Below the pieces are notes generated by a model. That model worked only from the letters and a program-made list of their open reading frames with translations. It searched no databases and was not told the origin of the DNA. Below are positions 1 through 64,000 of a stretch of 64,000 nucleotides of DNA, piece by piece (within the stretch, counting starts at the first letter, position 1; each line of letters begins with the position of its first letter). Origin of the DNA: Alkalimarinus alittae (GTDB lineage Bacteria > Pseudomonadota > Gammaproteobacteria > Pseudomonadales > Oleiphilaceae); contig NZ_CP100390.1 in NCBI RefSeq assembly GCF_026016465.1, positions 2,580,001 to 2,644,000 on the forward strand, read 5' to 3'. The translations under genes were made by a program, and so were the position numbers.

Positions 1-504
1 GTGTACAATCAACTCATCAGCGCCCGCCTCTTCTATTGCCGAAGCACATGCTAAAGCAAGAGATTTATCTTCATAACCTAATCTCATTTTAGCGGTTAAT
101 GGCGTACCGTCTTGTAAGCCTGCTTTTACCGCCTTAACAATATTGAATAAGTTTTCTGGGTCTGTCAGCAATACAGCGCCCCCATTGCTCTTATTAACCG
201 TTTTTGCGGGACAACCAAAGTTAAGGTCGATTGCGGGAGCCCCTAAGGATGCGGCTAATGCTGCATTTTCTGCCAAACAAACAGGGTCACTGCCCAAAAG
301 TTGCATCCTAACAGGCACCCCTGCGAGGGTTTTCCCGCCATTAAGTAACTCTGGACTAGCACGATAAAATACTTTTTTGGGCAATAGCGTGTTAGTAATT
401 CTGACAAATTCAGTCACGCACACATCAATACCGCCGACTCGCGTCAGTATTTGGCGCATGATATCGTCAGTTAAGCCATCCATTGGAGCTAAAAATATTC
501 TCAC
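1..504 (-). CDS. dusC: tRNA-dihydrouridine(16) synthase DusC, C-terminus off the window
   Basis: This is the N-terminal 168 codons of a flavin-dependent tRNA-dihydrouridine synthase; the rest lies beyond the left edge. Reading the minus strand from a GTG at 504 gives VRIFLAPMDGLTDDIMRQ, then the conserved GSDP and LNFGCPAKTVNKSNGG segments, the latter carrying the Cys of Dus enzymes. The CVTEFVRI and LLPKKVFYR stretches match E. coli DusC as I remember it better than DusA or DusB, so U16 of tRNA is the likely target. It is divergent from riboflavin synthase with about 200 bases between them. The GTG start is inferred from alignment to the DusC N-terminus. Confidence 0.9.
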   Translation of the reverse strand, partial: MRIFLAPMDGLTDDIMRQILTRVGGIDVCVTEFVRITNTLLPKKVFYRASPELLNGGKTLAGVPVRMQLLGSDPVCLAENAALAASLGAPAIDLNFGCPAKTVNKSNGGAVLLTDPENLFNIVKAVKAGLQDGTPLTAKMRLGYEDKSLALACASAIEEAGADELIVH

Positions 505-700
505 TGAAAAACCACTCGCCCTTTATTACTGATACGACCATTTACATCTGTCACGACTTATTAAACCCCAAGCGCTCATCTACGAATTACGATGCGTATG
601 ATATAATTCCTTTCAACTTTTACATAGCATCAATTTGTTTAATAACGTCACCTCACTTTAAGTATCCGTGTTATTGATTTAATCAAGGAGTCAATCGTTT

Positions 701-1306
701 ATGTTCACAGGTATTGTTCAAGGTACTGCCTTTGTTAAATCTATCGCCCCAAAAGATCTATTTTCTCGAATTGCCATAGAGTTCCCCAAGACTGCTTTAA
801 ATAATGTCGCTCAAGGTGCAAGTATCGCCATCAATGGCACCTGCCTAACGGTTTCTGAATTCACTGATAATACGGTTTATTTTGATGTAATGATGGAAAC
901 CCTACGCGTCACGAATCTCTGCCAACTCAAGGTTAATGGTGTTGTTAATTTTGAAAGAGCAGCCAAGTTTGGCGATGAAATTGGAGGGCACTTACTATCA
1001 GGCCATATTCACACGACGGTAGAGGTTTCGTCAGTAGAAAAGACTGAAAACAACTGCATTATTACGTTTAAAGTGCCAACTAAATGGACTAAGTATATTT
1101 TGCCTAAGGGGTTCGTAGCGGTTAACGGCTGTAGTTTAACGGTTGGAGAAGTAGCCAATAACACGTTTAATGTTTACCTAATACCCGAAACACTAAACAT
1201 TACGACCTTTGGAGCTGCAAGCCCCGGCGACATCATAAACTTAGAAGTAGATCATCAAACCCAAACCATTGTTGATACGATTGAGCGCTTAGGGCTAAAA
1301 ATTTAA
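701..1306 (+). CDS. ribE: riboflavin synthase (alpha subunit)
   Basis: Converts two 6,7-dimethyl-8-ribityllumazine molecules into riboflavin, the last step of the pathway (called ribC in E. coli). At 201 residues it has the usual length and the internal duplication: MFTGIVQG at the start, INGTCLTV and ETLRVTNL in the first barrel, EIGGHLLSGHI in the linker, and VNGCSLTVGEV and IPETLNITTFG in the second barrel. An AAGGAG ribosome site at 685-690 precedes the ATG. It stands alone: no other rib gene and no FMN-riboswitch-like leader was seen in the 200 bases upstream. A hairpin terminator follows. Confidence 0.95.
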   Translation: MFTGIVQGTAFVKSIAPKDLFSRIAIEFPKTALNNVAQGASIAINGTCLTVSEFTDNTVYFDVMMETLRVTNLCQLKVNGVVNFERAAKFGDEIGGHLLSGHIHTTVEVSSVEKTENNCIITFKVPTKWTKYILPKGFVAVNGCSLTVGEVANNTFNVYLIPETLNITTFGAASPGDIINLEVDHQTQTIVDTIERLGLKI

Positions 1307-1314
1307 TCCATTCA

Positions 1315-1356
1315 ATACCCATACGCCTATAGGTGTATGGGTATATGGATATTTTT
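1315..1356 (+). terminator. intrinsic terminator after riboflavin synthase
   Basis: Near-perfect inverted repeat 1315-1344, with arms atacccatac and gtatgggtat extended inward by CC/GG pairs, followed by a short T-run at about 1352-1356. It lies between the convergent riboflavin synthase and rlmG genes and may serve both. Confidence 0.7.
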
Positions 1357-1375
1357 GTGCTGTATAAACACGTCG

Positions 1376-2536
1376 TTATCGTTTAACCGATTTAATCACT
1401 ACAAATTTATTACTTGAATCTACCAGCGTTGCATTACCAAATAACTTTTTCAGTTTAATGTGGTAATCCAAGTGTCGGTTGCCTACTACCCAAAACTCAC
1501 CACCCGACTTTAAACACTGCAAAGACTCTTTAAACATCTGCCAACCAACATGCTCACTAATGGCATTTTGCTGATGGAATGGTGGGTTACATAACACCAG
1601 ATCAACACTGTTTTTCGCTATGCCTTCTAAGCAATCCGTTTGATAAAACTCGGCATTACGCTCTGGAAAATAACGCGCGACATTCGCTTTTGCCGACGCC
1701 ACAGCCATATTCGACTCATCACAAAATATTAAGTCTGCATTAGGGTTTAACTGTGCAGCTGAAATACCGACTACGCCATTACCGCAAGCCAAATCAACAA
1801 TTGTTAGTAGGTCATCAGATTCCGGCATGACCGCTAACAATAAACGGGTTCCGATATCCAAGCTATCACGCGAGAATACGTTTGAGTGATTAAGTAAATC
1901 AACATCAATTTCTTCAATGGTATAGGTGGTTGGATAGGGATTTGTAGGCGTGAGTGATGAATCAAAGTGACTAAAAATAAGTCGCGCTTTTTTGGTCGCT
2001 AGCGAGGTGGTTGTCTCGCCGACTATTTGACCGAGTGTCGTCAATACCGTCATAGGTAAGTACTTAACCATCACACCACCCACAATATGTGTATCGTCGC
2101 TCATATTGCTTCGCAAACGTTGCATCACATCGGCAAAATAGCCATGATTTCTAGGGAGTTTGTAAATAATTAAATCATACGGTTTAACCGGTATTGCCGT
2201 GTTGTCGATAAACGAAACATCACGTTCACCATACCCATTACCTTTAACATTTTGTGAAATGGCGTGCTGAGAAACAAGAGAGTCCGTTATTACATCAATA
2301 GAGACGGGGTGACCTGAAGCAGCCAGCATTTGGCACATAAAGCTGGTAATAGCACCAAATTGATCGTCAAAAACTAAAACACGTTTCTTGTCCTTTAACT
2401 CCGCCTGCTGTTCATGCAGATGTTTGATCAATAACTCGTCGGCAGCATCCCATGCTCTAAGCCTATCAGCAGCTCTTACAGGGAAACGTTTTAGCGTAAG
2501 TAAGCCTAATGGTGTTTGTAGTTCGGTTTCGGTCAT
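1376..2536 (-). CDS. rlmG: 23S rRNA (guanine1835-N2)-methyltransferase RlmG
   Basis: SAM-dependent methylation of G1835 in 23S rRNA. The 386 residues have the two-lobed RlmG/RsmC architecture: an N-terminal degenerate methyltransferase-like domain (about 1-200) and a catalytic domain with the SAM-binding motif IVDLACGNGVVG and the N2-guanine signature LCNPPFHQQ. Segments such as ANVARYF and GNRHLDYHIKLKKLFGN align with E. coli RlmG from memory. The ATG at 2536 gives the full family N-terminus. It converges on riboflavin synthase and diverges from elbB. Confidence 0.95.
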   Translation of the reverse strand: MTETELQTPLGLLTLKRFPVRAADRLRAWDAADELLIKHLHEQQAELKDKKRVLVFDDQFGAITSFMCQMLAASGHPVSIDVITDSLVSQHAISQNVKGNGYGERDVSFIDNTAIPVKPYDLIIYKLPRNHGYFADVMQRLRSNMSDDTHIVGGVMVKYLPMTVLTTLGQIVGETTTSLATKKARLIFSHFDSSLTPTNPYPTTYTIEEIDVDLLNHSNVFSRDSLDIGTRLLLAVMPESDDLLTIVDLACGNGVVGISAAQLNPNADLIFCDESNMAVASAKANVARYFPERNAEFYQTDCLEGIAKNSVDLVLCNPPFHQQNAISEHVGWQMFKESLQCLKSGGEFWVVGNRHLDYHIKLKKLFGNATLVDSSNKFVVIKSVKR

Positions 2537-2715
2537 TGGGATCCTGCACGCCTCTAATCATTGATATAAAACAGCCCGCTATTGTACACACTAAATACGT
2601 TAGGTTTATAGTACTAAAGTGCGCCTTGACAGGTGATGCATACTCATCAACTATTAGAGCCCTCACGAACGTAGATGTGTCTCTATCGACTCAACATAAA
2701 CATATGGAGCAATAA

Positions 2716-3378
2716 ATGAAGAAAGTAGCGGTAATTCTCTCTGGCTGCGGCGTATTTGATGGTTCAGAAATCTATGAAACGGTAATTACGTTACTAGCAC
2801 TCGATAGCCACGATGCTCAGTATCAGTGCTTTGCGCCTAACACGCCGCAACTTCATGTTATAGACCATTTAAAGGGGGATATTGCAGTAGGTGAGACCCG
2901 CAATGTTTTAGTTGAAGCGGCTCGCTTAGCGCGCGGTGAGATTAAAGACTTAGCTGACCTAAATGAAAAAGAATTTGATGCGATTATCTTCCCAGGTGGA
3001 TTTGGCGCAGCGAAGAATCTAAGTGATTTTGCAGTAAACGGCGCATCAATGGTTATTAACCTTCAGGTTAAAGCCGCTGCCCGAGCCTTTGCTCTAGCCA
3101 AGAAACCTGCCGGCTATATCTGTATCGCACCGACATTAATTGCGGGTATTTATGAACATGGCGCTGAATGCACCATAGGTAATGATCCTGATACGGCTGC
3201 TGCCATTAATACGATGGGCGCCAAGCATATTAATTGTGAGGTGGATGATGTTGTCATTGATGAGAAAAACAAGATTGTCTCTACGCCTGCTTATATGCTA
3301 GCAGAAAGAATATCAGAGGCGGCAGCAGGCATAGAAAAATTAGTCGGCAGTGTTCTCAACATGACTGATGCTAAATAG
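2716..3378 (+). CDS. elbB: ElbB, DJ-1/PfpI-like glyoxalase III-type protein
   Basis: Member of the DJ-1/PfpI class I amidotransferase-like superfamily, ElbB (YhbL) subgroup, of about 217-220 residues; this one has 220. Visible hallmarks are MKKVAVILSGCGVFDGSEI at the start, the IIFPGGFGAAKNLSDFA loop, and a nucleophile-elbow-like GYICIAPT with Cys in the expected place. E. coli ElbB has been described as a glyoxalase and was originally linked to isoprenoid synthesis; the physiological role is uncertain. A GGAGC ribosome site lies just upstream. Confidence 0.9.
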   Translation: MKKVAVILSGCGVFDGSEIYETVITLLALDSHDAQYQCFAPNTPQLHVIDHLKGDIAVGETRNVLVEAARLARGEIKDLADLNEKEFDAIIFPGGFGAAKNLSDFAVNGASMVINLQVKAAARAFALAKKPAGYICIAPTLIAGIYEHGAECTIGNDPDTAAAINTMGAKHINCEVDDVVIDEKNKIVSTPAYMLAERISEAAAGIEKLVGSVLNMTDAK

Positions 3379-3415
3379 ACCTAGCGAGTGATTCTGGAAG
3401 ACTCATTCAGTGTTC

Positions 3416-3943
3416 TTACTTTCTTGAATTAGCCCAAGGATCTACACGACCGCCATCGTTAGAGTTGGGTGAGCTAGCAGGTTTTGGATGGCTACGCTCA
3501 CCCCCTCTACTGCTAGCGTAACCGCCACTGCGCTGCCCTCCATACTTTTTACCTGACGCAGATGACGAGCGGTAGGCCGCTGCTTTCTTCGCTTGTTTTT
3601 CGCGTAAACGCTCAGCATCTTCAAAACTCAATTCCGCAGGTTCTCCAGGCGTATGACCCTCAGGTACGATACGATCTCTTGGAGGGACAGAAAACTGCTC
3701 AGAAGACGCATTAGGCAAGTTTTTAAACTGATACAAATAAAAGCTTTCGACTTTTTCACGCGCCCAATCGGTTTTTTTAAGAAATTTCACGCTGGACTCA
3801 ATGCTTGGATTAGTCTTAAAGCAATTGATATTCAAGTAGGCGAATAAAATCTCAAAACCATAATAATCGACCAATTCAATCAACAAGTTTTTTAAACTCA
3901 AGCCGTGTAACGGGTTATTCTTGTAGTTGACTTCATCATTCAT
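3416..3943 (-). CDS. VF530 (DUF2132)-type DNA-binding protein with basic tail
   Basis: The first about 75 residues, from [17 protein letters not shown] to [15 protein letters not shown], match the small VF530 family, a compact helical fold with a NNPLHG start. The family is usually only about 75-90 residues; here a roughly 95-residue low-complexity tail follows, rich in Ser, Gly, Arg and Lys and containing a Lys/Arg/Ala-rich helix. The tail could bind nucleic acid. I prefer the ATG at 3943 over one at 3994 because it places the family N-terminus correctly. The function is unknown beyond presumed DNA binding. Confidence 0.75.
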
Positions 3944-4042
3944 GTTAGTATCCAAACAAATTAGTGTAGGTTCATGCATTATACCTGTGAGCACACAGAC
4001 AACCTATAGCCGTTATAACTTTGTTTGATTATCGGCTCCATC

Positions 4043-4981
4043 TTAAGGCAGAAAACGAGTCCACTGTTCAGAAACGTCTCGATCTTGAATAATTATATCT
4101 GTTCCATCCTGTTGCCATATATTATTTAAATGAACTTCACACGCATGTAATAGATGATGGCTTGTCAGTAACTTTAGATCATCACTGGCTGAAAGTGGCT
4201 GTTCTAATCGCTTTAAATACATCTCACCATTAAGACTATATATTTTATCGCCCACTATCGGGTGCCCTAAACTTGCGAGCTGTGCTCGAATTTGGTGTTT
4301 TCGGCCAGTAAACAGTTCGCACTGAATCAATGAAAATCCAGCGCGCTGACCCAACACTTTAAACCCGGTTTTACTCTTTTTACCTTCACCATTTACGACT
4401 TTGTGCATTTGGCACCTAATAGGACTATCTGCAAGCGTCGATAAATCACATTCATACTCTAGCGCTTGCCAAGTAGGCTCACCATAGACTATTGCATGAT
4501 ATATTTTTCGTTTGATGAGTCGAGAGAGTTCGGGCTGATATTGTTTAGCCATCGCATTAGTCTGAGCGACTAACAACACTCCCGAGGTTTCAAGATCTAG
4601 GCGATGTAATAAATGGGCTTCAGGCCAGGGACTTTCTCGACGCAAAAGCTGAATTAGCGTGTTATAAACGTTTCGCGTCGTGCGGTTAACCGGCAGATTT
4701 GAAGGTTTATGAATAGCCGCTATTTCATGGTTAGACCAGAGTAACCGCCAATTCGTATCAACCTCAGCTTCTTGGTAATCAGGAACCGTATAGCTAACAA
4801 GCTGCCCTTCGGCGATGACTACACTTTCACGAACAGCCGTATTATCGACTTGAATGTGGCCGGAATTCAGCAACGAAAGCCACTGATCGGCATTAAGATA
4901 AGGTATACAAGGTAACAAACAATCGAGTAAAGATTGAGAGGCTTGCCGCTGGGTTACAGTAAAGGAAAATTGAGCATCCAA
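4043..4981 (-). CDS. RluA-family pseudouridine synthase with S4-like N-terminus
   Basis: Isomerises uridine to pseudouridine in rRNA or tRNA. It has a short S4-like RNA-binding segment (about residues 25-65), then the catalytic domain with HLLHRLDLETSGVLL, where Asp129 is the presumed nucleophile, and GRKHQIRAQLASLGHPIVGD. The exact RNA target cannot be told from sequence. No ATG fits the N-terminus; a TTG at 4981 preceded by AGAGG at a suitable distance is the best start. It is one of three RluA-superfamily genes in the window. Confidence 0.85.
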   Translation of the reverse strand: MDAQFSFTVTQRQASQSLLDCLLPCIPYLNADQWLSLLNSGHIQVDNTAVRESVVIAEGQLVSYTVPDYQEAEVDTNWRLLWSNHEIAAIHKPSNLPVNRTTRNVYNTLIQLLRRESPWPEAHLLHRLDLETSGVLLVAQTNAMAKQYQPELSRLIKRKIYHAIVYGEPTWQALEYECDLSTLADSPIRCQMHKVVNGEGKKSKTGFKVLGQRAGFSLIQCELFTGRKHQIRAQLASLGHPIVGDKIYSLNGEMYLKRLEQPLSASDDLKLLTSHHLLHACEVHLNNIWQQDGTDIIIQDRDVSEQWTRFLP

Positions 4982-5020
4982 CGTGCTGAGCCTCTATTTT
5001 AATGTTGACCTACTTGCTGG

Positions 5021-5695
5021 TTACCATGCCAACCAAATAACATGTTTAGCCCCTTTACCGGGCTTGTGCGCTCTGACGGTTTCAGCTGTAACCTGAAAGC
5101 CCGCACGGCGTAAACGCTCGGTAAATGTGGGGTCTTCACCCGCTGACCAATACGCCAATATACCGCCCGATTTAAGTGCACTTTGCGCTTCTGCGATACC
5201 TTCAGGTGAATAAATCCAATCGTTCTCTTTGCGTGTTAAGCCTTCTGGCCCGTTATCTACATCGAGCAAAATCGCATCATAGAAGCCCTCTTCACGCTTC
5301 ATCAGCTGACCGACATCGCCCAAGTGAATCTTTGTTCTAGGGTCATTTAAAGGATAACCTGATGCAGCCCCTAGCGGCCCTCTATTCCACTCCACAACCT
5401 CCGGCACAAGCTCTGCCACAGTCACTTCTGCATCGTCTTTAAGCGAGCCTAGTGCGGCTGCGAGCGTAAAGCCCATCCCCATCCCACCGATTAGCACTTT
5501 AACGTCTTTGCGGTTGGCAATACGTTCGCACGCCAATGTTGCTAAGGCATCTTCAGAGCCATGAAGGCGAGTATTCATCAACTCACCGGTTTTACCTGCA
5601 ATTTTGATTGCAAATTCATCATTACGTTGAAGGAGTCTAAGTTGAGAACCTTGACCAGGAATGATAGCCGTACCGATTTCATTAAAACGGGCCAT
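5021..5695 (-). CDS. spermidine-synthase-like SAM-binding protein
   Basis: A Rossmann-fold protein of the SpeE/spermine synthase-like group. Visible motifs are VLIGGMGMGFTLAAAL (SAM-binding glycine loop), VTVAELVPEVVEWNRG (acidic end of strand 2), and DAILLDVDNGPEGLT. It lacks the usual N-terminal beta domain of true spermidine synthases and is only about 224 residues, so polyamine synthesis is doubtful; such proteins are often annotated as spermidine synthase or methyltransferase. The ATG at 5695 (GAGTG upstream) is preferred over a TTG at 5707. Confidence 0.75.
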   Translation of the reverse strand: MARFNEIGTAIIPGQGSQLRLLQRNDEFAIKIAGKTGELMNTRLHGSEDALATLACERIANRKDVKVLIGGMGMGFTLAAALGSLKDDAEVTVAELVPEVVEWNRGPLGAASGYPLNDPRTKIHLGDVGQLMKREEGFYDAILLDVDNGPEGLTRKENDWIYSPEGIAEAQSALKSGGILAYWSAGEDPTFTERLRRAGFQVTAETVRAHKPGKGAKHVIWLAW

Positions 5696-5747
5696 GTAAA
5701 CACTCAATGAGAGTTAAAAAAGGGGCTAGATTATAACGCGAGAACGG

Positions 5748-5785
5748 AGACCTATACCATTGTTTTAAACTAATGGCATAGGTCT
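5748..5785 (-). terminator. long hairpin downstream of urtE
   Basis: Fourteen-base inverted repeat, 5748-5761 with 5772-5785. In minus-strand RNA the single mismatch becomes a G-U pair, so pairing is complete. No U-run follows, so it may act as a transcript-stabilising end rather than a classic terminator of the urt operon. Confidence 0.5.
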
Positions 5786-5818
5786 TAGCGGGGTAGAATG
5801 GCGGTCTCTTTTAAGGGC

Positions 5819-6514
5819 TTAAACCGTCAAGTATTCCTTGATGAGGTCTTCTGATAAGTCATCAATATTGCCGATAGCAACACGTTTACCTCTTTCCATA
5901 ATACAAAAGTTATCCGCAACTTTTCGGGCAAAAGGTAGCTTTTGCTCTACCAGTAACACTGTGAGCCCAGTTTCTTGATTTAATTTACGAATAATATCGC
6001 CAATTTCTTGCACAACATTAGGCTGAATACCCTCTGTAGGCTCATCAAGAATAAGCAGTTTCGGATCAACCACCAACGCGCGACCTATCGCTAACTGCTG
6101 CTGTTGACCACCCGATAGATCACCGCCTCTGCGATTAATCATCTCTTTAAGCACAGGGAAAAGCTCATAGATAAAGTCAGGTATTTTCTTAATGTTATCT
6201 TTTCTTGCCGATAGACCAATTTGTAGGTTCTCTTCTACGGTCATCGCAGGGAATATTTGTCGTCCTTGAGGAACATAACCAATCCCCATTGATGCTCTTT
6301 TTTCAGCAGAGTAATCAAATAGGCTTTGCCCCATAAACTGAGCGTTACCTGACTTAATGGGCAACAACCCCATAATGCAGCCTAACAACGTGGTCTTACC
6401 AACGCCATTTCGTCCCATTAAAACGGTACATTTCCCTTCTTCTACATGAAGATTAAGATCCCAAAGCGTATGGCTTTCACCATAAAACTGGTTGAGGTTT
6501 TCTATTGTAAGCAT
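5819..6514 (-). CDS. urtE: urea ABC transporter ATPase UrtE
   Basis: Second ATPase of the branched-chain-type (HAAT) urea importer. From MLTIENLNQFYGESHTLWDL the protein shows Walker A GRNGVGKTT, the ABC signature LSGGQQQQLAIGRAL, Walker B LLILDEPTEGIQP and the switch His in LLVEQK. The EGIQP after Walker B is typical of UrtE/LivF. The reading frame extends upstream to 6592, but the ATG at 6514, with GGGAGAG just upstream and only 4 bases after the urtD stop, is the natural start. Confidence 0.95.
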   Translation of the reverse strand: MLTIENLNQFYGESHTLWDLNLHVEEGKCTVLMGRNGVGKTTLLGCIMGLLPIKSGNAQFMGQSLFDYSAEKRASMGIGYVPQGRQIFPAMTVEENLQIGLSARKDNIKKIPDFIYELFPVLKEMINRRGGDLSGGQQQQLAIGRALVVDPKLLILDEPTEGIQPNVVQEIGDIIRKLNQETGLTVLLVEQKLPFARKVADNFCIMERGKRVAIGNIDDLSEDLIKEYLTV

Positions 6515-6518
6515 GTCA

Positions 6519-7355
6519 TCACTCTCCCAGATAAACTTCTTTAACGCGTGCATCGCTTTGAATCTGATCCATAGACCCCTCTGCAAGCACACTCCCCTGA
6601 TGTAAAACCGTCACTTTTTTAGCAATTGACCGAACAAAGTCCATATCATGCTCGACGACAATCACGGAATGTTTACCTGCTAATGAGGTCAATAGCTCAG
6701 CGGTTCTATCCATTTCTTGGTGGGTCATACCTGCAACCGGCTCATCAACCAGCAATAACCTAGGGTTTTGCATCAATAGCATGCCAATTTCTAGCCACTG
6801 TTTCTGGCCATGAGACAATGCACCTGATCGCGCCATACTATGCTCTTGCAGTCCAATTTGAACCATCACCTGTTCTATATGATCTTTTTGCTCACCCTTC
6901 AGCTTAGAGAATAACGTCGGGAGTACACCGCGAGGCCCCGCCATCGCCAACTCAAGATTATCGAACACCGACTGTTCTTCAAACACAGTCGGTTTTTGAA
7001 ACTTTCGGCCGATTCCTGCCTGGGCTATTTCTGGCTCACTCATCTCAAGAAGGTTAATCTTTTGGCCAAAATACGCAGTCCCCGTATCAGGCTTGGTTTT
7101 GCCGGTTATGATATCCATCATCGTGGTTTTACCTGCGCCATTAGGCCCGATAATGCAACGCAACTCACCTTCATCTATATAGAGGTTTAGGTTATTAATA
7201 GCCTTGAACCCATCAAAACTAACACTCACATCTTCAACATACAGCATGCAACCATTCTTTATCTCAAGGCGTTTATCTGCCTGAGGGGCCACAAGGTCAA
7301 ACACACGATCACGCTCACGAATAGAGTCTAAATAAGTCGTAACTGAAATACTCAT
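6519..7355 (-). CDS. urtD: urea ABC transporter ATPase UrtD
   Basis: LivG-like ATPase of the urea importer, 278 residues. Walker A is GPNGAGKTTMMD, the signature is LSHGQKQWLEIGMLL and Walker B is LLLVDEPVAGMTHQE. The LSHGQKQWLEIG form is characteristic of UrtD rather than LivG. An N-terminal extension of about 35 residues precedes the ABC domain (MLYVEDVSVSFDGFKAI). The start overlaps the urtC stop by four bases (ATGA), implying translational coupling. Confidence 0.95.
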   Translation of the reverse strand: MSISVTTYLDSIRERDRVFDLVAPQADKRLEIKNGCMLYVEDVSVSFDGFKAINNLNLYIDEGELRCIIGPNGAGKTTMMDIITGKTKPDTGTAYFGQKINLLEMSEPEIAQAGIGRKFQKPTVFEEQSVFDNLELAMAGPRGVLPTLFSKLKGEQKDHIEQVMVQIGLQEHSMARSGALSHGQKQWLEIGMLLMQNPRLLLVDEPVAGMTHQEMDRTAELLTSLAGKHSVIVVEHDMDFVRSIAKKVTVLHQGSVLAEGSMDQIQSDARVKEVYLGE

Positions 7356-8437
7356 GCGGCTGCCCCCTTACGGTTCATAAAGCCGGCAATGCCTTTTGGA
7401 AGATATAGCGTACCAAGAACAAACAAGCCACCTAATGCAAATAGCCATACTTCTGGCATTGCTACGGTAAAGTAACTTTTGGCATAGTTCACCGCAATCG
7501 CGCCAATGACAGCACCGTATAGTGTTGCTCGTCCACCAATCGCGACCCAGACCACTAACTCAATGGAATTAAGAGGTGAAAATTCATTCGGGTTAATGAT
7601 CCCCACTTGAGGAACATATAACGCACCCGCAATGCCGGCTAGCGCAGCGGAGAATACAAAGACCCAAAGCTTAACTTTGTCGACACGGTATCCGATAAAA
7701 CGCGTTCGATCTTCCGAATCACGTATCGCCATACATACTCGACCGAGTTTAGACGTCACTATATATCGACAGGCAATATAGCCAAGAGCAAGAAACACCG
7801 CTGAAAGCGCAAACAAGGTGAGTCTTGTACTATTGGATTGTAAGCTAAACCCTAATATGTCTTTAAAGTCTGTCAGACCGTTATTTCCGCCAAAGCCCAT
7901 TTCATTTCGATAGAACGCGAGCATAAGCGCGTAGGTCATGGCCTGAGTAATGATTGACAAATATACACCCGTTACACGTGAACGGAATGCCAACCAACCA
8001 AACACAAAGGCTAAAATGCCAGGTACTAACACCACCATAATCATGGCAAACCAGAACATATCAAACCCTTGCCAAAACCAAGGCAGCTCTTTCCAGTCTA
8101 GAAACACCATAAAGTCAGGAAGGATCGGATCACCGTACACACCCCGATCGCCAATCTGCCTCATCAAGTACATACCCATGGCGTAACCACCCAAGGCAAA
8201 AAATGCACCGTGCCCTAAACTTAAAATGCCCATATACCCCCATACAAGGTCAACCGCTATGGCGAGTAATGCAAAGGTTAAATACTTACCGAGTAACGTG
8301 ACGGTATAGGTTGATATGTGTAACGCATTGCCTTCAGGTACAAATATGTTTAACCCTAGAACGGCAACAGTTACGATCGCGAGAACGATTAGAAATATTT
8401 GAGATTTCTTATCAAATAATTGTTTATTAGTATGCAT
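7352..8437 (-). CDS. urtC: urea ABC transporter permease UrtC
   Basis: LivM-like inner-membrane permease, 361 residues, with about ten hydrophobic segments. Diagnostic stretches are LVWGYMGILSLGHGAFFALGG near residue 65 and the EAA-like region MAIRDSEDRTRFIGYRVDK near residue 235. The GVYGDPILPDF periplasmic loop is typical of UrtC. It starts 4 bases after urtB and overlaps urtD, so it belongs to one transcription unit. Confidence 0.95.
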   Translation of the reverse strand: MHTNKQLFDKKSQIFLIVLAIVTVAVLGLNIFVPEGNALHISTYTVTLLGKYLTFALLAIAVDLVWGYMGILSLGHGAFFALGGYAMGMYLMRQIGDRGVYGDPILPDFMVFLDWKELPWFWQGFDMFWFAMIMVVLVPGILAFVFGWLAFRSRVTGVYLSIITQAMTYALMLAFYRNEMGFGGNNGLTDFKDILGFSLQSNSTRLTLFALSAVFLALGYIACRYIVTSKLGRVCMAIRDSEDRTRFIGYRVDKVKLWVFVFSAALAGIAGALYVPQVGIINPNEFSPLNSIELVVWVAIGGRATLYGAVIGAIAVNYAKSYFTVAMPEVWLFALGGLFVLGTLYLPKGIAGFMNRKGAAA

Positions 8438-8440
8438 GAT

Positions 8441-10087
8441 TTACCCTTCCGCTCCACGGCCCTTTTGAGGAAAAAGCCCACGAGGTTTTTTCTGTATGAA
8501 GAGAATAATAAAAATAAGTACCAGTATTTTTGCGAGTACAGCACCAGACATAGGTTCTAACACTTTGTTAGCCACCCCTAATGACATGCCGGCAACTAAG
8601 GTTCCCCAAAGGTTTCCTACACCACCAAACACCACCACCATAAATGAATCAATGATGTATGCTTGCCCCAAGTTGGGCCCTACATTGGTTAATTGACTTA
8701 AAGCGACACCTGCTACACCGGCAACACCAGAACCCAGACCGAACGTTAATGCATCAACCCACTCAGATCGAACGCCCATCGCTCGCGCCATAGCACGATT
8801 CTGCGAAACTGCTCTTACCTTTAAACCTAATGTGGTTTTCTTAAGCACAAAGAACAACATGGCAAACACAATCAAACAAAAAATGATGATATATAGACGA
8901 TTATAGGTGATGGAAAAAACAGGGTTTATTTCAAGCGCCCCACTCATCCAGTCAGGGGTTTCAACACTTCGATTGAGTGGTGAGAAAACTGAACGTACCG
9001 CTTGCTGCAATATCAAGCTTAAACCAAAAGTGGCCAATAATGTTTCAAGTGGACGACCATATAGATGCCTAATAACACCTCGCTCGATGGCAATACCAAC
9101 TAAACCAGACACCAGAAATGCAGCAGGTATAGCAACAAACAACGATGCACCAATATTATTCGGCATGATTAACTGAATCACGTATGTCGTATAGGCACCT
9201 AGCATGATTAACTCGCCATGAGCCATATTAATAACGCCCATAACGCCAAAGGTGATTGCCAACCCTATTGCAGCTAACACTAAAACGGATCCAAGGCTTA
9301 AGCCAAAGAACAACGTTTCCATCAACGCATAGTTATCTATTCGTTTATCAATTTTAGCGAGCGTTTTAGTCGCTGAATCAATAACACGCTTTTCAGTTTC
9401 ATCATTAACGACAGTTTGTAATGCATTTCTTACCGTGGGCTCTAAACTATCTTCTAGCGTCTTTATAGCGGCTAATTTCTCTACTACGGAACCCGTTTTT
9501 AAATTACCAATGGCAATCCCTGATTCAATAAGGGACCTAACCTTCTCATTCTTTTCTTGCTTATACAGGGTTTCAAAAAGCGCAATTTGGTTGTCATCAA
9601 CCACGTCAAATAAACTGATTACGGCTGCACTTCTTTTAGCAGGGTCTGGGTCCGATAATTGTATCTGAGCTATTGCCGCTTTTATCTTGGTACGTAACGT
9701 ATTATTAATCGCAACACGTTTAACTTTCCGCTTGCTACTCACCGTGTAGGTTTTGCTAGTGTCTAAGATGTCAGCAAGCAAATAGCCTTTACCGACTTCT
9801 TCTATGATGGTGACCAGTCGTTTTTCTTTTTTCAATCGATATAAGTCACCCGCCAGCAACGTTTTCAGTAATCGTTCTGAACGTTCATCACGACTCTGAG
9901 CTAGTAGGTCTATTCCTTCTGTAACACGCTTAAAGTTTTTCCCCTGTAACTTAACCATTGATTGATCAAAGTATGTGTCAGACCAAGCCGTAGCGGAAGC
10001 TAACATTCCGATGAGCAGCATGATCATACTGACGATCTCAAGCTTTGATTTACATTTTGCTAAGTCGTGCTTTCTAAAACAAAACAT
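8441..10087 (-). CDS. urtB: urea ABC transporter permease UrtB with periplasmic N-terminal domain
   Basis: LivH-like permease. Residues from about 255 (LSLGSVLVLAAIGLAITFGV, then INMAHGELIMLGAYT) form the membrane part, with the EAA-like AVSQNRAMARAMGVRSEWVD near the C-terminus. Before it lies a roughly 200-residue helical, HEAT-like region preceded by a hydrophobic signal (IVSMIMLLIGMLASATAWS). This extra N-terminal domain is common in proteobacterial UrtB. An ATG at 10087 with AGGG upstream is preferred over a TTG at 10105. It is separated from urtA by a hairpin. Confidence 0.93.
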   Translation of the reverse strand: MFCFRKHDLAKCKSKLEIVSMIMLLIGMLASATAWSDTYFDQSMVKLQGKNFKRVTEGIDLLAQSRDERSERLLKTLLAGDLYRLKKEKRLVTIIEEVGKGYLLADILDTSKTYTVSSKRKVKRVAINNTLRTKIKAAIAQIQLSDPDPAKRSAAVISLFDVVDDNQIALFETLYKQEKNEKVRSLIESGIAIGNLKTGSVVEKLAAIKTLEDSLEPTVRNALQTVVNDETEKRVIDSATKTLAKIDKRIDNYALMETLFFGLSLGSVLVLAAIGLAITFGVMGVINMAHGELIMLGAYTTYVIQLIMPNNIGASLFVAIPAAFLVSGLVGIAIERGVIRHLYGRPLETLLATFGLSLILQQAVRSVFSPLNRSVETPDWMSGALEINPVFSITYNRLYIIIFCLIVFAMLFFVLKKTTLGLKVRAVSQNRAMARAMGVRSEWVDALTFGLGSGVAGVAGVALSQLTNVGPNLGQAYIIDSFMVVVFGGVGNLWGTLVAGMSLGVANKVLEPMSGAVLAKILVLIFIILFIQKKPRGLFPQKGRGAEG

Positions 10088-10149
10088 TTCTTTTTCCCTA
10101 TTCAATCGCTCTGCCTGCTATGACTGCAAACTTTAGAGGATGAAAATGA

Positions 10150-10180
10150 TAAAAGACCACCACTCTAAGAGCAGTGGTCT
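10150..10180 (-). terminator. attenuator or terminator between urtA and urtB
   Basis: Inverted repeat with arms agaccac and gtggtct, plus an inner ctc/gag pairing, followed on the minus strand by TTTTAT. Sitting 33 bases after the urtA stop, it should let only part of the transcripts continue into urtBCDE, giving an excess of binding protein. This arrangement is common for ABC importers. Confidence 0.65.
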
Positions 10181-10212
10181 GCGGTGCATTGCTAGTGTTA
10201 AGCAGTCAAATA

Positions 10213-11505
10213 TTAGAAGTTTTGACCAGAGCACTTAGCGGTCTTAACGTTGTAGTTACCGCAAGAAAGAGGCGATCGCCAATCAGAGATAATATCTTTT
10301 GAACCAGGTAAGAAATCAGACCAAGCATCACCTGCTACATTACCTGTTGTCTGCCAAACTACCTGAAACTGACCGTCGTCTTGGATTTCACCAATAAGTA
10401 CAGGCTTAGTCACATGATGGTTAGGCATCATTGACGAAATACCGCCGGTTAAGTTAGGTACAGAAACACCGATAATCGCATTTTGCACGACAGCAGGGTC
10501 AGTAGTCCCTGCTTTCTCAACCGCTTCAACCCACATATTGAAACCGATGTAGTGCGCTTCCATTGGGTCGTTGGTTACACGTTCTTCGTTTTTAATGTAT
10601 GCCTGCCAGCTCTCAATGAATGCTTCGTTTGAATCATCTTCAACACTCATAAAGTAGTTCCAAGCGGCTAAGTGACCCACTAATGGCTTGGTATCAATAC
10701 CTGAAAGTTCCTCTTCACCTACAGAAAAAGCAACGACAGGAATCTGCTCTGAAGAAATACCTTGGTTACCTAGTTCCTTATAAAATGGAACGTTAGCATC
10801 ACCGTTTATTGTTGAAACGACCGCTGTCTTCTTACCAGCAGAACCGAATTTCTTAACATCAGATACAATGCTCTGCCAATCTGAATGACCAAACGGCGTG
10901 TAGTTAATCATTATGTCTTCTTCTTTTACGCCTTTAGCTTTTAAATAGGCTTCAAGAATTTTGTTAGTGGTGCGTGGGTAAACGTAGTCAGTACCTGCAA
11001 GTACCCAACGTTTAACACCCAGATCTTTCATTAGGTAGTCAACCGCAGGGATCGCTTGTTGGTTTGGCGCTGCGCCAGTGTAGAAAACATTTTTAGACGA
11101 CTCTTCGCCTTCATACTGAACAGGGTAAAATAAAAGGCTATTGAGCTCTTCTACTACAGGAAGAACAGATTTTCGTGATACTGACGTCCAGCAACCAAAA
11201 ATAGCGGATACATTCTCTTTGTCGATCAACTCTCTGCCTTTCTCAGCAAAAAGAGGCCAGTTTGATGCAGGGTCAACAACAACAGGTTCAAGCTTTTTGC
11301 CGAGTAAGCCCCCTTTTGCATTTTGCTCTTCGATCAGCATCAACATGGTATCTTTTAATGTTGTTTCACTAATCGCCATAGTGCCGGACAGTGAATGTAA
11401 GATACCCACTTTGATTGTTTCATCAGCCGCTATAGCCTGAGACGCTGAAAGGCTAAGCGCTACCGCAGCCGCTATGCCCGAAATTGAAGCAGTAATTTTT
11501 TTCAT
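10213..11505 (-). CDS. urtA: urea ABC transporter substrate-binding protein UrtA
   Basis: Periplasmic binding protein of the urea importer, 430 residues. A signal peptide MKKITASISGIAAAVALSLS ending at ASQAIA-A is followed by IKVGILHSLSGTMAISET, FGCWTSVSRKSVLPVVEE and YPVQYEGEESSKNVFYTGA, which are very close to characterised UrtA proteins as I remember them. It is the first gene of the urt operon. No urease or urea carboxylase gene lies in the window. Nitrogen control is expected for such operons, but I could not find a convincing sigma-54 promoter upstream. Confidence 0.95.
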   Translation of the reverse strand: MKKITASISGIAAAVALSLSASQAIAADETIKVGILHSLSGTMAISETTLKDTMLMLIEEQNAKGGLLGKKLEPVVVDPASNWPLFAEKGRELIDKENVSAIFGCWTSVSRKSVLPVVEELNSLLFYPVQYEGEESSKNVFYTGAAPNQQAIPAVDYLMKDLGVKRWVLAGTDYVYPRTTNKILEAYLKAKGVKEEDIMINYTPFGHSDWQSIVSDVKKFGSAGKKTAVVSTINGDANVPFYKELGNQGISSEQIPVVAFSVGEEELSGIDTKPLVGHLAAWNYFMSVEDDSNEAFIESWQAYIKNEERVTNDPMEAHYIGFNMWVEAVEKAGTTDPAVVQNAIIGVSVPNLTGGISSMMPNHHVTKPVLIGEIQDDGQFQVVWQTTGNVAGDAWSDFLPGSKDIISDWRSPLSCGNYNVKTAKCSGQNF

Positions 11506-11949
11506 TCCTATCTCTCCTAGAGACCCTAACTGAATTATGATTTTTATCAGTACACATCTTTTTTATGAATGCACATACTTGAGTTATTAATCATTTTTCA
11601 ATCCAAGTTCTATATAACACTTTATTTACAATATGTTATGGAGATTTATAAGCTATTTTTAACACTATAATTATCAACGTAAGCACTACTTAAAAGCATA
11701 AAAATATCATGACGCACCATTTAAAAGCGATTTAAGCAAGATCAACGAAAAAAACGCACTACGTTTGAATACGCAATAGTGCACAGCACCAATAGAAGGC
11801 AAACTAACTAAAAAACAACATGATTTATAAGAGGAATGATTTAAATAGTAAATTAGGATGAATATTCTAATTTATTTCCCTAATATCGATTTTATAGGCA
11901 ATTTAGTGATCAAAAACACTAACTATCACATACAGCACTGGGGCATTTA
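11506..11949 (+). other. AT-rich divergent intergenic region (urtA / helical protein gene)
   Basis: 444 bases without a credible gene, holding the promoters of urtA (leftward) and of the 11950 gene (rightward). A 7-base inverted repeat, aaattag at 11850-11856 and ctaattt at 11867-11873, is a candidate operator. I searched by eye for GG-N10-GC sigma-54 elements on the urtA side and found none that fit. Confidence 0.5.
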
Positions 11950-12366
11950 ATGATTCAAGAAACATTTAAAACTCAACTTAAGCAGATTCAAACAGTCAGC
12001 GAGAAAGTTCAGTCTCAATTAAAACCTCAGTTAGATAAAGCAACGAAAGAAGGTAAAAAAGTACTCAGCCAATTAGGTTCAAATGCGATTGAAGAAAAAA
12101 CAGTTGCAGAAGTCATTGCAGAGATACGCGAACACAACCCTACACTTAAGCGCTTAATACTTAATTTAGATTCGGCAACCTATGATACTCGCAAGCAACT
12201 ATCATGGAATGCCACTATGATGAGCGCATATGCAAAGCTTCAAGCTGAAAGCAAATTCAACAACGACGTTAAGCCAGTCATCAGCGACTATTTGACTTCT
12301 GTTGACGGTAAGATCAAATCGTTGCTAGAAAAAGCAAATGAGTTAAAAGGTAAAGTGATTAGCTAA
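11950..12366 (+). CDS. small helical protein, possibly phasin-like
   Basis: I do not firmly recognise this 138-residue protein. It is almost entirely predicted amphipathic helix, rich in Lys, Gln, Glu and Ser, with no Cys and no membrane segment. The N-terminal part (QETFKTQLKQIQTVSEKVQS) resembles the start of phasins, which coat polyester granules, but no PHA synthase lies in the window and the resemblance may be composition only. It has its own promoter region and a strong terminator, so it is probably monocistronic and possibly abundant. Confidence 0.55.
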   Translation: MIQETFKTQLKQIQTVSEKVQSQLKPQLDKATKEGKKVLSQLGSNAIEEKTVAEVIAEIREHNPTLKRLILNLDSATYDTRKQLSWNATMMSAYAKLQAESKFNNDVKPVISDYLTSVDGKIKSLLEKANELKGKVIS

Positions 12367-12431
12367 GTTTTAGAAGTAAGCACTACCCCTCCCTAGCATC
12401 TTTACACTATATCGATTGCTAGAGATCATTC

Positions 12432-12457
12432 GCCCCTATCCCCAGGGGCTTTTTTTT
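12432..12457 (+). terminator. strong intrinsic terminator
   Basis: Six-base GC stem gcccct/aggggc (12432-12437 and 12444-12449) followed by eight T (12450-12457). It ends the gene at 11950 and faces convergent msrA. Confidence 0.9.
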
Positions 12458-12476
12458 GCCTGATATTTACTCATTC

Positions 12477-13118
12477 TTACTCACTATAACAAACACCTGT
12501 TCCACCTAGACCGCAATAGCCCTTTGGATTTTTCGCTAAGTATTGCTGGTGGTAAGTTTCTGCATAATAAAACTCAGTAGCAGCCGTTATCTCGGTGGTT
12601 ATAGGGCCTCTTCCTGCATTTTCTAGTTGGTGTTGATAGTGATCAGCCGCTTCAATGGCCTGGGATTGCTGTTGCTCACTATAATAATAAATACCTGAGC
12701 GATATTGAGTGCCCATATCATTCCCCTGCCTCATACCCTGAGTCGGGTCATGAGATTCCCAAAATACCTTTAGAAGATCGTTATAGCTGACCATATTAGG
12801 GTCAAATACAACAAGAACCACTTCATTATGCCCTGTCAGCCCTGTGCAGGTTTCTTCATAGGTTGGATTAGGGGTTATACCCGCTGCATAACCAACCGCG
12901 GTTGAATAAACACCATCAATATTCCAAAACTTCTTTTCAGCGCCCCAAAAACACCCCATACCAAAGAGTGCGCGCTCACAGCGCTCAGGAAATGGTGTCT
13001 TAATGGTGTTACCTGAAACAAAGTGAACAGGGTCAACGGCCATTTCTTTCGTTCGCCCAGGCAAAGCGGTATCTACAGTAGGAAGGAGGTGTTTTTGTGG
13101 TGGATAAGGATTCAACAT
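12477..13118 (-). CDS. msrA: peptide-methionine (S)-S-oxide reductase MsrA
   Basis: Repairs oxidised methionine S-sulfoxide. The 213 residues include the catalytic [13 protein letters not shown] (Cys56), [32 protein letters not shown], and a C-terminal tail [13 protein letters not shown] carrying the two resolving cysteines found in E. coli-type MsrA. An N-terminal extension of about 48 residues also matches the enterobacterial form. AAAGGA precedes the ATG. Confidence 0.95.
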
Positions 13119-13266
13119 TATTTTTCCTTTGTGGTGTAACGTCTAAACTACCTGTAAAATCGATAACATTACTCAGTACAGTACACTATTAAGTCTATAC
13201 TACCTAAGGCAATTTAGTCGCGTCTTTAGGGTCTGACCATAAAGCTATTATCACCTAGGACAACCT

Positions 13267-13773
13267 ATGTCTCAACAAAGCACCAAACCCGTTTCTGACT
13301 CCTCTATAGAGGGGCAAGTATATAAGGTTTTTCCAAACGATTTAAATGCACACGGCACGGCATTTGGCGGAATGATTATGGCAAAGTGCGATCGGCTTTC
13401 GCTAGTCGTCGCCGAACGGCACAGCGGATACGTTTGTGTTACAGCGTCGGTTGATTCAATCCACTTTATGGCACCTGCAAAAGAGAATGATACATTGGTA
13501 TTTAAAGTCTCGATCAACAGGGCATGGAGTTCTTCAATGGAGATCGGCGTAAGAGTAGAAGCTGAAAATAGCTATACAGGCGACAGTAAACACATTTTAT
13601 CGGCATATTTTACGTTTGTTGCCTTAGATGAAAATAATAAACCCGCTAAAGTCCCCGCTTTAACGATCGAGTCTGCACTACAAGAAAGACGCTTTCAGCA
13701 GGCAGCAGTTCGACGTGAAGCAAGACTACAGACAATAGAAAAACTTAAAAATTATGAAGCTATAGAACGTTAA
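13267..13773 (+). CDS. acyl-CoA thioesterase, hotdog fold (YciA-like)
   Basis: Single hotdog-domain acyl-CoA hydrolase, 168 residues. The segment NDLNAHGTAFGGMIMAKCDRLS holds the Asn-His-Gly core with acidic residues, and VDSIHFMAPAKENDTLVFKV is the following conserved strand pair. The family hydrolyses short- to long-chain acyl-CoA, with specificity not readable from sequence. It converges on cmoM 30 bases downstream. Confidence 0.85.
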   Translation: MSQQSTKPVSDSSIEGQVYKVFPNDLNAHGTAFGGMIMAKCDRLSLVVAERHSGYVCVTASVDSIHFMAPAKENDTLVFKVSINRAWSSSMEIGVRVEAENSYTGDSKHILSAYFTFVALDENNKPAKVPALTIESALQERRFQQAAVRREARLQTIEKLKNYEAIER

Positions 13774-13803
13774 TCTCACATCCATAACAGCTTACAGTAG
13801 ATG

Positions 13804-14601
13804 TTATGACCGCTTTCGAGCAATGACGTGGATATAGCGCCCAAGCGATAGGTAAGGCTCTTGGCGACATAATAACTTTTCCATATGTAGAATATCTTCA
13901 TAGCTGCGACTCGCCTGAAGGTCTCTATTTAGATAGTCATTAACCACTCTGATGCCGGTTTTGCTCACGATATCAAACCCGGCGCTCTCCAACCAACCAT
14001 AAACATCAAGGGGGTCTAACGGACTAATGGGTGTTAACCCCCCCTTTTCGCCTATGAAATCATTAGACACTACTTTTCGAAAGTTCCCTTTTAATAGGTT
14101 TTTCATAATCACTGAGTGTTTATTGTAAAACATCAGAGACAAGTACCCATCATCTGCAACCGCATTCATTGCGTGGGTTAACCCTGCCTGAGGGTCTGCC
14201 AACCATTCAAGCACTGCATGGAAAATCACTAAATCAGAAGGCTCAGCGGTGGCTTGCGGCAGCTGGTCAAGCGCTAGATTCTTTAACTGGTAATACTCAG
14301 AAGGGATATTTTCAGCGATAAAATGCTGCTGGGCTAATTCGAGCATATCCTTCGAGACATCCGTCACGATGACATTATGACCCTCCTCGGCCAATTTTGC
14401 AGATATCTGCCCTATCCCGCCACCTACATCTAGAACTGATAAACTCGCCGCCTCAGGTAAATCATTTAAAAGGCGCTCTTCGAGGTCTTCCCATAATAAC
14501 TGCAGACGGATCTCACCCTTAGAGGAGCCGTATATTTTTTTCTTAAAATGCTCTGCCAATCCGTCAAAATTACGGTCTTGAGTGTGCTCATACTTGTTCA
14601 T
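13804..14601 (-). CDS. cmoM: tRNA 5-carboxymethoxyuridine methyltransferase CmoM
   Basis: Methylates cmo5U at wobble position 34 to mcmo5U (formerly SmtA). HTQDRNFDGLAEHFKKKIYG at the start, the SAM loop VLDVGGGIGQISAKLAEEGH, IFHAVLEWLADPQ, LSLMFYNKHSVIMKNLLKGNF and the C-terminal CRQEPYLSLGRYIHVIAR are near-identical in layout to E. coli CmoM. Its length of 265 residues is normal. It lies 67 bases downstream of rsmC on the same strand, so co-transcription is possible. Confidence 0.95.
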   Translation of the reverse strand: MNKYEHTQDRNFDGLAEHFKKKIYGSSKGEIRLQLLWEDLEERLLNDLPEAASLSVLDVGGGIGQISAKLAEEGHNVIVTDVSKDMLELAQQHFIAENIPSEYYQLKNLALDQLPQATAEPSDLVIFHAVLEWLADPQAGLTHAMNAVADDGYLSLMFYNKHSVIMKNLLKGNFRKVVSNDFIGEKGGLTPISPLDPLDVYGWLESAGFDIVSKTGIRVVNDYLNRDLQASRSYEDILHMEKLLCRQEPYLSLGRYIHVIARKRS

Positions 14602-14668
14602 TTATAAATCACCAAAAGGGCAATATTAATGCCCTTTAGAAAACCTGAAGACCATAAGAAGGAAGACT

Positions 14669-15676
14669 TTATCTAAATGCTTTGTAGACTCTGAATTTTG
14701 TATTTTCTGTCACGACAGCGTAACGATCTAGCGCTCCGTCAATCAACTCAGCGTACTTAAGAAAGCTGTTTGCTACTAATCGAAAAGGTGCGTTTTTCGC
14801 CATGTGATCAGGTACCGTGCGAATAAACGTTTCAGTGATACTGTAGTTTGTTTTAACACCACTGTGGAATGGAGGATTAGTATATACACCGTTGAAGCGC
14901 CCTGTAACATCGCGCAAGCCATTAGATGGATAGATTTTTCCTTTAAGGTTATTACGCGCTAGCGTTTTTTCAGCACAATATAAAGCCAACGCATTAATGT
15001 CTACTAACTCAACCATGGCTTCTGGGTTTCTTTTGGATATCATCGCACCCAATACACCACAACCACAGCCAAAGTCTAGAATTCTACCTGATGGTATTTT
15101 ACCTAAGTTTTCGAGGAGTAATGCCGTTGCATCATCAAGTCGCCCGTGGCTAAACACACCCGGTATAGAAACGGCCGTTAACGTATCTTCGCCTGCACTA
15201 TACTCATACTCTTTTAACCAGTCATCTAAATTAAACGGTTTACTTTCAATGGACTTAATAACACTCCAAAGCTGACAGTGCCTCGCCATATCAAGCTTGA
15301 TTGGGTTTTCACCCACAGTACTTAGTTTTTTAGCGACACTGTTAATGCCTTCTTTCTTTGCTCCGACTAAAAGAAGCTCTCCCCCGATCTCCATTTTTGA
15401 AGACACCATAGCAAATAGTAGATCAAGTTCAGGTTTGGACTTAGGCATAAACATCAGAACCTGTTTAAACAGTTGATCTGATTTAAGTTCAGCTCCCCAA
15501 GAAAGGTTTTCAAAACCGCTCTGGCTAAGCATTGAATAAACCGAATAGTCCCAAGTAAATGCTTGAGAGTAATCTAGCTGAGACAACAGGTCGTCATCGG
15601 GCATGCCTACAATCAACAAAGATGAACCGTCGAATATATTTAGGTTTCTAGCCACGACCTGTGAGGTGTTTTGCAT
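14669..15676 (-). CDS. rsmC: 16S rRNA (guanine1207-N2)-methyltransferase RsmC
   Basis: Methylates G1207 in 16S rRNA. At 335 residues it has the paired-domain RsmC layout: a degenerate N-terminal domain and a catalytic domain with GRILDFGCGCGVLGAMI, VELVDINALALYCAEKTLARN and YTNPPFHSGVKTNYSI, the NPPF signature. It is a paralogue of the rlmG product in this window. Likely transcribed together with cmoM. Confidence 0.95.
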   Translation of the reverse strand: MQNTSQVVARNLNIFDGSSLLIVGMPDDDLLSQLDYSQAFTWDYSVYSMLSQSGFENLSWGAELKSDQLFKQVLMFMPKSKPELDLLFAMVSSKMEIGGELLLVGAKKEGINSVAKKLSTVGENPIKLDMARHCQLWSVIKSIESKPFNLDDWLKEYEYSAGEDTLTAVSIPGVFSHGRLDDATALLLENLGKIPSGRILDFGCGCGVLGAMISKRNPEAMVELVDINALALYCAEKTLARNNLKGKIYPSNGLRDVTGRFNGVYTNPPFHSGVKTNYSITETFIRTVPDHMAKNAPFRLVANSFLKYAELIDGALDRYAVVTENTKFRVYKAFR

Positions 15677-15777
15677 GAAGAGATCTCGTCATTAAAAAAA
15701 GGGGGATTATAGCGCAGTTTCAAAAAATCTACGCGCAGATAATCAATAATTCTACATATAAACATGCCGTACCGTAG

Positions 15778-15810
15778 CCCTGATGTAGTGAGGTGTGAAC
15801 GGAATCAGGG
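15778..15810. repeat. REP-like hairpin
   Basis: Arms ccctgat (15778-15784) and atcaggg (15804-15810) flank a 19-base loop, followed by TTTT. It lies between rsmC and the TonB-like gene and resembles short palindromic intergenic repeats. It could also act as a weak terminator on the plus strand, but no gene reads into it from that side. Confidence 0.4.
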
Positions 15811-15854
15811 TTTTCAAATTAAACTACAGCAATCAAATTTTAATCATCACAGAG

Positions 15855-16730
15855 TTACTGCTTCAAGATATTCTCATCATAGTAAAACACCAAGTCTTTA
15901 TAATATTTAGCCGCTATAGCTTTAGAGCTTGGAACGTCAAAACGATGAACACGCTTAACAGCCTCTAATACCGTCAAATCAAGCACAAAATCTCCACTGC
16001 TCTTCACTATCTCAACGCTAATTAAATAACCATCACTTCCTAAATCAAAACTGATCGCCCCTCTACCGGGTCGAACGGGGTTTCTTGGCTGTATGATTTT
16101 TTCAATAATCTGTTGCTTCATACGCGCCAAATATAAGTTAACCATTTTCAGTTCATCTGACTGATTCTCACTATAAACCTGTTTACTCTTTTGCTCGCTA
16201 TTAGTTTCGGCTATATCAGGCTTTTTATCAGTAGTTTTGGTGTTTTTATCAGCATTTTTAAGGTTAGTAGCAACGGTCTTGGCTTTAGCTTTTTCTGTTT
16301 TTTCGGCCTTTAGCTCTTCTTTTTTATTGTCTTTAGTTTTGTCACCGACAAGGTCTTTGTCAGCGTTGCCTACTTGTTTGTCATTTTTTATTTTCTTGGC
16401 TGTATGGTCGGTGTTGTTGGATGAGGCAAACGTATCTGCATTGTGCATGGGTAGATGCCGTTCTTCGTTTAACTTCTCCTTAGGGGGCTGCTGTTTCTTT
16501 GGCTTAGACTTGGGTTGCTGAGTCTTTTGTTCTGGCGGCGGGGGCTTTTGTACGGGTGGCGGAGGTGGTACTTTTGGCTGTTGGAGCGTTACCTGAACTG
16601 TTGTTGAGTCCGTTACGGGGTCTGGCTTAAATAGTTCGTTTATATCAACCCACCACCAGACCAGGATGTGCAGCAATATACTGACGATCAGCAAGACCGA
16701 GAAAATGATTTTGGACTGATTATTTAACAT
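15855..16730 (-). CDS. TonB/TolA-like energy transducer
   Basis: A 291-residue envelope-spanning protein. One N-terminal membrane helix (IIFSVLLIVSILLHILVWWW) is followed by a Pro-rich segment (PPPPPVQKPPPPEQK), a long charged Lys/Glu/Thr region (about 75-190) and a TonB C-terminal domain (IIQPRNPVRPGRGAISFDL, VEIVKSSGDFVLDLTVLEAV). The YP/YPxxA signature of classic TonB is weak, and no ExbB or ExbD gene is adjacent, so the membrane partner must be encoded elsewhere. The charged linker is somewhat TolA-like. Confidence 0.75.
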   Translation of the reverse strand: MLNNQSKIIFSVLLIVSILLHILVWWWVDINELFKPDPVTDSTTVQVTLQQPKVPPPPPVQKPPPPEQKTQQPKSKPKKQQPPKEKLNEERHLPMHNADTFASSNNTDHTAKKIKNDKQVGNADKDLVGDKTKDNKKEELKAEKTEKAKAKTVATNLKNADKNTKTTDKKPDIAETNSEQKSKQVYSENQSDELKMVNLYLARMKQQIIEKIIQPRNPVRPGRGAISFDLGSDGYLISVEIVKSSGDFVLDLTVLEAVKRVHRFDVPSSKAIAAKYYKDLVFYYDENILKQ

Positions 16731-16881
16731 TGAGGGAGAGTGTTCATTTTATTGTTATTTGAATACATCATTTTATCAGTATTTTTACCACATCAATCCA
16801 CTGAAAAGTAGCCTCTCGTATTACTTAAGGTCATAATAGCTCGATAATTATGCTATTCCGTTTCATATTCAGGCGTCCGTT

Positions 16882-17067
16882 ATGTCTAATGTCATTCAAT
16901 TTAAACGCCCTTCACTTAAAGAAAAACACAAAGGGAAAACACTTTGCAAAAGTGGTTTCCATAAATGGGAAATAGTGAAAGAAAAACAGTTTGATGTTAA
17001 GCAGGGCAAGTTAATCACGCTCTATCAATGCAATCGATGTGGTGAGCGAAAAACAAAAGCGCTGTAA
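16882..17067 (+). CDS. conserved small zinc-ribbon-like protein
   Basis: Sixty-one residues, beginning MSNVIQFKRP and containing a CxxxxH then CxxC arrangement (LCKSGFHKW and YQCNRCGERKTK), which fits a minimal zinc knuckle. I recall very similar small proteins in other marine gammaproteobacteria, without a known function. Codon use looks normal and the gene has its own intergenic space, so I judge it real. It is convergent with the next gene. Confidence 0.7.
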   Translation: MSNVIQFKRPSLKEKHKGKTLCKSGFHKWEIVKEKQFDVKQGKLITLYQCNRCGERKTKAL

Positions 17068-17080
17068 TAAACTGTTCAGG

Positions 17081-17815
17081 TTAAACGTTTGTTTTAGGCC
17101 ATGCCAATAACCAAGGTTCTGCGTATTGCTTAATGGCCTGCTTAAAAGCAGGTGACGTAAATAACGCCCCTACTGTTGGCTCGCTGACAAAGCAATAGTC
17201 CGTACCAGCTAAGTTAAACCTAATTGCATAGGCATGAAGATAACCTCTTGATGCCACTTTCATAGAATCGGTATTGTACAATGGGTCACCAAGTACTGGC
17301 GCCCCCACACTATTTAACGCTACGCGTATTTGATGGGTTTTCCCTGTTTTTGGTTTTACCAAAAATAAGCGCTTACCAGATACAAGTGATGTCGAAAAAA
17401 ACTGCGTAATCGCTGGATTTTCTAGGGTTTTACTAAGCTTCCACATACTTCTGCGTGAACGAACCATATCCCCTTTTATCATGCCTTGCTTCTTACTTGG
17501 CTTTCGGTCTGAAACAGCTAAGTAATACTTGTCTACCCGCCGTTCACGAAAAAGCGTTGATATTGCACGATTAGCCTCAGGTGTTCTCGCCAAAACTAAT
17601 AACCCTGAGGTTATTTTATCCAGGCGATGTACAGGGTACAGCTCACTAACCCCCATTGCAGACTTAACACGTTCAACGATACCGAGTACTTCATTTTCAG
17701 TATGAAAAGAGATGCCCGGCATTTTATTAATAATAATAAACTGCTCGTTCTGCGCGACTAGTTGAAACGCGTCATCAGAAAAAGTATCTGTCGAATCCGT
17801 TGTCTCAATATTCAC
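17081..17815 (-). CDS. RluA-superfamily pseudouridine synthase (TIGR01621 type)
   Basis: Putative RNA pseudouridine synthase of 244 residues without an S4 domain. It has the catalytic PVHRLDKITSGLLVLART (Asp66) and the KTGKTHQIRVALNSVGAPVLGD motif. The layout fits the TIGR01621 subgroup; the target RNA is not established. It begins with GTG, whose G is the last base of the TAG of the preceding kinase-like gene, so translation of the two is probably coupled. Confidence 0.85.
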   Translation of the reverse strand: MNIETTDSTDTFSDDAFQLVAQNEQFIIINKMPGISFHTENEVLGIVERVKSAMGVSELYPVHRLDKITSGLLVLARTPEANRAISTLFRERRVDKYYLAVSDRKPSKKQGMIKGDMVRSRRSMWKLSKTLENPAITQFFSTSLVSGKRLFLVKPKTGKTHQIRVALNSVGAPVLGDPLYNTDSMKVASRGYLHAYAIRFNLAGTDYCFVSEPTVGALFTSPAFKQAIKQYAEPWLLAWPKTNV

Positions 17816-19776
17816 TATTCAGCCACCGTCAACGCACGCCGAACACTTTCACGCTTGAGTGATAATCGGTCTTTAAGAAGATTAACGGGGAATAACGATA
17901 AGTCTTTGATTAAGTCAGCCGTCATTGTCAATTTAGAGACTCCGTTGTACATATTAAGATACGTACCGGCCATCGCCACGATTGATCGAGAAAGGTGCAA
18001 GTAATCACTCTGCATTACGATTCCTAATTGGTAGGTATTAGAAATTAACTGTAGTGACGCTTGAAGTCGTCGATGAAGCCCCTCTTGCCCTTCTCGGTAC
18101 AACGTTATTGCAATATTTTTCTCAAGCGGTGTAATTTTCTTCTTGGCCAATGTTTCATCCAACGCCTTTTTAATCTCTTCAAAGCGAAGCTCATTCGCTT
18201 CTGGCGTGGTACTCATTTCAATCAAAACACGTGCTAATTTACTTGTGTCGCCGGCGAGCACAGAGGTCAAGTAATTCCATATAAGCAACCATTTACCGTT
18301 CATGTCGACGGCATTTCCCCAGTCGATAAGGTAGAGCTGCGCATCTGCACCCACCATGATATTGCCCGGATGAAGATCACCATGAAACTCCTGATGAACG
18401 ATCAAATGCTCTAAAATGGTAAACAAAAAGTTTTCAGCGATCTTACGCTGAAAGCGACTTCGACTTTTGCCTTCATGCTCACTAATCGCTTGTTTAATCG
18501 CCATCGCTTCATCTAGGAATTCCATTTCTAATATTCTTCCTGAGGAAAAATATAACTGAGGAACATGCCAGATATTAGACTTTTGCGATCGATCGACAAA
18601 ACGCCGTTGTATTACAGCTTCATCTTCAAAGTTAAGCTCTTGCTCAAACCCTTTGGTAAATTCTTTAATCTGCTCAGACATTGCTGACAAGAAGGGTAAT
18701 AGTTTTGAGTGTGGTGCCCAGTACTGACTACTCATCAGCATTAGTTCTATGGCTAAAGAACCCATTTGAAATTCGCGTTCAAGGTTGTGCCGAGCCACTT
18801 TCACGATAACAGGCACTAATACTTCAACACCGTTTTTGACCATAGGCTTTTTAGCTAAATAAACCGAGCCAATAGAGCCAGACTTGAGGGGTTTGTCGAT
18901 ATCGAAATTAAAATAAATCTCTTGAGGCGCTTTACCAAATACTTCCATAAATGCCTGAAGCACATCTTCAGGTAGCATGGGGTCAACATCTTCTTGGAAA
19001 ACCCTAAGCTCAGAGGCGATCTCTTCCGGTAAAAGGTCAGCATTAGACGCTGCCACTTGCGCCATTTTTATAAATAACGGCCCAAACTCTCTAACCATTT
19101 TAGAGATTATTTCAGCTTGCGTTGAGAAATCTTTAGGGTCAGTTTGTAAGAAGGGTTTGATATAACGAATAGCCTTAATCTGGCGACGTAAAATCCGGAG
19201 ATCCCCCCTTAAAATCTGCGTTTTTTGCATCATATCAGACGCAGCGATCTGATTAACTTTACGGATTTGTTTAACCTTATTAATCAACTCAACCAGTAAG
19301 GGTTCGTATGTTCTTAACACTAGGCGAACAATATCGAGGTTTAACTCAACCAGCCCTTTTAATTCAGGCGCACTAATAAGTTCTTGAAAGAATGACCAGA
19401 ACTCTTCGACGATAACATCAGGAATTTCTACTGGGCTACGTGCAACGACTTGCTTAACTAGAAAACGAATTAGGTTCTCGGTCGACTCTTCATTCGGCAG
19501 CAGTTTGTACTTTCTCAAGTACGTCGTAAATAAGCGTGAATGTTCAGATAAAGGGTGTTGGTATAACACCTCAAATAGGTTATCTAAGTCACTCGACAAC
19601 TCGTCACGTGTGATGTTGTTTTCACGTATTAATAACTGCGCAACCGGCCAGAACGCTTTTGGCAACTTAACGGTGCTTACAGCAAAGCCACTAGCACCTC
19701 GTAATACGCTGTCCGTGCGCTGTTTTAGGATCGGTAAGTTAACTTCAACTATTTTCTTGCTTTCCTTCTCCACCAT
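17815..19776 (-). CDS. ABC1/AarF/UbiB-family atypical kinase with altered motifs
   Basis: A 653-residue protein with a helical N-terminal domain (about 1-220) and a UbiB-like kinase core. The KxGQ motif reads KMAQ (237-240), the nucleotide loop reads KSGSIGSVY (298-306) instead of the alanine-rich ASASIAQVH, the catalytic loop is HGDLHPGNIM (about 463-472) and the metal motif is DWG. UbiB proteins support ubiquinone synthesis or lipid handling, but this divergent copy lacks the usual C-terminal membrane helices and is not next to ubi genes. It is coupled to a pseudouridine synthase downstream. The role is unknown. Confidence 0.8.
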   Translation of the reverse strand: MVEKESKKIVEVNLPILKQRTDSVLRGASGFAVSTVKLPKAFWPVAQLLIRENNITRDELSSDLDNLFEVLYQHPLSEHSRLFTTYLRKYKLLPNEESTENLIRFLVKQVVARSPVEIPDVIVEEFWSFFQELISAPELKGLVELNLDIVRLVLRTYEPLLVELINKVKQIRKVNQIAASDMMQKTQILRGDLRILRRQIKAIRYIKPFLQTDPKDFSTQAEIISKMVREFGPLFIKMAQVAASNADLLPEEIASELRVFQEDVDPMLPEDVLQAFMEVFGKAPQEIYFNFDIDKPLKSGSIGSVYLAKKPMVKNGVEVLVPVIVKVARHNLEREFQMGSLAIELMLMSSQYWAPHSKLLPFLSAMSEQIKEFTKGFEQELNFEDEAVIQRRFVDRSQKSNIWHVPQLYFSSGRILEMEFLDEAMAIKQAISEHEGKSRSRFQRKIAENFLFTILEHLIVHQEFHGDLHPGNIMVGADAQLYLIDWGNAVDMNGKWLLIWNYLTSVLAGDTSKLARVLIEMSTTPEANELRFEEIKKALDETLAKKKITPLEKNIAITLYREGQEGLHRRLQASLQLISNTYQLGIVMQSDYLHLSRSIVAMAGTYLNMYNGVSKLTMTADLIKDLSLFPVNLLKDRLSLKRESVRRALTVAE

Positions 19777-19868
19777 ACCTGATCACTTACTCTCAAAAAG
19801 ACTGTAGTTCTATAACGCTATGATTCTAAAGTTAGTACCCATCCTGAAATACTGTAATTGTACAGTTT

Positions 19869-19897
19869 TGTCATTCTTGCGAAGGCGAGATCCAGGG
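19869..19897. repeat. half copy of a palindromic intergenic repeat
   Basis: This stretch (tgtcattcttgcgaaggcga and 9 further bases) matches the left arm of the complete palindromic element at 32170-32259, allowing a few substitutions. It lies in the 266-base gap between the divergent kinase-like gene and truC. The rest of the gap shows no gene. Confidence 0.6.
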
Positions 19898-20048
19898 TTT
19901 AAAAATGGACACCCGTTAAGGCTAACTCAATAATTCTACGTATGGGTCAATACAAACTGTTACCATTCTATTATGTAAATAGAAGATTATCAGCCCAATT
20001 CATCATATTCTGACTAATTAATACAACATATACGGCTATAGTGTGGTT

Positions 20049-20822
20049 ATGGAACAAGAAAAACTGGATATTATATATAAAGATCAACATATTATAGCGA
20101 TTAATAAACCATCCGGTTTACTGGTTCATAAAAGCCCAATAGACAAACATGAAACCCGATATGCCATGAAGATTTTAAGAAATCAGATTGGCCAGTGGGT
20201 ATACCCCGTTCACCGCTTAGATAAACCTACTTCAGGACTACTTCTTTTCGCATTATCGCCTGAAATAGCCAAAAATTTAGGAGAACAATTTACAAATAAT
20301 AGCGTTAGGAAAATGTATATTGCGGTGGTTAGAGGTCATACACCGCTCGGTGGCATTATTCGCCACCCGATAAAAGAAACGGCTATGTTCAAGCACCAAA
20401 AAAAACTCGTTGAACAAAGGGCACCTCAAGATGCGCTGACACTCTTTAGACAACTGGCAACCACAGAGCGCCCCTATTCGATCGACCGATACCCGTCTAC
20501 ACGCTATTCGTTAATTGCCGCGTACCCAAAAACCGGACGCACCCATCAAATCCGTAAACATCTAAAGCATATCAGCCATCCTATTATAGGGGATGCCAAG
20601 CATGGAAAAGGCAATCTAAACAGGGCATTCTCTGAACACCATGATAGTCATCGATTGTTACTGGCTTCAGTCGCTCTAACCTTCTTGCATCCCGTTACGA
20701 ACAAATGCATCCACTTGAAAGCGCCATTACAAGATGATTTCAAAAAAACATTAAATTCGCTTGGTTGGGATGAGCACTATATTCCTAACTGGGTCCCTAA
20801 TATAACACCCAACTTGAAATAA
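20049..20822 (+). CDS. truC: tRNA pseudouridine(65) synthase TruC
   Basis: Forms pseudouridine 65 in tRNA. LDIIYKDQHIIAINKPSGLL, LVHKSPIDKHETRYAM, YPVHRLDKPTSGLLLFALS with the catalytic Asp, the PSTRYSLIAAYPKTGRTHQI segment and GDAKHGKGNLNRAF follow E. coli TruC closely. About 257 residues is normal. A GTG at 20043 is also in frame, but the ATG at 20049 gives the usual N-terminus. Confidence 0.92.
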   Translation: MEQEKLDIIYKDQHIIAINKPSGLLVHKSPIDKHETRYAMKILRNQIGQWVYPVHRLDKPTSGLLLFALSPEIAKNLGEQFTNNSVRKMYIAVVRGHTPLGGIIRHPIKETAMFKHQKKLVEQRAPQDALTLFRQLATTERPYSIDRYPSTRYSLIAAYPKTGRTHQIRKHLKHISHPIIGDAKHGKGNLNRAFSEHHDSHRLLLASVALTFLHPVTNKCIHLKAPLQDDFKKTLNSLGWDEHYIPNWVPNITPNLK

Positions 20823-20993
20823 GGAATTAATGGCGCGCGGCGTCAATCTAGGTATGTTTTGGTCAATACCGATTCACATATTATCTTTAAAATACTCACC
20901 ATTCTCTTAATACCGACTATGTTTATAAACTAGGTGTTCAGGCTCAACACGATCAATTGACTTGATAACAACGATATACAGGAAGCGCAAATA

Positions 20994-22427
20994 ATGGAAA
21001 ACAGACGTTATCTTTCCGTTCTTGATAATGGTTTTTTAATCACTGAAACAAAAAACAGCCCCAAACACATTGCGGGTTTACAAATCTATCAAAAGCCGAT
21101 AAACGCACCAAAAAACTTTGTAAAAAACCTTTCAGAAAGATGGTCAAAAGAAGACGACGCTTGCGCGCCTTACAATCTTAAATTAAACGCCCAGAACCCT
21201 TTATCGCCTTATTGGACAGAATGTGATTCGTTTAAGGCAAGCAATCATGTTGAGTTTTTATCGCTAAAAAAGGGCAGCCGGGGTGAACTTTACACCCTAA
21301 TTTCTGAACTTCATGAAGCCAACCTCGATCGTTCTAAACCTATGTGGCGTTGTGTTTTTGTAGACGGTTTAACGAAAGACAGGTTTGCCATCTACTTCAG
21401 TTTTCATCATAGCGTATCTGACGGTGTTTCTGCGGGTAAGATCATGGAAAGAAGCCTCAGTACAGATGCCGCTGAAACTGGACGTCCTCCTTTTTGGGCA
21501 ATGAAAGACAACTTATATAACAAAAAGTCTAGCCGCCCTAAGCCCACATTAATGAACAAATTAATAGGCGCAGCCACTGGCAATGCTAAAACGGCTTATG
21601 GGTTATCGCGCATATCCACCCAGCTTTGTTTAGAAGCGATGGGGCTGACCAAAAATGCAATATCATTGCCTTTTACATCAGCTATTTCACCCTTAACAGG
21701 TAGCGTGACCTCCAAGCGTTCATTTACCACAGCATCACTCCCTTTAGACAGGGTTAACCACCTGCGTAAGATTACACGTAATACCTTAAATCACATCGCC
21801 CTTACCTGCTTAGATGGTGCTATTCATCGTTACCTTGATCATATTGGCAATCCATTAAACGCAACATTAACCATCACCATGCCGGTAAGCCTGCGTAAAG
21901 AAGATGCCAAAGTAGGTGGTAATCAAATTGGCTTAGTGACCACCAAGCTATCCCCTAAAACCGATGACCCTTTTATTCGATTAAGAGAGATTGGCGTATC
22001 ACTTCAAGCGGTTCGTCACCAGATTGATGAATCACCCGCCGCGAGCATTCAAGCTTATTCATTAGTTACCAATGGGCTATCACAACTTGCAGATACAGCT
22101 AATGTAGCAGGCCTAGTGCCACCACTTTCTCATACTATCGTATCGAATGTTCCAGGGCCCAAAAACGCACTTTATCTTGAAGGTGCAGAGTTGCTCGGAT
22201 GGTATCCAGTGAGCACGTTAGGACCAGGTCACAGACTCAATGTCACGATGTTCTCTTATAACGGTAAACTTGATTTTGGTATTATTGCAGCGTCTGACTT
22301 TTTGCCAGACCTCAATGTTCTGGGTCGATTTATTTATGAAGAATTTGAAGAGCTAGAAAAGGTAGTCATGTCGCCTGATATGGGTACTGAGTTTTTAGCA
22401 GCGAAGCGACTGTCTGTTAAATCATGA
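20994..22427 (+). CDS. wax ester synthase / diacylglycerol acyltransferase (WS/DGAT)
   Basis: Makes wax esters from fatty alcohol and acyl-CoA and/or triacylglycerol from diacylglycerol. The 477 residues have the condensation-like fold with the active-site HHSVSDG (His138-Gly144, consensus HHxxxDG), PLTGSVTSKRSF, and the SNVPGPKNALYLEGAELLGW motif of bacterial WS/DGATs. AGGAAG precedes the ATG. The fatty acyl ligase and the acyl-reductase-like protein at 40.8-44.6 kb are plausible partners in storage-lipid synthesis. Confidence 0.92.
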   Translation: MENRRYLSVLDNGFLITETKNSPKHIAGLQIYQKPINAPKNFVKNLSERWSKEDDACAPYNLKLNAQNPLSPYWTECDSFKASNHVEFLSLKKGSRGELYTLISELHEANLDRSKPMWRCVFVDGLTKDRFAIYFSFHHSVSDGVSAGKIMERSLSTDAAETGRPPFWAMKDNLYNKKSSRPKPTLMNKLIGAATGNAKTAYGLSRISTQLCLEAMGLTKNAISLPFTSAISPLTGSVTSKRSFTTASLPLDRVNHLRKITRNTLNHIALTCLDGAIHRYLDHIGNPLNATLTITMPVSLRKEDAKVGGNQIGLVTTKLSPKTDDPFIRLREIGVSLQAVRHQIDESPAASIQAYSLVTNGLSQLADTANVAGLVPPLSHTIVSNVPGPKNALYLEGAELLGWYPVSTLGPGHRLNVTMFSYNGKLDFGIIAASDFLPDLNVLGRFIYEEFEELEKVVMSPDMGTEFLAAKRLSVKS

Positions 22428-22432
22428 TCATT

Positions 22433-22460
22433 CGGGCAAGGTAACCGACTACCTTGCCCG
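22433..22460 (+). terminator. stem-loop after the WS/DGAT gene
   Basis: Perfect 11-base arms cgggcaaggta (22433-22443) and taccttgcccg (22450-22460) with a 6-base loop, starting 5 bases after the stop codon. No T-run follows, so it is either a Rho-assisted or a transcript-protecting structure. Confidence 0.55.
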
Positions 22461-22522
22461 CCCACCTCAATACAGCCCCCACATCGCTTAAGCTCCTTTT
22501 ACCCCCCCCTCCTGCACTCTTT

Positions 22523-22561
22523 TTCTACCTGCCTGTTCTACCTGCATGTTCTACCTGCGTG
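22523..22561. repeat. three tandem 13-base repeats
   Basis: Units ttctacctgcctg, ttctacctgcatg and ttctacctgcgtg differ at a single base. They lie in the 314-base gap between WS/DGAT and putA, just after a C/T-rich tract. Apart from the hairpin and these repeats I see nothing in the gap except the putA promoter region. Confidence 0.8.
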
Positions 22562-22741
22562 AACCCACTTACTTGCTTGCAGCTATCTACGGACCCGCAG
22601 CCTACGATGAAGATTGTTAAGATGGATCTTATAGGCTAGTATCAAGTTGATCACTATTTATTCAATTAATACGTACAGTTGAACTAAAGCACACAAAACT
22701 CACGCTACCCATCGAGCTAAAATCAAGATAGGAGCTATCTG

Positions 22742-25700
22742 ATGTTTAAGGCAGTAGATTCCACAAACCCACAGTTCATGATGCAGTCGGCTGCTGAACT
22801 GAAGCAATATATATCATCCAACTATTGTGTTGACGAAAACAGCTACCTAGAACAACTGTTAGCGCTGGTTAAAACAGACGATACAAAATCCATCGCAGAG
22901 CAAGCCACCAGATTAATTGAACAAGTAAGAGCTCAAGACGGATCAGTCCATATGATTGATTCTTTGTTATTGCAATATAGCCTAGACACACAAGAAGGTA
23001 TTTTGTTGATGTGCCTTGCTGAAGCACTTATGAGGGTTCCCGACTCAGAAACAGCAGAAGCATTAATTAGTGATCGGCTCGGCGTTGCCGACTGGAAAAA
23101 ACACCTTAAGAAAAGTGAATCAGTACTCGTTAATGCCGCTACATGGGGGCTGATGCTAACGGGCAAAGTCGTTATTCTCGATCGAAAAATTAACGGCACC
23201 CCTGCTAACGTTATAAACCGTCTCGTTAAGCGCTTAGGCGAATCCGTTATACGAAAAGCCATGCATCAAGCCATGTCTGTCATGGGCAAACATTTTGTAC
23301 TCGGAAGAGACATCGAAGAAGCGTTTAAAAACGCACAGAAAAACCTTTCCGAAGGCTACACCTACTCTTTTGATATGTTGGGTGAGGCCGCGTTAACGCG
23401 TTCCGATGCCGATAAATACCTTAAAGACTATCAAACAGCTATCGCCCGTATTGGACAGTACAACGCTCAACTATCAGACACCCATAACGATACAAATACC
23501 GTCACTCACGGCGGAAAAAACATCTTGCACCCTTCGATTTCAATAAAATTTTCAGCGCTGCACCCTCGATATGAAGAAGGTCAAAAACACCGTGTAATCA
23601 CCGAGCTATACCAAAGTGCATTAACACTCATCAAACAGGCTCGACAACTCAATGTTGGCATCACCATTGATGCAGAAGAAATGGATAGACTTGAGTTATC
23701 TCTAACACTATTCGAGAAGCTTTATCAGTCTGATGAGGTCAAGGGCTGGGGTAATTTTGGCTTAGTCGTCCAGGCCTACTCCAAGCGAGCGCTACCTGTT
23801 TTAACCTGGCTTACGGCTTTATCACGAGAGCAAGGCGACTTAATACCTTTACGCCTCGTAAAAGGGGCTTACTGGGATACTGAAATCAAACTATCCCAAC
23901 AAGCAGGTCTTACAGAATATCCTGTCTTTACGCGCAAGGAAGCGACAGATGTTTCTTACCTAGCATGTGCCCATTTTTTATTTAGTGACGAGGTAAGAGG
24001 CCGAATATACCCTCAGTTTGCAACGCACAATGCTCACACTGTTGCCAGTATTAAAAGTATCGCGACCCACGACCATTATGAATTTCAGCGCCTTCATGGC
24101 ATGGGGGATGCGCTGTACCATATTGTTTTAAAGAGTAATCAGTCAGACCAAAAAGCCAATAAAGTGCGTATTTATGCGCCTGTAGGTGCTCATGCAGACC
24201 TGCTTCCCTATTTAGTACGACGGTTATTAGAAAACGGCGCAAACTCATCGTTTGTGCACCGTCTAGTTGATGCAAATACACCTATTTCAAGCCTAGTACA
24301 TCACCCTATGGAGGTTCTGTGGAAACAATCACCACTTAGAAATAATAAAATCCCACTTCCTTCTGATATCTTTGGTAAAGAACGCAAGAACTCATCAGGT
24401 ATCAACATTGATATTGCGAGTCAGTGGACGCCTTTTAACACGCAGGTCAGTCGTTTTATGACTAAGCAATGGCAAGGGGGGGCTATTATAAACGGGGAAG
24501 CGCCTTCAACGGGTCGCGTCATTGAGATCAAATGTCCTTACCGCTTAAGTAGCATCGTCGGTCATGTAACATGGACAGATGAAGCAGGTGTAGAAACAGC
24601 CATCGAATCTGCCTACTCTGCATTTGAACAGTGGTATAAAACACCTGTTGAAGCGCGTGCGCGTTACTTAGAAAAAATGGCTGATTTAATAGAAGCTAAC
24701 ACGCCAGAGCTCGTTGCATTATGCCACAGAGAAGCTGGGAAAATCATTCAAGATAGCATCGACGAAATACGTGAAGCGGTTGATTTTTGTCGTTACTATG
24801 CTCATCAAGCGCGCGTCCATTTTGCAACGCCTCTTGTGATGCCTGGCCCAACAGGTGAGTCTAACGAATTGTACTTTCAAGGCCGTGGAGTCTTTGCTTG
24901 TATTAGCCCTTGGAACTTTCCACTTGCGATATTTATTGGTCAAGTTGCTGCAGCCTTAGTGGCGGGTAATACCGTCATTGCCAAACCTGCAGAACAAACC
25001 ACCTTAATTGCAAGCCTAGCCGTCAACCTTCTCCATGAAGCCGGAATACCCAAAGACGTGGTTCAATTATTGGCTGGTGAAGGCTCCGTGGTTGGCAATG
25101 CAATTACTCAAGATGATCGCATAGCCGGTGTAGCCTTCACAGGGTCGACAGCCACAGCATTACGCATTAACCGTAACCTTGCGGCGCGTTCAGGCGCCAT
25201 TGCACCGTTGATTGCCGAAACGGGCGGACAAAATGCGATGATTGTTGATAGCACCGCGCTGCCAGAACAAGTCATTAAAGATGTCGTTGAGTCAGCCTTT
25301 AAAAGCGCAGGTCAACGCTGCTCTGCCCTTAGAGTGTTATACATTCAAAAAGATGTTGCCCCACGAATGATAGCGCTTTTAAAGGGTGCAATGGCTGAGT
25401 TAAGCCTTGGTGACCCCTCCTTGCATGCAACAGATGTAGGACCCGTGATAGATAGCAATGCTAAAAATATGCTGCTTGATCACATAGAAAATATGCGTAA
25501 AAACGCAATGGTCATTTATGAAACAAACATGCCCGCGTCACTGAAAAAAGAGCACTTCGTAGCGCCAATTGCTTTCAAAATAGAGAACATGAGCCAACTA
25601 GAAAAAGAACATTTCGGCCCAATTTTACATGTCATCACTTATGAAGCTAGTGAATTAGATCAAGTTATTAAACAAATTAATGATTCAGGCTATGGCCTAA

Positions 25701-25975
25701 CCTTAGGTATTCATACCCGTAACGAAACGACGGCACGCTATATCGATAGCAAAGTGCGTGTCGGTAACGTTTACATCAATAGGAATCAAATTGGTGCTGC
25801 AGTGGGCGTTCAGCCATTCGGTGGCCAAGGCCTTTCTGGTACAGGCCCAAAAGCAGGCGGTCCACGCTACTTATTTCGTTTTGCAACAGAGAGGACTCGA
25901 ACAATTAACACCACCGCCGTAGGGGGTAACGCAACACTATTATCGTTGGAGAGCGAGAAGATCACCGATCATTAA
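22742..25975 (+). CDS. putA: bifunctional proline dehydrogenase / P5C dehydrogenase PutA
   Basis: Oxidises proline to glutamate in two steps. The 1077 residues comprise a helical arm, a FAD-dependent barrel (SIKFSALHPRYEEGQ, then LIPLRLVKGAYWDTEIK) and a C-terminal aldehyde dehydrogenase (ISPWNFPLAIFIGQ, GVAFTGSTATALRINR, IAETGGQNAMIVD and SAGQRCSALR with catalytic Cys860). It lacks the ribbon-helix-helix DNA-binding domain and the C-terminal extension of the 1320-residue E. coli protein, so it should not repress its own operon. AGGAG precedes the ATG; putP follows after about 30 bases. Confidence 0.96.
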   Translation: MFKAVDSTNPQFMMQSAAELKQYISSNYCVDENSYLEQLLALVKTDDTKSIAEQATRLIEQVRAQDGSVHMIDSLLLQYSLDTQEGILLMCLAEALMRVPDSETAEALISDRLGVADWKKHLKKSESVLVNAATWGLMLTGKVVILDRKINGTPANVINRLVKRLGESVIRKAMHQAMSVMGKHFVLGRDIEEAFKNAQKNLSEGYTYSFDMLGEAALTRSDADKYLKDYQTAIARIGQYNAQLSDTHNDTNTVTHGGKNILHPSISIKFSALHPRYEEGQKHRVITELYQSALTLIKQARQLNVGITIDAEEMDRLELSLTLFEKLYQSDEVKGWGNFGLVVQAYSKRALPVLTWLTALSREQGDLIPLRLVKGAYWDTEIKLSQQAGLTEYPVFTRKEATDVSYLACAHFLFSDEVRGRIYPQFATHNAHTVASIKSIATHDHYEFQRLHGMGDALYHIVLKSNQSDQKANKVRIYAPVGAHADLLPYLVRRLLENGANSSFVHRLVDANTPISSLVHHPMEVLWKQSPLRNNKIPLPSDIFGKERKNSSGINIDIASQWTPFNTQVSRFMTKQWQGGAIINGEAPSTGRVIEIKCPYRLSSIVGHVTWTDEAGVETAIESAYSAFEQWYKTPVEARARYLEKMADLIEANTPELVALCHREAGKIIQDSIDEIREAVDFCRYYAHQARVHFATPLVMPGPTGESNELYFQGRGVFACISPWNFPLAIFIGQVAAALVAGNTVIAKPAEQTTLIASLAVNLLHEAGIPKDVVQLLAGEGSVVGNAITQDDRIAGVAFTGSTATALRINRNLAARSGAIAPLIAETGGQNAMIVDSTALPEQVIKDVVESAFKSAGQRCSALRVLYIQKDVAPRMIALLKGAMAELSLGDPSLHATDVGPVIDSNAKNMLLDHIENMRKNAMVIYETNMPASLKKEHFVAPIAFKIENMSQLEKEHFGPILHVITYEASELDQVIKQINDSGYGLTLGIHTRNETTARYIDSKVRVGNVYINRNQIGAAVGVQPFGGQGLSGTGPKAGGPRYLFRFATERTRTINTTAVGGNATLLSLESEKITDH

Positions 25976-26004
25976 AATAACTATAAAATGAAAAGGGGCT
26001 AAAA

Positions 26005-27534
26005 ATGATAGAAAATTCATTAGTCGTCACGGCGACATTTATCATCTATCTCATCATGATGATGGTGATAGGCTATATTGCATACAAACGAACCACGAGT
26101 TCGTCTGATTACTTTCTAGGAGGCCGATCGCTTGGCCCTTGGCCTGCCGCATTAAGCGCAGGCGCATCTGATATGAGCGGGTGGTTATTATTAGGTTTAC
26201 CAGGCTACGCTTTAGCATCCGGTTTTGAAGCGTTTTGGTTGGCGGGAGGGTTACTGCTAGGCTTCTGGCTGAACTGGTTAATAACGGCAAGAAGACTAAG
26301 AGTCTATACCATCATATCCAACGACTCCCTCACCCTGCCTGCTTTCTTTTCTAACCGTTTTAGAGATAACAGTAAATTACTTCAGATCATTTCTGCTTTT
26401 TTTATACTACTATTTTTTCTCTTCTACACAAGCTCTGGCTTGGTGGCCGGCGGTAAGTTATTTGAAACAGTATTCGGTCTTAACTACACCTGGGCTGTTA
26501 TTATTGGCACTTTGTGCGTTATATCCTACACACTCTTTGGCGGCTTTTTAGCCGTTGCTTGGACAGACTTGGTTCAAGGGTTGTTAATGGCAGCAGCACT
26601 GCTCGTTGTGCCGGTTATCGCGATGCAAAGTGAAGGTGGCTTTACTGCCTTATTTGATGGCATGGAAGCCTCCAACCCTCACCTACTCAATATGTTTACC
26701 GATAGCAAAGGCGAGACGCTTTCAATTATCTCTATTGTTTCTCTCGTTGCTTGGGGGTTAGGCTACTTTGGTCAGCCTCACATTTTAGCTCGTTTTGCAG
26801 CCATTCGCTCTAATCGAGATATCCCAACTGCACGTCGTATTTCTGTTATTTGGTCTGGCCTCAGTCAGTTTGGTGCGTTATTTGTTGGTTTTACCGGCCT
26901 GATTTACGTTAACACCGCGATGGGTGGAGAGATTGCTGACGCTGAGAAAATTTTCATGCTATTGGTTAATGCATTATTCCATCCGGTTATCGCCGGCATT
27001 CTGCTAGCCGCCATTCTGGCAGCTGTAATGAGTACAGCGGACTCTCAACTATTAGTATCATCCTCAGCACTCGCCGAAGATTTCTACAAAGTGCTTTTGA
27101 ACAAAGAGGCCACGCCTGAGCAAGTCGTGTCGGTTGGCCGTTTAGGGGTTGTATTAATATCGGTCGTTGCACTTTCGTTTGCACTATCGCCCGATAATAC
27201 CGTTCTAGGCCTAGTATCGTATGCTTGGGCAGGGTTCGGCGCAGCCTTTGGACCAGCGTTATTATTATCCCTGTATTGGAAGCGTATAAATCGCAACGGC
27301 GCATTAGCGGGCATCATAGTGGGGGGCATTACCGTTGTTGCTTGGAAGCAGCTAACGGGCGGCATCTTCGATGTTTACGAAATCGTACCGGGAGTACTGT
27401 TCAGTACTCTGGCTATTGTTATCACTTCACTGGCTAGCGCAGAGCCGTCTTCAGATATTACGCAAGAGTTCGAGAAGATGGTACAAGAGCTAAACAATGA
27501 CGGCGAGATTGAGGTGTCTCACAGAGTTAAGTAA
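26005..27534 (+). CDS. putP: sodium/proline symporter PutP
   Basis: Solute:sodium symporter family importer of proline, 509 residues, about 13 membrane segments. DYFLGGRSLGPWPAALSAGASDMSGWLLLGLPG is the hallmark N-terminal region (residues about 32-64), and WGLGYFGQPHILARFAAIR and AAILAAVMSTADSQLLVSSS follow as in E. coli PutP. It forms an operon with putA and ends in a clear terminator. Confidence 0.96.
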   Translation: MIENSLVVTATFIIYLIMMMVIGYIAYKRTTSSSDYFLGGRSLGPWPAALSAGASDMSGWLLLGLPGYALASGFEAFWLAGGLLLGFWLNWLITARRLRVYTIISNDSLTLPAFFSNRFRDNSKLLQIISAFFILLFFLFYTSSGLVAGGKLFETVFGLNYTWAVIIGTLCVISYTLFGGFLAVAWTDLVQGLLMAAALLVVPVIAMQSEGGFTALFDGMEASNPHLLNMFTDSKGETLSIISIVSLVAWGLGYFGQPHILARFAAIRSNRDIPTARRISVIWSGLSQFGALFVGFTGLIYVNTAMGGEIADAEKIFMLLVNALFHPVIAGILLAAILAAVMSTADSQLLVSSSALAEDFYKVLLNKEATPEQVVSVGRLGVVLISVVALSFALSPDNTVLGLVSYAWAGFGAAFGPALLLSLYWKRINRNGALAGIIVGGITVVAWKQLTGGIFDVYEIVPGVLFSTLAIVITSLASAEPSSDITQEFEKMVQELNNDGEIEVSHRVK

Positions 27535-27543
27535 AGCGTCAAT

Positions 27544-27699
27544 TCAAACCACCCTCAATGATGAGGGTGGTTTAATTTCACGGCAATTCGGACCATAGTC
27601 TACAAATGACCAACCAAAGGCATCACCAAAAAACCTTTTTGTAGTTTCAAGATCACTGGATGGCTTTGCAACATAATTAATCTTCCCTGTTTCTTTCAT
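27544..27699 (-). pseudogene. N-terminal remnant of a glyoxalase/VOC-family gene
   Basis: Minus-strand ATG at 27699 opens a 51-codon frame starting MKETGKINYVAKPSSDLETT and continuing KRFFGDAFGWSFVDYGP, which is the start of a VOC-superfamily protein of about 120 residues. After about 40 codons the similarity stops where the putP terminator sequence begins, so the gene is truncated at the block boundary. Confidence 0.7.
27546..27577 (+). terminator. intrinsic terminator of putA-putP
   Basis: Perfect 12-base arms aaaccaccctca (27546-27557) and tgagggtggttt (27562-27573), loop of 4, followed by a short T/A tract. It marks the border between the put operon and the accessory block. Confidence 0.8.
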
Positions 27700-27765
27700 A
27701 TATTGCCACTTGATGCATATTTGTTTTGTACGATGAATTCAGATTTTCTGAAAATGATGAGTGTT

Positions 27766-28045
27766 TTAAGCACTAACAGGTGATGCGTTGAGATAGGTTT
27801 CGTATAAACCTTCTGACTTTTTCAATGCCTTTATCTGATGGTTAGCTACCGTTGACAATCCTAAGTACTACGCCAATCCCCCCCCCGAAAAAGATCAATT
27901 TAGAATAGGTTTCTTGTTTAGGCGTTGGCTCGATATGAGAAGGTATCGTCTTTTCGTTATCTTTTTTGATTGCGTCAAAATCAAATACCGAAGGTGATAG
28001 AACAGCTCCGCGATGCAAAACCGCTTCACGGATGGCTACCGCTTT
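27766..28045 (-). pseudogene. decayed coding remnant with frame breaks
   Basis: Two protein-like stretches on the minus strand in different frames: one from 28045 containing REAVLHRGAVLSPSVFDFDA and HIEPTPKQETYSKLIFFGG, and one ending at 27766 containing GLSTVANHQIKALKKSEGLY. A run of nine C (27878-27886) sits at the junction. The composition is coding-like, but stops and frame changes break it. I do not recognise the family. Together with the VOC remnant it fills most of the 660 bases between putP and the PhzF gene. Confidence 0.45.
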
Positions 28046-28193
28046 TCACACATTAGGCTGAATCAGCATCACTCACAATAAATTAATACTAGCACTCGCC
28101 CCTTAAATTTTGCTGTAAATAACGGCATTTCAGTATATTGATAATCCCCCGCTAACCGAACGAGATAGACTTATTTGTTAGGTATTCACAACG

Positions 28194-28991
28194 CTAAACT
28201 GTGATAGTTCCTTTCAAATATTGAACTGCATTACCAGAAATCAGTACCCTATCTCCGGAAATTAAACAGCTGAGTACGCCACCTCGTTTTGAAGCTTGAT
28301 AGGCTACTAGGTCATGTTTCCTAAGACGTTCAGCCCATAACGGGGCTAGGCCAGTATGAATTGAGCCTGTTACAGGGTCTTCATCTCCGCCATTTGCAGG
28401 CCAAAAGTACCTAGATACAAAGTCGTATTCTTGCGATTCAGATTTACAGGTTACCACTACATCAAGCGGTTTGAGTAAAACCAAGGCTTCGTTATTGCGT
28501 TGTACAGATAGCACTTCAAGCTTTGATTGATAAATCACGAAATATGCTTGCGAGTTACGATAGACTTCGACTGGTGGAATAGAGAGACCTTGTTTCAAGT
28601 TATCTGGAATAACGTCCACCTTTTCAGGTTTCGTATTTGGGAAGTTCATCTGAATCTTACCTGATTCAGTTTTCTTGACTTTTAGCTCTCCAACCGCCTT
28701 TGCAGTAAATGTAATCACCGATAACTCAGGGCACTTGCCAAACAAAACAAAAGCAGATGCTAAGGTTGCATGGCCACAAAAATCGATTTCAGTCAGCGGC
28801 GAAAACCAGCGAATTTGGTAAACTGACGCTTGAGACAGAACCAAAAAAGCAGTCTCTGAAAGGTTGTTTTCTGATGCTATAGACTGCATTAAATCATCAG
28901 GTAGCCACTCATCGGTAATCACCACAGCAGCGGGGTTTCCGCCAAATATAGAATCCGTAAACGCATCTACCACTGTTATTTCGAGTTCCAT
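28194..28991 (-). CDS. PhzF-family isomerase-like protein
   Basis: Diaminopimelate-epimerase-fold protein of the PhzF family, 265 residues, from two related halves. The N-terminus ITVVDAFTDSIFGGNPAAVV, LSETAFLV with the catalytic Glu, the CGHATLASAFVLF motif and the second-half GDEDPVTGSIHTGLAP are characteristic. The natural substrate of most PhzF-like proteins is unknown; there is no phenazine cluster here. AAGGA precedes the ATG. A CCTAACAA-like motif follows the stop (28174-28186), of the kind seen at cassette ends. Confidence 0.9.
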   Translation of the reverse strand: MELEITVVDAFTDSIFGGNPAAVVITDEWLPDDLMQSIASENNLSETAFLVLSQASVYQIRWFSPLTEIDFCGHATLASAFVLFGKCPELSVITFTAKAVGELKVKKTESGKIQMNFPNTKPEKVDVIPDNLKQGLSIPPVEVYRNSQAYFVIYQSKLEVLSVQRNNEALVLLKPLDVVVTCKSESQEYDFVSRYFWPANGGDEDPVTGSIHTGLAPLWAERLRKHDLVAYQASKRGGVLSCLISGDRVLISGNAVQYLKGTITV

Positions 28992-29040
28992 TCAATTCCT
29001 TTTTATTTTAATTTTCAGCTATATTGTTATGCCGTAAGCT

Positions 29041-29418
29041 TTAGTAGTTTGAAACCTCTATCAGGTTGCCATCTGGGTCTTGAAAATAAATCGACTCTAT
29101 TTTCCCCATGGCTCCCGTACGGCTTACCGGCCCCTCTATTACGGGCACACCACATGTCTTTAAGTGCTCTTCGACCTCTAGAACGGAGGTCGCTATAATA
29201 AAGCATAAATCAGCACTACCCACACTAACATTACTTGCTTTAGGTTCAAATTCGTTACCAAGCTGGTGCAAATTAATTTTTTGGTTACCAAACGATAAAG
29301 CAATCCTGCCCTGTCCAAATATTACTTTATTCATCCCCATTACCCGCTCGTAAAAGTTGATACTTTGCTCAATATCCCGAACGGTTAAAACCAAATGATC
29401 GATTCTTTCTACTTGCAC
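29041..29418 (-). CDS. VOC-family (glyoxalase/dioxygenase-like) protein
   Basis: Single vicinal-oxygen-chelate protein of about 125 residues. IDHLVLTVRDIEQSINFYER is the opening beta-alpha unit with a metal His, then NLHQ and the closing IYFQDPDGNLIEVSNY. This subgroup is often annotated as virulence protein or glyoxalase; the substrate is unknown. A GTG at 29418 (AGGA upstream) fits the family; an ATG at 29445 (AAGG upstream) adds nine residues that read out of the truncated gene before it. It is 49 bases upstream of the PhzF gene. Confidence 0.85.
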   Translation of the reverse strand: MQVERIDHLVLTVRDIEQSINFYERVMGMNKVIFGQGRIALSFGNQKINLHQLGNEFEPKASNVSVGSADLCFIIATSVLEVEEHLKTCGVPVIEGPVSRTGAMGKIESIYFQDPDGNLIEVSNY

Positions 29419-29615
29419 AATACGTCCTGTATTTTTGTCGAGCATACAGAGCCTTTATTATCGTCTGGTAAAATTTTAATCACTCTGCCAGTATTACGAA
29501 CTTGTACGTCGCTTGTTCTTGTTTCGTAAGCAGAGGAAATTGATTGCTCACCTGCAAACCCCACAAGAGAAAGTACAGATAAAATGAATAAGATAAGTAA
29601 TTTTTTCATGTTCAA
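29409..29615 (-). pseudogene. truncated DUF3465-type secreted protein gene
   Basis: The 68-codon frame starts with a clear signal peptide (MKKLLILFILSVLSLVGFAG), then TSDVQVRNTGRVIKILPDDN and KGS, which match the start of the mature DUF3465 domain from memory. The usual continuation (HQRF and HNIDLAP segments) is missing: after KGS the frame reads VCSTKIQDVLCK and stops inside the VOC gene. The 3' part has been lost, apparently by a deletion or insertion junction near 29450. If translated it would yield only a short secreted peptide. Confidence 0.7.
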
Positions 29616-29686
29616 TATTTCTCATGAGCCATAAATTAACCTTTTACAGTCGCTATAAACGATTGCTTTATGCGTGTAAATTAGCC

Positions 29687-30079
29687 CTAATTCAGATCAG
29701 CCTTCAGTGTGACATAACACTTTCTGATTTCCTGACAATGGTGATCTGTATGGTACTTAATAAACGGGCTTAAAGCAGCGCACATAAGTCGATTCAACAT
29801 CCGCCCTCTCTTGTTTGCTGATGCTAAGCAACGTTTTTTTAACCACTCTTCATCAAACATCGCCCATTCTCCAGCCACACTCATTAAGTTAATAAAAACA
29901 GCAGGGGCCACTTCATATTTATGAATAGTGAACGCTTCTTCTAGTGTGAAAGGTGATTCATTGATCGTTCGAGCGATGTATGCATAGTCATAACCCTCAA
30001 GCTCTGTATCTAGCCATAAATCAGAAAGTGCTTTCCACAGAGGGAGTCGCTGCTTTATTTGGGGATCGGTAAGTGGCAT
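29687..30079 (-). CDS. DUF7079-type hypothetical protein
   Basis: A 130-residue soluble protein with RLPLWKALSDLWLDTELEGY, a YIARTI motif, EVAPAVFINLMSVAGEWAMF and a C-terminal helical part. I associate this with the small DUF7079 family, found in scattered proteobacteria and often in cassette-like contexts; no function is known. AAGGAC lies ahead of the ATG. The unit stands alone with about 70 bases to the next gene. Confidence 0.65.
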   Translation of the reverse strand: MPLTDPQIKQRLPLWKALSDLWLDTELEGYDYAYIARTINESPFTLEEAFTIHKYEVAPAVFINLMSVAGEWAMFDEEWLKKRCLASANKRGRMLNRLMCAALSPFIKYHTDHHCQEIRKCYVTLKADLN

Positions 30080-30333
30080 GCTTTAGTTTGTCCTTATTTT
30101 CTGATTATCCTTCTAAAGAGACTGAGCCGAATGGCATTTACTTAAGGGCATTTAGTTCAATATATTATCTTTTTTTAGGTCGGAATTGACTCCGACAAAT
30201 ATTGAAGATACCACAGCAGTTTTTATATAGACCATTTCTGGTTGCCGTGGGCGCGGACATAACTAACGAGTATAGCGTCGGAATGGTTCCTTTCACATCT
30301 TCTCCTCAATGCATTGCAGTTCCTCAGGTGTGT

Positions 30334-30849
30334 TCAGTGTTTCATCTGGTTGGAAAAATCGTCCTCACTCGCAGCAAGCTTTATTGCCACATTGAAGTAG
30401 TCATTGCCTTGATCAGTAATATTTTCAAAACCACTAATAGTCATCCAACTATTCAGATCTAAATGTAGTTCAGACTGCGAGGTCTGTGAATTTTCACCTT
30501 CAATATACTCTTGTGAATACTCCACTACGAAAGAGCCCGCTTCTTTACCTGGTGAAATAGAGTATCCAAATGTTAACCCTGCTGCAGATACAAAGCCTAT
30601 ATCATTTTCAGTCACGCCGACTTTAATAGACGTTGCCTCTACTAGAAACTGCGGTATGGGTTCTATTGCGTCTGACTCAATATCTATAGCTTTGCAGGCA
30701 CAAAATCGAATATCCAAAACTAACGGCTTTTGAGTCATCTGGTGCATTAGCAGATTTGTTTCTTGAGCTTGGGCAAGCGTAAAGCTACTAGCGATAAAGA
30801 TGATGAGAGTTTTAATCGCTAACAGGTTAATCGTCGAGAGAGTATTCAT
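30334..30849 (-). CDS. secreted hypothetical protein, possibly frameshifted at the C-terminus
   Basis: The 171-residue protein begins with a signal sequence (LLAIKTLIIFIASSFTLAQA) and is otherwise beta-rich with one CAC motif; I do not recognise it. AGGAAGG precedes the ATG. Near the end, the frame reads ASEDDFSNQMKH and stops at 30334, but a neighbouring frame continues coding-like as FFQPDETLNTPEELQCIEEK to a stop at 30293, suggesting a recent single-base shift or a sequence error. Its 5' leader holds an 8-base hairpin. Confidence 0.55.
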   Translation of the reverse strand: MNTLSTINLLAIKTLIIFIASSFTLAQAQETNLLMHQMTQKPLVLDIRFCACKAIDIESDAIEPIPQFLVEATSIKVGVTENDIGFVSAAGLTFGYSISPGKEAGSFVVEYSQEYIEGENSQTSQSELHLDLNSWMTISGFENITDQGNDYFNVAIKLAASEDDFSNQMKH

Positions 30850-30901
30850 ATAAACCTTCCTTAGTTTTAAACGCGTTAATAAACTTTAGAGTAGATGTTA
30901 T

Positions 30902-30923
30902 AAAGAGCCCTTAATGGCTCTTT
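30902..30923 (-). terminator. hairpin between the GNAT gene and the secreted-protein gene
   Basis: Arms aaagagcc (30902-30909) and ggctcttt (30916-30923). On the minus strand the stem ends in CTTTAT, so it could weakly terminate transcripts from the acetyltransferase gene. Confidence 0.45.
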
Positions 30924-30979
30924 AGTTGAACGAATGACTAGGCACCTTGCAATACCGATACAAACAACCAATCATAAAT

Positions 30980-31053
30980 GCCTAACTGGTTCCCACCCTA
31001 GTTTCTTAGATGAACTCCGCAATTGATAAAGGGTCTGAACGCTTTAATTGTTA
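30980..31053 (-). repeat. candidate attC-like recombination site
   Basis: On the minus strand this 74-base segment starts with AATAACAATT at the acetyltransferase stop and ends with GTTAGGC, which fits the GTTRRRY core of integron attC sites. The interior has imperfect pairing, GTTC-ACCC with GGGT-GAAC. Spacer asymmetry makes it a weak match. No integrase gene is visible in the window. Confidence 0.3.
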
Positions 31054-31556
31054 TTTTCCTGCGCACCAAATAAAGCGCCAAGTGTACCAAACGAAACCCT
31101 ATGCCGATAATTGTTAAGTTTGATCTCCATAGGCTGATAGGCCAAACCTGCCGACTCTCCTTCTTCGCCCTTGCACTCAAACCCGTACTTCTCATAGGCG
31201 GGAACTGAAGACAGGGACGCGCTAACGGTGACAATTTCAACCTTTGCGTGATTCAGAGCCGATGAAAGCAATTTCTTACCAATACCTTTTTTCTGGCGTT
31301 CAGGGCTAATAAAAAGCATTGCAACATGACGACCTTCCTTGAGCTCGATTACACCTTCAACTTTTCCATCAATTTCTGCGACCAGCATCAAGTTGTCGCC
31401 CTTCATTCTGTCAAGAAAGGCATTACTCGCAGCAATTTTAGAAAAGGTTGAAACCCCTTCCTCAGACAATGTGCCTGCAACGGACTGCATAAACGAAGCC
31501 ATGCAAGTTGCACTTACAGCGTCAAGGTCCTTCTCTTCCATTTTCCTGACAAACAC
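31044..31556 (-). CDS. GNAT-family N-acetyltransferase
   Basis: A 170-residue acetyltransferase. The GNAT core is seen in LMLVAEIDGKVEGVIELKEG followed by HVAMLFISPERQKKGIGKKL (acetyl-CoA-binding RxxGxG-like loop) and VPAYEKYGFECKGE near the C-terminus. The substrate is unknown. The start is a GTG at 31556 with TAGGAG upstream, 50 bases after the GFA gene. Confidence 0.85.
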   Translation of the reverse strand: MFVRKMEEKDLDAVSATCMASFMQSVAGTLSEEGVSTFSKIAASNAFLDRMKGDNLMLVAEIDGKVEGVIELKEGRHVAMLFISPERQKKGIGKKLLSSALNHAKVEIVTVSASLSSVPAYEKYGFECKGEEGESAGLAYQPMEIKLNNYRHRVSFGTLGALFGAQENNN

Positions 31557-31605
31557 CGAAATCTCCTAAAAACTTAACGCTGCCCAAGCCACGAAGGGGC
31601 TAATT

Positions 31606-32004
31606 TCATCTCCCAGGTTCCCACTCATCGTAAGTAGGCATTGCTGAGGTGTAGTTTAACCATGGAACTTCATGTGAAGACCAAATTCTGAACTCCGGTA
31701 TTTTCCCAGGATCTTCATCAAGCGTTGCCACCCTCAAGACTAGAACTGGACTTCCCTCCTTCGATTTAATCAAGTGAGTTCCACACATTGAACAAAAATA
31801 CCTTATTTTTCCTGGTGATGATTCAAATTTAGAAAGCAACGACTCACCTTTTAACCATCGGAAATTGCTACTTTGAACCCCTGATGCCGTATTAAACGCC
31901 GAAGCATGTGCTTTCCTACACGTAATACAACAACAATGCTGAATCGGTGAGTCTAGTTCACTGACTTCATATTCTATTTCGCCGCAGAGACAGCTACCTT
32001 TCAT
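31606..32004 (-). CDS. GFA-family zinc protein (DUF636)
   Basis: A 132-residue member of the glutathione-dependent formaldehyde-activating enzyme-like family. The zinc ligands are visible: GSCLCGEIEYE near the start, HCCCITCRKAHAS in the middle and RYFCSMCGTHL later. Most members have no proven enzymatic role. AAGGAG precedes the ATG. It is the first gene of the accessory block as transcribed. Confidence 0.88.
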   Translation of the reverse strand: MKGSCLCGEIEYEVSELDSPIQHCCCITCRKAHASAFNTASGVQSSNFRWLKGESLLSKFESSPGKIRYFCSMCGTHLIKSKEGSPVLVLRVATLDEDPGKIPEFRIWSSHEVPWLNYTSAMPTYDEWEPGR

Positions 32005-32169
32005 GATATCTCCTTAGTACTATTCACATAGCAGTTTCTTAGTCGTATTCCGCTTTTAACGCGTTAGTCAGAAGTAAGTATATCCGTTTATTAAATTAAT
32101 ATTATCACTTACCTCACAAATAAAGCACTGAAATATACTAATAAAACATGTAGTTAGTTTTCATACAGT

Positions 32170-32259
32170 CCTTCTTGTCATCCTCGCGAAGGCGGGAGTC
32201 TGTGACTTTACGCTTTCCCAAAACAATGGATCTCCGCCTACGCAAGGGTGACAAGAAGG
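32170..32259. repeat. 90-base palindromic intergenic element
   Basis: Left arm begins ccttcttgtcatcctcgcga and the right arm ends agggtgacaagaagg; the roughly 32-base arms are complementary with a few mismatches around a 25-base centre. A related half copy lies at 19869-19897. It is of the class of widespread short palindromic elements with tcgcgaaggcggg-type cores. It lies in the 385-base gap between the GFA gene and the DUF1338 gene, which otherwise shows no gene. Confidence 0.8.
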
Positions 32260-32389
32260 CTTAAATGCGGTGTGAGTTTTACGTGATTAAGGACAAACAA
32301 ATAGGTCTGCCCCTATGAATGGGGAATTTAAAACTGAAGAGGTAGGACTGCCTATATTAGAGTCTGTGATTAAGCGTTTTCCGACCTGC

Positions 32390-33199
32390 TTAGTCACCAG
32401 CTCCACTATGCGTACTTTCAAAGATCTTATCCGCTGAGGCTTCAACAAACCCTTGGTATAACGAGCCATCTGGCTGAGGGTAACGATACGCGAACTCATA
32501 AAAACACGCCGGTATCGCTTTTTTCAGGTCGATGAAGTCGATTAAGCATTTATCGGCAAGCGTTGAGGACTGTTCTAGCATCACTTCAGGAGAGCCTTTG
32601 ATCTCCCCGCCTGCTGAATTCAGTATAAATTGGTTGTCTTTTAACACTTGATTGACTTCAGATAGCGTCATGTACCCGACCAAATGGTTTACACTCACCG
32701 TAAAGTGGTTAGCCCTAAAGCCGAAAGCAGCGAGCCATGCTGCGTATTCGCTTTCTTCTAGGAGTGTTATATAGTCTTGATAGCTGACGTTCCAATGCCT
32801 TCCAGAATACATAAAACTATGATTATCGAGTGCCTTATTCTCTATTTGTGAAACGCATTGATTAACGATGCTATTCAATTTTTCAGAGCATAACTCAAGC
32901 TTTAGCTCACTAATAAATATTTTAGGTAACCTGTAATCTGAGTGCTCAAAATGTTTGGCATTGAGCTTTTTAGCCTTAAACTCATATTGGCCTTTCTCCT
33001 GATACCCCATATCTATAAAGAATTGACTCAAAACATCTAGGTTAATAGTCGGTAAATTAAATGTCCTAAACGCAACATGGTCATTAATAATTTTATCACC
33101 CTTACCTAGCAGGCGATGGATCTTTTTTGCAGATGGGGTTATCTCAATATATTGACCCCACAAACGTTCAAAAAAATCATTTACTGTTTGGCTCATCAT
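32390..33199 (-). CDS. DUF1338 protein, short 2-oxoadipate dioxygenase/decarboxylase-like
   Basis: A 269-residue DUF1338 protein. Long members (HglS/YdcJ) convert 2-oxoadipate to 2-hydroxyglutarate in lysine breakdown. The metal and substrate residues appear conserved: HVAFR (His41, Arg45), His165 in RANHFTVSVN and Glu235 in FYEFAYRY, keeping the His-xxx-Arg spacing of HglS. It lies 28 bases after astA on the same strand, pairing it with arginine catabolism. Start is either of two adjacent ATGs at 33199 and 33196. The substrate of the short form is uncertain. Confidence 0.8.
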   Translation of the reverse strand: MMSQTVNDFFERLWGQYIEITPSAKKIHRLLGKGDKIINDHVAFRTFNLPTINLDVLSQFFIDMGYQEKGQYEFKAKKLNAKHFEHSDYRLPKIFISELKLELCSEKLNSIVNQCVSQIENKALDNHSFMYSGRHWNVSYQDYITLLEESEYAAWLAAFGFRANHFTVSVNHLVGYMTLSEVNQVLKDNQFILNSAGGEIKGSPEVMLEQSSTLADKCLIDFIDLKKAIPACFYEFAYRYPQPDGSLYQGFVEASADKIFESTHSGAGD

Positions 33200-33227
33200 G
33201 CTTACCTTCTTCTGTTAGGGTCAATAT

Positions 33228-34256
33228 TTATTGTTGATGACTCAAAGGCACTGCACTGATAATGTCATCATTACTAACATGTATTGCTGCTGCCGTTTCT
33301 TGATTCATGGTAACGGTGCCCGCTTCGTCATTAACTTTTAGGTTTGCCACTGCGGCACGAAAGTCGATGACTTCAAGATTGCTTACGATAAAATTATCGC
33401 CGCCTGATACTGCACCAATCGTTACACCATACTCTTTACGATTTTTGATGGTTGTAACGTCTACCAACCTAGCTTCTACTGTTGGGCCTGCATCAAAGAT
33501 ATCAACATAACCCCTAAAGCTAAAACCCTCTTGTTTAAGCAACGTTAACGCGGGCTTAGTCTGTTCATGCACTTGGCCGATGACGGCCTGAGCTTCGGGG
33601 CTTAAAAGACTTGTATAGATGGGATACTTTGGCATCAACTCAGCAATAAATGATTTCTGCCCCATCCCAACTCTATGAACGGCGTCAGAAAACCTCATCG
33701 AGAAAAAGTGTTCCTGCAACCATACCCAAAAAGGAGACTGCCCAAGTTCATCTGACACGCCGCGCATTTCAGCCATAATAATATCTGAGAACCGAGCCTG
33801 ATTCTGCCCAATAAACAAAAAGCGGCACCGTGATAGCAGTCGGCCGTTATAGCCTTGCCTTGCGTGCTTACTCAAAAACAACGTACAGATTTCGGTTGAA
33901 CCCGTATAGTCGTTACCTAAGGTTAAGATATCGACAGTATTATATACGTCAAGTTCATTAGAATAATGCGTCACCTTCCCTTGGTGATAGTGATATAGCG
34001 GATCACGAAGCCCCACAGATGATTCGATACCACTCGTGCCTACCACCTCGTCTGTGTCTGAATCAGCCATAACAAATAAATAGCTGTAACCATCAACAAG
34101 GTGCGAGCTTGAGCGAAAAGCTTTCTCTGATCGCGCTATTTTTGCTTTTAGTAGTTCTTCGCTAACGGGTAAAGAGGTAAACCCATAGCCTGACTCTTCT
34201 GCAATCTTAAGTAACGCGGGGTAATCTGACTCTCTTATCGGGCGGATAATCATCAT
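33228..34256 (-). CDS. astA: arginine N-succinyltransferase AstA
   Basis: First enzyme of the arginine succinyltransferase pathway: arginine plus succinyl-CoA gives N2-succinylarginine. The 342 residues show MIIRPIRESDYPALLKIAEE, the STEICTLFLSKHARQGYNGRL region, FSDIIMAEMRGVSDELGQSPFW and the late FDAGPTVEAR as in AstA. The remaining ast genes are not in the window. Paired with the DUF1338 gene; a LysR-type gene lies upstream on the same strand. Confidence 0.92.
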   Translation of the reverse strand: MMIIRPIRESDYPALLKIAEESGYGFTSLPVSEELLKAKIARSEKAFRSSSHLVDGYSYLFVMADSDTDEVVGTSGIESSVGLRDPLYHYHQGKVTHYSNELDVYNTVDILTLGNDYTGSTEICTLFLSKHARQGYNGRLLSRCRFLFIGQNQARFSDIIMAEMRGVSDELGQSPFWVWLQEHFFSMRFSDAVHRVGMGQKSFIAELMPKYPIYTSLLSPEAQAVIGQVHEQTKPALTLLKQEGFSFRGYVDIFDAGPTVEARLVDVTTIKNRKEYGVTIGAVSGGDNFIVSNLEVIDFRAAVANLKVNDEAGTVTMNQETAAAIHVSNDDIISAVPLSHQQ

Positions 34257-34411
34257 AACGAAACCACTTCAGAATACGTAGATAAATAGGCTATCTTAAG
34301 TATAGCTAAAGCAAATGTTATGAGTGATGATTTTGATAGGGTGGCGATGTATAGGTAACACACACCAATATGACTGCGATTCTTGACTGAGCGTGTAAGC
34401 ACTATATAGCC

Positions 34412-35356
34412 CTATTTTTGCTCCATGCCATTATTTGCTACATCTACAATCAAACGTCTTAACCATTGATGACCAGCGTTATGATGCAGTAATGGACTCC
34501 ATGCCATCTTGAGGTCAAAGGCGGGTATAGGAAATGGCGGTTCTTTTGTAACGAGTTTAGCGCTATCGTTTGTTATGCCTGCGGCTTTGCTCGGAAGTGT
34601 AGCAATAAGGTCATGCTGCTGCGCCAGTAGCATCGCGACTTGATAGTGACGCGTAAATACACTGATATTGCGCTTGTAGCCTATTTCATTGAGCGCTTCA
34701 TCAACCCAACCTAGTCGCTGAACATCTTTAGGGTTCATGCCTACCCCTACACCAAAGCCTGTTTTACTAACCCAAATATGGCTAGCCTCTAAGTAATTTT
34801 CTAACGTAAAGTTGTTGGCGATTTCATTGTCTGCATTCATCAGACATGAGAATGTGTCAGTCCATATAGTTTTTTGATGAAATGATTGAGGAAGCGTATC
34901 AAAACGGTTAATCGCCATATCCACTCGCCCCTGCTCAACATCTTCAAACGAGACATCGCTAGGGGTTAAAATATCAAGTGTTACGTTAGCTGCGCGCTGT
35001 CGAACCACATTTAATACAGAAGGGATTAGTGTTGACTCAGCGTAATCACTCGCCATAATCCGAAATACACGACTACTATCGAGATCAAACCCTCGATCGG
35101 GTTGAATAACTTTTTCTATATTGAATAGAATTTCTCTAACCGCAGGCTTTAGCTCTAGTGCAAGCTCGGTTGGCGCCATCCCATCAGTGGTTCTGACTAA
35201 CAAGGGATCTTCAAAAAGAAGCCGTAAGCGCTTAAGACCATTACTCATTGCTGGTTGGGTAATGCCTAAATGGCTAGCAGCCTTAGTTACATTTTGCTCA
35301 CGTAGCAATACATCAAGGTGTATAAGTAAATTAAGGTCTACCCGGTTGATATCCAT
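34412..35356 (-). CDS. LysR-family transcriptional regulator
   Basis: A 314-residue regulator with an N-terminal winged helix (VDLNLLIHLDVLLREQNVTK, then AASHLGITQPAMSNGLKRL) and a periplasmic-binding-like effector domain. The NodD/SyrM-like start (VDLNLL) places it in the NodD-type branch. The target is unknown; it may control the downstream astA-DUF1338 pair or act elsewhere. Confidence 0.9.
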   Translation of the reverse strand: MDINRVDLNLLIHLDVLLREQNVTKAASHLGITQPAMSNGLKRLRLLFEDPLLVRTTDGMAPTELALELKPAVREILFNIEKVIQPDRGFDLDSSRVFRIMASDYAESTLIPSVLNVVRQRAANVTLDILTPSDVSFEDVEQGRVDMAINRFDTLPQSFHQKTIWTDTFSCLMNADNEIANNFTLENYLEASHIWVSKTGFGVGVGMNPKDVQRLGWVDEALNEIGYKRNISVFTRHYQVAMLLAQQHDLIATLPSKAAGITNDSAKLVTKEPPFPIPAFDLKMAWSPLLHHNAGHQWLRRLIVDVANNGMEQK

Positions 35357-35523
35357 TATCGCTCATCATCACACAAAAATTAGCTCTTCTAGCAAGGTAA
35401 TAGAAGCCTTACAAAATAGGCTGACAGACTAACATTCACAAAATCAATAGTAAACTTATAGATCATACATTTTTTGTATAACCGTAATAACCCTTCATTT
35501 CAACTGACTTATCTGTAAACAAT

Positions 35524-35560
35524 AAAAAAGGCCGAACACAAGAGTGTTCGGCCTTTCTTT
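35524..35560 (-). terminator. bidirectional terminator after isocitrate lyase
   Basis: Perfect 13-base arms, aaaggccgaacac (35527-35539) and gtgttcggccttt (35544-35556), with a T-tract on the minus strand from the A-run at 35524-35529 and T-rich sequence on the plus strand. It serves the aceA gene. Confidence 0.92.
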
Positions 35561-35606
35561 AAACACATCCGATCAAATCTGTCTGACCGGATAACTCAAT
35601 TCAAAC

Positions 35607-37202
35607 TTAGTTGAACTGGTTAGACGTGTTTTTAGCGCCGCCTGCTTTAAGAGCACGCTCACCAGCAAAGTATTCTTTGTGGTCATCACCCATGTCAGAA
35701 CCTGACATGTTCTGGTGCTTAACACATGCGATACCCTGACGGATCTCTTTACGCTGTACGCCAGCAACATAACCCAACATACCCTGCTCACCGAAGTACT
35801 CTTTAGCCAAGTTATCAACAGACAATGCAGTCGTGTGATAAGTAGGAAGAGTGATCAAGTGATGGAATACGTTCGCTTCACGAGCAGTATCAGCTTGGAA
35901 AGTACGAGTACGCTCATCAGCTACTGCAGACAATTCAGAATCGTCGTATTCAGCAGACATTAGGTTAGCACGATCGTATGCAGATACGTCTTTTCCTTCT
36001 GCAACAAAAGTATCATAAGTTTGCTGACGGAAGTTTAGCGTCCAGTTGAACGATGGAGAGTTGTTATAAACAAGTTTCGCATCAGGGTGAACCTTACGAA
36101 CGTCGTTCATCATGCCCGCAATTTCGTGTACTGTTGGAACTGCAGTTTCGATCCAAAGTAGATCAGCGCCAGCATTAAGAGCACCGATACAATCGAATAC
36201 ACAACGCTCATGACCAGTACCTTGACGGAACTGATATAGACCAGAAGGTAAACGCTTAGGACGAACAAGCTTACCGCCGCGGTTAAATACCACATCGCCT
36301 TCAGCCATGTCAGCTACGTCGATTTCTTCAACATCTAAGAAAGAGTTGTAGATATCGCCAGAATCGCCAGGCTCGTTAACAACTGCGATTTCTTTAGTAA
36401 GGCCAGCACCTTCAGAGTCAGTACGTGCAACGATGATACCGTTGTCGATACCTAGCTCTAGGAAAGCGTGACGCAATGCACGGATCTTAGAGTGGAAGTC
36501 AGCGTGAGGAACAGTTACTTTACCGTCCTGGTGACCACATTGCTTCTCATCTGCAACTTGGTTTTCGATCTGTAGTGCACAAGCACCTGCTTCGATCATC
36601 TGCTTAGCCATTAGGTAAGTCGCTTCTGCGTTACCAAAACCAGCATCGATATCTGCAATAATTGGCACAACGTGAGTTACGTGGTTGTCAATTTGATCTT
36701 GAATGTCAGCTTCTTTAGCTGAATCGCCAGCGTCACGAGCTGCGTCTAATTCGCGGAACAAACCGCCAAGTTCACGTGCGTCAGCTTGACGTAGGAATGT
36801 GTAAAGCTCTTCAACCAAAGATGCAACAGCTGTTTTTTCGTGCATTGACTGATCAGGAAGAGGACCGAATTCAGAGCGAAGTGCTGCAACCATCCAACCA
36901 GAAAGGTACAAGTAACGACGATCAGTTTTTCCACCAAAGTGCTTCTTGATAGAAATCATTTTCTGTTGGCCAACAAAACCGTGCCAGCAACCTAGAGACT
37001 GAGTGTACTTAGTCTTGTCTGCATCGAATGCAGCCATGTCTGCGTTCATGATATCAGCAGTGTATTGTGCAATATCAAGACCTGTCTTGAATTTGTTTTG
37101 GGCACGCATGCGAGCGATTGACTCTGGGTTGATTGCTGCCCAGCTATCGCCTTTAGCTTCAACTACTGCTGCAACTGACTTGATATCGTCTTGATATGAC
37201 AT
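35607..37202 (-). CDS. aceA: isocitrate lyase, large form
   Basis: Glyoxylate-shunt enzyme splitting isocitrate into glyoxylate and succinate; needed for growth on acetate, fatty acids or alkanes. At 531 residues it is the longer Pseudomonas/Acinetobacter-type AceA. The catalytic signature reads EKQCGHQDGKV (KxCGH), with KKHFGGKTDRRYLYLSGWMV early and VYNNSPSFNWTLNF later. It is monocistronic with a strong terminator, and fits the fatty-acid-oriented gene set of the window. Confidence 0.95.
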   Translation of the reverse strand: MSYQDDIKSVAAVVEAKGDSWAAINPESIARMRAQNKFKTGLDIAQYTADIMNADMAAFDADKTKYTQSLGCWHGFVGQQKMISIKKHFGGKTDRRYLYLSGWMVAALRSEFGPLPDQSMHEKTAVASLVEELYTFLRQADARELGGLFRELDAARDAGDSAKEADIQDQIDNHVTHVVPIIADIDAGFGNAEATYLMAKQMIEAGACALQIENQVADEKQCGHQDGKVTVPHADFHSKIRALRHAFLELGIDNGIIVARTDSEGAGLTKEIAVVNEPGDSGDIYNSFLDVEEIDVADMAEGDVVFNRGGKLVRPKRLPSGLYQFRQGTGHERCVFDCIGALNAGADLLWIETAVPTVHEIAGMMNDVRKVHPDAKLVYNNSPSFNWTLNFRQQTYDTFVAEGKDVSAYDRANLMSAEYDDSELSAVADERTRTFQADTAREANVFHHLITLPTYHTTALSVDNLAKEYFGEQGMLGYVAGVQRKEIRQGIACVKHQNMSGSDMGDDHKEYFAGERALKAGGAKNTSNQFN

Positions 37203-37706
37203 AGACTAGTCCTTCTATTGAGTGTAAATGTATCCAGCCGCCTATAAATATTTAACAGTGTTTTAAAGGCTATTAAATCAATTAATGTCGTCTGGCTTAC
37301 CGGAGTACTTATTTCAGGTGCGGATTCTAACCAATTAGGCGCAATAAATAAAATATATAGTAAATATACCGGGTATAAGTTTTGTGAATAAAGGCAACCG
37401 TTTGAGTATTAGATGTTACAGGCAAACAAAACATAACTTATGTTTAGCATTAACTAACACCTTTAACCTATTAATTTATTTGATTATATCGACTCTTAAA
37501 TATCCAACTATCAGGCGCAAACAACTTCACAACCCCCTCTCTCGATCACAAAACTAAATAATAATTAACAATTTTATTAGCTTTTAAAGCAGCTTTTGTC
37601 AGGCGTAACTCGATAATAAGTACAACAGTCGGTGACGATAGCCTTATGAGTTAGTGGACTTGCAAACGTTATTATTTTACTCCGTGCAAAGCACACTATT
37701 TACAAA
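37203..37706. other. 504-base intergenic region upstream of aceA
   Basis: AT-rich, no credible open frame on either strand. It must hold the aceA promoter on the minus strand and the 3' end of the patatin transcript. I see no repeat or clear operator that I could support. Confidence 0.5.
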
Positions 37707-38444
37707 TCAAGTTAGCTGAGCATCTAGCGCTTCTAGCGTTTTATCCATAGCGAACTTATATGCTTCACGCCCTACGGTTATATTGCCGGGTCCAACACGG
37801 GGCAACCCTTCGATGGCTAAACACTGCATATTGTCTCTGATTGGCACTTTTAACGCAGCACTGTTTTTTGTGCGCCAAGGCGATCGAGATGTTATATGAT
37901 GGTAAAACACCCGCTCATTATTTTTAACACCTTGAAGCCCAGGACGGTCTTTGATGCCTCCATCAAGGTAATACCTATTATTCACACAAACTGGCTGGAA
38001 TAATAATGGAAATGCACACGATGCTGAGACTACATCCTGAATGGAGCCATCACTAAACGTAGTTGTTTGAAGTGCTAATAAGTCAAACACAGAAAGCGTT
38101 ACCGGCACGCTACACTCTTGTAGCAACTTAACCTTGCAAGCACCTGCAACTAGCGCCCTAAACCTGCGCCCCTTTAATAAGCCAAAGCCAATTGCAGGGT
38201 CCCAAAAATCACTTTTTTGTAGACTAAATAAGCGCTCTTTCAACTCATCAGATGAACACCCAGACGCCCAACAAGCACCAACTAATGCGCCCGCACTTGA
38301 ACCTGTAACCTTAGACGGTAACAGGTTCTCCTGCTCGAGTGCAGCCAACATACCTGCATGAGTAAAAAAACTAAAAAAGCCAGACGACATGCTGAGGGTA
38401 AATGGCTCAACTGCAAGCCAGTCTCGTAGAGTCATAGCATTCAT
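37707..38444 (-). CDS. patatin-like phospholipase with variant oxyanion loop
   Basis: A 245-residue patatin-fold protein. The nucleophile motif GSSAGALVG (GxSxG) and the catalytic DGG (YYLDGGIKDRPG) are present, so a Ser-Asp dyad is intact. The usual glycine-rich oxyanion motif (GGGxxG) is replaced by SSGFFSFFTHAG. I recall similar GFF-type patatins in marine gammaproteobacteria. No signal peptide is obvious, so it is probably a cytoplasmic lipid acyl hydrolase. Confidence 0.82.
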   Translation of the reverse strand: MNAMTLRDWLAVEPFTLSMSSGFFSFFTHAGMLAALEQENLLPSKVTGSSAGALVGACWASGCSSDELKERLFSLQKSDFWDPAIGFGLLKGRRFRALVAGACKVKLLQECSVPVTLSVFDLLALQTTTFSDGSIQDVVSASCAFPLLFQPVCVNNRYYLDGGIKDRPGLQGVKNNERVFYHHITSRSPWRTKNSAALKVPIRDNMQCLAIEGLPRVGPGNITVGREAYKFAMDKTLEALDAQLT

Positions 38445-38481
38445 CCTTATTTGTATGCTGAGTTAACCCAAAATTTAAGCC

Positions 38482-38515
38482 AAAAAAAAAGGTAAGACCA
38501 GAGGTCTCACCTTTT
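38482..38515 (-). terminator. terminator of the cold-shock gene
   Basis: Hairpin with arms aaggtaagacc and ggtctcacctt around a short loop; on the minus strand it is followed by nine T (A-run at 38482-38490). It lies between the cold-shock gene and the patatin gene. Confidence 0.88.
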
Positions 38516-38588
38516 TATGCTTTAACTCCTTGGAGTTTAAGCTAGATCAACTCTAATTAAAGAGAAAATCCAGTAGTCTTTAATAAAA

Positions 38589-38795
38589 TTAAAGCGCTAC
38601 GATGTTTTCTGCTTGAGGTCCTTTCTGACCTTGAGTTACAGTGAACTCAACTTTTTGACCTTCAGTCAAAGTTTTGAAGCCAGTGCTAGAGATAGCGCTG
38701 AAGTGAGCAAAAACGTCTGGACCAGACTCTTGCTCGATAAAACCAAAACCTTTAGATTCGTTAAACCACTTAACTGTTCCAGTAGTAGTAGACAT
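38589..38795 (-). CDS. CspA-family cold-shock protein
   Basis: A 68-residue single OB-fold RNA chaperone. [20 protein letters not shown] contains RNP1 (KGFGFI) and DVFAHFSAI contains RNP2 (VFAHF). It has a long AT-rich leader upstream, as is typical for regulated csp transcripts. Which csp paralogue it is cannot be told. Confidence 0.95.
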
Positions 38796-39166
38796 AATAA
38801 TATCCTAATAATTCAATTTGTAATTTAAGCCTTTGCTCTAAATGAGATCGGGCGAACTGGCTGAAATGTAATGCTATTACTTATGAAATCAGGACGAGCT
38901 ACTAATACGAGACATCGAAATGGTGTGCATAAATATAAGACGTTCTTTCAAGCTGAAGAGCATTATATAGGTATTGAGCATATAGTCAATAGCAAAGGTT
39001 ATATATACAACTACCCATGAGGCATATATAGCTAAACAACCAACAGCCGCATAAAATCTTATATTTCAAACTTTTAGCATTAATACAAAGGATTGACATT
39101 AAATTCGCTTTCAATTGATCTACGCCATCAAGATCCTCTACCAGTATTCCATCCAACACTGATTTC
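38796..39166. other. leader region of the cold-shock gene and RIO-kinase promoter
   Basis: 371 bases between the divergent csp and RIO genes. A long untranslated leader for csp is likely. A 60-codon frame on the minus strand (38986-39168) overlaps the RIO start and is not convincing. Confidence 0.45.
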
Positions 39167-40039
39167 ATGTATAAAAGCCCTATGAAAACACCAAAGAGAA
39201 TCCAACCCTTAGTCGAAGACGGTTTGGTAGATGACGTTATCCGCCAACTAATGAGCGGGAAAGAAGCAACCGTTTATGTTGTAAGGTGCGGCAATAATAT
39301 TCGCTGTGCAAAAGTCTATAAAGATGCAGCCAAACGTAGCTTCAAAAAAGCAGTCCAATACCAAGAAGGCCGAAAAGTTCGTAATAGTAGACGAGCGCGC
39401 GCCATGGAGAAAAATTCCTCCTTCGGACGCAAGCAACAAGAAGAGATTTGGCAAAATGCAGAAGTAGACGCACTTTACCGTCTCGCTGATGCAGGCGTTC
39501 GTGTACCGCAACCCTACGGTTGTTTTGATGGCGTGCTATTAATGGAGCTTGTGACCGATGACGATGGCGACGTAGCACCCCGCCTTAATGATGTATCTAT
39601 GTCGGCAGAGCAAGCGCGAGAAGACCACGCAACTGTTATGCACTACGTTAAGCTCATGCTCTGCGCAGGTATCATTCATGGCGACTTATCTGAGTTTAAT
39701 GTACTGGTAGATGATTACGGTCCAGTTATTATCGACCTCCCACAAGCCGTTGATGCGGCAGCAAACAATAACGCTCAATCAATGCTTGGGCGTGATATTG
39801 AAAACATGACCACTTACTATGGTCAGTTTGCCCCCGACCTACTTCAAACAAAGTACACCCAAGAAATGTGGACACTTTATGAGGATGGCAAGCTAACACC
39901 AGAAACAAAACTAACGGGCTATTTTGAAGAAGATGAAACAGCAGCCGATGTTGACGCTGTGGTGCTTGAAATTAAAGCGGCAATGGAAGAAGAAAGAGAC
40001 CGGCAAGAACGCCTTAGAAACTCTGAAGAGCTAGAATAA
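39167..40039 (+). CDS. RIO-family serine protein kinase
   Basis: A 290-residue RIO1-like atypical kinase. ISGKEATVY-type loop (MSGKEATVYVVRCG), CAKVYKDAAKRSFKKAV with the ATP-binding Lys, IIHGDLSEFNVLVDDYG catalytic loop and VIIDLPQAVD metal motif are all present. Bacterial RIO proteins are common in this group, but their substrates are unknown. Start may be the ATG at 39167 or at 39182. A terminator overlaps its stop codon. Confidence 0.9.
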   Translation: MYKSPMKTPKRIQPLVEDGLVDDVIRQLMSGKEATVYVVRCGNNIRCAKVYKDAAKRSFKKAVQYQEGRKVRNSRRARAMEKNSSFGRKQQEEIWQNAEVDALYRLADAGVRVPQPYGCFDGVLLMELVTDDDGDVAPRLNDVSMSAEQAREDHATVMHYVKLMLCAGIIHGDLSEFNVLVDDYGPVIIDLPQAVDAAANNNAQSMLGRDIENMTTYYGQFAPDLLQTKYTQEMWTLYEDGKLTPETKLTGYFEEDETAADVDAVVLEIKAAMEEERDRQERLRNSEELE

Positions 40040-40062
40040 CCTAGCTCTTCAGTGAGTTTTTT
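40024..40062 (+). terminator. terminator overlapping the RIO stop codon
   Basis: Eleven-base arms tgaagagctag (40024-40034) and ctagctcttca (40041-40051), with the TAA stop in the loop, followed by a T-run (40057-40062). The last coding codons form one arm. Confidence 0.8.
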
Positions 40063-40070
40063 ATCTTTGC

Positions 40071-40685
40071 CTACACCAACTTAGCCGCAGACTTAACACC
40101 CTCAATCAACATTTGAACCCCTATTACAGCCAAAATAAGCCCCATTAATCGCGTCACAATCCCTAACCCACTTTCACCAATAGCCTTCATGATCTTTGAG
40201 CTAAAAATAAAGCAGAAAAAGGTAATAAAACAAAGCACTGCAAACATACTGACGGTTACCATTATTTCCATCCAACCACCAGCAGCTGAATAATTCATAG
40301 CGGTCGCAATCGTGCCTGGCCCTGCAAGCAAAGGGACAGCCAAAGGAGAAACCGCAATATCTGTATCATCACTCTCTTCCGACGTATGAAGCTTTGAATT
40401 TGCGCCTTGCAACATATGATACCCAACGAGAAACACGAGTACCCCACCCGTAATTTGTAATGCCGGTAGTGTAATCCCAAATAAGCTAAAAATTGACTTA
40501 CCCAGCAGCGAAAACAACACAATAATAACAAAGGTAATTAGCAACGATTTTGTCGCCACTTTTACTTGCGCTGATTTGCTCTCTCTACCGGCTAGGCCCG
40601 CAAACACAGTTGTATTAGCGATAGGATTCATAATGGCAAAAAAAGCCATAAAGACGGTTATAGCATGTTCAATAATTGGATTCAT
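40071..40685 (-). CDS. MarC-family integral membrane protein
   Basis: A 204-residue protein with about six hydrophobic segments: FMAFFAIMNPIANTTVFAGL, FSLFGITLPALQITGGVLVF, and LAVPLLAGPGTIATAMNYSA are the hallmark MarC stretches. Members were once thought to be multidrug pumps, but the transport role is unproven. It converges on the RIO kinase gene. Confidence 0.9.
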   Translation of the reverse strand: MNPIIEHAITVFMAFFAIMNPIANTTVFAGLAGRESKSAQVKVATKSLLITFVIIVLFSLLGKSIFSLFGITLPALQITGGVLVFLVGYHMLQGANSKLHTSEESDDTDIAVSPLAVPLLAGPGTIATAMNYSAAGGWMEIMVTVSMFAVLCFITFFCFIFSSKIMKAIGESGLGIVTRLMGLILAVIGVQMLIEGVKSAAKLV

Positions 40686-40746
40686 GTGCTCTCAACTTAA
40701 TTGACTAAAACGATATATAAGACGTGAAAATCGGTTAAATATAAAC

Positions 40747-40800
40747 AAAAAAACAGGGCAGCCTAATCGTTTATATGAACTAATCGATTCAACTGCCCTG
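40747..40800 (-). terminator. terminator of the acyl-reductase-like gene
   Basis: Arms cagggcag and ctgccctg (40754-40761 and 40793-40800) with an inner aatcg/cgatt pairing, followed on the minus strand by seven T. It ends the ligase-reductase transcript. Confidence 0.85.
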
Positions 40801-40838
40801 CTTAGATTGCTTTAGCGTTAATGGTTTACGCCGACAAC

Positions 40839-42896
40839 CTATTTAGACTTCCACGTTTTACGCGCTTCAAGCGCTAACTCGCGAACTTTCTGTAGATCTT
40901 CATCTGTATAAGCACCATTAACACCTGAGATAGCGGCTAACTTCATACCGTGCTTAAGGCCTAAGGAATAAATCTCTTTAACTTTTTCCCACTCAGTATT
41001 ACGACCGATGGTAAATACTTCAAAGCGACCTTCCAATGCCAAAACGATGGTTTCAGCCATACAGGCAAAAACAACGTTTTCTGGAAGCTGGATACTCTTC
41101 ATATCTAACTTACCAGGCACTAAAATTTCACCCGACTCAATAACCAATACATCAGGTCGTTTAGCAACCTCTTCTGCAGGCAGATCAAGCGGTCGAGCAA
41201 CATCAGTAATGATACAGCCTGGCTTAACCTTCATGATGTCTAATATTTTCTTGCCTGCACCCGATGTAGAGGTTACAACAACATCCATATCGCCTAATTG
41301 ATCATCAGGGTTAGTCGTCACAAACACCTTCGCATCAGGCGTATCTTTTAGAATCGAATCTCTTAAGATATTAAGTGTCTTTTCATTTCGACCGCCGAGA
41401 TAAACTTCATCGAACGCCATTGCAAGTAATCGAGCTGAAACAGACCCAATAGAACCCGTTGCACCGATCACCATAGATTTAGCTGGAATTCGTTTACCTT
41501 CTTCATGCTCTACCAACTTCAAGCGCTTCATTGCATCAGCAGCCGCCCACAAAGCACCGGATGCACTATAGCTATTACCTGTAGTCACAGGGATAGTTGC
41601 TCTTCGCGCTACAGTAATACCTGCATCACCAACAACTTTAGTAAACGCTCCCAAACCAATAATCTGCGCACCTAGCTTTTCTGCCATTTTTGCAGCGGCT
41701 AACAAACGCTTGTATGTAAATTCTGGGCTATGCGAAAGCATCTCTTTTGGCGTACCGCCAACAGTAATCAACCAACCTTCTGCCTCAGCGCCACAAGGTG
41801 ATTTAATGCCCTTCACTTCAGAATATACAAATGGGGGTGCCAATGCCGTTACTTTCTCAATCGCATTCATCAAAGGCGTATGAGCAAAGCGCTTAGGAAT
41901 GGGTGTTACGTTACGAATATATTCTTGAGATAGCGGGTGAATAACAAAAGCAAACCGTCGAATATTTTTAAAGGTTCCCGTTGGGTGCAACAAACGAGGC
42001 TTGATATCTAACTCTTTGATGATATCTTCAAGGCAAGCCGTTGATAACTCTTCAGAGTCTACATCTGATGCAGCTATAATCATCGCTTCAAGAACGTTAG
42101 CCCCTACCACTTGATCAAACATGTTTGGAGTAACATCAATCACTAAGTTCACCTTAGCTTCTTTGAAATACTCAAAATCTTCATCTGTTACAAATGACGT
42201 TATAATCGTTTTGTCGACTAAACACTCTTTATTGCCATACTTTTTAAGGCTAGCGCAGGTCCCAACAACCACGTGAGAGTCTTTCATCGCCTTTTGAATA
42301 AGGTGCTTTTTAACTTGCGGCAATGACGGTATTTGACTTTGATTTAAATCAACAGGCGATACTTTGTTCAAATTGTAACGGCTACGAGCATAAAGCTCTA
42401 GGGCCGATACAGAATTAAGCATCTTAGGAAGTCCTGCTTGTATAATGGCATCTGCAAACTTCAAATTAGGCGTATATTCAGCCATTAACGTGGCCATTTC
42501 ATAATTGGCCATACCTGATAAAAATAATACTTTATTGTTATTAAAGTAATTACCTAGTTTTTTCTGCGTGTGTCTTATCGCTAGATTCTGCAGAATACGT
42601 CTAATTCTAGCACCTGTAGTAACAGGTACGCGGGTCACTACGCGTGTTAGCTTCTTAGTGCCGGGGTTTTCAAACTTAAACTCTCCAACATTGAACTCGT
42701 CGGGTACCATCCCGACACCCATCACATCACACTTACTCTGTAATCTCTGCAACAGCTCCCACGCCTCGGTTTCATTACCGTTCGTCCCAATCCGCTGAAC
42801 AGTAAAATCTTCGTCTAAAAAACGAGTTTGAAACTCATAATCCTGTTCTGAGGAGCCTAAGCTGATATTGATTACTTTTTTCATAGAATGATCCAT
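40839..42896 (-). CDS. two-domain protein with acyl-ACP-reductase-like C-terminal half
   Basis: A 685-residue protein. From about residue 335 on it resembles cyanobacterial long-chain acyl-ACP reductase (AAR): LGAFTKVV, TGNSYSASGALWAAADAM, the nucleotide-binding VIGATGSIGS (476-485), and FACMAETIVLALEG, whose Cys612 aligns with the acylated Cys of AAR, then HGMKLAAISG. The first about 330 residues (VINISLGSSEQDYEFQTRFL onward) recall stand-alone proteins loosely annotated as quinate 5-dehydrogenase. A likely role is reducing a fatty acyl thioester to aldehyde. It follows the acyl-CoA ligase gene by 60 bases. Start could be 42896 or 42884. Confidence 0.7.
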   Translation of the reverse strand: MDHSMKKVINISLGSSEQDYEFQTRFLDEDFTVQRIGTNGNETEAWELLQRLQSKCDVMGVGMVPDEFNVGEFKFENPGTKKLTRVVTRVPVTTGARIRRILQNLAIRHTQKKLGNYFNNNKVLFLSGMANYEMATLMAEYTPNLKFADAIIQAGLPKMLNSVSALELYARSRYNLNKVSPVDLNQSQIPSLPQVKKHLIQKAMKDSHVVVGTCASLKKYGNKECLVDKTIITSFVTDEDFEYFKEAKVNLVIDVTPNMFDQVVGANVLEAMIIAASDVDSEELSTACLEDIIKELDIKPRLLHPTGTFKNIRRFAFVIHPLSQEYIRNVTPIPKRFAHTPLMNAIEKVTALAPPFVYSEVKGIKSPCGAEAEGWLITVGGTPKEMLSHSPEFTYKRLLAAAKMAEKLGAQIIGLGAFTKVVGDAGITVARRATIPVTTGNSYSASGALWAAADAMKRLKLVEHEEGKRIPAKSMVIGATGSIGSVSARLLAMAFDEVYLGGRNEKTLNILRDSILKDTPDAKVFVTTNPDDQLGDMDVVVTSTSGAGKKILDIMKVKPGCIITDVARPLDLPAEEVAKRPDVLVIESGEILVPGKLDMKSIQLPENVVFACMAETIVLALEGRFEVFTIGRNTEWEKVKEIYSLGLKHGMKLAAISGVNGAYTDEDLQKVRELALEARKTWKSK

Positions 42897-42907
42897 CTTC
42901 GATGTCA

Positions 42908-42933
42908 GAGCGCTACCCTATAGGGCAGCGCTT
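42908..42933 (-). other. intercistronic hairpin between ligase and reductase genes
   Basis: Stem agcgct (42909-42914) with agcgct (42927-42932) continued by ccc/ggg around a 4-base loop. No T-run follows on the minus strand, so it may set relative expression or transcript stability instead of ending transcription. Confidence 0.55.
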
Positions 42934-42956
42934 AAGAGGTCGTATAAAATAGCTAT

Positions 42957-44645
42957 TTAAGCTTCTTGTGCTTCCCACACAAAGCGAGTCTTTGACTCAC
43001 GATACTTATCGCATAGTGGCGCGTATCTTCTCTCAACTTCACTACGCTTAATCTTCATTGTAGGTGTTAACATCCCGTTTTCAGGCGTCCAAACATCATC
43101 TACAATAAAGATACGATCAATGATTTCGTGATGCTCAAGCTCTTTATTAACTTGAACAACAGTACTCATAATATCATCTTCAATCGCTTTTGCGTCTTCT
43201 GGTAGACGTGACTTAGCATCTTCAGTTAGCTCGATCAAAACGATCGGCTGAGAATGCCCAGAACCCGCGACACAGATTTGCTCAATATTGGTGTTACGCA
43301 TCAGCAACCCTTCAATACTGTTAGGTTGTACAAATTTACCTTTAGACGTTTTGAATACATCTTTAACACGCCCGGTAATTTTTAAGTAGCCATCGCTATC
43401 GATTTCACCACGATCGCCAGTATGTAACCAACCATCTCTGATAGTTTCAGCTGTCTTTTCAGGTTCTAGGTAATAGCCTTTCATTAACGAAGGTGATCTT
43501 ACGATAATCTCACCGTCTTCTGTGATGCGCACTTCGCTATGTGGTAAAGCAGTAATCGAGCCAACTGAACCCAACTTAACTGCTCCTGGCATGTTAATAG
43601 CTGGCCCATAAGCAAGGTTTTCAGTCATGCCGTAACCTTCGTTGATATCGATACCAATTTTGGCATACCACTCAAGAAGACTCTGGGCGATAGGTGATGC
43701 ACCAGAAACAACCATACGTGCTTTATTAAGACCCAATGCTTTTTTAATCTTCGAACGCACAATGCGATTAAGCAGAGGAATTCGCAGCATTTTATCAAGC
43801 TTTTCTTGTGGCATTTTAGCGGTGATCTGCTGCTGGAATTTTTTCCATAGGCGCGGCACAGCAAAAAATACGGTTGGCAACGTTGCCTGTAAGTTTTCAG
43901 CAAATGTATCCAATGACTCTACAAACGATACCTGAGCACCCGAGTATGTTGCACAACCTAACACCATAAAGCGTTCTGCGATATGAGAGAGTGGCAAGAA
44001 AGACAAAAAGCGATCTTCTGGCTTAACAGGCAATGTTTCAACTGCGTTTTGCGCGCCAAAGCTGAATGTTCCGTAGGTGTGCATAACACCTTTAGGATTA
44101 CCCGTTGTACCTGAGGTGTAAATAAGTGTCATCAGATCATCCATACCGTGTACTGGATTCTCTTTAGTTGGCTCATATTTAGCCAAAAGGTCATTCCACT
44201 GATGATCAATTTTCATATCTATTGGGTAAGGCATACCGATGCGTATAACGCCAGCTGGAATTCCAGATTCCATGCTCTTTGCGCCATCAAGCTTACCGAT
44301 GATAATTGCTTTGGATTCACTATGGTTGATAACGTATTCAATCGACTCTGGTGATTGCATAGGGTAAAGCGGTACGCTAATTAAGCTCGCAAGCTGAATA
44401 GCATAATCTGTAATAAACCATTCCGCCGAGTTCTTTGCCAATATAGCAACTCGATCACCCTTCTCTAACCCTAGACCCAGCAATGCTGATGCTAGTTTTC
44501 TCGCCTGATTATCAACTTCCTTCCATGTGAAATCTTTATACTCTCCGTTTATAGGTTGACGCATAAAAACGCTATTAGGTGTATTTTTTACCCAATGTGC
44601 GACTTTTTCTAAGGGAGTTGGATAGAGTTTGTTACCGTTATTCAT
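42957..44645 (-). CDS. long-chain fatty acid-CoA ligase (AMP-forming)
   Basis: A 562-residue ANL-superfamily ligase. The P-loop LIYTSGTTGNPKGVMHTYG, the linker YGMTENLAYG, DGWLHTGDRGEIDSDGYLKI and GRVKDVFKTSKGKFVQP are the FadD15/long-chain type signatures (GKFVQPNSIE near the catalytic end). It activates fatty acids to acyl-CoA. It is directly upstream of the acyl-reductase-like gene on the same strand, so together they may turn fatty acid into aldehyde. A 19-base palindrome lies in its promoter region. Confidence 0.9.
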   Translation of the reverse strand: MNNGNKLYPTPLEKVAHWVKNTPNSVFMRQPINGEYKDFTWKEVDNQARKLASALLGLGLEKGDRVAILAKNSAEWFITDYAIQLASLISVPLYPMQSPESIEYVINHSESKAIIIGKLDGAKSMESGIPAGVIRIGMPYPIDMKIDHQWNDLLAKYEPTKENPVHGMDDLMTLIYTSGTTGNPKGVMHTYGTFSFGAQNAVETLPVKPEDRFLSFLPLSHIAERFMVLGCATYSGAQVSFVESLDTFAENLQATLPTVFFAVPRLWKKFQQQITAKMPQEKLDKMLRIPLLNRIVRSKIKKALGLNKARMVVSGASPIAQSLLEWYAKIGIDINEGYGMTENLAYGPAINMPGAVKLGSVGSITALPHSEVRITEDGEIIVRSPSLMKGYYLEPEKTAETIRDGWLHTGDRGEIDSDGYLKITGRVKDVFKTSKGKFVQPNSIEGLLMRNTNIEQICVAGSGHSQPIVLIELTEDAKSRLPEDAKAIEDDIMSTVVQVNKELEHHEIIDRIFIVDDVWTPENGMLTPTMKIKRSEVERRYAPLCDKYRESKTRFVWEAQEA

Positions 44646-44775
44646 TTCTAGCCCTTTTATTTCTGTTATTAGAATTTATTTATAGTTTGTATATTAGCCT
44701 TGCAGAACATCTGTGTATTGACCTGAACCTGAAATTATTGACAGTTCACGCCACACTCAACATTATTACCAATTG

Positions 44776-44794
44776 TAACAATATATATTTGTTA
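44776..44794. promoter_or_regulatory. 19-base palindrome, candidate operator of the ligase gene
   Basis: taacaatatatatttgtta has 6-base arms around a TATATAT centre. It lies about 130 bases upstream of the ligase start and just after the AraC gene stop. This is a plausible repressor site; the binding protein is unknown. Confidence 0.4.
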
Positions 44795-44804
44795 AAAGTT
44801 TTAA

Positions 44805-45830
44805 TCATTCCTCAGTATTCAAATTATGTAAGTACAATTGTTGAAATTCTTTTGGTGTACACCCTTGCCATCGCTTAAAGGCACGTTGAAATGCGCTTTG
44901 TTCTGAAAAACCTAACTTATACGATATAGTCACCAGAGAGTGACCAGCCTTCAAAGACTCGAGCGCTACTTTACGCTTAACCTCATTACAGAGCTCTTTT
45001 AGGGTATAACCATTTTGTTGAAGTTGGCGTTGTAATGTTCTTGGACTGACGGAGAGGTCTTCACTGAGGTGTTCTAAAGTTAGCACATCGGGCAAGGCAT
45101 TCATTAGCAACCGACTGACCCGTGCAACAATACTGTTTTGACTTTGCTCTACAAGCTTCTTTTGAGCAAGCCCCTCATAAAACTCGCGTAAGTCGCGGTC
45201 GGGCGTTTTTAATGTCAATTTTAGAGCCGACTGACTACTAATAATCTGATTATATGGTTGCTCAAATTTAATGGGGCAATCCATTATTGTTTCTAAGTAT
45301 GTATGGTCTCGGTTATTAAGACTGTGCCTAAAATCCACTTGTTTAAAAAAGGTGTTGCCGGCCCCAAGAACATAATTATTGATAAAAGCACTTCTGCGAG
45401 AAAAAATTTCTTCTATTAAATGAAAAGTCGTGGGAGATTCACTGCTCCAGCGAATAATAAAATTCTCGCCTTCTGTGATAATTTCAAAACGGTCAAAGTT
45501 ACGCACAAGACTAGAAAATCGGAGCTGATATTTTAAAACATCAGCGACGGTTTCACAGGTGCGGGCGATTAAGCCAAATTGACTTCCTACGTCGGGGTCT
45601 GAGTCCAATCCAAATGACATCCCGAGACAAGTATCGCCAGTTTGCACTTCGCCAAGCTGATATAGATCATTATAGATCTCTAGGAGGAAATAATAATCGG
45701 GATTATTAAGATCTTGCTCGTCGATTTGTAGCTGGCTCAAAACCAGCTCACGAGAAACACCCTTTTTTACTAAGTGATTAACTAACCCGCGAACCATCTT
45801 ACTGGTTATTTTGGCTTGTTCAGAACTCAT
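44805..45830 (-). CDS. AraC-family transcriptional regulator (OruR/ArgR-like N-terminus)
   Basis: A 341-residue regulator with an Arabinose_bd-type N-terminal domain (MVRGLVNHLVKKGVSRELVL start, then FGLIARTCETVADVLKYQLR) and a C-terminal double helix-turn-helix (LTLEHLSEDLSVSPRTLQRQ and SYKLGFSEQSAFQRAFKRW). Regulators of this type often sit next to lipid or aromatic degradation genes. Its position directly before the ligase-reductase pair suggests a local target. Confidence 0.9.
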   Translation of the reverse strand: MSSEQAKITSKMVRGLVNHLVKKGVSRELVLSQLQIDEQDLNNPDYYFLLEIYNDLYQLGEVQTGDTCLGMSFGLDSDPDVGSQFGLIARTCETVADVLKYQLRFSSLVRNFDRFEIITEGENFIIRWSSESPTTFHLIEEIFSRRSAFINNYVLGAGNTFFKQVDFRHSLNNRDHTYLETIMDCPIKFEQPYNQIISSQSALKLTLKTPDRDLREFYEGLAQKKLVEQSQNSIVARVSRLLMNALPDVLTLEHLSEDLSVSPRTLQRQLQQNGYTLKELCNEVKRKVALESLKAGHSLVTISYKLGFSEQSAFQRAFKRWQGCTPKEFQQLYLHNLNTEE

Positions 45831-45919
45831 TATTGTGGTTTTCCAACAGCGCTGCTAACCATCAGGGTTTAATGAACAATATAAAACCCGTTAAATACAG
45901 GTACAGCTTTATTATTATA

Positions 45920-45948
45920 AGGGTAAGACTTTAATTTCATCTTACCCT
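45920..45948 (-). terminator. possible terminator after the DUF2235 gene
   Basis: Nine-base arms agggtaaga (45920-45928) and tcttaccct (45940-45948), loop of 11. The minus-strand sequence after it is AT-rich (TTATAATAATAAA) without a clean T-run. Confidence 0.5.
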
Positions 45949-46029
45949 GTCATATATAGAAATGACTATTCTAACTAACACAGCCAGAATAGCCAAAAGG
46001 CTCAAGCTCTGCAAACCTAAAAGTAATCG

Positions 46030-47295
46030 CTAAGCAGCAAACTTTAGACCATATTGATTTTTTCGATGCCATGCGATATTTGCGACTTTAGTGTTAAATT
46101 TTGAAGAGCTAATTTTAACGGGCCCCTTAATTTCTCCATCATAAATTAGCTGAACCCCTCCTTCTGATATATTAACCACTTTACACGCTGACGATTGAGC
46201 ACCGATTTCCACCTCAGCAACAAGGCCTGGTGTCTCTTCACGCATGAACGCTCTATGCTGAACAGCCATAGTAAAATGCATTTCCTCTTCTAAATGTTTT
46301 TCTAAAAGGTTTTGAGGTTGATAATCAGCAACAATATTAGTTCGTAAATAAACACTATGGTCAATACGCACATTTATAGGGGGATTGTCTTTCTCGCCTT
46401 CGATAGTACGAACACCTGACGCACCATTTATATTTTCAAACAAATGGTAAACCGATGTAAATGAATCATACAATTCACCATTAAAGTGAGGCCTTAATGA
46501 TTGAATAAATGCCGCGTCAAACCCTAGACCTAACTGTTCTGCTTTCCCTACCATCCAAAATAAAGCCAAATCAGACAGCCCGGTATCTTCATAGCCTCCC
46601 CCAACATTAGAATGAACACCCGGAAACCAACGTTGCTCCACACATTGATCATCGTTTATATTTCCGGTCCATAAATCGGCCTTAAAAGGCTGCCGTTTTT
46701 CATCAATAGCCAGCGCATGATAAGCATTTTTGATATAGGCAGAGATAGACGTGTCGAAGAACCCAATCCAACGGCGCTTAGCAAGCTTACCCAAAAGCGG
46801 TGTTGGCGACCCTAATGCGCCGACGGTATCCCAAACCCCCATCATTTTTATATCAGGGCGAAAGCAATCTTGATAGGCATTAGCATCGCGTTCTTCTGGG
46901 TGTGTACGGTAATATGTATATGCTTCTGGAAGATTTTCGAGCCGTCCCTTAGGCAGTAACCCAATAGTATTCAATAGACCACCCAGTGCTCTGACGGTGT
47001 ATGCACCTCGGCTAAAGCCAAAGCAAAATATCTCATCGCCTACTTGATAATTGTGAACAATAAAACGATACGCATCGAGAATATTTTTCGCGACACCGAC
47101 ACCAAACGCCCCCCCGATATATTTATCAAAAAAACCTTCTGTACCGACACCTTGATCATAAAAAACCACCTGATGACAATTGTTCGCAAAAGGTAGAACC
47201 CCTCTTGCTAGCTGAACCACATTAGTAGGTTCACTATCAGGTTTATTCCATGTGCCATCACAACAAATAACAATTCTTTTATGCTGGAACGCCAT
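46030..47295 (-). CDS. DUF2235 alpha/beta-hydrolase with C-terminal PilZ-like domain
   Basis: A 421-residue protein. The first about 330 residues are a DUF2235 (Tle1-like) hydrolase: RIVICCDGTWNKPDSEPTNV, the nucleophile GFSRGAYTVRALGG, an acidic VWDTVGALGSP and a HSNVGGGY with the likely catalytic His. The last about 75 residues look like PilZ: RAFMR (348-352, RxxxR), VVNISEGGVQLIY (NxSxxG at 375-380) and a closing AWHRKNQYGLKF. PilZ domains bind cyclic di-GMP. No vgrG or other secretion-effector gene is adjacent, and no signal peptide is seen, so an endogenous regulated lipase or esterase is possible. Confidence 0.82.
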   Translation of the reverse strand: MAFQHKRIVICCDGTWNKPDSEPTNVVQLARGVLPFANNCHQVVFYDQGVGTEGFFDKYIGGAFGVGVAKNILDAYRFIVHNYQVGDEIFCFGFSRGAYTVRALGGLLNTIGLLPKGRLENLPEAYTYYRTHPEERDANAYQDCFRPDIKMMGVWDTVGALGSPTPLLGKLAKRRWIGFFDTSISAYIKNAYHALAIDEKRQPFKADLWTGNINDDQCVEQRWFPGVHSNVGGGYEDTGLSDLALFWMVGKAEQLGLGFDAAFIQSLRPHFNGELYDSFTSVYHLFENINGASGVRTIEGEKDNPPINVRIDHSVYLRTNIVADYQPQNLLEKHLEEEMHFTMAVQHRAFMREETPGLVAEVEIGAQSSACKVVNISEGGVQLIYDGEIKGPVKISSSKFNTKVANIAWHRKNQYGLKFAA

Positions 47296-47469
47296 GATGG
47301 AGCCTCCAATAACAATGAATAGTTAAAGATAGTAATTCACTACCGTCATAGACTGCATTGGCGGTTTAAGTAGATTAAGTATAGTCGAGCATTCAACAAC
47401 TGTTCATTATTTAACCAGATACATATTTAGATGTTAAATAGAGCGCCTTACTCATGTCTGTTATTTGAA

Positions 47470-48555
47470 CTACCCCCTAAAACCTCTAACCATTAATTTA
47501 AGGCGGTCTATCATGGGAATTATGATAGATTTTGTGCTGGGTTGAGACTCTTTAATAAACACGATGGGGCGACTCACTTTCATCGCGGCTATACCTATTC
47601 TTGCTGTGTATATACCTGCACCCAACCCTTGACCTAAACGCGCACTTGCCATACTGGTTAGGGTAGACGACCCAAACTCCTCCATCACTTGATCTATCAC
47701 TATTTCGCTGGCCCCAACAAATGCCATTTGGTGAACGACCAGTTTCAATAATTTATAACGGTTAACCAACGACGGTCGCATACCATAGACCTGAGCAATG
47801 TCATCAATCATTTTGACACTGCGCCATAATGAAAGGAGCATATCAAGAGAGGCCCAAGGGCTTGCAGCAACAACGGCACCGGTTTGCAAACTTACATTTG
47901 ATATTCTTCGTAACGCTTCTTTATCAAGCGGTTTTAAGAAGACACGTTCAATATGGTCGACCACTTCACGATCATTACTATAGTCTGGCAGTTTTTCAAT
48001 ACACCGCTGAAAATAAACAAGCTGAGGTTTATCGGCATAAAATACCTGTAGTGTGTCAATAAAAACCTTAGCATCACCTACATTACAGGCTTCACTCAAT
48101 CGCTCTGCTTGTTTTTGAACGGCCTCTAAAGCACCTAGGTTTTCTTGGTCACGAACGAACCCTCTTAGCAAACGAATACTTAACCCAGCCACAACCACCA
48201 AAAGGCCTGCAAACCCACTTGCTAACAGCCAGTGTACATCTAGTGCACTTTTTAGAACCGTGTAGACCTCCCACCCTACTAGCACCATTAACAACGCAAA
48301 CAAACCATATAAAAATGATCTTAAACCTTTTACCGGCACCGCCTCCAACGAAAGCCCTGAATATTCAGATATATGCGGTAAGCGTTCTCCTGCTGTAATT
48401 GACTCTGGCACCTGATTAAGCGTGTCGTTTTGGCTAGGAATAAACGTCTTACCTTTACGGCCACCTTTTTTAGCCTTTGTATTCGTCTCTGGAATATCAA
48501 AGTGTCGCCCTTCTGTTCGTAACGACCGCTCATCCTTCTTAGTACTCATACACAT
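47470..48555 (-). CDS. ycjF: YcjF-family (DUF697) membrane protein
   Basis: A 361-residue inner-membrane protein: a charged N-terminal third, two membrane helices (SFLYGLFALLMVLVGWEVYT and HWLLASGFAGLLVVVAGLSI), and a DUF697 C-terminal domain (GASEIVIDQVMEEFGSSTLT, TARIGIAAMKVSRPIVF). In E. coli ycjX-ycjF belongs to the phage-shock regulon. The start overlaps the ycjX stop by about 10 bases; the ATG at 48549 is equally possible. Confidence 0.88.
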   Translation of the reverse strand: MCMSTKKDERSLRTEGRHFDIPETNTKAKKGGRKGKTFIPSQNDTLNQVPESITAGERLPHISEYSGLSLEAVPVKGLRSFLYGLFALLMVLVGWEVYTVLKSALDVHWLLASGFAGLLVVVAGLSIRLLRGFVRDQENLGALEAVQKQAERLSEACNVGDAKVFIDTLQVFYADKPQLVYFQRCIEKLPDYSNDREVVDHIERVFLKPLDKEALRRISNVSLQTGAVVAASPWASLDMLLSLWRSVKMIDDIAQVYGMRPSLVNRYKLLKLVVHQMAFVGASEIVIDQVMEEFGSSTLTSMASARLGQGLGAGIYTARIGIAAMKVSRPIVFIKESQPSTKSIIIPMIDRLKLMVRGFRG

Positions 48556-50003
48556 TTATCCCCTATGAGAATATTCAATACAGTATCAAGGCGAATGTGG
48601 GGAATGGCATCAGAGTTTTGATACGATAATCCCTTAGGTGGCTTTAATACAGGTATTTTCCAGTCTATAAACGGCTGCCAATCACGGCCTTCAGGTATAC
48701 GAGACGGTATAGTAGGATGTGTATAACCTATCGGCGAACCATCACTACCTAGGCCCGTAATACCTCGCTCGCCAGCGTGGTCAATTTCTTTAGATGAACG
48801 AACTGCCGCGGTGGCCTCACAGGTTGGATGAACACCTTCATGTTGAGCATTTTTATATGCTTGACTCACTAATACCGCCAGTAATTGCCTTACCGCCTCA
48901 TGGTCTTCTGATACGACTTGATCAATCTTGGTCGCTGCAAATACGACTTTGTCTATTTTAGGTTTAAATAATTGAAGAAAACGATTCTGACTTCCGTAGG
49001 CAAAGCTGTCGGTAATATTAGTCAGCGCATGACGCATATCATCAATGTATTCAGGCCCTGCATTGAGAGCATTAACCACATCAACTAATACTAGCTGTCG
49101 GTCTATACGGCTAAAGAATTTTTTATAAAAAGGTTTAACGAGCTCTTTGATATAGCGCTTATATCGTCGCTCGCACACTTTGAAATAGCTATTTTCACTG
49201 GCTGCGGCTAACTGCCCCTCTGTATAATTTCCACTTTTAAGCAGCGGCAAAAAACATAGGATACTCGGGTCTTCCACGCCTCCCGGGATTAGAAATCGGC
49301 CAGGTTGAATCAGGCTTAGCCCCTTCCCTTTGTATTTGCAATCATGTAGAAACTCAAGAAAGCGTTTATTCAATTCAATTAAATGTGCTTCATCTACCTC
49401 TGCTAAGGGGTCAATGTGCTGAAGGTCGTGCAACAACTCACCCAACAATTCAGAACGAGGTCGCTGGGTATATTGTGTATTGCACTGGGCAGACCACCGC
49501 AGATAACTTGTTTCGAGTAACGGAAGATCTAGCAGCCACTCACCAGGATAGTCCCGTATTTCTAAAAAGAGCGAAAACTGGTCGCGACCAAAAGGGTTCA
49601 ACTTACTGACCTTTTTAGCCAGTCTAAGCTCCAACAAACAACCACTAATATCTTTTGTCGGAATAGGCCATTGCGGATCGGGGTTTGTGAGACGCTTATA
49701 GGCCTCATCATAAGGAAACTGAGTGAGCGCTACGTCTTCTAATGGATGAACCTTAACATTCAATAAACGCTCAGTAAGTACAGGTGAAAAACCTGGCAAA
49801 CTCGATGTTTTATATTGCTGTAATTGATTAATCAAACTAGTAATAAAGGTCGACTTACCACTCTGACTCAACCCAGTAATCCCGATACAGAACCGCCGAT
49901 CTCTCAGCTTATCCATACTCGCCAAGCCTTCATCCGTTAACTTAGCCATTTTTTTATAGGCGCCCTGAAAAAACTGAGCGGTTTTGTCTTTTGATTGATT
50001 CAT
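48546..50003 (-). CDS. ycjX: YcjX-family (DUF463) P-loop NTPase
   Basis: A 485-residue predicted GTPase-like protein. The P-loop GLSQSGKST is at 44-52, EIRDYPGEWLLDLPLL is a conserved DUF463 segment, and FAATKIDQV resembles a guanine-specificity motif (TKxD). Its partner YcjF follows with overlap. It lies 65 bases after nadR on the same strand, an uncommon neighbour, so the pair may belong to the large operon upstream. Confidence 0.9.
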   Translation of the reverse strand: MNQSKDKTAQFFQGAYKKMAKLTDEGLASMDKLRDRRFCIGITGLSQSGKSTFITSLINQLQQYKTSSLPGFSPVLTERLLNVKVHPLEDVALTQFPYDEAYKRLTNPDPQWPIPTKDISGCLLELRLAKKVSKLNPFGRDQFSLFLEIRDYPGEWLLDLPLLETSYLRWSAQCNTQYTQRPRSELLGELLHDLQHIDPLAEVDEAHLIELNKRFLEFLHDCKYKGKGLSLIQPGRFLIPGGVEDPSILCFLPLLKSGNYTEGQLAAASENSYFKVCERRYKRYIKELVKPFYKKFFSRIDRQLVLVDVVNALNAGPEYIDDMRHALTNITDSFAYGSQNRFLQLFKPKIDKVVFAATKIDQVVSEDHEAVRQLLAVLVSQAYKNAQHEGVHPTCEATAAVRSSKEIDHAGERGITGLGSDGSPIGYTHPTIPSRIPEGRDWQPFIDWKIPVLKPPKGLSYQNSDAIPHIRLDTVLNILIGDKCV

Positions 50004-50068
50004 TAGATTCTGTATTTCAGTTTATGAAGGCGAGTACAACGATTTACAGTATAAGCCACACTTACCCC

Positions 50069-51148
50069 TTAGGATATAATGGCACTTGAACAAAATTTCA
50101 ACGCACCTTGCTCTATGCATTTTTTTACCATCTGCACCCTTTTGCTAAGAGGTCCTTTTAATGCGGTATAAGGTATCTTGCGTTGACGAAGGACTTTTAA
50201 ATACCAACCATGCTGCCACGCCCTGAATGCTTCGTCCTTTCTTGTACCATCTTGAACAAGTGGAAAGTCCGGTTCACATAAAAAAGTATGGTGGTAAGGC
50301 TGCTCTGCAAAAGCTTCTAGTATGCGGGGTCTATCGTTAAACAGTGCGTCTGAATAACATAACGTTGTTAGAGGTGAGGTATCGCAAAAAATATAGTTGC
50401 GAGCGAGCTGTTGTGCCTTATCTTCATTTTCTGTTTGGGTCTGGCCTATTTTAACGAGGTCTTCTGGCGTCAAGACGCCGTTATTGAGTTCCCATAACGT
50501 TCGTCCGTATTCGTCAACAACAGGGTCATCATAGGCCTCAGCAAGCAGCTTAGATAATGTTGTCTTTCCCGTAGACTCGGCACCTAAAAAACATATTTTT
50601 TGAACCTTAAAATCAGCCCATACTGTGGAATTCACTTTACGCTCTGCCAAGGTATTTGAGCGCCTTACAGCGGTGCCACTCACAGGCACTATAAGGCGAT
50701 GCCTATCAACACATACATGCTGAACGGTATGACCAAACCCTTTTTCATGATGACTAAGGTATCGGGCGAAGCCATCTCCATAGTCTTCACTAGTCAATAC
50801 AACGTCGATGTCTAGCTTGAGTTTTTCGGCAATCAATTTATAGGTGAATTCGCGATGCGATTCATCATCATCTGAATTGAGAGGCATTTCTAAAGGCCAC
50901 CCCTCTTCTGATCGCCACCGTTCAACCGTAGCCGCGTTAACACTCAGAACCCTTGCGTTCGGGGCAAATTGTTTAAGCCAAGACGCTCTCACTGCGGCTG
51001 AACAGGACGGAAACTCAGGCCTAGAATAACTAATAACTAGCACTTCAGAGCAATGTTGAGCGGCTACATTTAGCAGGTATTCATGGCCTTTATGGAAAGG
51101 CGAAAACTTTCCAACGACTAATCCGCGGCGATAGGGTTTGTTGGCCAC
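50069..51148 (-). CDS. nadR: NadR-type NMN adenylyltransferase / ribosylnicotinamide kinase
   Basis: Bifunctional NAD salvage enzyme of 359 residues without the N-terminal helix-turn-helix repressor domain of E. coli NadR. The adenylyltransferase part has GKFSPFHKGHEYLL (HxGH) and VPVSGTAVRRS; the kinase part has GAESTGKTTLSKLLAE (Walker A) and YIFCDTSPLTTLCY. It phosphorylates imported nicotinamide riboside and adenylates NMN to NAD. It overlaps pnuC by 31 bases, which strongly supports joint function. Confidence 0.93.
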   Translation of the reverse strand: MANKPYRRGLVVGKFSPFHKGHEYLLNVAAQHCSEVLVISYSRPEFPSCSAAVRASWLKQFAPNARVLSVNAATVERWRSEEGWPLEMPLNSDDDESHREFTYKLIAEKLKLDIDVVLTSEDYGDGFARYLSHHEKGFGHTVQHVCVDRHRLIVPVSGTAVRRSNTLAERKVNSTVWADFKVQKICFLGAESTGKTTLSKLLAEAYDDPVVDEYGRTLWELNNGVLTPEDLVKIGQTQTENEDKAQQLARNYIFCDTSPLTTLCYSDALFNDRPRILEAFAEQPYHHTFLCEPDFPLVQDGTRKDEAFRAWQHGWYLKVLRQRKIPYTALKGPLSKRVQMVKKCIEQGALKFCSSAIIS

Positions 51149-51717
51149 TTATCCGCTCCTGACTTTTCCTTTTTATATAATTTGATCCATGTATATAGCC
51201 CGAACCATGCGTTACACCAAAATAAGCCGTAAACGAATGAGGTTAAATAAAGCTCTCTCGAGGCATAAAGTGGCACTGCCACGGTATCAACAATAAGCCA
51301 GCAAACCCAAGTTTCAACTCGCCTTTGCATCAATAAAAACTGAGCCAACACACTAAACATCAAGATGATGGAATCAATAAACGGTGCATAGGCATCTGTC
51401 GACGAGTGAAGAATCCAACCGTAAGCCACTGTCGCAAGTGCGGCAAGGAGTACAAGGTTTATAAACGCAGTTACGGGGGTACGCTGAATCGCGTGCAACT
51501 CTTTCTTTGCCCCCCAATAGGTCCAGCCATACACACTGGTGAAGATAAAAAATATCATCAGTGTCACATCAGCATATAGATTGTATTGATAAAATAATAC
51601 AGCAAAGAGACCGCAACCAATGATGCCCGTCCACCATGTGTTGATATTATTCCTGGCAGCTAATACTACACTTAATACAAACACCGCATTAGCGGCCCAC
51701 TCTAAATAACTAATCAA
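51118..51717 (-). CDS. pnuC: nicotinamide riboside transporter PnuC
   Basis: A 199-residue membrane protein with about seven hydrophobic segments. NNINTWWTGIIGCGLFAVLF, IFFIFTSVYGWTYWGAK and the late VCWLIVDTVAVPLYASRELY are typical PnuC/SWEET-fold stretches with the Trp- and Asn-rich substrate pocket. It lets nicotinamide riboside enter, trapped by the NadR kinase encoded immediately downstream. It starts 2 bases after the ligase gene. Confidence 0.93.
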   Translation of the reverse strand: MISYLEWAANAVFVLSVVLAARNNINTWWTGIIGCGLFAVLFYQYNLYADVTLMIFFIFTSVYGWTYWGAKKELHAIQRTPVTAFINLVLLAALATVAYGWILHSSTDAYAPFIDSIILMFSVLAQFLLMQRRVETWVCWLIVDTVAVPLYASRELYLTSFVYGLFWCNAWFGLYTWIKLYKKEKSGADKWPTNPIAAD

Positions 51718-51719
51718 GT

Positions 51720-53063
51720 TTAAGCCCTTAAATCGCTGGTATATTGAATAATTTTCTTTTCGCTGTTGACCTTTTCTATCTGCTTCACGTCTACCGGATA
51801 ACCAAATTTTTGAGTTAAAGCATGGATAAGCTCATCTGTGTTGGCTGTTTTTAATACTTTGACCGTAAGTGTTCCATCAACATGCTGATGCAACGAGAAT
51901 TGAGTTAAAGGAAACGCCTGCAAAAGATGGGTGACATCGACATTATTGAGCCAGACACCTTTCGACGTCTTAAACTGCACAGGCGGACGCCCTTCTAAGT
52001 CTTGTATAAACCAATCATTCCCTTCTTGTTCAAGCCGACCAAAATCGCCTGTTCGGTATCGTAATAGAGGGAGGTAATGATTAAAACCGCCGGTGACGGT
52101 TATTTCCCCTCGTTGCCCTGGCGCAACAGGAGTGTCATTCGTGTCTAGTATTTCAACATACAGCTTAGATTGAAGCAGCTTAAACCCTTTTTTGCCTAGA
52201 ACACTACAGCCTACAGGTCCAATTTCATTCAACGAGTACAGGTCAATAATCGGGCAACCAAAACGTTGATTAAGTAGCTGTTTACAGCCTGAAAGTAAGG
52301 TCATTGACGTCGTTAAAATGGCTTTCGGTTGGTGCGAAAAAGGGATTTTTGAAAGCGCCCCCAATGATATAGGGTCGCCCGAAATTAAATCTGGTTTATT
52401 GTTATCGATATATTGGTGCCTATCATCAGGGTCATGCCAATCATTTGGATGAAAGTTGAGCTTTACTAACCCTTTGTTATTCAAATAAGGCGAAATGGAT
52501 GCGTAGGTAAAGCACTTCTCTTGATAACCAGCCAGTATTATCGCTAGATCACTTTTAAAATCATCGGTATTCACCCCGTTCCAGGCTAACGCCTTCTTAT
52601 GATAAGCACTGTATTTTGCAGCAACAGTAGGATGCGAAGGTATCATTAAGGGGTGGCCAGTGGTGCCTGACGTTTCAAATGTTATAAGGCGATCGGTCGG
52701 CAGGCCGTCAGGCACAAAACCTGTAATATCTTGGCTCAAATCGGCTCGATTGATTGTCGGAATGGCCTCAATATCGTAGGACGAACGGACATATTGACGA
52801 TAAAAAGGAACCTCACTAAAGCAATGAGCAATGAATTGTTGTAGCCAATCATTATCTGCACACTTGGCTGAAACTTTTTTAGCGAACTCTTCGGTTGTGA
52901 ATTGTTTTAACGCATCAAGCTCCGCAGGTTGAAGATGATGGCCTGAACGGTTTCTATATATGGGCGCATGAGGTTGATCGATTAACGCGTTTAACCTTTC
53001 ACTACCTTCAAGGTGTAGGTCAGGCATTCGCTCATCGGCGTCTAAAGAATAGGCCTTCATCAT
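51720..53063 (-). CDS. PaaK/CapK-like adenylate-forming ligase
   Basis: About 447 residues of the phenylacetate-CoA ligase/CapK branch of adenylate-forming enzymes. Visible are HCFSEVPFYRQYVR (family start), the P-loop FETSGTTGHPLMIP (about 130-141), IDLYSLNEIGPVGCSV, and LPLLRYRTGDFGRL with the ribose-binding Asp, then a small C-terminal lid. The substrate is unknown. ATG at 53063 shares a base with the stop of the preceding gene (TGATG). No thiolation-domain or aromatic degradation gene is nearby; its neighbours are VWA/MoxR and NAD-salvage genes. Confidence 0.85.
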   Translation of the reverse strand: MMKAYSLDADERMPDLHLEGSERLNALIDQPHAPIYRNRSGHHLQPAELDALKQFTTEEFAKKVSAKCADNDWLQQFIAHCFSEVPFYRQYVRSSYDIEAIPTINRADLSQDITGFVPDGLPTDRLITFETSGTTGHPLMIPSHPTVAAKYSAYHKKALAWNGVNTDDFKSDLAIILAGYQEKCFTYASISPYLNNKGLVKLNFHPNDWHDPDDRHQYIDNNKPDLISGDPISLGALSKIPFSHQPKAILTTSMTLLSGCKQLLNQRFGCPIIDLYSLNEIGPVGCSVLGKKGFKLLQSKLYVEILDTNDTPVAPGQRGEITVTGGFNHYLPLLRYRTGDFGRLEQEGNDWFIQDLEGRPPVQFKTSKGVWLNNVDVTHLLQAFPLTQFSLHQHVDGTLTVKVLKTANTDELIHALTQKFGYPVDVKQIEKVNSEKKIIQYTSDLRA

Positions 53064-53653
53064 CACTCTCGTGTCATTTTGTCAGCCGACTCTCTGGCTT
53101 TTTGCTTTGCTAACGCTACACGCAAATCGTTTGAACGTTTTTCAGCGGCCTTGGCTGCTCGAAGCACGTTTAATCGTGCTTGAGAACTTACTGCTTGCAG
53201 GCGATCATCTGCCACCGTACTGTTTTCGCCTTTTGGAAATAAACCTAAAGCATCTAAAACAACCCGTATAAATTCTTCTCTACGATCAACATCATTAATA
53301 TAAACGTTATTCTGCCCCGCTTCGGCTAACGCTTTAGCGGTTGCCTCTAGTAGTAAAATGAGTGTGTTTGATGTAAAGGTAAATGAATCAAAGCTCTCAT
53401 CAGCCAAAAAATAAGCAACAAGGAGGCTCATTCTGTACCACTCACATTGTTGTTGAGGTCTGCGAAATACGGCAAGCTCTGAGGCGTGTATATTTTCGCA
53501 ATGAGCAAAAACAACATCATGAATGATGGCAGAAAAATAATGAGGCAGTTCTGCACTCATCCACTCCTCTGGAAAGTCCGTTAGGCGATGATGCAACACA
53601 TTAATATCCGGCCCTTCTTGATAGTGTGATGCCACGCAGGGTGTGTCACTCAT
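53063..53653 (-). CDS. unrecognised 196-residue helical protein
   Basis: I do not recognise this protein. Residues about 20-120 are mixed with several aromatic and His residues (SAELPHYFSAIIHDVVFAHC, EWYRMSLLVAYFLADESFDS), and the C-terminal 60 residues form a charged, Ala-rich helix (LRAAKAAEKRSNDLRVALA). No signal peptide or convincing membrane helix. It is tightly placed between the VWA gene (41 bases) and the ligase gene (overlap), so it probably works with one of them. Confidence 0.75.
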   Translation of the reverse strand: MSDTPCVASHYQEGPDINVLHHRLTDFPEEWMSAELPHYFSAIIHDVVFAHCENIHASELAVFRRPQQQCEWYRMSLLVAYFLADESFDSFTFTSNTLILLLEATAKALAEAGQNNVYINDVDRREEFIRVVLDALGLFPKGENSTVADDRLQAVSSQARLNVLRAAKAAEKRSNDLRVALAKQKARESADKMTRE

Positions 53654-53694
53654 GGAATATTTGCCTCCCTTTTTCGACTAAATGGCATCTTTGC

Positions 53695-55470
53695 CTAGAC
53701 CGATTCTGCAGATTGATAGTGTTTACGGCTAAACGCTTGAGCGAAGTTGGTCATTTCTTCCCAAGATGAAACAGGAAAAACAGACCACCCTTGCTCTTTC
53801 TCTGCCCGTTTCAATAGCGCACCGTCTTTTGCATACCACTTAGGGGGCGAATTATCAGCGTAGTTCCAGTTAAGGTTTAACACCATTGTTCCCCCTCCTT
53901 TTGCATTGTCTAATGCTTGCTTAGCGATATCCCAGCCATAATTTCCCTTTTCGTCTTGATTAAACAGCGTAGTGACACCATCGTCAGATAAAATAACCAC
54001 ATGTGAGTGACGCTCTCTACGCTTTTCTATATGTGTTTTTCTCAGTATATGGATTGGAAATGCAGTCCCACCACCAAAGTAATCAGTGAGTACCTGTAAA
54101 ATCTCTTTTTCGTTTCTTATAAACCCATTCGTGGTTTTAAATTGATGAACACCACTCCAAAGCGTGACTTGAACGGCGGAACCAGCCCTAAGTGCCGAAA
54201 GGCACAAAATAGCACCCGCTAGCGCTGTGTAAGAAATATGCTGTTGCGGGTTCGGCATAGAGCCAGAGCAATCGACATAAAGGTCTAAGTCACATGGCTC
54301 CGTATCGGGCTCAGAACCTTCAGACTCGCCCCACTCACGCTGGACGGTGGTCACGCCTGGTATGACCACAGAACTCATCGACATAGAGCTAAACCAGTCA
54401 ATATTTTCAACGGGTTCACCTGGCTCCCATAGCGTCGTACCCTCTGGTACTAAATCAGCTTTTGAGGGTAATCGTTTAGAAGGAAAAGGAACCAATAAAG
54501 GCACAGACCGCTCTTTGTAATAACGAACAGCGATATCATGGTCAGACAAATTCAAACCGGCTGATTTAAGAATTTCACCATACTCAAACGGTTCCCGAAA
54601 TTGACCATAGCCTTGCTCTGGGTTCTCAATTTCAATCGGCCATTCACTGTCAGCGTCGGTGTCGTTGCCATTTGACTCTCCGACAAGCTCAGGGTCATTT
54701 GAGGGGTGAACGTTATCGTCTTCACCTAAATCTTTACTGATCAAACCTGATGGAAACTGCCCATCACCCGCATGCTTAGTATCCATCAACTTAGCGATTT
54801 GATCATCGCCTTCGCGTTCATCTACTAAATATGGCAATAATAACGCCGCAAATCTTGAAGCACCTTTAAGCCAGTCGCTCGCATAGACTTTAATAATTCT
54901 TGCACCTAACCATGCGTCTCCTTCCATGGCATCTGAGTCGCATATCCCCCCTAACGAACCGGGCTTTAGCAGCCATAGATTTTCGTATACCCGCATATAG
55001 AGTTTCCAAACTCGGCTATGGGTAGGACCGTTATTCAGCTTTTGGTAAACTTCATCCATTCGTAAACCGAACTGTCTTTTTAGATGATTATTAATCAATA
55101 AGTCGGAATACAGATTCGCCACCATGCCTGCTTTATTCTCAAGCGTAGGGAGGTTCACATGCATCCGCGAAATCATTTTGGCATGATCAGTAATGGTGGC
55201 TGGCGACAGAATGTGATGCCCTATTTCGTGCGCTAAGACTTCGACGGCATAGTCTTGCAACTGATACTTAGCAATCGCTTCAAGGTCAACGACGACGGTT
55301 TGATCTTGAAGCCGAATCATTGCAAAGCTTTCTGACAACCCCTCTTTCGAGGCCTCAACATGGGTTTTACATAATTTAGGTGATCGAATTTTTGTGTAGC
55401 GGCTCCACAGGTTTAATGCGTCATCCCAAGATGTTTGCCATTGCGATACTAACAACTCAGCTGCTCCCAT
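53695..55470 (-). CDS. zincin-like metallopeptidase plus VWA domain protein
   Basis: A 591-residue protein. The N-terminal part has VLAHEIGHHILSP (HExxH at 81-85) and ANLYSDLLINNHL, which resembles the downstream metal-ligand helix of DUF2201-type zincins. A charged acidic linker (about 240-290) leads to a C-terminal VWA domain with MIDAS LYVDCSGSM (Asp400, Ser402, Ser404), GGGTAFP and HVVILSDDGVT. MoxR ATPases typically work with VWA proteins as metal-dependent adaptors. It starts 2 bases after the preceding gene. Confidence 0.85.
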   Translation of the reverse strand: MGAAELLVSQWQTSWDDALNLWSRYTKIRSPKLCKTHVEASKEGLSESFAMIRLQDQTVVVDLEAIAKYQLQDYAVEVLAHEIGHHILSPATITDHAKMISRMHVNLPTLENKAGMVANLYSDLLINNHLKRQFGLRMDEVYQKLNNGPTHSRVWKLYMRVYENLWLLKPGSLGGICDSDAMEGDAWLGARIIKVYASDWLKGASRFAALLLPYLVDEREGDDQIAKLMDTKHAGDGQFPSGLISKDLGEDDNVHPSNDPELVGESNGNDTDADSEWPIEIENPEQGYGQFREPFEYGEILKSAGLNLSDHDIAVRYYKERSVPLLVPFPSKRLPSKADLVPEGTTLWEPGEPVENIDWFSSMSMSSVVIPGVTTVQREWGESEGSEPDTEPCDLDLYVDCSGSMPNPQQHISYTALAGAILCLSALRAGSAVQVTLWSGVHQFKTTNGFIRNEKEILQVLTDYFGGGTAFPIHILRKTHIEKRRERHSHVVILSDDGVTTLFNQDEKGNYGWDIAKQALDNAKGGGTMVLNLNWNYADNSPPKWYAKDGALLKRAEKEQGWSVFPVSSWEEMTNFAQAFSRKHYQSAESV

Positions 55471-55472
55471 CT

Positions 55473-56513
55473 TTAACGTCCTGCCGCTGGGCTTGTAATA
55501 CTTAAGATAACCACAGAAAACGTTTCATTGGATGTGAGGGCTACAGTATCATTTAACGTAACAACTGAGGTGACTTCACTGATATCACTTAACCCATCCA
55601 TTTGACTAAAACGAGACAAATCACTCGCTGGATTAGATGCCTCAGCTATTCTTTTAACCTCATCAATATCAAATGGAAAAAGTGTTTCACCAAACCCATC
55701 AACATACAGTTTCCATGCGTGGTCTCCCGCGCATACGTACAACTGATCACCCGAAGCAAAAACGTTTGGAGGGGTTTTAAACTCACCGCCTAATAAGTCG
55801 CATCGCCCTATTCGCCTCTCCACATGATATTGTGCTTGGTCATCTTGAGGCCTCGAAGGGCTAACCATTGACCACCGATTCGTTTTTAGCGTTTGTAAGT
55901 GATGGCCTAAATCATCGCTCTCAGAAACACCTAACAATATGCGGCCGATTTGGGATGATAAATCCTCTAATTGTTTTAATGCTAAGGGCCTAAAATGCGC
56001 CAATCCTGACATCCACGCACAAACAACGCCCGCACATTTAAGTGATTCACGGGTATCAAGTTGGCTTATTACCTTATTCATCAAGGCGAGCCACTTCATC
56101 GGCTTGTCATCACCAAATCCAAGCAAGTGACTTAATACGTTGCTTGTTTCAGAAAAAGCCTTGCTAGGGTTTTGTTGAATAATAGTCAGCGTATTTTGAT
56201 GAAACTCACGCCAAGTTGTTAAAACAATGTCTTGTTTAATTCCTTGTTTTAACCAATTTAACGACGCGAGCTCTAGGCCATGGGTAAAGCCGGCCTGTGC
56301 CACAGCAAACGAGTCCTTATTGCTGTGGCCATCAAAATTAACCATTAACGGGTCTAAGCAATTAGATAAAAAGCCATTAAATTCACCCATATCAAATTGC
56401 TGAGATTGATGTCGAATACTGGCAACCATTTGATTGCATAACTCACGCTCTGCCTGAAAAAAAAGTTGTAACGCTAAAGACTTCATAAGATAAGCGCTCA
56501 GGACTCTAGCCAT
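55473..56513 (-). CDS. unrecognised protein encoded between MoxR and VWA genes
   Basis: A 346-residue protein I cannot assign. The first about 220 residues are helical (LALQLFFQAERELCNQMVAS, AGFTHGLELASLNWLKQGIK), then a beta-rich C-terminal part (YVCAGDHAWKLYVDGFGETL). The start overlaps the MoxR gene by 16 bases. Its place in the MoxR-x-VWA triad resembles the third, adaptor-like component of ternary vWA-MoxR systems; that is an inference from position only. Confidence 0.75.
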   Translation of the reverse strand: MARVLSAYLMKSLALQLFFQAERELCNQMVASIRHQSQQFDMGEFNGFLSNCLDPLMVNFDGHSNKDSFAVAQAGFTHGLELASLNWLKQGIKQDIVLTTWREFHQNTLTIIQQNPSKAFSETSNVLSHLLGFGDDKPMKWLALMNKVISQLDTRESLKCAGVVCAWMSGLAHFRPLALKQLEDLSSQIGRILLGVSESDDLGHHLQTLKTNRWSMVSPSRPQDDQAQYHVERRIGRCDLLGGEFKTPPNVFASGDQLYVCAGDHAWKLYVDGFGETLFPFDIDEVKRIAEASNPASDLSRFSQMDGLSDISEVTSVVTLNDTVALTSNETFSVVILSITSPAAGR

Positions 56514-58078
56514 TTTAAGTAATTGGTATATCGCTGATGAAGATACTTGAGCTTTACGACATCCTCATAGATATGGCCATACATTTTTTTACCTTCAACC
56601 AACTGCGCTATTTCTGTCTCAATTCGATTGATACGTTTTTTAGCCGCCTTAACCGTCAAACCATCTAAACCTTCATCAAACTCATTTGAAAGCGCTTCAA
56701 CGGAGTCACTGTTACCTAGGCCCAACCGATCAAACTCCCTACAAGAAGAATCAAACAAGAACCGCAGCCAACCAATTTTATCACTTCGGAAAAACGCGTT
56801 CTCTGGCAGCTCAAAAAACGGTGAGTCACAGTCTGCAAATAAGCGTGAGTGAAAAACAAAAGGCAACACTTGCCTCACATCATCTAGCTCAACGGCGTCG
56901 TTTCCTCTGAAATACGCTAAAGCTTTTGAGAACTGAAGTAATGACATGAGCGAACGAACAGAAATACCATTAAGCGTCTGGCAACCTAAGTCTTTGAGTC
57001 TGTCACGTCCGTTATCCATAGACGCTAAAATGTGGGCTTTAACACCCGATAACCGAGAGGTATCTTTAGTTTTGTATTCGAACTGTGAAGCAGAATATTC
57101 TGAGAACTCAAAGTGACTGCCAAAAAACTCAATTCTTCGTCGAATATCGTCTGGTATCTCAATATTTCTGATCGCCAGCGACATCTGGCTGATTTCGTCT
57201 TCTGAGAAAATAATTTGAGGGGGCACCATATCTTCAGGCTTTACGCCTTCTTCAATACGTAAGAGTAATTGGCTCAAAAAACGTGGGTTGAATGATAGCG
57301 CTTGAACGACCACATCAATTCGGTCTTTTAACGCCTCAATGACTTGGTACGTACCGCCCCCTTGATCATCATTAGCGGTTAAAAACCATGCTGCGTCAGG
57401 GCATTCAAATACTTGATTGTATAATTCAGCATAATTGTCGCCCATCACTGTGAGGAGTGAGCTTTGTGTTCGGGTGGGTATTCGGTTGTACTCATCTACA
57501 ATTTTGACCCGCATGCCTAACCATTTACGCCAGGATATTCGAATATCTTCAACCGATTGAGCCGTCGCCAAGTCTGCCGGCAATGGGTTGCCCAACAAAT
57601 CTGCCACCGTCATCTGAGGGTGACCATGCTGCATCGCTCTTTTAACTTCTTTGGTAGTGTATCCGCCCAAAACACCCATCAGCAAAGCGCTAGCGGTCTT
57701 TCCCCGCCCTGGCCCACCAATAAAAAGGCATTTACTCTGGGTTGCGAACGTAAGCAATGGAAGCAATATATAGCTTGAGTAAGACTGCTCTGTGGGTAGA
57801 TTAATCGTGCTATGGCTATCACCCGCTCGAAACTGCTGAGGCGGTTTATCGTTGTATTCAATATCGTAATGAGGGCTGATAATGGCGTTATTAACAATCC
57901 AAAAGTACGCCTGTCTAAGCTTTTCATCCAACCCCAATGTTTGCTCCGATAACTCATTATTATCAGCGCCAAAGGGGCCTGCATAAAGGTCAGCAACATC
58001 AAATGATTTAGCTTTTGGGTGGTTCTTGGGGTTTGTTGGTGAAGCAGATAGCCGACCAAATAGATTAAACTTACTCAT
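56498..58078 (-). CDS. MoxR-type AAA+ ATPase
   Basis: A 526-residue AAA+ protein. Walker A is GGPGRGKT (121-128), Walker B VKIVDEYNRIP (Asp195-Glu196), and sensor 1 AWFLTANDD near 230-238, followed by the KDRIDVVVQALSFNPRFL segment usual for MoxR proteins. It is longer than classic MoxR (about 330 residues), with a roughly 90-residue N-terminal extension and a C-terminal helical extension. It is the promoter-proximal gene of the whole cluster. It presumably remodels a substrate together with the VWA protein. Confidence 0.88.
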   Translation of the reverse strand: MSKFNLFGRLSASPTNPKNHPKAKSFDVADLYAGPFGADNNELSEQTLGLDEKLRQAYFWIVNNAIISPHYDIEYNDKPPQQFRAGDSHSTINLPTEQSYSSYILLPLLTFATQSKCLFIGGPGRGKTASALLMGVLGGYTTKEVKRAMQHGHPQMTVADLLGNPLPADLATAQSVEDIRISWRKWLGMRVKIVDEYNRIPTRTQSSLLTVMGDNYAELYNQVFECPDAAWFLTANDDQGGGTYQVIEALKDRIDVVVQALSFNPRFLSQLLLRIEEGVKPEDMVPPQIIFSEDEISQMSLAIRNIEIPDDIRRRIEFFGSHFEFSEYSASQFEYKTKDTSRLSGVKAHILASMDNGRDRLKDLGCQTLNGISVRSLMSLLQFSKALAYFRGNDAVELDDVRQVLPFVFHSRLFADCDSPFFELPENAFFRSDKIGWLRFLFDSSCREFDRLGLGNSDSVEALSNEFDEGLDGLTVKAAKKRINRIETEIAQLVEGKKMYGHIYEDVVKLKYLHQRYTNYLKWLES

Positions 58079-58346
58079 TAATCATTCTCATTGTTTAGTT
58101 CCTTCTTATCAAAGCCGCTTTCTAACAAATATTCATTTGAATGTTAACGCGATAATATACAACAGTCGCGATATCAACACCCCTGATGTGGGTCGCAAGT
58201 GATAAAACTATACATTTATCACATACTATTATAATGACGCGCCCTTATTTTCAATGCGGCCAAGTACTTTGACTCATCATGGGGCATACTAATACGTTTG
58301 CTCAACACCTGTTTTTCCAGTAAACATAACATCAACGGGGTTAAAA

Positions 58347-59210
58347 ATGGCATCTACAAAGTACAAAATATCAATATCCATTGCAGCGCTTATAATCGTA
58401 ATTTTAACATTCACAGGCTGGTGTGATAATAAAGGCAGTGAATATGCCGCTGAGCAAATAGAAATCGCAGCAATTACTTTTGCAGTTGCGAGGTCCCTGA
58501 ATGCCGGTATTTCAATAGCTCAAGGCACTGAAGTGACGTTATCACCCGCGGGGGTTGGCACCACGTTAACCGTGGGAGAGGTACTTGACCCTATTAACGA
58601 TATGATCGAGCGCTTTTCGTTGGTGGTACTTGCAGCAATCACCTCACTGGGCATTCAACAAATTTTAATCAGCATCGCTTCAACAACACTTATAAACCTA
58701 TTAGTCGTCCTGTCTACTCTCACTGGTTTAGTGCTTATTCTAAAACCTCAACTTGCACCTCAAGGGGTTCGAATTGTTGCATATAAAACCTGCTTACTGC
58801 TTATCGTCTTTAGGTTCTTTATCGCTTTAAGCCTGCTGCTCAACCAAGCCGTTTATATAAATATCATTGAAAGCAACCAAAGTGAATCCCTAGCCTCTCT
58901 CAAAATCTCCGCTGAAGAGATAAAAGCAAGCCCATCAATACAGGTTAAAACTGACGACCAAGAGCGTTCATTTTTAAACGACATGAAGAACAAGTGGGAT
59001 AACTTTCAAGAGAGCATGAGCAACACACTTGATCTTGAAAAACTCAAAGACAAAGCCAGCAATGCAGTCGATAACATGACAGATCTAATCATTTCTTTCG
59101 TTTTGCTAACTCTGCTTATGCCGATTGCTTTTTTATGGCTGGGTATAAAGCTGGTGGGCTATATCATTACTTACAAGATCATCACCTACAAACCTAACGA
59201 TAATTCCTAA
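58347..59210 (+). CDS. unknown inner-membrane protein
   Basis: A 287-residue protein with one N-terminal helix (ISIAALIIVILTFTGW), a short periplasm-like loop, a cluster of three helices at about 90-170 (FSLVVLAAITSLGIQQILIS and the following), a roughly 80-residue charged region with a coiled-coil look, and one C-terminal helix. I do not recognise the family. It is divergent from the MoxR gene and shares a 268-base promoter region with it. Confidence 0.75.
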   Translation: MASTKYKISISIAALIIVILTFTGWCDNKGSEYAAEQIEIAAITFAVARSLNAGISIAQGTEVTLSPAGVGTTLTVGEVLDPINDMIERFSLVVLAAITSLGIQQILISIASTTLINLLVVLSTLTGLVLILKPQLAPQGVRIVAYKTCLLLIVFRFFIALSLLLNQAVYINIIESNQSESLASLKISAEEIKASPSIQVKTDDQERSFLNDMKNKWDNFQESMSNTLDLEKLKDKASNAVDNMTDLIISFVLLTLLMPIAFLWLGIKLVGYIITYKIITYKPNDNS

Positions 59211-59344
59211 CACTTTAGCTCTAACGTTATTACTTACACTCTAGGGCCTGGTTACCTGCTAACTAGGCTTATACCTTCTTTATGTGTATCATCCTGCGCC
59301 GAAAATAACACAAACATTCATCGACAAAAAAGGATCACTATTTC

Positions 59345-60070
59345 ATGCTTAAAAAACATCTAACTTTACCTATTTCAATTCTTTGCCTTTCAAGCAGTCT
59401 ATACGCCCAAGCAGAAGACGCAAAAGTTGAACAAACGTGGAATGCTGCGGCAGAGTTAGGTTATATCAAGACATCAGGGAATTCAGATACTGAAACACTT
59501 AACACCAAGTTTAAAGCAGAAACAACGTATACAAAGTGGACTCATCAAGTTGAACTAGAGGCACTTAAAAGTGTTTCAAACGATATACGTTCAGCTGAAA
59601 AATATAGAGTAGAAGGTCAATCAGACTACGCGTTAAGCGACAGAACCTATGCCTTTGGTGTAGCCAACTGGGAAAACGACAACTTTAGTGGCTTAAACTA
59701 TCAAGCATCTATCGCGACAGGTCTAGGTTACAAAGCGATTAGAACCAACGAAATGAAACTTAATCTTGAGCTCGCACCAGGTTATCGTAAAACTGAAGAT
59801 GAGAGTTACAATACAGAAGAAGATGCCATTGTACGTGCGGCTGAAATCTTTGAATGGAAATTCAGCAAATCATCTACCTTTAACCAACACTTAAAAGTCG
59901 AGTCAGGTGAAAGCAACACTGAAACACGTTTTGGTGTGGCACTAACAAGCCAAGTGGCAGGTGATTTATCGATGAAAGTAAGCTACAACGTCATTCATAA
60001 TTCTGATGTTGCTGCAGACATAGATAAAACAGATCGTGAAACGGCGATTACTCTCGTTTATAAGATCTAA
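59345..60070 (+). CDS. DUF481 (YdiY-like) outer-membrane protein
   Basis: A 241-residue protein with a signal peptide (LPISILCLSSSLYAQA) and a predicted beta-barrel: repeated amphipathic strands such as WNAAAELGYIKTSGNSDTET, then LNTKFKAETTYTKWTHQVEL, ending in the aromatic/hydrophobic ETAITLVYKI. The GNSDTE motif near the start is a hallmark of this family, sometimes called salt-induced outer-membrane protein. AAGGAT precedes the ATG. It has its own terminator. Confidence 0.9.
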   Translation: MLKKHLTLPISILCLSSSLYAQAEDAKVEQTWNAAAELGYIKTSGNSDTETLNTKFKAETTYTKWTHQVELEALKSVSNDIRSAEKYRVEGQSDYALSDRTYAFGVANWENDNFSGLNYQASIATGLGYKAIRTNEMKLNLELAPGYRKTEDESYNTEEDAIVRAAEIFEWKFSKSSTFNQHLKVESGESNTETRFGVALTSQVAGDLSMKVSYNVIHNSDVAADIDKTDRETAITLVYKI

Positions 60071-60077
60071 CTTAGCC

Positions 60078-60113
60078 CTAGGCTAATGAAGCATTTTCAT
60101 TAGCCTAGTTTTT
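60078..60113 (+). terminator. terminator of the DUF481 gene
   Basis: Perfect 13-base arms ctaggctaatgaa (60078-60090) and ttcattagcctag (60096-60108), then five T. Confidence 0.92.
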
Positions 60114-60141
60114 AAAAAATACAGTCTCTAAAGCCAAGCCA

Positions 60142-61029
60142 TCAGTTTGTGATACTGCCCTTGGTGCCTCTTCGCTTAACTCGCCCATGCATCAAAAATA
60201 GTAACAACCCCGCATTTATGTACATCATTAATGAATATACAGCTGGCACTATCGCAATCTCAGAATTATTTAATAACGTTGTCGCTATAAATATGCCTGT
60301 CGCGCTGTTTTGAACCCCAATTTCAATACTGACGGTTGTACTTTGTTGATCGTTCAGGAGGAACAAGCGAGCAGCAACAAACCCCACAAGCATACTCGCT
60401 AAGTTAAGTAAAAATGTCGCAGGACCAACCGTCAGCAAACTTTGTACAAGTTCTTTATATTCTTTAAGCAGAATCCCCCCAACAATCAGTATAAAAAATA
60501 CCGTAGCCAGTTTATTCATTGGCTTTTCCATGCGTTTGGCAAAGCCGGAAAAATAATATCGAATTAGCATTCCCAATAATACCGGCACTACAGTAATGAA
60601 AAACAGTTTCATATTGGTGCTGCCAATAGGCAAAGCGGTTTCTTCTGTCGCGCCCATAAAGCGAAAGAGCGCAAAATTAACAATAAAGGGAATGGTAAGC
60701 ACCGTGATACAACTACTAATTGCTGTAAGCGTTACAGAGAGTGCCACATCCCCTCTCGCCAAATAAACAATTAGATTCGACGTAGCACCGCCGGCGCAGG
60801 CCACTAACACCATTAAACCAACAGCATTTTCTGGACTTAGCCCAAACTGAGAAGCAAAAAAGTAACCTATAAAAGGTAATATCAGAATCTGCCCCGCAAG
60901 ACCTATCGCGACAGCTTTGGGGTAAAATAAAACGCGTTTAAAGTCTGCTGCTGTGAGCGATAAGCCCATTCCAAGCATTATAACCGCCAAGCTCAGCGGG
61001 AGAACTATCGATGCTAAGACTCCATTCAT
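60142..61029 (-). CDS. bile acid:sodium symporter (BASS) family transporter
   Basis: A 295-residue membrane protein with about nine to ten hydrophobic segments. LACAGGATSNLIVYLARGDV (crossover-helix region) and VSIEIGVQNSATGIFIATTL (second crossover) are typical of the BASS fold. It imports an organic anion with sodium; the substrate is not known. It is convergent with the DUF481 gene. Confidence 0.9.
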   Translation of the reverse strand: MNGVLASIVLPLSLAVIMLGMGLSLTAADFKRVLFYPKAVAIGLAGQILILPFIGYFFASQFGLSPENAVGLMVLVACAGGATSNLIVYLARGDVALSVTLTAISSCITVLTIPFIVNFALFRFMGATEETALPIGSTNMKLFFITVVPVLLGMLIRYYFSGFAKRMEKPMNKLATVFFILIVGGILLKEYKELVQSLLTVGPATFLLNLASMLVGFVAARLFLLNDQQSTTVSIEIGVQNSATGIFIATTLLNNSEIAIVPAVYSLMMYINAGLLLFLMHGRVKRRGTKGSITN

Positions 61030-61192
61030 CCTGCATGTACCCTTTTATAATTATTATTAGATGAAGCCATTCCATTACGTCTGTTTAGCATGTCCCTATA
61101 ACACTTAGTCAGTAGAAGAACGAGCCTGACACAACAGTATTAGATAACGTTTATCAAATCTAGTAGAAATAGAGCGGTATATGATGGGGTTC

Positions 61193-61376
61193 TTAGTTTG
61201 AAGTTAACTCTGCTAAAGCCTGCCTTTCAATTTTCCCCTTCATCTTCAATAGCTCACCACTTGCCGTCAAGTTTAAGAGCGTATCCTCGACTATAGCGAT
61301 TAAGTCTATGTGCTTTACATGCAAAGAATGGTAAAACCGTAATAAGAATACCTAAACGATCATTAATAAGGCCGCA
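61193..61376 (-). pseudogene. decayed 3' gene fragment
   Basis: Within the 408-base gap between the BASS and antiporter genes, the minus strand carries two overlapping coding-like frames: LINDRLGILITVLPFFAC from about 61374, and HVKHIDLIAIVEDTLLNLTA then KMKGKIERQALAEL ending with TAA at 61193. Joined by one frameshift they read as one C-terminal fragment. I do not recognise the family. Nothing else is visible in the gap apart from a small hairpin near 61390-61410. Confidence 0.4.
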
Positions 61377-61437
61377 TAGTATATTTATAATACGCCTATT
61401 TTTTAAATAGGCTTAATTATGAATCAACCAGTAGTCT

Positions 61438-62769
61438 TTAAAGTACCATTGCAGCCACCCAACCCGCCGCCAACAATGGCAAGTTAAAGTGTATAAACGT
61501 TGGAATCACCGTGTCACTCATATGATTATGCTGTCCGTCAGCATTTAGGCCTGCCGTTGGGCCTAGCGTAGAGTCTGATGCAGGAGAACCCGCATCACCT
61601 AATGCGCCTGCGGTTCCGACCAACGCCACGATAGCCAATGGGCTAAAGCCTAACTGCATGCATAGAGGCACGTAAATAGCGGCAATAATCGGAATCGTCG
61701 AAAATGATGAACCAATTCCCATAGTGAGCACTAAACCCACGATTAATAATAGTAAAGCGGCTAAGGCTTTATTATCCCCCAACCAACCAGAAGCACCATT
61801 TACTAGGCTATCGATATGACCAGTCGCCTTTATCACTTCAGAAAAACCAGAAGCTGCAATCATAATAAAGCCAATGGAAGCCATCATTTTCATACCGTCA
61901 ACCAACACGCCATCAGACTCACTCCAGTGTATAACACCTGTCGCCGAGAACAATAAAAAACCGGCCATTGCACCTAGCACCATACTGCCTAGATACAACT
62001 GAACCACAAAGGCGATTACTATTGCAGCCCCTGCAACCCATAACGATTTAGCACTGAATTCTTGATCTGTTTGATCTACGACTGCTTGATCAGTCTCTAA
62101 TTTATAATGTCGAGGTTTACGATAACTAAATAAAGCCGCAATCAATAAACCAATCAACATACCTAATGCAGGAATAGCCATCGCAGAAACAACCGATACA
62201 GTTTCAGTATCGAGCCCTGCGCTACCCACATTAGATAATAGAATTTCATTCAAATAAATATTCCCGAAACCAATAGGTAAAAACATATAAGGCGTCACTA
62301 GCCCAAATGTTAATACGCAAGCCACTAAACGTCGGTCTAGATCTAATCGTGTCATCACGAGTAATAGGGGCGGTACAAGAATAGGAATAAACGCAATATG
62401 AATCGGTATGATGTTTTGAGAGCTCACCGCGATTAACATCAATCCTAGCAGTAAGGCATTACGCAGTAAAAACGTACTTTTATTAGAAGGCGTTTGCCCA
62501 CTACCAATAAGAGATAGAATCTTTTTAGCCAATAAGTGGGGTAAACCTGATAACGAAATAGCAACAGCAAAACCACCGAGAAGCGCATAGCTCAATGCAA
62601 TACCTGCTCCCCCTCCAATACCTGCATTAAAAGCCTTGAGTGTGGCGTCAACATCCATACCGGCAATCCAACCACCCACAAAGGCTGCGACGATCATGGA
62701 GAGCATAACATGAAGCCGCGCCACACTTAGAGCTAACATCAACGTCACCGCGACTAAAACAGCATTCAT
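61438..62769 (-). CDS. Na+/H+ antiporter-like permease (YuiF/histidine-type)
   Basis: A 443-residue membrane protein with about eleven to twelve segments, of the ion transporter superfamily. GIGGGAGIALSYALLGGFAV, the IIPIHIAFIPILVPPLL stretch and the late GSPASDSTLGPTAGLNADGQ are characteristic of a family annotated as Na+/H+ antiporter or histidine permease. The transported solute is uncertain. It is the gene next to a LysR regulator on the same strand. Confidence 0.85.
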   Translation of the reverse strand: MNAVLVAVTLMLALSVARLHVMLSMIVAAFVGGWIAGMDVDATLKAFNAGIGGGAGIALSYALLGGFAVAISLSGLPHLLAKKILSLIGSGQTPSNKSTFLLRNALLLGLMLIAVSSQNIIPIHIAFIPILVPPLLLVMTRLDLDRRLVACVLTFGLVTPYMFLPIGFGNIYLNEILLSNVGSAGLDTETVSVVSAMAIPALGMLIGLLIAALFSYRKPRHYKLETDQAVVDQTDQEFSAKSLWVAGAAIVIAFVVQLYLGSMVLGAMAGFLLFSATGVIHWSESDGVLVDGMKMMASIGFIMIAASGFSEVIKATGHIDSLVNGASGWLGDNKALAALLLLIVGLVLTMGIGSSFSTIPIIAAIYVPLCMQLGFSPLAIVALVGTAGALGDAGSPASDSTLGPTAGLNADGQHNHMSDTVIPTFIHFNLPLLAAGWVAAMVL

Positions 62770-62917
62770 ATAACACCTTTATAAATTTGATAAATGATTA
62801 AAAACGGGCCGGATAACTGGGCGCACGAAAGATAGCATAGTCACTAAAAAAGTATGTAGTCAGATTGTAAAATAAGCAGGGCAATGTTCATAAATCCCCC
62901 CCTTCTTATGATCAACA

Positions 62918-63841
62918 TCATTCAATATCTTGAGTCAGCACACCCTGCTGAGGGTCAAGACTCATCTGTTTAAGGCGCCCAACAAACCAATTGAGGCCTT
63001 TTCCTGTATTGCCGCGACGCCAAGCTACCGATATGTCTTCAGGAAGCCTGGGCGACTCCAATGTTAAGAGAACCAATCTTCCTTCTGCCAGTTCTTGCTT
63101 AATCCGATGGCTCGGCAAATAACCAACCCCAAGCCCCTTACATTGAGCCTCTATTTTATGCTCGATGGTCGGAACAATTATTCGACTTTTGCCATCCAAT
63201 AACCCTGAGGATCGAGCCGGGGCTCGTTTCGAACTATCAGCCACAATAACTGTTGGGTAATCTTGTATAGCGCTCGTAGCTAAAGGCATAGGCTGTTTAG
63301 TCAACGGATGATCTGCTGCAACTGCGAACTCAAACTTCACCTTCCCTAATGAATGAATGGCATAGCCTGGTGCCGGCGAAGCGCCTTCTGCACCAATCAC
63401 AAGATCACAACGATCATCATTCAACGCTTCCCAGCTTCCGCCCAGCACTTCTTCGCTAATGCGTATTTCGGTTTTAGGTTGAATCCGCTGAAACGCTTCA
63501 ATCAAGTCATAAATAGGACCGCAGGTCAGAACACTATCAATGCAGATACGAAGTTCAACTTCCCAACCGTCAACCGCCCGACTGATCATTGCCGTCAGCT
63601 CCTCAGATGCTTTAAGAATTTGCCGACCCTGCTCCAACACTAACCGTCCAATAGGTGTCAGCTCTGCTTTACGCCGACTGCGATCAAATAACGCCACCCC
63701 AATATCTTCTTCAAGTTTGTTGACCGTGTATGAAATCGCTGATGGGACTCGGTACAACTCTTCTGCAGCAGCGGCAAAGCTTTGACGACGTTCGATGGCG
63801 TCGAGGGTCTGTAATGCATCCAAAGAAATGAGTGAGTTCAT
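62918..63841 (-). CDS. LysR-family transcriptional regulator
   Basis: A 307-residue regulator with an N-terminal winged helix (SLDALQTLDAIERRQSFAAA, then AVSY-type contact LYRVPSAISYTVNKLEEDIG) and an effector domain (VELRICIDSVLTCGPIYDLI and later). It is divergent from the partial gene at the right edge, 111 bases away, which is the classic arrangement for a LysR target. Confidence 0.93.
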   Translation of the reverse strand: MNSLISLDALQTLDAIERRQSFAAAAEELYRVPSAISYTVNKLEEDIGVALFDRSRRKAELTPIGRLVLEQGRQILKASEELTAMISRAVDGWEVELRICIDSVLTCGPIYDLIEAFQRIQPKTEIRISEEVLGGSWEALNDDRCDLVIGAEGASPAPGYAIHSLGKVKFEFAVAADHPLTKQPMPLATSAIQDYPTVIVADSSKRAPARSSGLLDGKSRIIVPTIEHKIEAQCKGLGVGYLPSHRIKQELAEGRLVLLTLESPRLPEDISVAWRRGNTGKGLNWFVGRLKQMSLDPQQGVLTQDIE

Positions 63842-63952
63842 AATTCAGTTTTCCTGATCATTTAGGTCAAAATATTCCGCTATTATCTACCAACGCCTTT
63901 TATTATAGTAGATTCATCAACCAACTTAATTGAAATGAATTGGAGAAAAATC

Positions 63953-64000
63953 ATGAACAAAGCACTTATCCAGCGTCCCCTTTTAACCGATAACAGCTTA
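63953..64000 (+). CDS. start of a gene running off the right edge
   Basis: ATG at 63953 preceded by GGAGAAAA; the first 16 codons read MNKALIQRPLLTDNSL. Too short to identify. It is divergent from the LysR gene and probably regulated by it. Confidence 0.65.
   Translation, partial: MNKALIQRPLLTDNSL

Follow-up and report, generated by a model that had tools for sequence, protein, structure and literature searches.

A MoxR–zincin-vWA gene cassette with a PaaK-like ligase and PnuC-NadR genes recurs at unrelated chromosomal sites

Results

Gene content of the locus

The window, the whole stretch of Alkalimarinus alittae DNA analyzed here, spans 64,000 nt, and all coordinates are positions within it. 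A preliminary description listed nine minus-strand ORFs, and all nine are present: a MoxR-type AAA+ ATPase (526 aa, P0001, 56498..58078); u346 (346 aa, P0002, 55473..56513), a third component with a helical N-terminal part and a beta C-terminal part; a zincin and vWA protein (591 aa, P0003, 53695..55470); u196 (196 aa, 53063..53653), which is all-helical with a long C-terminal helix; a PaaK/ANL-like adenylate-forming ligase (LIG, 51720..53066); the nicotinamide riboside transporter PnuC (51118..51717); a NadR-like NMN adenylyltransferase and ribosylnicotinamide kinase (50069..51148); YcjX (48546..50003); and YcjF (47470..48555).

Gaps of 2, 41, 2 and 65 bases and overlaps of 31 and about 10 bases between these genes were borne out, and the 16-base overlap of MoxR and u346 is probably false. 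In a nine-copy alignment, all eight relatives of u346 begin opposite Met10 of P0002. In seven of them this is the earliest start that the frame allows; in the eighth (L030) it was selected by the analyst. The true start is therefore probably 56486, which turns the overlap into an 11-base gap. The u196 and ligase genes, described as overlapping by 1 base, do so if the ligase starts at the next codon, ATG, and overlap by 4 bases with its GTG start. Neither promoter-like matches (31 versus a mean of 33.7) nor terminator-like matches (14 versus a mean of 13.6) between 45000 and 61000 exceeded those in shuffled sequence.

The segment at 50104..60220, which holds the cassette and two plus-strand genes, is missing from the matching place of a sister genome (G002), where only ~178 bases are found (L046, 8614-8791). 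The empty-site alignment extends to window position 50103, with the last 35 bases of nadR inside the shared DNA. Because the DNA upstream of ycjX is common to the sister genome up to this position, ycjX probably has its own promoter. YcjX is present in all five genomes of the genus, and YcjX and YcjF stand together without any cassette gene in the three sister loci read. They had been counted as cluster members; the sister loci and the empty-site comparison rule this out, and the two are resident genes adjoining the insertion, outside the cassette. Comparison of both ends of the insertion for direct repeats gave short, weak matches only, the window has no tRNA gene, and no Rfam family reached the gathering threshold in 44000-62000. 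Carriage by a plasmid or phage was rejected: MoxR and the zincin-vWA protein had no protein match at E 1e-5 in plasmid and phage collections, and three viral-contig scans yielded zero confirmed relatives of the zincin-vWA protein or u196.

MoxR, zincin-vWA and u346 proteins

We compared 19 loci, a set that excludes two weak matches, G464 (a short match on a 5.5-kb contig) and G1440 (E 5e-4). The Walker A (GGPGRGKT) and Walker B ((V/I)DEYNRIP) sequences of MoxR are found in all 14 loci with the gene, and P0001 has the AAA_3 core and AAA_lid_2 lid of the MoxR class above the Pfam cut-offs. In the zincin-vWA protein (580-603 residues in nine copies), HEIGHH and, further along, the MIDAS motif DxSGSM occur in 19 of 19 loci, and ANxYxD, which lies between them, in 17 of 19; the conserved Asp of ANxYxD is our guess for the third metal ligand. 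P0003 falls below the Pfam cut-offs for both VWA_2 (E 0.22) and M48 (E 0.048). Its zincin part carries HExxH in the form HEIGHH, and its vWA part aligns by profile (probability 95) to a protein with VWA_2 above cut-off, which together with the universal DxSGSM places it in the vWA MIDAS class. Pfam scans detected no further domain C-terminal to the vWA part.

u346 matched nothing in Pfam, NCBIfam, PADLOC or PHROGs, and alignment scans gave nothing convincing. Foldseek at E 0.001 matched its AF2 model (pLDDT 86) to nothing in PDB or BFVD, and a DH/PH fold was not accepted as real, the top matches having a TM of ~0.1. With a mean identity of 28% across six loci, u346 is the least conserved of the seven proteins.

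u196, the ligase and the radical-SAM gene

All 15 complete copies of u196 end in K-[WYM]-x-R-E. Over the last 10 residues the majority value is 0.83, versus 0.23-0.45 in the six other cassette proteins, and u196 alone among the seven has a conserved extreme C-terminus. The protein is variable to residue 120 and conserved from there to the stop, and in the AF2 model (pLDDT 84; no Foldseek match at E 0.001) a long helix makes up most of the conserved part.

The ligase matched NF045666 (5.9e-26) and PaaK models, all under their curated cut-offs, and a profile comparison matched it to PaaK enzymes of solved structure, at best with 7e-13. Its score against TIGR02155, the PaaK phenylacetate-CoA ligase equivalog, was 36 bits for a cut-off of 646, and going by these matches we assign it at the level of the ANL superfamily only. 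Every one of the 14 copies has RYRxGD, YSxNE and a Lys immediately ahead of a C-terminal QY. In L067 the TGTTGxP-type loop is altered, and in L069 the search pattern did not find it.

A radical-SAM gene is present in 7 of the 9 loci whose u196 ends in K-W-x-R-E and in none of the 6 with Y or M (Fisher 0.0056, kinship ignored). No orthologue was found in the DNA read at 12 of the 19 loci, nor elsewhere in six such carriers searched. The link between this gene and the u196 ending, and the confinement of u196 conservation to its C-terminal part, would suit a peptide-maturation pathway. In it the zincin would cut the conserved C-terminal segment of u196, itself a precursor or carrier; the radical-SAM enzyme, in loci that have it, would modify this segment and the ligase cap or ligate it, yielding a signal or toxin, with MoxR-vWA driving the process. 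The available part of PMC7159879 likewise links MoxR-vWA systems to a zincin and a small protein conserved at its C-terminus, in some cases with a radical-SAM enzyme. We consider such a pathway unlikely, since a long helix is no short peptide, the cassette has no exporter, most loci show no radical-SAM orthologue in the DNA read, and u196 has none of the named types of C-terminal motif (FxSxx, RxD and acidic); nor do the cassette proteins include an AP-ATPase domain.

PnuC and NadR

PnuC scored 153.2 bits against PF04973 (cut-off 27.3) and 66.8 against TIGR01528 (cut-off 42.45). NadR has PF01467 and PF13521 above cut-off, and its HxGH and P-loop motifs are found in 11 of 11 cassette copies. 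Because it scored 119.8 bits against the TIGR01526 equivalog-domain model (cut-off 341), we limit the claim to the two-domain architecture of NadR. PnuC-NadR is known as a stand-alone nicotinamide riboside salvage route; here, both proteins carry the family domains and motifs and are fixed within a MoxR-vWA cassette. NadR is single-copy and inside the cassette in all eight non-Hahella carriers searched, a count that leaves out three complete carriers (G1119, G1366 and G1469), and was absent from all 35 non-carriers searched (0/4 in the same genus, 0/31 others; Fisher 6.9e-9, kinship ignored). No NAD consumer is recognizable among the cassette genes.

Recurrence of the cassette

The order MoxR-u346-VWA-u196-LIG-PnuC-NadR is identical in five other loci (L023, L024, L025, L031 and L064) and is kept in four more with the radical-SAM gene inserted between VWA and u196 (L030, L037, L038 and L063), so that nine loci besides that of the window, in three families, share it. 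A further locus, L062, has all seven genes and the radical-SAM gene, with a divergent PnuC moved to the other strand. A test set beforehand asked whether the first genes stay together in distant taxa, and this shared order across three families answers it positively. MoxR, u346 and VWA are adjacent in 14 of the 19 loci, the window's included, and the ligase gene directly follows u196 in 14 of the 15 loci with a complete u196 (exception, L065). The flanking genes have nothing in common (among 12 loci, 1 of 264 flank pairs compared between loci is similar), and over six loci the seven genes have distance matrices that correlate at 0.88-0.98, as expected of genes inherited together.

The proposed tie between the NAD pair and the MoxR-vWA genes holds for 11 of the 12 loci with the MoxR-to-ligase set and is not seen in family f304. 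There the set is split: MoxR stands beside the zincin-vWA gene in 2 of 7 loci (L070 and L071), as MoxR-u346-VWA only; u346 is missing as well from L065 and L067; and in none of the seven does the DNA read show PnuC or NadR next to the core genes, three of the loci (L066, L068 and L069) being close to the end of a contig. Hahella has lost the cassette pair: it keeps five cassette genes and, at the original position, a pnuC remnant of 29 residues, and has a separate pnuC-nadR pair elsewhere in the genome. Outside f304 and Hahella, NAD salvage arrives with the cassette.

The split loci of f304 and Hahella are what one would expect if the MoxR-vWA and NAD salvage genes were two unrelated operons that happen to lie side by side. 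This explanation is very improbable, given an order common to unrelated sites in three families, one rearranged locus that still holds the whole set, and the occurrence of NadR outside Hahella only with the cassette; neighborhoods, flanks and NadR distribution all disfavor chance adjacency of the two halves. Since different families carry the same gene order at unrelated places in the chromosome, the MoxR-to-NadR set looks like a real, undescribed functional unit, to which we give a probability of about 90%. Linkage within the cassette is well supported.

Comparison with known MoxR-vWA systems

Of the many MoxR-vWA machines, which occur widely, few have had their clients and chemistry worked out. 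In CoxD/CoxE, NorQ/NorD and CbbQ/CbbO the pair acts on a client enzyme, in which it inserts or remodels a cofactor or subunit. These pairs and RavA/ViaA combine a MoxR ATPase with a vWA partner, as the cassette does; to our knowledge they have no zincin and none of the other five genes, and they have a known client enzyme. By analogy, the cassette's MoxR and vWA proteins might do the same for a client that is either the ligase or an enzyme made elsewhere, with NAD salvage supplying that client. The nearly constant placement of the ligase gene after u196 would fit. The flanks hold no recurring client operon, the zincin and u346 have no known counterpart in the classic pairs, and we know of no activase need in PaaK-type enzymes; such an activation role is thus doubtful, even though it is the established one for MoxR-vWA pairs (PMC3893208 and PMC3471820, in the parts available).

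The cassette can also be set beside the VMAP and iSTAND MoxR-vWA ternary systems, proposed as conflict systems by Kaur et al. 2020 (PMC7159879). As far as the accessible part of that paper goes, these systems and the cassette alike combine a MoxR ATPase and a vWA protein with a third component of the same operon, an arrangement found at the window's locus, whereas the cassette differs in the zincin fused ahead of the vWA domain, the lack of a variable C-terminal effector, and the presence of an adenylating ligase and NAD salvage. In the published systems the third component is VMAP or an inactive STAND; nine u346 members had no relevant match in Pfam, which may not cover those domains. An anti-phage or other conflict system of this ternary kind, in which PnuC-NadR would restore NAD after an NAD-depleting attack, would agree with the sporadic distribution, the unrelated flanks and the fast-evolving component. 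We regard this, too, as improbable: no effector domain follows the vWA domain, the cassette shows no TIR, nuclease or other known effector, MoxR and the zincin-vWA protein were not found in the plasmid and phage collections at E 1e-5, and PADLOC matches were confined to ~25 residues of the NadR P-loop (VakA 4e-4, PtuA 1.6e-3), with no match for the other cassette proteins at E 0.01 and none for u346 members at E 1.

The cassette was not found described in the literature searched, which left most subscription papers outside reach. No paper found joined MoxR, nicotinamide riboside and von Willebrand factor; PnuC was not found alongside MoxR, von Willebrand and metallopeptidase; MoxR was absent among the matches listed for NadR and PnuC; and PMC7159879, with its MoxR, VWA and radical-SAM content, lacks PaaK.

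Discussion

We propose that the seven genes from MoxR (58078) to NadR (50069) move horizontally as one functional unit, in which the MoxR ATPase and the zincin-vWA protein may form a remodeling and peptidase machine and u346 its fast-evolving recognition or adaptor component. The machine would work on or through u196, with the invariant tail K-[W/Y/M]-x-R-E-COOH as its handle, serving either as a docking peptide for the ring or as the site of cleavage or modification. The PaaK-like ligase would form the acyl-adenylate of a carboxylate, be it a small acid or the C-terminus of u196 itself, and the radical-SAM enzyme of some loci may add a further modification. PnuC would import nicotinamide riboside and NadR convert it to NMN and NAD, feeding or repairing an NAD-consuming step. 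The chemistry and role are inferred here, as are complex formation, the client, the ligase substrate and the reason for the NAD need, and the mechanism as a whole (machine, u196 tail, ligase and NAD feed) is tentative, although we find it more probable than any of the alternatives above.

Adenylation of a protein C-terminus is elsewhere the work of E1-like or Pup-type ligases, and we know of no ANL enzyme that adenylates the terminal glutamate of a protein. A new chemistry of this kind is a speculative extension and decidedly improbable: the machine would present the end of u196, the ANL ligase would adenylate its terminal glutamate, u196 would be joined to another molecule (possibly the nicotinamide nucleotide of PnuC-NadR), and the Trp by the conserved Lys would be modified in radical-SAM loci.

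In this cassette a MoxR-vWA machine comes with a nucleotide pathway and with a small protein of its own whose C-terminus is fixed, which makes concrete tests possible, of the ligase substrate, of processing of the u196 tail and of the role of NAD. It also adds two protein families, u346 and u196, for neither of which a Pfam entry was found.

Besides the ternary systems, the nearest published relative found is the jumbo-phage pair of PMC7824862, a MoxR protein and a vWA protein with an N-terminal metallopeptidase, the same two-protein architecture. In the part of that paper available, a virion assembly role is proposed and u346, u196, the ligase and the NAD genes are not named with the pair; the cassette's MoxR and zincin-vWA proteins had no sequence match in the phage collection searched (E 1e-5). 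In two loci, L050 (4.9 kb, G715) and L051 (20 kb, G686), none of u346, u196, LIG, PnuC, NadR and the radical-SAM gene was found, and kinship of u346 with the third protein of G715, which is cut by a contig end, was unsupported by profile. Both carry adjacent MoxR and zincin-vWA genes that are distant profile homologues of those of the cassette, with HExxH and DxSGS motifs, together with a HEAT-like protein.

Gene order and border of the cassette

A preliminary description grouped nine minus-strand genes as one cluster, and all nine open reading frames, with the spacings reported between them, are present in the window sequence. The gene set is real and conserved across genomes, but its border had been drawn two genes too far: the cassette comprises the seven genes from MoxR (58078) to NadR (50069), and ycjX and ycjF (50003-47470, minus strand) lie outside it. 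The order MoxR-u346-zincin-vWA-u196-ligase-PnuC-NadR, in which u346 and u196 denote proteins of 346 and 196 aa, is found in the window and in five further loci (L023, L024, L025, L031 and L064). Four others (L030, L037, L038 and L063) have the same seven-gene order with a radical-SAM gene between the zincin-vWA and u196 genes. L062 carries six genes in order without PnuC, together with the radical-SAM gene; its PnuC, a divergent one, lies next to NadR on the opposite strand. The Hahella locus L022 keeps the first five genes, followed directly after the ligase by a 29-residue pnuC remnant (L022:7039-7125, minus strand). PnuC and NadR are thus both present in 11 of these 12 loci, L022 being the exception.

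In the bacterial family f304 (L065-L071) the cassette is split up, and the resulting sub-modules overlap. Two loci contain MoxR-u346-zincin-vWA only (L070, L071), and the others read u346-zincin-vWA-u196-ligase (L069), u346-zincin-vWA-u196 up to the contig end (L068), u346-zincin-vWA on an 8-kb contig (L066), zincin-vWA-radical-SAM-u196-ligase (L067) and zincin-vWA-radical-SAM-u196 (L065). In the DNA read, some of it on short contigs or at contig ends, MoxR occurs in 2/7 of these loci and PnuC and NadR in 0/7.

Eight u346 relatives in the alignment begin at the residue matching a start 27 bases further in, at 56486, which is therefore probably the start of u346; in seven of the eight the frame offers no earlier start, and the start in L030 was chosen by us. 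Consensus promoter and terminator matches in the window are at background level and so give no ground for arguing for or against an internal terminator.

Identities of the encoded proteins

MoxR matches AAA_3 and AAA_lid_2 above both cut-offs, and PnuC, both NadR domains, YcjX (DUF463) and YcjF (DUF697, TIGR01620) give clear domain matches. The ligase matches AMP-binding only below the cut-off, and its best NCBIfam models, DVU_1553-type and PaaK-type enzymes, are also below theirs; a profile of nine ligase copies finds solved PaaK enzymes at 7e-13. The 591 aa zincin-vWA protein, for which Pfam gives traces only, can be aligned to an unambiguous vWA protein by profile comparison, and its HEIGHH and DxSGSM motifs are present in all 19 loci with this gene that were read. 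Domain and family scans of the window proteins gave no matches for u346 and u196 at the limits used, and scans of nine members of each gave nothing convincing at E 1.

Distribution

The zincin-vWA gene is present in 5/163 genomes of the window's family, with u196 in the same five, and in 1/5 genomes of its genus. Ligase matches of any kind occur in 112/163 genomes of the family; orthologues (46-71% identity) lie beside these genes in the other four carriers. In partly overlapping samples we found zincin-vWA in 3 strong and 1 weak of 369 genomes of the class, 3 strong and 2 distant of 398 of the phylum, 2/224 of the window's order, 4/198 of family f15, and 11 strong and 1 weak of 230 of the order of f15.

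NAD salvage belongs to the cassette

NadR is present as a single copy, inside the cassette, in all eight non-Hahella carriers searched. It was found in none of the four cassette-free genomes of the window's genus and in 0/31 further non-Hahella genomes, hand-picked among those without the cassette (8/8 carriers versus 0/35 non-carriers, one-sided Fisher test ignoring kinship, 6.9e-9). These counts do not cover G1119, G1366 and G1469, three complete carriers that came to light afterwards, or the seven f304 genomes. Hahella is an exception that fits this linkage: a NadR-like match occurs in 4/6 other genomes of the genus, and in the carrier G007 a pnuC-nadR pair lies apart from the cassette (L049:5013-6651, NadR 33% identical), so that losing the copy in the cassette may have been without cost. 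The f304 loci argue against linkage of the pair being strictly required.

The insertion site

The sister species G002 has about 178 bases at the site, compared to about 10.1 kb in the window. Similarity to G002 on the ycjX side extends to window position 50103, and the last 35 bases of nadR consequently lie within the DNA common to both upstream of ycjX. This shared stretch also contains a common minus-strand TATACT block, which we read as a putative promoter element. YcjX is present in 5/5 genomes of the genus and occurs together with YcjF in all three sister loci read (L046, L047 and L048), in which no cassette genes were found.

When the 4.3 to 5 kb on either side of the cassette were compared in translation across 12 loci (E 1e-10), one of the 264 cross-locus pairs of flanks was similar. 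In the eight loci fetched from the first set, cassette G+C is within 5 points of that of the flanks. Searches at the insertion in the window found no tRNA, no Rfam element and no clear repeat. The vWA tree is mostly grouped by family, but f15 and f182 are mixed.

Beside the cassette, on the plus strand and inside the stretch absent from G002, are genes for a protein of 287 aa with no convincing Pfam match (58347-59210) and for a DUF481 protein (59345-60070); the flanks compared at the 11 other loci yielded nothing similar to either. The protein encoded at window positions 46030-47295 (minus strand) begins with a Tle1-like phospholipase catalytic domain of the T6SS type (270 bits), after which its C-terminus matches PilZ weakly (19.2 bits against a cut-off of 22.5). 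Similar copies are located beside YcjF in L046 and L047, with none found in L048.

Evolutionary rates and the C-terminus of u196

Mean identities across six loci are 68 for MoxR, 56 for PnuC, 52 for zincin-vWA, 51 for the ligase, 47 for NadR, 43 for u196 and 28 for u346, by which measure u346 is the fast component of the cassette. The column majority of u196 is 0.46 up to residue 120 and higher in the conserved part afterwards (0.71, 0.78). For the last ten residues, right-justified, it is 0.83, versus 0.23-0.45 in the six other proteins (nine copies per protein; six for PnuC, eight for NadR); in these alignments u196 is the only one of the seven proteins with a conserved extreme C-terminus. 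The end reads K-[W/Y/M]-x-R-E in 15/15 complete copies and lies within a 39-residue helix in the predicted structure. A fixed extreme C-terminus usually reflects recognition of the free carboxylate or of the exact end, and docking, cleavage or activation of u196 are therefore all allowed.

The radical-SAM gene is present in 7/9 loci with Trp in this motif and 0/6 with Tyr or Met (Fisher 0.0056), an association that is only a lead because the sequences are related. Elsewhere in six carriers without a linked radical-SAM gene, G327 included, only weak matches were found (E 2e-12 or weaker), whereas orthologues reach 1e-137.

A variant within the MoxR-vWA kind

MoxR, zincin-vWA and u346 would form the core machine, since two f304 loci contain these three genes and no others of the cassette, and a distant system also pairs MoxR with a zincin-vWA protein. 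The ligase and the NAD pair may serve either u196 or a small acid, with NAD possibly being consumed.

A MoxR and metallopeptidase-vWA pair has been reported for jumbo phages (PMC7824862), and MoxR-vWA ternary systems, some with a zincin, a radical-SAM protein and a small protein with a conserved C-terminus, are described in PMC7159879; compared with these systems, the cassette adds the ligase and the NAD pair. The cluster was put forward earlier as a candidate undescribed system, and the literature searched yielded no description of its MoxR-to-NadR gene set; the set is a variant within the MoxR-vWA kind and not a demonstrated new category.

The distant pair (L050:1848-4609 and L051:542-3291) comes from two genomes of another family of the phylum, G715 and G686 (86-87% completeness). 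MoxR lies beside zincin-vWA there as it does here, but the large partner is different: it has a HEAT trace, and its start looks propeller-like.
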